Positions 1 through 17,413 of a DNA stretch of 17,413 nucleotides are shown here, in pieces. The translations under genes and the position numbers were made by a program. Under the pieces are notes generated by a model, which was not told the origin of the DNA, did not search any database, and saw only the letters and a program-made list of their open reading frames with translations. Source of the stretch: an uncultured Altererythrobacter sp. (GTDB lineage Bacteria; Pseudomonadota; Alphaproteobacteria; Sphingomonadales; Sphingomonadaceae); the NCBI GenBank assembly GCA_937950385.1, contig CALFEA010000003.1:1-17413 (forward strand), given 5' to 3'. Every line of letters starts with the position of its first letter. The stretch's first letter is position 1.

Positions 1-518
1 CCGATCGCAACGCTATCCTCGATCAGCACATTTTCAGTTTGAACAGGATAAAGCCCGTAAGCGCCGTTTTCGGTCTTATAGCCGCCAGTCCACTCTACCC
101 GAACACCGCGGATGATGATATTTTTGCTGCCGTTCACTTTCAGCCCGTCGCCGGTCGTGTCTTCAATAGCGAGATTTTCCAGCGTAAAGTCATTGGCCTT
201 GACCGAAAGACCCTCTGCACCCGCCTTTTGATTTTGCCAATTGAGGATGGTTTTATCCGCGCCCTCGCCGCGAATAGTAACCCCGTCGACATTCAATGTG
301 ATCATCCGGTCGAGTGCATAGACGCCGGCAGGAATAGTAATGACATCGCCTGGCTTGGCGTCGATCAATTGTTCCTGAAGCTTGGCTTGGTATTCCGTAT
401 CCGCATCGCTTAGATCGCGAAGCTCCCCTTGGGCGCGCTCCGGCGCGGCGCTACAGGCCGCCAAGGTTAGCGGGACAAGCACGGCCAATGCCGCGCGCTT
501 TAAGGAACCAAATGCCAT
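1..518 (-). CDS. Beta-helix lipoprotein (parallel beta-helix repeat family), 3' end outside window
   Basis: This minus-strand frame stays open from an ATG at 518 to the window edge (172 codons). The start has an AGGAGAG ribosome site about 9 bases upstream. Residues 1-22 form a lipoprotein signal (Lys7-Arg8, a hydrophobic stretch, then lipobox LAAC with Cys22), so the product should be anchored in an envelope membrane. From about residue 52 it reads PGDVITIPAGVYALDR and continues in short strand-turn repeats (VDGVTIRGEGADKTIL, NDFTLENLAIEDTTGDGLKV, SKNIIIRGVRVEW), the pattern of a right-handed parallel beta-helix. It resembles the TIGR03805-type repeat proteins, which usually pair with a second uncharacterised exported protein; their function is unknown. 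A polysaccharide lyase or epimerase fold is possible, but no catalytic residue is visible in this half. It lies on the same strand as, and downstream of, the receptor operon, separated from it by the IS element. Confidence 0.8.
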   Translation of the reverse strand, partial: MAFGSLKRAALAVLVPLTLAACSAAPERAQGELRDLSDADTEYQAKLQEQLIDAKPGDVITIPAGVYALDRMITLNVDGVTIRGEGADKTILNWQNQKAGAEGLSVKANDFTLENLAIEDTTGDGLKVNGSKNIIIRGVRVEWTGGYKTENGAYGLYPVQTENVLIEDSVAI

Positions 519-626
519 AGTGATGCTCTCTCCTGAGGGCAGCTTTTCGCTGCTCGTGATCCAAAGCTTGGCACAAGCTATAGGGAACCTCAACCTTGAA
601 CGTGAAGCCGTTTCAACTTTGTGGCG

Positions 627-1515
627 GGGGATGCTGTCAGTCTAATCGCAACTTGTCTCCGATTGGCGCAGCTGCCCCTTCCCCAACGAACCTTAGGCCA
701 TAAGGTTTTGCCACTCAGCCAATGCGGCTGAGCTGGCGATTTTGTAAGTCTTTCTGTCGATTAAGTGGCGTTGGGAGTTGAAGTGGTTGTGGATGTTGGC
801 GTGGAGCGCGGCGAACTTTTGTAGCGTTTTCATTCGCCGGAGCCGCTGCATGACACGCTCTCTTCGTCGGCACGGTAAGTGGGAATTCTCGACCTTGTTG
901 TTCTGCCACCGACCCATGTCGCGGCGCCTTTCACTGCCGAGCTCGCGCATCGCAGCCGGGTAAGATTTTAGCCCGTCGGTCACGATTTTCTCGGCCTGAC
1001 CATGACGCCGAAGCGCCTTCTTCAAGAATCGTAACGCCGCCTTCTTGTCGCGCTTTTTCGTGACGTAACTTTCGAGAATCTCGCCTTCTTGATCTACCGC
1101 CCGCCACAAATAATGCGTCTCGCCGTTGATTTTTACAAACACCTCATCGACATGCCAGCGCCAGTTTCGAAAGCTGCGCATCCGGCTTATCCGCTGCAGC
1201 CGGATATCCGCAGAGAACATAGGTCCAAAACGATTCCACCACAGCCGTACGGTCTCGTGACAAACATCAATCCCGCGCTCGAACAGAAGATCTTCCACGT
1301 TCCGCAAACTTAGCGGAAAGCGAACGTACATCATCACGACCAAACGGATGATCACTGGAGATGAGTTGAAATACCGAAACGGACTGGCTGGCTTTTTGGG
1401 TCTGGGCATCGCCCTGCCCTACCCAACTGGCGTCGGTTTTCAATCCGGTGCATTTGCTTTGACAGTACCGTTCCAAAGCAAGGGGCCACCTGACGCAATG
1501 CCAGACAGCCCCTCC
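627..1515 (-). mobile_element. IS6-family insertion sequence, apparently intact, about 0.88 kb
   Basis: The element has one transposase gene flanked by about 60 and 100 bases of non-coding DNA, as expected for IS6/IS26-like elements. Candidate imperfect terminal inverted repeats start with GCTGTC: left copy 633-660 reading inward, right copy 1482-1509 on the complement. They match at 16 of 28 positions without gaps, and both are preceded outward by a G-rich run, so the exact ends are uncertain by several bases. I see no 8-bp target duplication. That would fit insertion followed by recombination, or a cointegrate history, both common in this family. It separates the beta-helix lipoprotein gene from the receptor operon without breaking either. 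Confidence 0.7.
693..1409 (-). CDS. IS6-family DDE transposase
   Basis: The product is 238 residues, normal for IS6-family (IS26/IS6100-like) transposases. It starts with a short basic segment, then a helix-turn-helix-like region (SLRNVEDLLFERGIDVCHET). The catalytic core follows: first Asp in WHVDEVFVKI, second Asp in IVTDGLKSY, and Glu in NKVENSH, followed by the basic RRRERVMQRLRRM stretch. All three DDE residues are present and the frame is unbroken, so the enzyme should be active. The ATG at 1409 has purine-rich AGGG boxes just upstream. Such elements move by replicative cointegrate formation and often recruit neighbouring genes, so this one may have helped mobilise or rearrange the locus. 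Confidence 0.92.
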   Translation of the reverse strand: MPRPKKPASPFRYFNSSPVIIRLVVMMYVRFPLSLRNVEDLLFERGIDVCHETVRLWWNRFGPMFSADIRLQRISRMRSFRNWRWHVDEVFVKINGETHYLWRAVDQEGEILESYVTKKRDKKAALRFLKKALRRHGQAEKIVTDGLKSYPAAMRELGSERRRDMGRWQNNKVENSHLPCRRRERVMQRLRRMKTLQKFAALHANIHNHFNSQRHLIDRKTYKIASSAALAEWQNLMA

Positions 1516-1541
1516 TTTCATTCATATTTTCGGTAATCCGA

Positions 1542-4500
1542 TTAGAAGCTAAAGCGTGCTCCGATCCGGAAGATGCGGCCAGTGTTACGCAGCAAAAGTG
1601 TGCGCTCTGTTGGTTGGCTGCCGAGCGAAAGGTTTTCGCCTGGGATCGCATTCACCACGTCGGCATCGGCTTCCAGTACCGCATAGTCGCGGCGCACCGT
1701 ATCAAGCAGGTTCACAGCTTGGAAGTTAATCCGCCAGTAGTCGGTAATATCGAAACCACCTGAGAAGTCCAAAGATTCGCCGCCTTCGCTATAGCGACGT
1801 GTGCCGCCAATCTCAGGTGCGGACGAACGCAGGAAGTCCGAACGCTTATTGTATGCCAAACGAAGCTGAACACCATCCCTCTCATAGAAGCCGGTTATGT
1901 TGAATGTGTGCTTCGATGTGTTGGGAAGCGGCGCTGCGCGGAAAGTTTGCGCATTGCCCAGAGCATCATTGATAGTTTGTTCTTCTACTTCAGAATCGGC
2001 GTAAGTGTAGTTCGCTTGGAAGCCAAAGCCGCTCAAAAGCCCTGGCAGATAGGTGAAGTTGTGCTGCAAAGAAATTTCAGCACCGCGTACATATGCATTG
2101 GCGGCGTTGATTGGGCGGTTGAACTGCACAATCTCACACTCGCGAAGTGGCGGCGTTTCAAGTGCCAAATCTAGCACCCGGCTTGGCAAACACTCACCGA
2201 GCGGTTGATTGTTTGGATCAAACGGCAGCAACAAAGACGACGCTGATGGACTAAAGCCCGGGTCTTGCAATGCAACGCCATTACCGTCGAACAATGTCTG
2301 ACGGAAATCACGGATATAAAAGGTTTCAGACACCACGCGTTCTGAATCTTTCAAATCCTTATTGAACAGCGCAACCGAGAAGAGCGAGTTCTTGTCGAAA
2401 TACCACTCCACCGAAAGGTCCAGATTGTTCGACGTGAACGGTTGCAACTGCGGGTTGCCGCCACTGGCGAACGATGTGGTGAATGTGTTTTCATTGAACA
2501 AGAAGTTCGGACGCAAACGGTCAATATTTGGCCGTGCCATTGTGCGTGATGCCGCAAAACGAACCACCACATCATCCATCGCCAGCCAGTTGATGTTTAC
2601 CGATGGCAAGAAGTTATTGTAGCTATTCGTATCGGCCGCATCGACAGCAACTTGTTGCAGGAACCCTGGGTCGTTGCGATCGAGCAAGTCAGGGCCAAAG
2701 ATCGCCGTAATTTGAGCCTGCGCTTCTGCTTGGGTCGCGGTATTGGCTGGATCGCCAGCGCCAAAGAAGCCGAAGAACTCAAGGTTTTCAGGACGGTTTG
2801 CGAATTGCAAGAAGCTTGGCTGCGCGAGTGAACCACCGCTAACGTCTACGTCAGTGCGGACCCAGCGACCGCCAATATCACCAAAGATGCTGCCATCCGC
2901 AGTCTCAAAGTTTGCGAGTAGGTAGCCACCATAAACGGTGAGTTCCAGATCGCGGAAATCCCGGCCATTGGCAGTAGTAATCCCGGCATCGCCGCGCTCC
3001 TGTTGCAATGCAGTCCGCAATGCAATTGGGTCGAAGCCGATAATACCATCCGTGATGGAATCACGCTCAAGCCCAATGCCTTCGCCAAAGCCGTCGATCA
3101 AACCTTCGCCATCGACAAATGGCTCAATGCTGGCGCGTACATTGGAGAAGTCAAAGCGGCTGAGGAACGTGTTGGTTTGGCGCTGAACGCGGTTACGTTT
3201 GTCCCACTTAAAGCCAGCTTCAATCGAAGTGATTGGGCCAAATGATGTTTCCCAATCGACATCGAAGTAAAGGCTGGTTGCTTCATCGTCGATTGCCCGG
3301 TCGCGCGATGAGACACTGCCGATGTCAAATTCAAAACCGTCATCGATAATGGCAACATCGGGATTGGCTGCATTAGTTCCACCCAAGGTTCGATTAGGAA
3401 CTGTGTCGCTCAAGAAGATTGAGCAACCGCCCCCAGGGACGCAATCAAAGCCCTTAGTTAGACCTGGGCGGTCACGGAAACCGTTGAATGAATTGTTACC
3501 AGCTTGCTGAGGGCGGGGGCCGCCAGCTTGGTTTTCGATTTGAGCGGTTGCGTCAATAAAGTCGTTGTCGCGCCCTTTACTGCTCGAATGGCCGCCCGAT
3601 AGCGAGAATGTGAATGGGCCTGCACGATGTTCTGCATCGAAGCCGATAACCCATGTGTCCTCGTCGATATCCTCACGAGTTTGTTGCGGACGGATGTAAC
3701 CAGGGTTGCGCGCGCTACCTGGGCCAAAGCCATTGGCCGTGCTGCGATAGTTATACAGCGTTGAGTTGTCCGGATCGTAGAAATTCTCTGTGCCCTGCCA
3801 CAGCGGGAAGAATTGCGGTGCTGCACGGATGGCTAGCTGTGACGCTTCGCGGTTCCGGTTCACATGTGTGTATGTACCATCAATTTGAATGTCCGTGTTT
3901 TCACTCGGACGCCACTGGATTGTACCGGTGATATTGTCCCGCTTAGTTGAGAAAAAGGTTTGGTTGTAGGCCACTTGGAATGGCAGCAAAACGCGCAATT
4001 CTTGTTCTGGAATGATCGCTCCACCAGCATCACGTGGATCGAACACCAATTGTCCTGTGTTGATATCGGTAATACCACCTGGCAGCAATTGGACACCGGC
4101 ACCATTTACGAAGGGGTCGCGAATATTATTCGTCGCTTCGTAGCGGTTGATTTCCATTGAATCCGCGCGACCTGAATTGCGCTCGGTTGTTGCCACAATA
4201 GAGATGCCGACCGTGTCGTTGAATAGCTTTTGCGACAGGGCAACATTGGCGCGGTAATCGCCGCCAAAGAAATCGTCACCAATGATGAAGTCTTGGTCTG
4301 CGAACGGCGAATAGCGCGCCTGCAGCTCAAACACCCGGCGGTTCTTTTTCACATCTAGCGGCTTGAAGCTCTCTAGCCGAATAGTGGCGCCTAGGCTCCC
4401 TTCATTGTCGTCAGCACTTGCAGTTTTTGCGACTTCAATGCGCGAGAGAATATCGGAAGAAAATGCACTGAAATCGACTGCTTGGCCGCCAGCGCCGTTG

Positions 4501-4934
4501 CGCACATCGCCAGCGGCGTTGGTAACTGTAACACCGTTAAGCGTAACATTGTTGAGGTTGGCATCGACACCGCGAACGGTAACTGTGCTGCCCTCCCCAT
4601 CGGTACGGTCAATGGCGACACCCGTTACACGTTGCAGGGCTTCAGCAACGTTTTGATCCGCTGACTTACCAATATCCTCGGCGTTGATGCCGTCGACGAT
4701 ATTTCCCGAATTGCGTTTGTCAGCAAGAGCATCGGCAAGCGATTTGCGGAAGCCGGTGACGAAAATGGTGTTTTCTTCTGCCGTGTCGTTAGCAGCTTCT
4801 TCGCCTGCGTCATTCCCAGCGTCTTGCGCCGCCGCCGGTGCAGCGGCGCAGATGAATGCTAGCGCTGAGGCGCTGGCGAACAGTTTAACCGCCGATCGCG
4901 GATCAAACTCTGAAATTTGTTTGTCGTTAGCCAT
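1542..4934 (-). CDS. TonB-dependent outer-membrane receptor (galactan oligosaccharide uptake)
   Basis: The product is 1130 residues from an ATG at 4934, chosen because GGGAG sits 8 bases upstream; an in-frame TTG at 4949 would begin within that ribosome site. Residues 1-37 are a signal peptide ending in APAAAQ. A TonB-box-like TIFVTG (about 56-61) precedes a plug domain with the usual VAEALQRVTGVAIDR and VTVRGVDANLNNVTLNG motifs. The rest is a beta-barrel ending in ARFSF, the terminal aromatic typical of outer-membrane barrels. The style is that of the Xanthomonas/Caulobacter receptor group (TIGR01782-like), which imports plant and algal sugars without a SusD partner. It is the last gene of the cycloisomerase-GH16-receptor operon, 42 bases after the GH16 stop. 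The substrate is inferred from its neighbours: large anionic galactan oligosaccharides. Confidence 0.93.
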   Translation of the reverse strand: MANDKQISEFDPRSAVKLFASASALAFICAAAPAAAQDAGNDAGEEAANDTAEENTIFVTGFRKSLADALADKRNSGNIVDGINAEDIGKSADQNVAEALQRVTGVAIDRTDGEGSTVTVRGVDANLNNVTLNGVTVTNAAGDVRNGAGGQAVDFSAFSSDILSRIEVAKTASADDNEGSLGATIRLESFKPLDVKKNRRVFELQARYSPFADQDFIIGDDFFGGDYRANVALSQKLFNDTVGISIVATTERNSGRADSMEINRYEATNNIRDPFVNGAGVQLLPGGITDINTGQLVFDPRDAGGAIIPEQELRVLLPFQVAYNQTFFSTKRDNITGTIQWRPSENTDIQIDGTYTHVNRNREASQLAIRAAPQFFPLWQGTENFYDPDNSTLYNYRSTANGFGPGSARNPGYIRPQQTREDIDEDTWVIGFDAEHRAGPFTFSLSGGHSSSKGRDNDFIDATAQIENQAGGPRPQQAGNNSFNGFRDRPGLTKGFDCVPGGGCSIFLSDTVPNRTLGGTNAANPDVAIIDDGFEFDIGSVSSRDRAIDDEATSLYFDVDWETSFGPITSIEAGFKWDKRNRVQRQTNTFLSRFDFSNVRASIEPFVDGEGLIDGFGEGIGLERDSITDGIIGFDPIALRTALQQERGDAGITTANGRDFRDLELTVYGGYLLANFETADGSIFGDIGGRWVRTDVDVSGGSLAQPSFLQFANRPENLEFFGFFGAGDPANTATQAEAQAQITAIFGPDLLDRNDPGFLQQVAVDAADTNSYNNFLPSVNINWLAMDDVVVRFAASRTMARPNIDRLRPNFLFNENTFTTSFASGGNPQLQPFTSNNLDLSVEWYFDKNSLFSVALFNKDLKDSERVVSETFYIRDFRQTLFDGNGVALQDPGFSPSASSLLLPFDPNNQPLGECLPSRVLDLALETPPLRECEIVQFNRPINAANAYVRGAEISLQHNFTYLPGLLSGFGFQANYTYADSEVEEQTINDALGNAQTFRAAPLPNTSKHTFNITGFYERDGVQLRLAYNKRSDFLRSSAPEIGGTRRYSEGGESLDFSGGFDITDYWRINFQAVNLLDTVRRDYAVLEADADVVNAIPGENLSLGSQPTERTLLLRNTGRIFRIGARFSF

Positions 4935-4976
4935 GGTATTTTCTCCCAAAAAATCCTGTATTTTTAAGCGTGTGAG

Positions 4977-6419
4977 TTAATTTCTATGCTTGATCGCGAT
5001 GTCGTCGATAAAGATTGAACCGCTGCCATCCTTGCCGACATTGTCGCGGTGAACCGAAAGCTTCATGAGGTCATTATCCCCCGATGCAGTGGGCAAATCG
5101 AAGCCGATTGACACAATGTTCCATTGCCCGGCGGTAAGCGCCGAAAGGTCGATGGCGGGCAGTTCATAATGCGGGTCATCCAGCCAAACGTTGAGCTCTT
5201 TCACGTCCACGCCCTCTTCTGGCTTGACCATCATCGTCAGCGTGTATGCGCCAGCTTTGAGATCAACCGAGCCTTCTGGGCCGGAAATGAACGAACGCGC
5301 GGTTGGCAATTGCCCGTCATGTCTAAACGCGAGGGCTTTGATGCCGCTGTGATATTCGCTGTCTTCGACAACAGACCAATGTTCCTGCGCGCGGAAATTA
5401 GTGCGCCAGAATTTCTGGTAGTCATTTTCCTCAGAACTTTCTGGAACTAGATCAAGCGGCCGCGGCTTGTCTTCATACAGCATTGGCCCCTCAAACCCGA
5501 AGAACGCGGGCGCCAATAAATTGTCCGTCGGCTTTTGCCAGATGCGGACATAATCAATTTCATAATCGGCTGGCAGCTCACCCTTATCGGGATAGCCGAG
5601 CCACCGGAAAATCTCTGAATCAAACCAAATTTCAAGCGGATTGTTCAGTACCCAGCCTTTGGCATCCTCGCGTTTGATCTCGCTTGTTTGAACGCCGTCG
5701 ACGTAGAACTTGACTGAATTGGGCGACCATTCTGCGGCATAAACATGAAATCCGCTGGAGACATTGTAGCCAAGCGGCGTGTTGCGCTGGAAGGATTTGT
5801 TGCGTCCAAATTCGGGTTCAAAATGGCCGGGTCGCCAGTCATGTCCGGCAGAATTGAACTTCTCTGGGTGAACGCGTTTGGTGGGCAGTTTTATGTTGCC
5901 CATTTGCTCGTAAACATCGAGCTCAGATTCGTAACCAATCGCCCAAAAGGCACTAGTCATGGTCGCTGGATTGGCTTTGGTGCGGGCCTCCATATAACCA
6001 TTGAGGAAGCGCTTTTTGCTAATGATCGCCGCTGTTGTAACAGGCGCGATTTCCTCGCCATATTGCGCGCCCGCATAGCCGTGGTCGGCAAAGTCGAAAT
6101 CCGGCTCCCACTGCGTGCGCAGTTTCAGGTGACCGCCTTCAACGATCACATTATGCGGCGCATATTGAGAGGGCGCGCGGCCTTTCCAGATGTAATAATT
6201 GCCGCCCTTGCCTTGGACAAACCACTTATCGTGATCAATCTCATCGCCATCAAATTCATCGCTGATATCGGTGTTGAGCACCCAACCGCCTTTGTTGCCT
6301 TGATCAGACAGCGGGAGGGGGCCGGCTTTACCTGCATCATCATTGGCAGCGGCAAGTGATGCAAATCCAAGATTTGCACCAGCGGCGATGAGGACACAGA
6401 GCTGATACGTCTTATGCAT
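4977..6419 (-). CDS. Secreted GH16-family galactanase (carrageenase/furcellaranase/porphyranase-like)
   Basis: The product is 480 residues with a signal peptide over about 1-25. The GH16 domain spans about 45-297, from an SDEFDG segment to the characteristic DYEIDYVRIWQK end. The active-site strand reads ELDVYE: Glu166 is the expected nucleophile, Asp168 the helper and Glu171 the acid/base, giving the ExDxxE form with a beta-bulge that is found in carrageenases, agarases, porphyranases and laminarinases. A WKGRAPSQ stretch (78-85) recalls the porphyranase/furcellaranase side of the family. Residues about 305-480 form a second beta-rich module that looks like a carbohydrate-binding jelly roll. 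The ATG overlaps the upstream cycloisomerase stop by one base (TGATG), with GAGG 7 bases ahead, so translation is probably coupled. The precise galactan cannot be read from sequence; sulfatases and a KDGal pathway nearby favour a carrageenan-type substrate. Confidence 0.88.
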   Translation of the reverse strand: MHKTYQLCVLIAAGANLGFASLAAANDDAGKAGPLPLSDQGNKGGWVLNTDISDEFDGDEIDHDKWFVQGKGGNYYIWKGRAPSQYAPHNVIVEGGHLKLRTQWEPDFDFADHGYAGAQYGEEIAPVTTAAIISKKRFLNGYMEARTKANPATMTSAFWAIGYESELDVYEQMGNIKLPTKRVHPEKFNSAGHDWRPGHFEPEFGRNKSFQRNTPLGYNVSSGFHVYAAEWSPNSVKFYVDGVQTSEIKREDAKGWVLNNPLEIWFDSEIFRWLGYPDKGELPADYEIDYVRIWQKPTDNLLAPAFFGFEGPMLYEDKPRPLDLVPESSEENDYQKFWRTNFRAQEHWSVVEDSEYHSGIKALAFRHDGQLPTARSFISGPEGSVDLKAGAYTLTMMVKPEEGVDVKELNVWLDDPHYELPAIDLSALTAGQWNIVSIGFDLPTASGDNDLMKLSVHRDNVGKDGSGSIFIDDIAIKHRN

Positions 6420-7708
6420 CAGTCGACCTCAAAATGTTTGATGAAATCAGGGTCCGGATCAATACCGAGACCAGGTGCAGTGGGCAGTGCAACATGTCCG
6501 CCGTTGGCTTTAACCTGTTCACTGATACGAAGAGGCTCCTGCAAGAGCTCCTCGCGAAAGCGGTTCGGCGTGGTGTCATATTCCAGCATGGGCTGAACCG
6601 GATGGGCGGCACCCGGAAAATCAGGCAGTGCGGCCAATAGGTGAAGATTGGTTCCCACCGCCACTGCAGAGCCCCAGACATGGTTCACCACAGGCACAAA
6701 ATGCGTTTGAGCCAGCGTTAGGACTTTTTGATATTCTGAAATCCCGCCAAGCGCGCACACTTCTGGTTGAAGAATATCAACGCATCTGCCTTCGATCAGG
6801 TCGCGGAAGCCCCAGCGGGTAAATTCCGCTTCGCCGCCGGCAATATTTATATCGAGTGCCGTGCACAGCTCGCGGTAACCTTGCTTATCTTCAGGCGCCA
6901 CAGGCTCTTCGAACCAATGCACGTTTTGGCTTTCCAACGCTCGGCCAAGGCCAATCGCTTCGCGCGTTGTATACGCATGGTTGGCGTCCACCATCAGATC
7001 TGTCTCATCGCCAATGGCAGTGCGCACCGCTTCGACCAGCTTCATGTCCTCTTTCGGACCAAGGCCAATCTTCATTTTCATTGCGTTAAATCCGGCATCC
7101 CGGATTTTGGCGCTTTCAGCGGCAAAAAGTCCCGCAAGGTCATCCTTGCGTTGGAGCATCATGCCGTAGCCATAAACATCAATCTTGTCGCGGAATGCGC
7201 CGCCGAGCAATTTGTAGACGGGCTTTTGAGCAAGCTTGCCAGCAATGTCCCAAAGCGCAATATCCACGCCCGACAAGGCTTGAATTGGCATGCCCTTCTG
7301 ACCGTGATCCCGCATGAGGTTATAGGCCTTGTGCCAAATAACTTCGCGGTCTTGCGGATCCATACCAATGATCATCGGCGCGATGACCCGTTCAACAATG
7401 GTTTTGTTTGCAAAGGCAATATTTCCGCCGCCAAAGCATTCACCCCAGCCCGTTACACCAGCATCGGTTTGCACCTCCACGAGGTGCGCGGTGCGCTGCG
7501 CGTAATATTGCTGGGAATAACCAAGCTCTTCATCGAGGTCATATTGTAGGACATGACTTTTGACAGCAGTGATCTTGACCGGAGCAGTGCGGCCGATGAT
7601 CTCTCCGGTAAGCTCTGACGGCCATTCCTCATTTGCAGAATGGCTGTGCCCATGAGGCGCGACTGACCCAGCGTTGCTGCGCATGTCGATATTATCGATC
7701 GTCGGCAT
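6419..7708 (-). CDS. Enolase-superfamily cycloisomerase, probably 3,6-anhydrogalactonate cycloisomerase
   Basis: The product is 429 residues from the ATG at 7708, preceded by GGGAGGGA 7 bases upstream. An ATG at 7753 would start inside the operator and promoter, so it is rejected. It belongs to the mandelate racemase group: the K-x-K base is Lys211-Met-Lys213; metal ligands are Asp241 (VDANHAY), Glu267 (FEEPV) and Glu293 (GGE); the opposite base is His343 (NHVWG). From memory it resembles galactarolactone cycloisomerase of Agrobacterium, with shared WGEC, LSGxDIALWDI and a C-terminal PMLEYDTTPNRFR segment. In algal-galactan degraders, relatives open 3,6-anhydrogalactonate to 2-keto-3-deoxygalactonate. 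Next to GH16 and dgoKA, that is the likely reaction. Odd points: a 43-residue N-terminal extension with HGHSHS, and Glu316 where the family usually has the Asp that pairs with the catalytic His. It is first in its operon. Confidence 0.83.
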   Translation of the reverse strand: MPTIDNIDMRSNAGSVAPHGHSHSANEEWPSELTGEIIGRTAPVKITAVKSHVLQYDLDEELGYSQQYYAQRTAHLVEVQTDAGVTGWGECFGGGNIAFANKTIVERVIAPMIIGMDPQDREVIWHKAYNLMRDHGQKGMPIQALSGVDIALWDIAGKLAQKPVYKLLGGAFRDKIDVYGYGMMLQRKDDLAGLFAAESAKIRDAGFNAMKMKIGLGPKEDMKLVEAVRTAIGDETDLMVDANHAYTTREAIGLGRALESQNVHWFEEPVAPEDKQGYRELCTALDINIAGGEAEFTRWGFRDLIEGRCVDILQPEVCALGGISEYQKVLTLAQTHFVPVVNHVWGSAVAVGTNLHLLAALPDFPGAAHPVQPMLEYDTTPNRFREELLQEPLRISEQVKANGGHVALPTAPGLGIDPDPDFIKHFEVD

Positions 7709-7753
7709 TGCCTTGTCCCTCCCCCGTCGACGCTTTTTGCGATTCGACTGCAT

Positions 7754-7783
7754 TTAATAAACATCATATGTTTATATTTGCAA
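7754..7783 (-). promoter_or_regulatory. Candidate sigma-70 promoter of the cycloisomerase operon
   Basis: On the minus strand, TTGCAA (7783-7778) and TATTAA (7759-7754) are spaced by 18 bases, with the operator filling the spacer. The -10 box is about 45 bases upstream of the ATG. The match to consensus is moderate. Confidence 0.5.
7757..7775. promoter_or_regulatory. Operator palindrome, site 1 (cycloisomerase-GH16-receptor operon)
   Basis: ATAAACAT-CAT-ATGTTTAT is a perfect 8-3-8 inverted repeat. It lies between the candidate -35 and -10 boxes of the operon that starts at 7708, so a bound protein would block RNA polymerase. The inner 15 bases are identical to site 2. Confidence 0.8.
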
Positions 7784-7835
7784 GACCCTTGTGAGTGTTC
7801 TTGCGGGAAAGGTCGCTCTAATAAGCGCTGAGCGG

Positions 7836-8210
7836 TTATTTGTTGAGCAGAGCTGGCGGCGTTTCATCAGCTGAAAGCATGCCATCGCCATTCTTGTCGC
7901 GCTTGCTAAACACCCACAGAAACACCTCAACAATTTCATCAGCGGCCATTATATTGTCACCGTTGGTGTTAAACCGCTCAAGCGTAAGGGCTTGAAACTC
8001 GCCCTTATTCTTGCCCAGCCATTCGGCTGATGACAATTGGCCATCCTTATTGGTGTCGCGCTGCCTCATCGCGCGTTCGCCCATGGCCATAACAAATTCT
8101 GTTTGATCGAGCCGGCCATTACCATCGGGATCGACGCCCGCTTTATACGAAGGTGTCGCGGCAGAGGCGCTAGCTGAAACCATCAGTCCTGATGTCAGTA
8201 GCGCCAGCAT
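7836..8210 (-). CDS. Small secreted EF-hand calcium-binding protein
   Basis: From the ATG at 8210 the product has 124 residues: a signal-like N-terminus ending in ASASA (about 1-18), then four EF-hand-like loops at about 27-38 (DPDGNGRLDQTE), 52-63 (DTNKDGQLSSAE), 81-92 (NTNGDNIMAADE) and 105-116 (DKNGDGMLSADE). Loop 3 starts with Asn and is the weakest. The frame continues upstream without a stop to a CTG at 8240. That CTG has GGGAG exactly 7 bases ahead and would add ten residues (LKIAGARITS), giving a more normal signal peptide with Lys and Arg before the hydrophobic core; the ATG has no good ribosome site. The true start may therefore be CTG at 8240. Its promoter carries the cluster operator, so it is likely co-induced. 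The role is unknown: calcium handling around sulfatases or galactan binding is only a guess. Confidence 0.8.
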   Translation of the reverse strand: MLALLTSGLMVSASASAATPSYKAGVDPDGNGRLDQTEFVMAMGERAMRQRDTNKDGQLSSAEWLGKNKGEFQALTLERFNTNGDNIMAADEIVEVFLWVFSKRDKNGDGMLSADETPPALLNK

Positions 8211-8270
8211 GCTTGTGATTCTTGCACCTGCAATTTTCAGCTTGTTTCTCCCATTTCAATTGAGAGCAAC

Positions 8271-8285
8271 AAACATCATATGTTT
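8271..8285. promoter_or_regulatory. Operator palindrome, site 2 (EF-hand gene)
   Basis: AAACAT-CAT-ATGTTT is a perfect 6-3-6 inverted repeat identical to the core of site 1, about 30 bases upstream of the possible CTG start of the EF-hand gene. A perfect minus-strand -35 box, TTGACA (8296-8291), lies just upstream, so the operator falls in the spacer; the -10 (TTTGTT, 8273-8268) is weak. Confidence 0.75.
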
Positions 8286-8345
8286 AAGAGTGTCAAGATT
8301 GAGCTGGATATGCGGCCATGTCACTGGCGATGAACCTGCGCGATT

Positions 8346-9503
8346 CTACCAATTGGTGTAGGAGCCATCTGGTTTGATCATCCGGGGCGGTTCCCAATAT
8401 TCAAAACTGCATGCGGCGACCGCTTCTTCATTGACCAACACGCCGTGGCCAGGGCGCTCGTTGATCGGATAAGAACATCCCTCAACCACGGGCGCATTTT
8501 CGAAATAGCGGGACAAATCCTCTTTATCACGCAATTCATAGGGGGCGATTTCATGCGAGAAGAAGTTCGGGATTGCCGCATTCATTTCTAATGTGGCAGC
8601 GGTGCAAACAGGGCCGAGCGGGTCATGCGGCATGACGTCAATATAGTGTGCTTCTGCCATAGCCGCGACCTTCATCGCCTCTGTCAATCCACCAACATTG
8701 CACACGTCAATGCGCGCAAAATTGGTCAGTCCGCGCTCAATCAACGGTCCAAATTGCCATTTGTCTGAGCATTCCTCTCCGATTGCGAAAGGAACGTCGG
8801 TCATTTTTCGCAAGGTTTCATACGCCTCTACTGATTGGAAGCGGATCGGCTCTTCTAGGAAATCCAATGTTGCCGGCGGCATTTTCTGACAGAAGCTTGC
8901 AGCCTCTGCCACGCTGAGGCGGTGGTGATAATCAATGCCAAGCACGATTTCCTCGCCAATTTCTTGACGCAATTCGGTTAAAGCAGAGGCCGTGTTCGCA
9001 AGCGCTTTGCGTAGGTCTAGCATGGTGGGTCCATCAGGCCCGCCAAGATCGCCAGCAGCAAGGCGAATGGTGCTCCAGCCATTGGCGATGAAGCTTTTGA
9101 CTTCCTCCACCATGCCATCGTCATGCGGTTTGATCGAGGTGACAAAGCAATCGACACGGTCGCGCTGCCTCCCGCCAAGCAGGCGGTGGATCGGCACACC
9201 CATCGCTTTGCCTGCAATATCCCAGAGCGCGATATCGATGGCCGAAAGCGCAGCTGTCAGAACCCTGCCGCCTTCGAAATACTGCCCCCGGTAAATCTCT
9301 TGTCCGATTGCGCCAATGCGCCTTGCATCCTTACCAATCAGGAATTCACGCAAATGCTCAATCGCGCCCGCGACTGCTTTTTCGCGGCTCGAAAGTCCAG
9401 ATTCGCCCCAACCAAAAAGCCCCTCATCCGTCTCGACTTTAACGAGACAAAGATTGCGATGACCCACCCAAACGGGATAGCATTTTACGTCGATAATTTT
9501 CAT
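8346..9503 (-). CDS. dgoD: Enolase-superfamily sugar acid dehydratase, D-galactonate dehydratase-like
   Basis: The product is 385 residues, the same size as E. coli DgoD (about 382), starting MKIIDVK at 9503 with GGAG 10 bases upstream. Motifs match the galactonate/mannonate dehydratase side of the superfamily: Asp191-Tyr-His193 (DgoD has D-F-H), Glu217 (FLEEP), Glu243 (IGEE) and His293 in MPHDPLGP (APHCPLGP in DgoD). The expected reaction is D-galactonate to 2-keto-3-deoxy-D-galactonate plus water. It is the third gene of the dgoK-dgoA-dgoD unit, 24 bases after the aldolase stop. Differences from DgoD are Arg147 (TIRLAA) where DgoD has Lys (TFKLNG), and ARIDVCNVGG in place of LQPDLSHAGG. The exact acid substrate, galactonate or a related or anhydro acid, is therefore not certain, and the symbol is by analogy. 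Confidence 0.78.
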   Translation of the reverse strand: MKIIDVKCYPVWVGHRNLCLVKVETDEGLFGWGESGLSSREKAVAGAIEHLREFLIGKDARRIGAIGQEIYRGQYFEGGRVLTAALSAIDIALWDIAGKAMGVPIHRLLGGRQRDRVDCFVTSIKPHDDGMVEEVKSFIANGWSTIRLAAGDLGGPDGPTMLDLRKALANTASALTELRQEIGEEIVLGIDYHHRLSVAEAASFCQKMPPATLDFLEEPIRFQSVEAYETLRKMTDVPFAIGEECSDKWQFGPLIERGLTNFARIDVCNVGGLTEAMKVAAMAEAHYIDVMPHDPLGPVCTAATLEMNAAIPNFFSHEIAPYELRDKEDLSRYFENAPVVEGCSYPINERPGHGVLVNEEAVAACSFEYWEPPRMIKPDGSYTNW

Positions 9504-9527
9504 CGCGTGGCCACTCCGAACACGTAT

Positions 9528-10148
9528 TTAAGCTGCAATCGCTGCAAGCAAGGATTTTGCCTTTGCGCGTATATCATCCGGTGTATCGCCGGGCTTGTAA
9601 AGATCGCCGCCAATGCCGTACCCTTGTGCGCCTGCAGTTTTCCAATCTGCAATATTCGACGCGTTTATGCCTCCTGTAACGACGAATTGGACATCCTTGG
9701 GCAAAACAGATGCCAAGGCTTTTAGATGGCCGGTGCCATAAGTGCTCGCAGGAAAGAGTTTCAAAATGCGTGCGCCAGCATCCACCGCAACAAGAGCCTC
9801 GGTGGCTGTGGCAACGCCCGGAACAGCGATCATTCCAGCCGCAACGGCAGCTTTGATTACGTCTGCATTGGTATTGGGTGTGACGATAATGCGCCCGCCT
9901 GCGTCTTGCACCATGTGAACAGCATCGACTGTGAGCACAGTGCCAGCGCCAGTGATGCAGTCAGAGGGAACGGCCTCTGTCATTGCGCGGATGGATGTGT
10001 AAGGATCGGGCGAATTGAGAGGGACTTCGATGCAGCGAAAGCTGTCATCATACAGCGCAAGAGCCGCATCTACGGCCTCATGCGGCTGAATTCCTCTTAA
10101 TATAGCAACCAAGGGGTTGGTTGCCATGGCCTGTTCCATTGTTGTCAT
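9528..10148 (-). CDS. dgoA: 2-dehydro-3-deoxy-6-phosphogalactonate aldolase
   Basis: The product is 206 residues, a normal length for class I KDPG/KDPGal aldolases. It cleaves 2-keto-3-deoxy-6-phosphogalactonate to pyruvate and glyceraldehyde 3-phosphate in the cytoplasm. The LVAILRG start strand, Glu41 (CIEVPLNSP), GAGTVL, IIVTPNTN and the Schiff-base Lys130 in ILKLFPAS are all present. The Glu-to-Lys spacing of 89 equals that of E. coli DgoA (Glu37, Lys126). The C-terminal GIGGDLYKPGDTPDD segment is of the DgoA type rather than Eda. The gene starts 23 bases after the dgoK stop. AGAGGA lies about 10 bases before the ATG, and a second in-frame ATG at codon 4 is possible. Confidence 0.92.
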   Translation of the reverse strand: MTTMEQAMATNPLVAILRGIQPHEAVDAALALYDDSFRCIEVPLNSPDPYTSIRAMTEAVPSDCITGAGTVLTVDAVHMVQDAGGRIIVTPNTNADVIKAAVAAGMIAVPGVATATEALVAVDAGARILKLFPASTYGTGHLKALASVLPKDVQFVVTGGINASNIADWKTAGAQGYGIGGDLYKPGDTPDDIRAKAKSLLAAIAA

Positions 10149-10171
10149 AGCTTTATATCCTCTTGCCGCGT

Positions 10172-11089
10172 TTATAATGCGAGAAAGCCGGCATGAATGG
10201 CATCCATTCCATCCAGCGTGCGAGATGTTTGACCAAGTCGGTCAATTGCAACAGCGTATTTCTTGCAAAGTGATGGGTCCCCCACCAGTTCAACTCCTGC
10301 CGCAGGCGCGCCATAGAGCGTAAACGCATTTTGTACGCATGACCCAATGATAAGTCCTGATAAATAGCTTGGCGCATCCCCGGCGTTGTCAGGATCAGTT
10401 AGCCCGCGCGTCCGCGTAGAGAATAACGAATGCAGCAGGGCATTGGGCTGGCTCATGATAAGATCGACCCCTGCGTTAAAACTGTCCTGATCGAATGGTT
10501 TGGCAAAGATCACATCGTCCTTGCTAACCAAAATGGAATGCTCTTTCAGCAGAGCGAAGAGTTCCCCAGTCAGCGATGTGTCAAAGGTTTCCAGCCGGCC
10601 ATCTGTCATCCGGCACCATTTGGTATGCGTGCCAGGCAGGCAGAATAAGCGGTCTTCTTGAGAGGTGTCTTGATGCGAGGCCAGCCATCCCAGCATTTGC
10701 AATTCTTCGCCGCGCATCAAATCGGGTTGGCCCATCGGATTGGTGCAGCGCAAACCGGGCAGGATGGCCATTTTATGCCCGCATTGTTCAAACCGTTCGG
10801 CATAATCCGCCAGATCACCAAGCCGTGTGGGGCAGGTGACATAAGGTGTCTCACGCCAACCAATATTGGAGCCGACCATACCCGCCATTACAATATCCAA
10901 CTTGCCTAGCCTATCGGTCCAAGGCTGGATCGCGTTGAGCAGAACATCGGCAATCGGACGTGAGAGCCTAGCAATGCCTTCGCCGGTGACCACATGATCA
11001 CGATCAAGGCCCAAGCTGCCATCTTCGATCAGCATCGCCCGCATACGGCTTGTGCCCCAATCGACACCGACATACGGCTTAGTAAGCAA
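10172..11089 (-). CDS. dgoK: 2-dehydro-3-deoxygalactonokinase
   Basis: The product is 305 residues (E. coli DgoK has about 292). It phosphorylates KDGal at C6 with ATP. The N-terminal phosphate loop VGVDWGTSRMRA and the family blocks VMAGMVGSNIGW, LPGLRC, MRGEELQMLG, PGTHTKWC, TGELFALL and YLSGLIIG are all recognisable. The start is TTG at 11089, with GGAGG 8 bases upstream. An in-frame TGA lies two codons before it, so no earlier start exists, and the next ATG would remove the phosphate loop. An out-of-frame ATG between the ribosome site and the TTG opens only a five-codon frame. It is the first gene of its operon, divergent from the MFS gene and sharing an operator-bearing intergenic region. 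Confidence 0.92.
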   Translation of the reverse strand: MLTKPYVGVDWGTSRMRAMLIEDGSLGLDRDHVVTGEGIARLSRPIADVLLNAIQPWTDRLGKLDIVMAGMVGSNIGWRETPYVTCPTRLGDLADYAERFEQCGHKMAILPGLRCTNPMGQPDLMRGEELQMLGWLASHQDTSQEDRLFCLPGTHTKWCRMTDGRLETFDTSLTGELFALLKEHSILVSKDDVIFAKPFDQDSFNAGVDLIMSQPNALLHSLFSTRTRGLTDPDNAGDAPSYLSGLIIGSCVQNAFTLYGAPAAGVELVGDPSLCKKYAVAIDRLGQTSRTLDGMDAIHAGFLAL

Positions 11090-11153
11090 TTTTCATCCCT
11101 CCAAAGGCTGCGTCAGTCCATCGCTGGAGCTATGTCGCCCATTCCCCCTAATG

Positions 11154-11168
11154 ATTCATCATATGTTT
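11154..11168. promoter_or_regulatory. Operator-like site 3 in the dgoK/MFS divergent promoter region
   Basis: ATTCAT-CAT-ATGTTT matches sites 1 and 2 at 13 of 15 bases; the right half-site and spacer are identical and the left half has two changes. It sits in the intergenic region between divergent dgoK and the MFS gene and could control both. A plus-strand -10-like TAAAAT lies at 11176-11181; the -35 there is weak. Confidence 0.65.
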
Positions 11169-11259
11169 GCATAGTTAAAATGATTATGCCATTGTTGATC
11201 TTTAAGGAACCGCGCTACGAGACTAAAATATTCGTAGGCGTTTGGAAGGGGAAACGCGA

Positions 11260-12822
11260 ATGTTCGCCACAGCTACTCAGCGCAATGTCACGCGCTACGC
11301 CTTTATCGCAGCCTTTGGCGGTTTCGTTTTTGGAGTGGATGCAGCCAATATTTCCGGCGCTATTCGCTATATCAGTGCGCTGTTTGGATTGACCGCTACA
11401 GAAGCAGGTCTGGCGGCGAGCATTCCGTTGATAGGAGTGATTTTTGCGCTCTTTTTCACAGGCCTTTTGTGCGACAAATTTGGGCGCAAAAGGGTGCTGT
11501 TGGCGATTGGCTTTACGTATCTAATCTCCGCGCTATTGTCCGCATTTGCGCCAAGCTTTGGAGTGCTTGTGGTCGGTCGCTTTATTGGCGGCGTCGCCTT
11601 TGCCTCGCTCACTGTATCAGCAATGTATATTGGCGAGGTTGCACCAGCAAACCAGCGCGGGCGGTTTGTTTCTGTCTCGCAATTGTTGATCACTCTCGGC
11701 ACTCTGCTGGCTTTTGTGGTGAACTATTTTCTTGTTGGCTGGATCAGCGATAGCGGCGTGCTGACAGAGCAGAACATATGGCGCTATATGCTTGGCTTCG
11801 AGCTGATCTTTAACGCGATCTGGATCGCTGCGCTTTACACTATTCCTGAAAGCCCGCGGTGGTTAATTTCCAAGGGCCGCAAGGAAGAGGCCAAAGCGAT
11901 CTTTGCTAAAACGCTCTCGCCGGAACAGGTTACTGCAACACTGGCTGATGTGGAGAATTCTGTAGAGGATGAAGAGCGCACTAACGTCGTTGAACAAATG
12001 GGCAAATTGTTCTCCAAACCCATGTGGTTTGTGCTGACGGTGGCCTGTGTTTACGCCGTTGCGCAAGGCGCGACCGGCATGAATGCCGTGCTTTTCTTCG
12101 CGCCCACCGTGTTCGAGCAGATCGGGATGAGCACGCAAGACACCTTCTTCCAAACCATGATCCTTGGCCTAGTCGCTGTGCTGGCCACTTTGGTTGCAAT
12201 CACCTTGGTTGAAAAATGGGGCCGCCGCACTCTGACATTGCTGGGCCTTGCGCTAGTGATCGCTGCGCATTCATCGACATGGTACGGGTTTAACTCGGCG
12301 ACTTATGAGATGAGCGATAGCGCCATTGCGAGCATGGTGGAGGCCGATCCGGAGTTTGATGCCTCGCGCCTCAGCACGCTCATCGGCAAAAGCTATGAAA
12401 GCGATGTTGCGTTGAAAGCAGACCTTGCTGGTGTCTACACATTGGAAGAATTGCCACTAATCAGCGGGACCATCATCGACAATACAATCACCATTGAGCC
12501 GTTCTTTGTGTTGTTTGGACTGTTCGCATTTTATGCCGCGTTCAACATGTCCATCGGGCCGATAATGTGGGTGATTTTCTCAGAAATTTTCCCAACTTCG
12601 GTGCGCAGTGTGGCGCTGCCCTTTGTCGCTCTGGTGCAAACCATATCGAGTTGGGCAGTGACGCAGGCGTTTCCATGGCAATTGGAGAATTTGGGTTCGG
12701 CCACCACGTTCCTAATTTTTGCGGTGATTGGCGTGATTGGGCTGGTCGCAATGTTCTTCTTATTGCCGGAGACGAAGGGCAAATCGATTGAAGAACTTGA
12801 GCGCGAGCTGATCAAAGCCTAG
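11260..12822 (+). CDS. MFS sugar porter (sugar:proton symporter type) with long periplasmic loop
   Basis: The product is 520 residues from the ATG at 11260, preceded by AAGGGG 8 bases upstream; an in-frame TTG at 11242 lies before that site and is less likely. It has twelve hydrophobic segments and the sugar-porter signatures: DKFGRKR (72-78), GRFIGGV (107-113), PESPRWL (196-202), GATGMNAVLFFAP (270-282), GRRTL (321-325), GPIMWVIFSEIFP (433-445) and PETKG (503-507). It should sit in the inner membrane and import a hexose or anhydrohexose released in the periplasm. Unusual is an acidic loop of roughly 65 residues (about 345-412) between segments 9 and 10, predicted to be periplasmic; typical bacterial sugar porters have a much shorter loop here. 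It is followed 23 bases later by the SDR gene. Confidence 0.9.
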   Translation: MFATATQRNVTRYAFIAAFGGFVFGVDAANISGAIRYISALFGLTATEAGLAASIPLIGVIFALFFTGLLCDKFGRKRVLLAIGFTYLISALLSAFAPSFGVLVVGRFIGGVAFASLTVSAMYIGEVAPANQRGRFVSVSQLLITLGTLLAFVVNYFLVGWISDSGVLTEQNIWRYMLGFELIFNAIWIAALYTIPESPRWLISKGRKEEAKAIFAKTLSPEQVTATLADVENSVEDEERTNVVEQMGKLFSKPMWFVLTVACVYAVAQGATGMNAVLFFAPTVFEQIGMSTQDTFFQTMILGLVAVLATLVAITLVEKWGRRTLTLLGLALVIAAHSSTWYGFNSATYEMSDSAIASMVEADPEFDASRLSTLIGKSYESDVALKADLAGVYTLEELPLISGTIIDNTITIEPFFVLFGLFAFYAAFNMSIGPIMWVIFSEIFPTSVRSVALPFVALVQTISSWAVTQAFPWQLENLGSATTFLIFAVIGVIGLVAMFFLLPETKGKSIEELERELIKA

Positions 12823-12845
12823 CCATAGCTTTCGGCAGGGGAATA

Positions 12846-13628
12846 ATGATGGCTGGCAGATTAGAAAATAAAGTCGCAATCGTAACAGGTGGGGCCGACG
12901 GAATTGGCCGGGCCATCAGCATCCTTTACGCGCAAGAAGGCGCTAAAGTGTGTATTGCCGACATCAATGATGAGCTTGCCGGCCAAGTTGTAGCAGAGAT
13001 CGCGTCTTTTGGCGGGAAGGCAATGTTTGCGCATACAGATATCAGTGACCCCGCCAGCATCGCGGCAATGGTCAATCAAACGGTAGAAACCCTTGGTGAG
13101 CCGCAGGTGCTAGTGAACAACGCAGGCTTTATTACATTTACCGATGATCCAGCAACGCTCGACCGCGCGACTTGGAAGAAGATTTTCAGCGTCAATCTAG
13201 AAGGCATGTGGGAATGCAGCCGTGCGGTATTGCCCTTTATGCGCAAGGCTGGCGAAGGCGTGATCGTCAATCTGGGCTCTGTCCATTCGTTCCAGATTGT
13301 TGGCGGGCACTTTCCCTATGCGATTACGAAGCACGGCGTGATCGGCCTTACCCGCAGCTTGGCCGTTGAATATGGTCCTGAAAACATCCGTGTGAACGCT
13401 CTTTGCCCAGGCATGGTGGAAACGCCAACGGCCATGGCCACTTGGGCAGCGATGGATGACCCTGAAGGCGTGCGCAAAGCGGTGGGTGATTTACACCCGC
13501 TCCGGCGCAATGCTTCTTGCGAAGAAATGGCTTATCCAGCCCTTTTCCTTGCCACGCATGAGTCGAGTTTCATGACGGGCCAATCGCTGATTGTAGATGG
13601 CGGAAGGTCCGCATTTTACTCTGACTAG
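12846..13628 (+). CDS. Short-chain dehydrogenase/reductase, probable NAD-dependent sugar dehydrogenase
   Basis: The product is 260 residues, a classical SDR. Cofactor loop TGGADGIG (14-21), Asp39 at the end of the second strand (favouring NAD over NADP), NNAG (91-94), and the catalytic set Ser145, Tyr158 and Lys162 (YAITK) are present. Two consecutive ATGs occur (12846, 12849); AGGGG is 4 and 7 bases upstream, so the second may be used. In an operon with the porter and opposite dgoKAD, oxidation of D-galactose to galactonolactone is the natural role, feeding the SMP-30 lactonase and the dehydratase. Several hexose dehydrogenases are SDRs, but the substrate cannot be read from the motifs, and oxidation of another sugar is possible. 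The stop codon lies in a hairpin shared with the convergent sulfatase. Confidence 0.85.
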   Translation: MMAGRLENKVAIVTGGADGIGRAISILYAQEGAKVCIADINDELAGQVVAEIASFGGKAMFAHTDISDPASIAAMVNQTVETLGEPQVLVNNAGFITFTDDPATLDRATWKKIFSVNLEGMWECSRAVLPFMRKAGEGVIVNLGSVHSFQIVGGHFPYAITKHGVIGLTRSLAVEYGPENIRVNALCPGMVETPTAMATWAAMDDPEGVRKAVGDLHPLRRNASCEEMAYPALFLATHESSFMTGQSLIVDGGRSAFYSD

Positions 13629-13649
13629 AGCGCTTTCATCTGCGCTCTA
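13626..13649. terminator. Hairpin spanning both convergent stop codons
   Basis: TAGAGCGC (13626-13633) pairs perfectly with GCGCTCTA (13642-13649), an 8-bp stem with an 8-base loop. The outer three bases are the TAG stop of the SDR on the plus strand and, symmetrically, the TAG stop of the sulfatase on the minus strand. It sits exactly where two transcription units meet and could act as a bidirectional terminator or 3'-end stabiliser. There is no clear T-run on either side, so intrinsic termination is not certain. Confidence 0.5.
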
Positions 13650-15104
13650 TTGGGCCTGATCTGGTGTCCAATTCCATTCCACCGCGTCCTTGTTAGGAAC
13701 GCGGTATTTATCCATCCGGTCAGTATCATACTCTTCAAACCGCTGAGCAAGTGTCCATAGCGGGCGTTCTTGAGACAGCTCCCATCCATGGATTTGTTTA
13801 AACATTGAGCGGACACGGTCTGGATATTTGTCCGCCAGATTGTTCTGTTCGCCAATGTCGTTTGCGACATTGTACAATTCAGCCGGACGGTCAGCGAAGC
13901 GGATTAGCTTCCAATCACCTTCCCGCATCGAAGCACGAACGTCTTTCCGCCAAAACAGCGCATCATGCGGATCGCCAGACTTCTCGCCGGAAATAAACGG
14001 CCAAAGGACCTTGCCGTCTACGTTCTTTAGACTCGATGCATCGCCGCCAGCAGCAGCAAAAAATGATGGGAGCAAGTCCATCGTGCTGACCGGACGATCA
14101 AATGTCGCACCCTTGGAAAGCTTTGCCGGCCAACTAATAACAAACGGTACTCTTAACCCGCCCTCTAAGTGGTTTGATTTGGTACCCGCAAGCGGCCAAT
14201 TAACTGAGCCGTTCTTGTCAGTCGGGCCGCCATTGTCGTTAGTGAAAACAACGATTGTATTGTCTTCTAGGCCGTGTGTCTTGAGCGTATCCAAAACATT
14301 CCCGGTTGCGCGATCCATCGCCAGCGTCATTGCAGCGTATATCTTACGCTTGCCCTTCAAATTGGGGAATTGCGCCAGATCCTCCTCGGTCGCCTCCATC
14401 GGTGTGTGCGGCGCGTTGAACGACAGAAAGATAAAGAACGGCTCATCTTTGTGACGGGTGATGAAATCAGCCGCCTCGTCGCCTAAAGCGTCAGTCACAT
14501 ATTTGTCTGGTTCTTCAAATTGGCCAAAGCCGCGTTCCATACGGTTGTCATGGTGCTGGGGCCGATTGTTCGGACCCAATGGGAAGAAGCTGCGTGCGCC
14601 GCCACGAAAGCCATAAAATTCGTCAAAGCCGCGAAATGTAGGATGGAAACGGTCCGCATTGCCCAAGTGCCATTTGCCATAAACAGCCGTTTTATAGCCG
14701 CGCTCTTTCAGCCGATCAGCAATGGTACGCTGATCCAACGGCAAGCCCATATCATCGCCCAAAAATTTGGAATTGGGGCTCATATACCCAGGAACATTGA
14801 TCTCTTGGTAGCCGAACTTTTGTTGATAGCGCCCGGTCATCAAACCAGCCCGAGAAGGGCCACAAGTTGGATCGGTAACGTAACCTTGAGTGAAGCGCAC
14901 TCCGCGTTTGGCCAAAGCATCCAAATGGGGGGTCTTCATTTCTTTGCTGCCCTGGAAGCCGAAATCATTATAACCTGCATCATCAGAGAAGATCAGAATG
15001 ATATTCGGCTGATCGCCGCGCTTTTGTGGATGGGCATGCACACCAACGGCCAACGCTGGGGTAACAGCCAGCATCAGAAGTAAGGCAAAAGCTCTTCTCA
15101 ACAT
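13647..15104 (-). CDS. Secreted S1-family (formylglycine) sulfatase
   Basis: The product is 485 residues with a signal peptide over about 1-24 (Arg3-Arg4, hydrophobic core). It has the full arylsulfatase layout: metal-binding SDDAG (Asp41, Asp42); the CGPSR signature with Cys81, the residue converted to formylglycine; [13 protein letters not shown] (Lys144, His146); APH (His233); TNDNGG (Asp290, Asn291) and GTKSNH (Lys309). It hydrolyses a sulfate ester, here presumably on galactan oligosaccharides in the periplasm. The position of sulfate attacked cannot be read. The Cys form needs a formylglycine-generating enzyme or an anaerobic sulfatase-maturing enzyme, neither of which is in the window. 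AGGGA lies 7 bases before the ATG. It is downstream of the GntR gene by 55 bases and may be cotranscribed with it. Confidence 0.93.
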
Positions 15105-15159
15105 CTTAAAATCCCTAATTTTGGACGCAATTCGTTCTTTGAGTTCGGAAATCCCAAAT

Positions 15160-15906
15160 TTAAATTATGGGGTCAGCTCCCAGCTCGAGACGCAGCCTAC
15201 GGACCGAATCTTCAAGCAGTTTGGAGGTTAGTTTTTCTGCCTTTGCGCCATTACGACTTTGCAACGCATTGGCGAGATCGCGATGGAACGGAATAGAAGC
15301 ACCATTCTCCCGCGGATCCTTATTGGTAATCCGAACAGAGATCAGCAGCGCCGAAAATGTCACGCCCTCAATCGCTGCAAGGAACTCATTATGGGCAGCA
15401 TGTAGGATCGCTTTGTGGAACAATGCATCGGCGATGATGAAGCGTTCAGTTGAACCTTGTTCTTCAGCCATTTTATCGCAGGCCACTTGAATGTCCTGCA
15501 ATTCTTCTTCAGTCGCACGCGCTGCTGCCCAGCGTGCGGCTTTGGGCTCAATTGCCAATCGTATCTCGGCCAATTGCGCTAGGAATTCGCGGCGCGGTGG
15601 CGCGGACAAATGCCATGCCATCACGTCATCATCGAGCAGTTTCCAATGATTGCGAGGCCGGACATGCGTGCCAATCCCGCGGCGGACGGAGAGCATTCCT
15701 TTTTCTACCAGAATCTTAACGGCCTCGCGGACTACGACACGGCTAACGGAATATCGTTCTGCCAGTGAATTTTCGTCTTCGATCAATTCGCCCGGTTCAA
15801 ATGATCCGGCAACAATACGCCGGCCCATTTCGCGCGCCATTTGTGCAGGAAGTGTCAGCCGCACATTGGCGGAGTTTTTTAGATCATAATAAACGAGTTC
15901 ACTCAT
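15160..15906 (-). CDS. GntR-family regulator, FadR subfamily (DgoR-like)
   Basis: The product is 248 residues. The winged helix-turn-helix covers about 15-85 ([19 protein letters not shown], then the wing RRGIGTHV); the linker reads [13 protein letters not shown], as in DgoR-type regulators. The C-terminal all-helical FCD effector domain (about 105-240) includes EIRLAIEP, Asp160-x3-His164 and His208, candidate metal ligands; a further His usual in metal-binding FCD domains is not obvious. Such proteins usually repress and are released by a sugar acid such as galactonate or a KDGal-type compound. The AAACAT-N3-ATGTTT repeats at three promoters in the cluster are the best candidate operators; none is seen in front of this gene itself. 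It lies 68 bases downstream of the lactonase. Confidence 0.9.
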
Positions 15907-15974
15907 CTAACCTCACTACTCTTGAATCGTCTCTTAGCCAAGTGCAGCAAGGATTGGCTGAACGGCGCAGAATG

Positions 15975-16853
15975 TCACGGTAAAATCACGGCCGGTTCTG
16001 GCGTGCCCTCTACGCAGCCCGCAAATCGCAAAGTTGTGCCATGGACGATTGCGTCTTGTCCCGCTTCGTCAAGGCCGACAGCGGCCGTTGTGACAAACAA
16101 ATCGCGGTAATCTGGTCCGCCAAATGCTGGGCATGTTGCGCGCGGTGTTTGGGTTTCGAAAGTCTCAACCACCGTGCCCTCTGGCGAAATACGTTGCACC
16201 GCTGCCCCATCGAATATCGCGGCAAGCATATGGCCATGCTTATCGATAATCGCGCCATCGACTGTGGTGCCCTCGGCGGAATAATCGAGGAAAATCTCGC
16301 CTTCGCCTTTGGGCCAACCATCCACGTCGAGTGTCATGCGCCAAGTCGTTTTGGCTGCAGAATCAGTGAAGTAGCCAAAGCAGCGTTCGCGGTCGAAGCA
16401 TAGGCCATTGGTCACTGTGATATCTGTTATCAATTGGCGCAGCTCGCCTTTGTAGTAGCGGTAAAAACTGCCTGCACCCTTTTTAGCCGATTTGCTCATC
16501 GTGCCAATCCAAAATCCGCCCCACGGATCAGCGCGGCCATCATTGGAGCGTGTGCGGTTTTGATCCGCTTCGATATCGACCAGCTTTTCAGTCGCCCAAT
16601 CGGCAATTGTGAGTTTGTATAGGCCGCTTTCTGTCGCCAGCAACAGCGTGTCTTTGTCGATCCACCCCAGTGCAGAGACCATTTCATCAAACTGATGCTC
16701 ACGCTGACCGGCAGGGCCATTGCTCATAACTTTGCGATCAGGAATATCGACCCAGAACAATTCATCGCGCAGTGGATGCCACAGCACGCCTTCGCCAAGC
16801 CTACAGGGACGGTCATCGTAGATATCGATCACGTGGCACTTCCCTTTTGTCAT
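15975..16853 (-). CDS. SMP-30/gluconolactonase-family sugar lactonase
   Basis: The product is 292 residues, a six-bladed beta-propeller of the SMP-30/regucalcin/gluconolactonase type. Metal ligands are Glu21 (LGEGVLW), Asn149 (TNGLCFD) and Asp199 (VDGAIID); Asn104 in RSNDGRADPWGGFWIGTM is the usual substrate-side Asn. There is no signal peptide, so it acts in the cytoplasm. It would hydrolyse the lactone made by a sugar dehydrogenase, here most likely galactono-lactone from the SDR, and possibly the lactone of anhydrogalactonate. Its ATG overlaps the stop of the upstream sulfatase by four bases (ATGA), so the two genes are probably translationally coupled. Confidence 0.9.
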   Translation of the reverse strand: MTKGKCHVIDIYDDRPCRLGEGVLWHPLRDELFWVDIPDRKVMSNGPAGQREHQFDEMVSALGWIDKDTLLLATESGLYKLTIADWATEKLVDIEADQNRTRSNDGRADPWGGFWIGTMSKSAKKGAGSFYRYYKGELRQLITDITVTNGLCFDRERCFGYFTDSAAKTTWRMTLDVDGWPKGEGEIFLDYSAEGTTVDGAIIDKHGHMLAAIFDGAAVQRISPEGTVVETFETQTPRATCPAFGGPDYRDLFVTTAAVGLDEAGQDAIVHGTTLRFAGCVEGTPEPAVILP

Positions 16854-17413
16854 TTCTGTTTGCTCAGTCGGTCAATCAAGAGCTTCAGCTTTTCTGCGGA
16901 TGGATCATCAATTGCCACCAAACGCTGGTGAAGTCGGTCACGCAATCGGCGCAGCTCGACGGTGTTGGGGCGGCTATCGATAAGATTGGTTACTTCGCCT
17001 GGATCGGCCCTCAAATCATACAATTCGTCGCGGGCATCACCAGGATTCCAGACATATTTGAAATCATCTGTTCGCAATGCGCGCAATCCAAACCATGCAC
17101 CATTGTACCATTCATAGGCATAGAGTGCGTCATCTGGCGTAGTCAGCGGGGCTGTGCCATCAATCTCACCGGCAAGTGAAACCCCATCTATGGGTTTAGC
17201 CGGAGCAATCTCCATCCAATCAAACAGAGTGGCGGGTACGTCAATTAGCGATACATGGCGGTCAACCACGCCCGGGCTCGCATCAGGATCACGCATCAGC
17301 AGCGGAATGCGCATCAATTCGTCATAGGCATAGGCGGCTTTGTCATAGAGGCCATGCTCGCCGACCATGCTGCCCTGATCACCGGCAAAGACGATGTGCA
17401 AATCATCGTAAAT
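16850..17413 (-). CDS. Second sulfatase, C-terminal part only (5' end beyond window)
   Basis: The minus-strand frame is open to the window edge, giving the last 187 residues of a sulfatase. FAGDQGSMVGEHGLYDKAAY is the S1-sulfatase metal-site and distal motif (usual form SDHGxxLGDHGLxxK), followed by RIPLLMRDP, the LIDVPATLFDW segment and the C-terminal subdomain with FKYVWNPGDARDELYDLRADPGEVTNL. The catalytic CxPSR motif lies outside the window, so activity cannot be judged. It differs clearly from the sulfatase at 13647-15104, which has NDNGG at the equivalent site, so the two probably act on different sulfate positions or linkages. It ends in an ATGA overlap with the lactonase gene. Confidence 0.9.
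   Translation of the reverse strand: MYDDLHIVFAGDQGSMVGEHGLYDKAAYAYDELMRIPLLMRDPDASPGVVDRHVSLIDVPATLFDWMEIAPAKPIDGVSLAGEIDGTAPLTTPDDALYAYEWYNGAWFGLRALRTDDFKYVWNPGDARDELYDLRADPGEVTNLIDSRPNTVELRRLRDRLHQRLVAIDDPSAEKLKLLIDRLSKQK

Follow-up and report, generated by a model that had tools for sequence, protein, structure and literature searches.

The stretch of DNA analysed here, hereafter the window, comprises 17,413 nucleotides from the genome of an uncultured Altererythrobacter sp. and carries genes for a TonB-dependent receptor, glycoside hydrolase and sulfatases and for sugar-acid metabolism together with a GntR regulator (Table 1). The sulfatase gene at its right end continues on contig C49, with which the window shares 141 identical bases, and the joined sequence contains an operon that runs aldehyde dehydrogenase-GH16-sulfatases-lactonase-gntR. 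C49 also encodes a GH167-like protein (514 bits to 9whd) and relatives of kappa- and iota-carrageenan sulfatases. The GH16 protein of the window scores 54.7 bits against the NCBIfam kappa-carrageenase model, below the cut-off of 350; its cycloisomerase-like protein, whose true start is probably Met16 at 7708, matches at 77% the product of the P. carrageenovora gene adjoining that organism's aldehyde dehydrogenase and at 65% its Roseibium counterpart. Carrageenan loci are recognised by specific sulfatases alongside glycoside hydrolases, and both are encoded here, as judged by sequence only. On this predicted gene content the window is part of a cluster of the kappa/iota-carrageenan type, and the bacterium appears to use the genes fronted by the box described below for digesting carrageenan, a red-seaweed sugar.

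Table 1. Genes and predicted regulatory features of the window
Feature	Position	Strand	Remarks
TonB-dependent receptor	1542..4949	minus	
GH16 glycoside hydrolase	4977..6419	minus	exact substrate not settled; best solved chain 9ijc
Mandelate racemase/muconate lactonizing (MR/MLE) family enzyme	6419..7753	minus	putatively DauB-type (3,6-anhydro-D-galactonate cycloisomerase)
Operator O1 (predicted)	7759..7773		perfect AAACATCATATGTTT; promoter of cycloisomerase-GH16-TonB receptor operon (minus)
Candidate -35 TTGCAA	7778..7783	minus	4 bases from O1, upstream on coding strand
EF-hand protein	7836..8210	minus	predicted O2 target; kept in Sphingopyxis (L033) and G645 (L166)
Operator O2 (predicted)	8271..8285		perfect AAACATCATATGTTT; promoter of EF-hand gene
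Candidate -35 TTGACA	8291..8296	minus	5 bases from O2, upstream on coding strand
Second MR/MLE-family enzyme, galactonate dehydratase-like	8346..9503	minus	NCBIfam 271.5 bits, below cut-off 311
2-dehydro-3-deoxy-6-phosphogalactonate aldolase (DgoA)	9528..10148	minus	260 bits, cut-off 207
2-keto-3-deoxygalactonokinase (DgoK)	10172..11089	minus	first gene left of O3; PF05035, 268 bits
Operator O3 (predicted)	11154..11168		ATTCATCATATGTTT, 2 mismatches; between dgoK (minus) and MFS gene (plus)
MFS sugar transporter	11242..12822	plus	first gene right of O3
Short-chain dehydrogenase	12846..13628	plus	behind MFS gene
S1 sulfatase	13647..15104	minus	behind gntR; nearest solved structure is an exo-4S-kappa-carrageenan sulfatase (6prm, 657 bits)
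gntR, GntR winged-helix and FCD regulator, 248 aa	15160..15906	minus	predicted binder of O1-O3
SMP-30/gluconolactonase-family lactonase	15975..16853	minus	upstream of gntR
Sulfatase gene, 3' part	16850..17413	minus	5' part on contig C49

Copies of the box in the window and its genome

A sequence-only reading of the window had pointed to two perfect copies of an inverted repeat and a third with two mismatches, and a scan of the window recovers all three where that reading had placed them. The flanks of O1 lengthen its match to ATAAACAT-CAT-ATGTTTAT (7757-7775). When up to three mismatches are allowed, the window yields five matches (two of which are the same palindromes on the opposite strand) against 0.35 expected, and none of 200 shuffles reaches five. 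Counted by the arms alone, there are two perfect places and three with at most two mismatches. Because no perfect copy arose in the 200 shuffles, the two perfect copies exceed chance by themselves; three places with at most two mismatches arose in 15 of the 200, so that O3 requires comparison with relatives. Sphingopyxis (L033) and genome G645 (L166) have the exact 15-mer of O3, again between dgoK and the MFS gene, and this identity at the same gene pair indicates that O3 is real; the block is conserved while its flanks have diverged. The Sphingopyxis counterpart of O1 (L033:19097) is perfect and precedes the same gene, that of G645 is only a two-mismatch copy (L166:8880), and those of O2 are perfect in both, before GH16-EF-hand (L033:17620) and before the EF-hand gene (L166:9401). 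A scan of the whole window turned up no further place with at most two arm mismatches, genic or intergenic, in line with the earlier remark that no full copies had been found within genes. O1 and O2 had also been placed between -35 and -10 boxes: their promoter position is backed by the candidate elements TTGCAA and TTGACA, and the TTG at the offset of O1 recurs in a profile of 58 sites, but the -10 boxes, judged by eye, are weak.

A genome-wide scan, proposed at the outset to see whether the motif is common at unrelated sites, did not bear this out: the perfect box occurs three times in the assembly (2.05 Mb, 72.6% complete), twice in the window and once on C49, all in the cluster. With up to three mismatches, the same genome gives 17 matches to the forward pattern against five to the reversed one. 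C49 also has AAAGATAATATGTTT, a copy whose arms differ at one position, and a two-mismatch match at C74:4871, within the ORF of a carbon-nitrogen hydrolase, seems fortuitous. The perfect box on C49 (C49:6885-6899) heads the operon that spans C49 and the window, a placement that depends on joining the two through their overlap. A search of this genome found no box directly before gntR, which is accounted for by the box at the operon head, five genes upstream. As an observation, the box is confirmed and strengthened.

The box in genomes that carry the regulator

In all seven of the first loci, from relatives at 52-66%, gntR has a perfect box upstream. The next 30 loci comprised 26 that were readable, with 28 gntR genes, and four without a readable start, which were left out; within 400 bases upstream, 21 of the 28 genes have a box that is perfect or differs at a single position, and seven have none. 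When the already known L093, L094 and L098 are excluded, the count is 17 of 24 newly met genes (five boxes perfect, seven genes with none at this threshold), whereas 29 permuted half-sites gave 0.3 on average and never more than 2. Directly before gntR of the 88% relative in Sphingopyxis there is only a two-mismatch copy, and on the plasmids searched from Roseibium, Paracoccus and Sulfitobacter, the sole perfect box of each plasmid is directly before gntR (for Paracoccus, homology places the start 42 bases ahead of its annotation). In total, 922 kb of loci contain 101 perfect copies where permuted half-sites average 0.45, a count that is biased because some loci were fetched around box clusters; 16 loci centred on the regulator hold 38 against 0.2, these having been placed by gntR position after box counts had been seen, and G346 and G384 with boxes in sight. 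Although called genes make up 87% of the bases, only two of the 101 copies fall within them; the calls are mechanical, and for one of the two copies, ahead of the Paracoccus gntR, the called ORF is spurious.

The box usually lies in a promoter, behind a TTG (-35) element: the 58 oriented sites repeatedly show TTG at -10 to -8 and ATAT immediately after the box, and the box before gntR often ends about 11 bases ahead of the start codon. The central CAT, said to keep one plus-strand orientation, does so in the three window copies, but triplet and orientation vary among relatives (CAT/ATG in 61 of the 101 perfect copies). The coding strand favours CAT in the 58 oriented sites, which come from all genomes, but for the perfect boxes of the window, with their minus-strand targets, it shows ATG, and the idea that the constant orientation carries meaning was dropped.

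Copies of the box are concentrated in genomes that hold the regulator. In the order sample the regulator occurs in two of 296 genomes, each with three boxes, all with spacer CAT/ATG; the other 294 contain 39 copies across 28 genomes, none of the 39 with that spacer. These non-holders have 39 copies of the forward pattern and 11 of the reversed, so the pattern is not rare for every other reason. The genus sample has two holders among 114 genomes, with three and two copies, and one copy each in three of the other 112, with spacers that differ from CAT/ATG. In a sample of the Aliiglaciecola family (the family of G296, which is near-identical to G297), the 21 holders tested have 143 copies between them (3 to 12 each) and 20 non-holders, the first 20 listed of 269, carry 14 (0 to 4 each), with 19 and 10 for the reversed pattern; G267 and G299 have the same box coordinates and were taken as one genome. 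Two genomes with 36-37% homologues and two and three copies (G511 and G524) lie outside both groups in this count and were treated as non-holders in a comparison of the cycloisomerase-like gene (E<=1e-60), which is present in 23 of 24 holders and in none of the 22 genomes that lack a close orthologue. Among the matches listed for G462, three of its six copies are outside such clusters and have other spacers. Gammaproteobacterial matches to window proteins at 35-40% indicate family only, not function. The comparative evidence strongly supports the proposal of a shared regulatory site and a local regulon, with the GntR protein of the window as the predicted binder. The predicted regulon also exceeds the window and takes in the C49/window operon, the gene for the sulfatase-activating FGE and the GH167-like gene on C49.

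The regulator and the proposed switch

The regulator consists of an N-terminal GntR winged helix (PF00392, 52 bits, cut-off 27) and a C-terminal all-helical FCD domain (PF07729, 79.2 bits, cut-off 24.3). In the NCBIfam scan no model passes, the best being NanR at 81.5 bits against a cut-off of 260, and no DgoR model is listed; the closest solved chain, distant at 114 bits, is 7c7e, which we take to be DgoR. The suggested fit to the FadR subfamily holds for the half-site spacing of 3 but not for the half-site itself, which is ACAT-N3-ATGT as against the consensus TKGT-N3-ACMA, typical of the subfamily with NanR and BioR as named exceptions (PMC4494728, in part). The recognition helix reads S-R-V-V-V-R, and no Arg occupies the FadR Arg35 position in any of 35 clade members. 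Loss of Arg35 as the sole cause of the new operator is too simple an account, since 7c7e also lacks the Arg in the printed alignment, yet DgoR, its presumed identity, uses TTGT boxes.

The box is very probably the on/off switch site of the GntR regulator, and we regard it as likely, from the comparisons above, that it serves as the autoregulated operator of a GntR repressor for the use of carrageenan and 3,6-anhydro-D-galactose, released by a sugar acid. If so, in the absence of inducer a GntR dimer would occupy AAACAT-N3-ATGTTT, between -35 and -10, and block RNA polymerase. Carrageenan breakdown would supply a sugar acid of the 3,6-anhydro-D-galactose branch (candidates are 3,6-anhydro-D-galactonate or 2-keto-3-deoxy-D-galactonate, with D-galactonate as the alternative), which would bind the FCD domain and cause GntR to leave the DNA. 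The cycloisomerase-GH16-TonB receptor, EF-hand, dgoK-dgoA-dehydratase and MFS-dehydrogenase units would then be induced jointly with the C49 units that carry aldehyde dehydrogenase, GH16, sulfatases and lactonase, and gntR, being itself in the C49-headed operon, would be autoregulated. Proteobacterial carrageenan clusters are induced together. Counting against this mechanism, RNA-seq of strain U2A found 13 of 30 CarPUL genes to be transcribed even on galactose, with no further induction of one sulfatase (PMC6923384, in part). The departure from the FadR consensus, the seven gntR genes that have no box at the one-mismatch threshold, the imperfect Sphingopyxis copy and the missing box directly before gntR in this genome, the excess over the reversed pattern in order non-holders, the G462 copies outside clusters and the paired GntR proteins of several gammaproteobacteria also speak against it.

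It is possible, if rather doubtful, that the same operator and regulator respond to D-galactonate, as E. coli DgoR does, and so sense the galactose half of carrageenan. O3 fronts dgoK, dgoA and the galactonate dehydratase-like gene, the Sulfitobacter gntR cluster adjoins dgoK and dgoA, D-galactonate is the effector of DgoR, a GntR/FadR repressor (PMC12288454, in part), a figure legend of Gobet et al. names the GntR a galactonate operon repressor (PMC6262041, in part), and CarPUL is partially transcribed on galactose (PMC6923384, in part). However, what Roseibium, Paracoccus and Sulfitobacter share behind gntR is an ABC transporter, an aldehyde dehydrogenase (51-54% to that of C49) and a DauB-type cycloisomerase (65-67% to that of the window); the 40-kb stretches from Roseibium and Paracoccus, whose plasmid gene tables are incomplete, have neither dgoK nor dgoA annotated, and the cycloisomerase-like gene accompanies the regulator in all but one holder. 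Activation, alone or combined with repression from the same box, is unlikely: it would suit the seemingly weak -10 elements of the window promoters and the precedent of the Zobellia AraC-type CgrA, a positive regulator of carrageenan genes (PMC5698469, in part), whereas the 58-site profile puts the box over the -35/-10 spacer, just behind TTG, and a box end about 11 bases before the gntR start codon is a repressor position.

We consider it improbable that the box is bound by a different regulator, be it an AraC-type protein or another GntR from the cluster, one of this genome's two other FCD regulators or an unknown protein. The P. carrageenovora cluster does have an AraC gene and a second GntR, several gammaproteobacteria encode two related GntR paralogues, and the genome of the window encodes two further FCD-domain regulators, on C182 and C72; but copy number tracks this GntR gene across Alpha- and Gammaproteobacteria, the sole perfect plasmid boxes of Roseibium, Paracoccus and Sulfitobacter directly precede it, and no other regulator turned up among the scanned window proteins. 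A chance origin, as an A+T-rich palindrome of the sort common in promoters, is hardly credible. The copies in 28 of 294 order genomes without the regulator, in excess of the reversed pattern, and the 15 shuffles with three imperfect places would agree with it, but the lack of perfect copies in shuffles, the controls in holders (reversed pattern, permuted half-sites, spacer), and the conservation of the O3 block amid diverged flanks led us to reject it.

Control of carrageenan use in other bacteria

An operator for a GntR repressor has a parallel in DgoR of E. coli, which likewise belongs to the GntR/FadR family, has sugar-acid pathway targets and acts at inverted repeats overlapping the promoter; its IR1, in contrast, has TTGTAGTACAAC, of the GT-N3-AC type rather than ACAT-N3-ATGT (PMC12288454, in part), and it represses D-galactonate use, whereas the predicted targets here span a whole sulfated-polysaccharide cluster. 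The CarPUL of Pseudoalteromonas likewise has sulfatases, GH16, GH167-like, DauA/DauB-type, dgoK/dgoA, MFS and lactonase genes, and its GntR is 63% identical to that of the window; on plasmid pKCTC22325, seven of seven perfect boxes precede CarPUL-type genes or gntR. That GntR is labelled galactonate operon repressor in a legend, and the available part of the paper describes no operator or regulon (PMC6262041). CgrA of Zobellia galactanivorans is likewise a dedicated regulator of carrageenan genes, but it is an AraC-family positive regulator from another phylum, with no GntR box described in the available part of its report (PMC5698469); in the literature, as far as available in part, only this activator is tied to the control of carrageenan clusters. 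A literature search, also with the motif spelled with N, returned no published operator for this regulator or box; supplements and RegPrecise lay outside the search and may hold the motif.

We give about even chances to a further reading: a divergent FadR-type clade would have switched its operator code from GT-N3-AC to ACAT-N3-ATGT along with its recognition helix, and regulator and boxes, chromosomal as well as plasmid-borne, would have spread as a single module among marine Alpha- and Gammaproteobacteria and would be their common control of red-algal galactan digestion, with the sphingomonad regulon taking in a small EF-hand protein. If this is true, the EF-hand protein adds a calcium-handling part to carrageenan use. 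The system would be a test case for how FadR-type proteins come to recognise other DNA sites and might furnish a sensor part for metabolites of the anhydrogalactose or sugar-acid kind, and one regulator with so sharply defined a site would make its regulon predictable from sequence, including boxed genes that are as yet unknown.

Box copies and their promoters

The inverted repeat AAACAT-N3-ATGTTT, which the sequence-only reading took to define a local regulon, is indeed present in the window as two exact 15-mers and a third copy with two mismatches. The perfect palindrome was absent from all 200 shuffles of the window, and at least three places with two or fewer mismatches arose in 15 of the 200. 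The genome (2.05 Mb, 317 contigs, 72.6% complete) holds three perfect copies, two in the window and one on C49, a second contig of the same genome. Because the window's reverse strand begins with the same 141 bases that end C49, and because one Sphingopyxis stretch aligns to both contigs, all three belong to a single cluster. The assembly break between the window end (17413) and C49 falls within a sulfatase gene. Despite its mismatches, O3 has 15 bases identical in three species, and in the single pair aligned it lies inside a 17-base identical block with diverged flanks.

Boxes and associated genes in the window and on C49
Feature	Position	Match or strand	Context
O1	7759-7773	exact 15-mer	ahead of cycloisomerase-GH16-TonB receptor unit
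O2	8271-8285	exact 15-mer	ahead of EF-hand gene
O3	11154-11168	two mismatches	between dgoK-dgoA-dehydratase and MFS-dehydrogenase units
C49 box	C49:6885-6899	perfect	between FGE (sulfatase-activating) gene and aldehyde dehydrogenase
Second C49 box		one arm mismatch	ahead of GH167-like gene
IS6-family transposase gene	693-1409		directly behind TonB receptor
Cycloisomerase ORF	6419-7753		probably called too long
EF-hand gene	7836-8210		same place in both relatives
Sulfatase gene	13647-15104		
gntR	15160-15906	minus strand	GntR winged-helix and FCD domains

Across 47 loci (922 kb, partly picked for boxes) there are 101 copies, 2 of them inside called genes, compared with a mean of 0.45 for the other 29 half-site arrangements and 0 to 3 copies for each spacer from 0 to 10 except 3. 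Sixteen regulator-centred test loci contain 38 copies, as against 0.2 for the control, with a box in 14 of the 16. Of the 101 copies, 61 have CAT/ATG as the central triplet and 17 have AAT/ATT. At 58 oriented sites ahead of genes other than gntR, T-T-G occupies positions -10 to -8 ahead of the box (71, 64 and 52%) and A-T-A-T follows it (74, 59, 62 and 81%), which we read as a probable promoter with a -35 element, the box across the spacer, and a -10 element starting at the box's last base. A regulator bound at the box would block RNA polymerase. Since the box often ends about 11 bases ahead of the gntR start codon (e.g., L038:19975-20001), the gntR transcript may be nearly leaderless.

The regulator gene and the box across genomes

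The GntR/FCD gene of the window had been named as the candidate regulator, and the box tracks this gene in the order, genus and family samples alike. In the order sample the gene occurs in 2 of 296 genomes, each with three boxes and the spacer CAT/ATG in all; the non-holders have 39 copies in 28 of 294 genomes, none with that spacer. Those 294 genomes contain only 11 copies of the reversed pattern, which means that the palindrome also serves something else in the background or is favoured by some bias. In the genus sample the gene occurs in 2 of 114 genomes, one having three boxes and the other two, with CAT/ATG as the spacer; of the 112 non-holders, 3 carry a single copy with a different spacer. 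Within the Aliiglaciecola family the regulator is matched in 26 of 295 genomes, two of which have only a 36-37% homologue. The 21 holders tested account for 143 boxes (between 3 and 12 per genome) versus 14 in 20 non-holders (0 to 4); the reversed pattern numbers 19 and 10, respectively. Holder copies are not confined to such clusters, as 3 of 6 in genome G462 lie away.

In Roseibium, Paracoccus and Sulfitobacter the sole perfect box of the plasmid stands 11-13 bases upstream of gntR (the Paracoccus start being set by homology). Among 28 further gntR genes (30 loci, 26 readable), a box with one mismatch or none lies within 400 bases upstream of 21 and is absent from 7. Removal of three previously known loci leaves 17 of 24 genes with a box, perfect in 5 cases; the 29 other half-sites with the same base composition average 0.3 and never exceed 2. 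A 43% identical GntR on a Pantoea sp. SO10 plasmid (L042) has no box just before 12001; its upstream stretch contains AAATATGATTTTTT twice, perhaps a related operator lacking C and G. Tandem GntR paralogues occur in L098, L104 and L038, and cross-regulation between them is possible; both are preceded by boxes in L098 and L104, and the second in L038 has none in the 90 bases upstream.

The predicted carrageenan cluster and its proposed inducer

By sequence, the cluster is a kappa/iota-carrageenan and anhydrogalactose locus. The closest solved relative of the window sulfatase is an exo-4S-kappa-carrageenan sulfatase (657 bits); C49 encodes a GH167-like enzyme and a sulfatase near carrageenan sulfatases, and the window also encodes DgoK and DgoA. 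Sequence does not settle the exact substrate of the window GH16 enzyme. The DauB-type cycloisomerase is 77% identical to a P. carrageenovora gene that adjoins an aldehyde dehydrogenase there; alignments of its relatives begin only at residue 53-59, and Met16, preceded by GGAGGGA, is the likelier start. The left-end fragment near the transposase gene has weak, sub-threshold beta-helix matches.

The aldehyde dehydrogenase operon continues through GH16, two sulfatases and a lactonase into gntR, with the same layout in Sphingopyxis; because a box stands at its head, five genes ahead of gntR, the regulator gene is probably controlled by its own box. The EF-hand gene is 56% and 48% identical to its counterparts in the two relatives; in G645 it has its own box directly ahead, and in Sphingopyxis a GH16 gene stands ahead. 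This small protein is a putative member of the carrageenan regulon, shared by three sphingomonads.

The most distant relatives (Roseibium, Paracoccus, Sulfitobacter) share the aldehyde dehydrogenase (51-54% to that of C49) and the DauB-type cycloisomerase (65-67%), and a cycloisomerase-like gene marks 23 of 24 holders and none of the 22 genomes that lack a close orthologue, although only four of the 23 are at 77-78% and the remainder at 35-40%. For these reasons we favour 3,6-anhydro-D-galactonate or 2-keto-3-deoxy-D-galactonate as the likely inducer over D-galactonate, a less favoured candidate to which the dgoK and dgoA of the Sulfitobacter cluster lend some weight. Published RNA-seq of strain U2A is compatible with either: iota-carrageenan induces 24 of 30 CarPUL genes, 13 of the 30 being already transcribed on galactose (PMC6923384).

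A predicted operator within the FadR subfamily

Domain content places the predicted regulator in the FadR/FCD subfamily, with DgoR as a possible orthologue. FadR-subfamily boxes are given as TKGT-N3-ACMA in PMC4494728. The proposal that the half-site spacing of 3 fits this subfamily therefore holds for the spacing but not for the half-sites, whose inner four bases are ACAT/ATGT instead. Position 28 in that numbering (FadR Arg35) is N, A, T, G, S or D in 35 clade members and R in none; position 40 is Val in 35 of 35, and position 39 in 31 of 35. These residues fit a changed operator code but fall short of proving it. No description of this operator was found in the literature searched. That the box is a real operator with a regulon is a well-supported prediction, and the operator system is ordinary in kind and unusual in its operator sequence.
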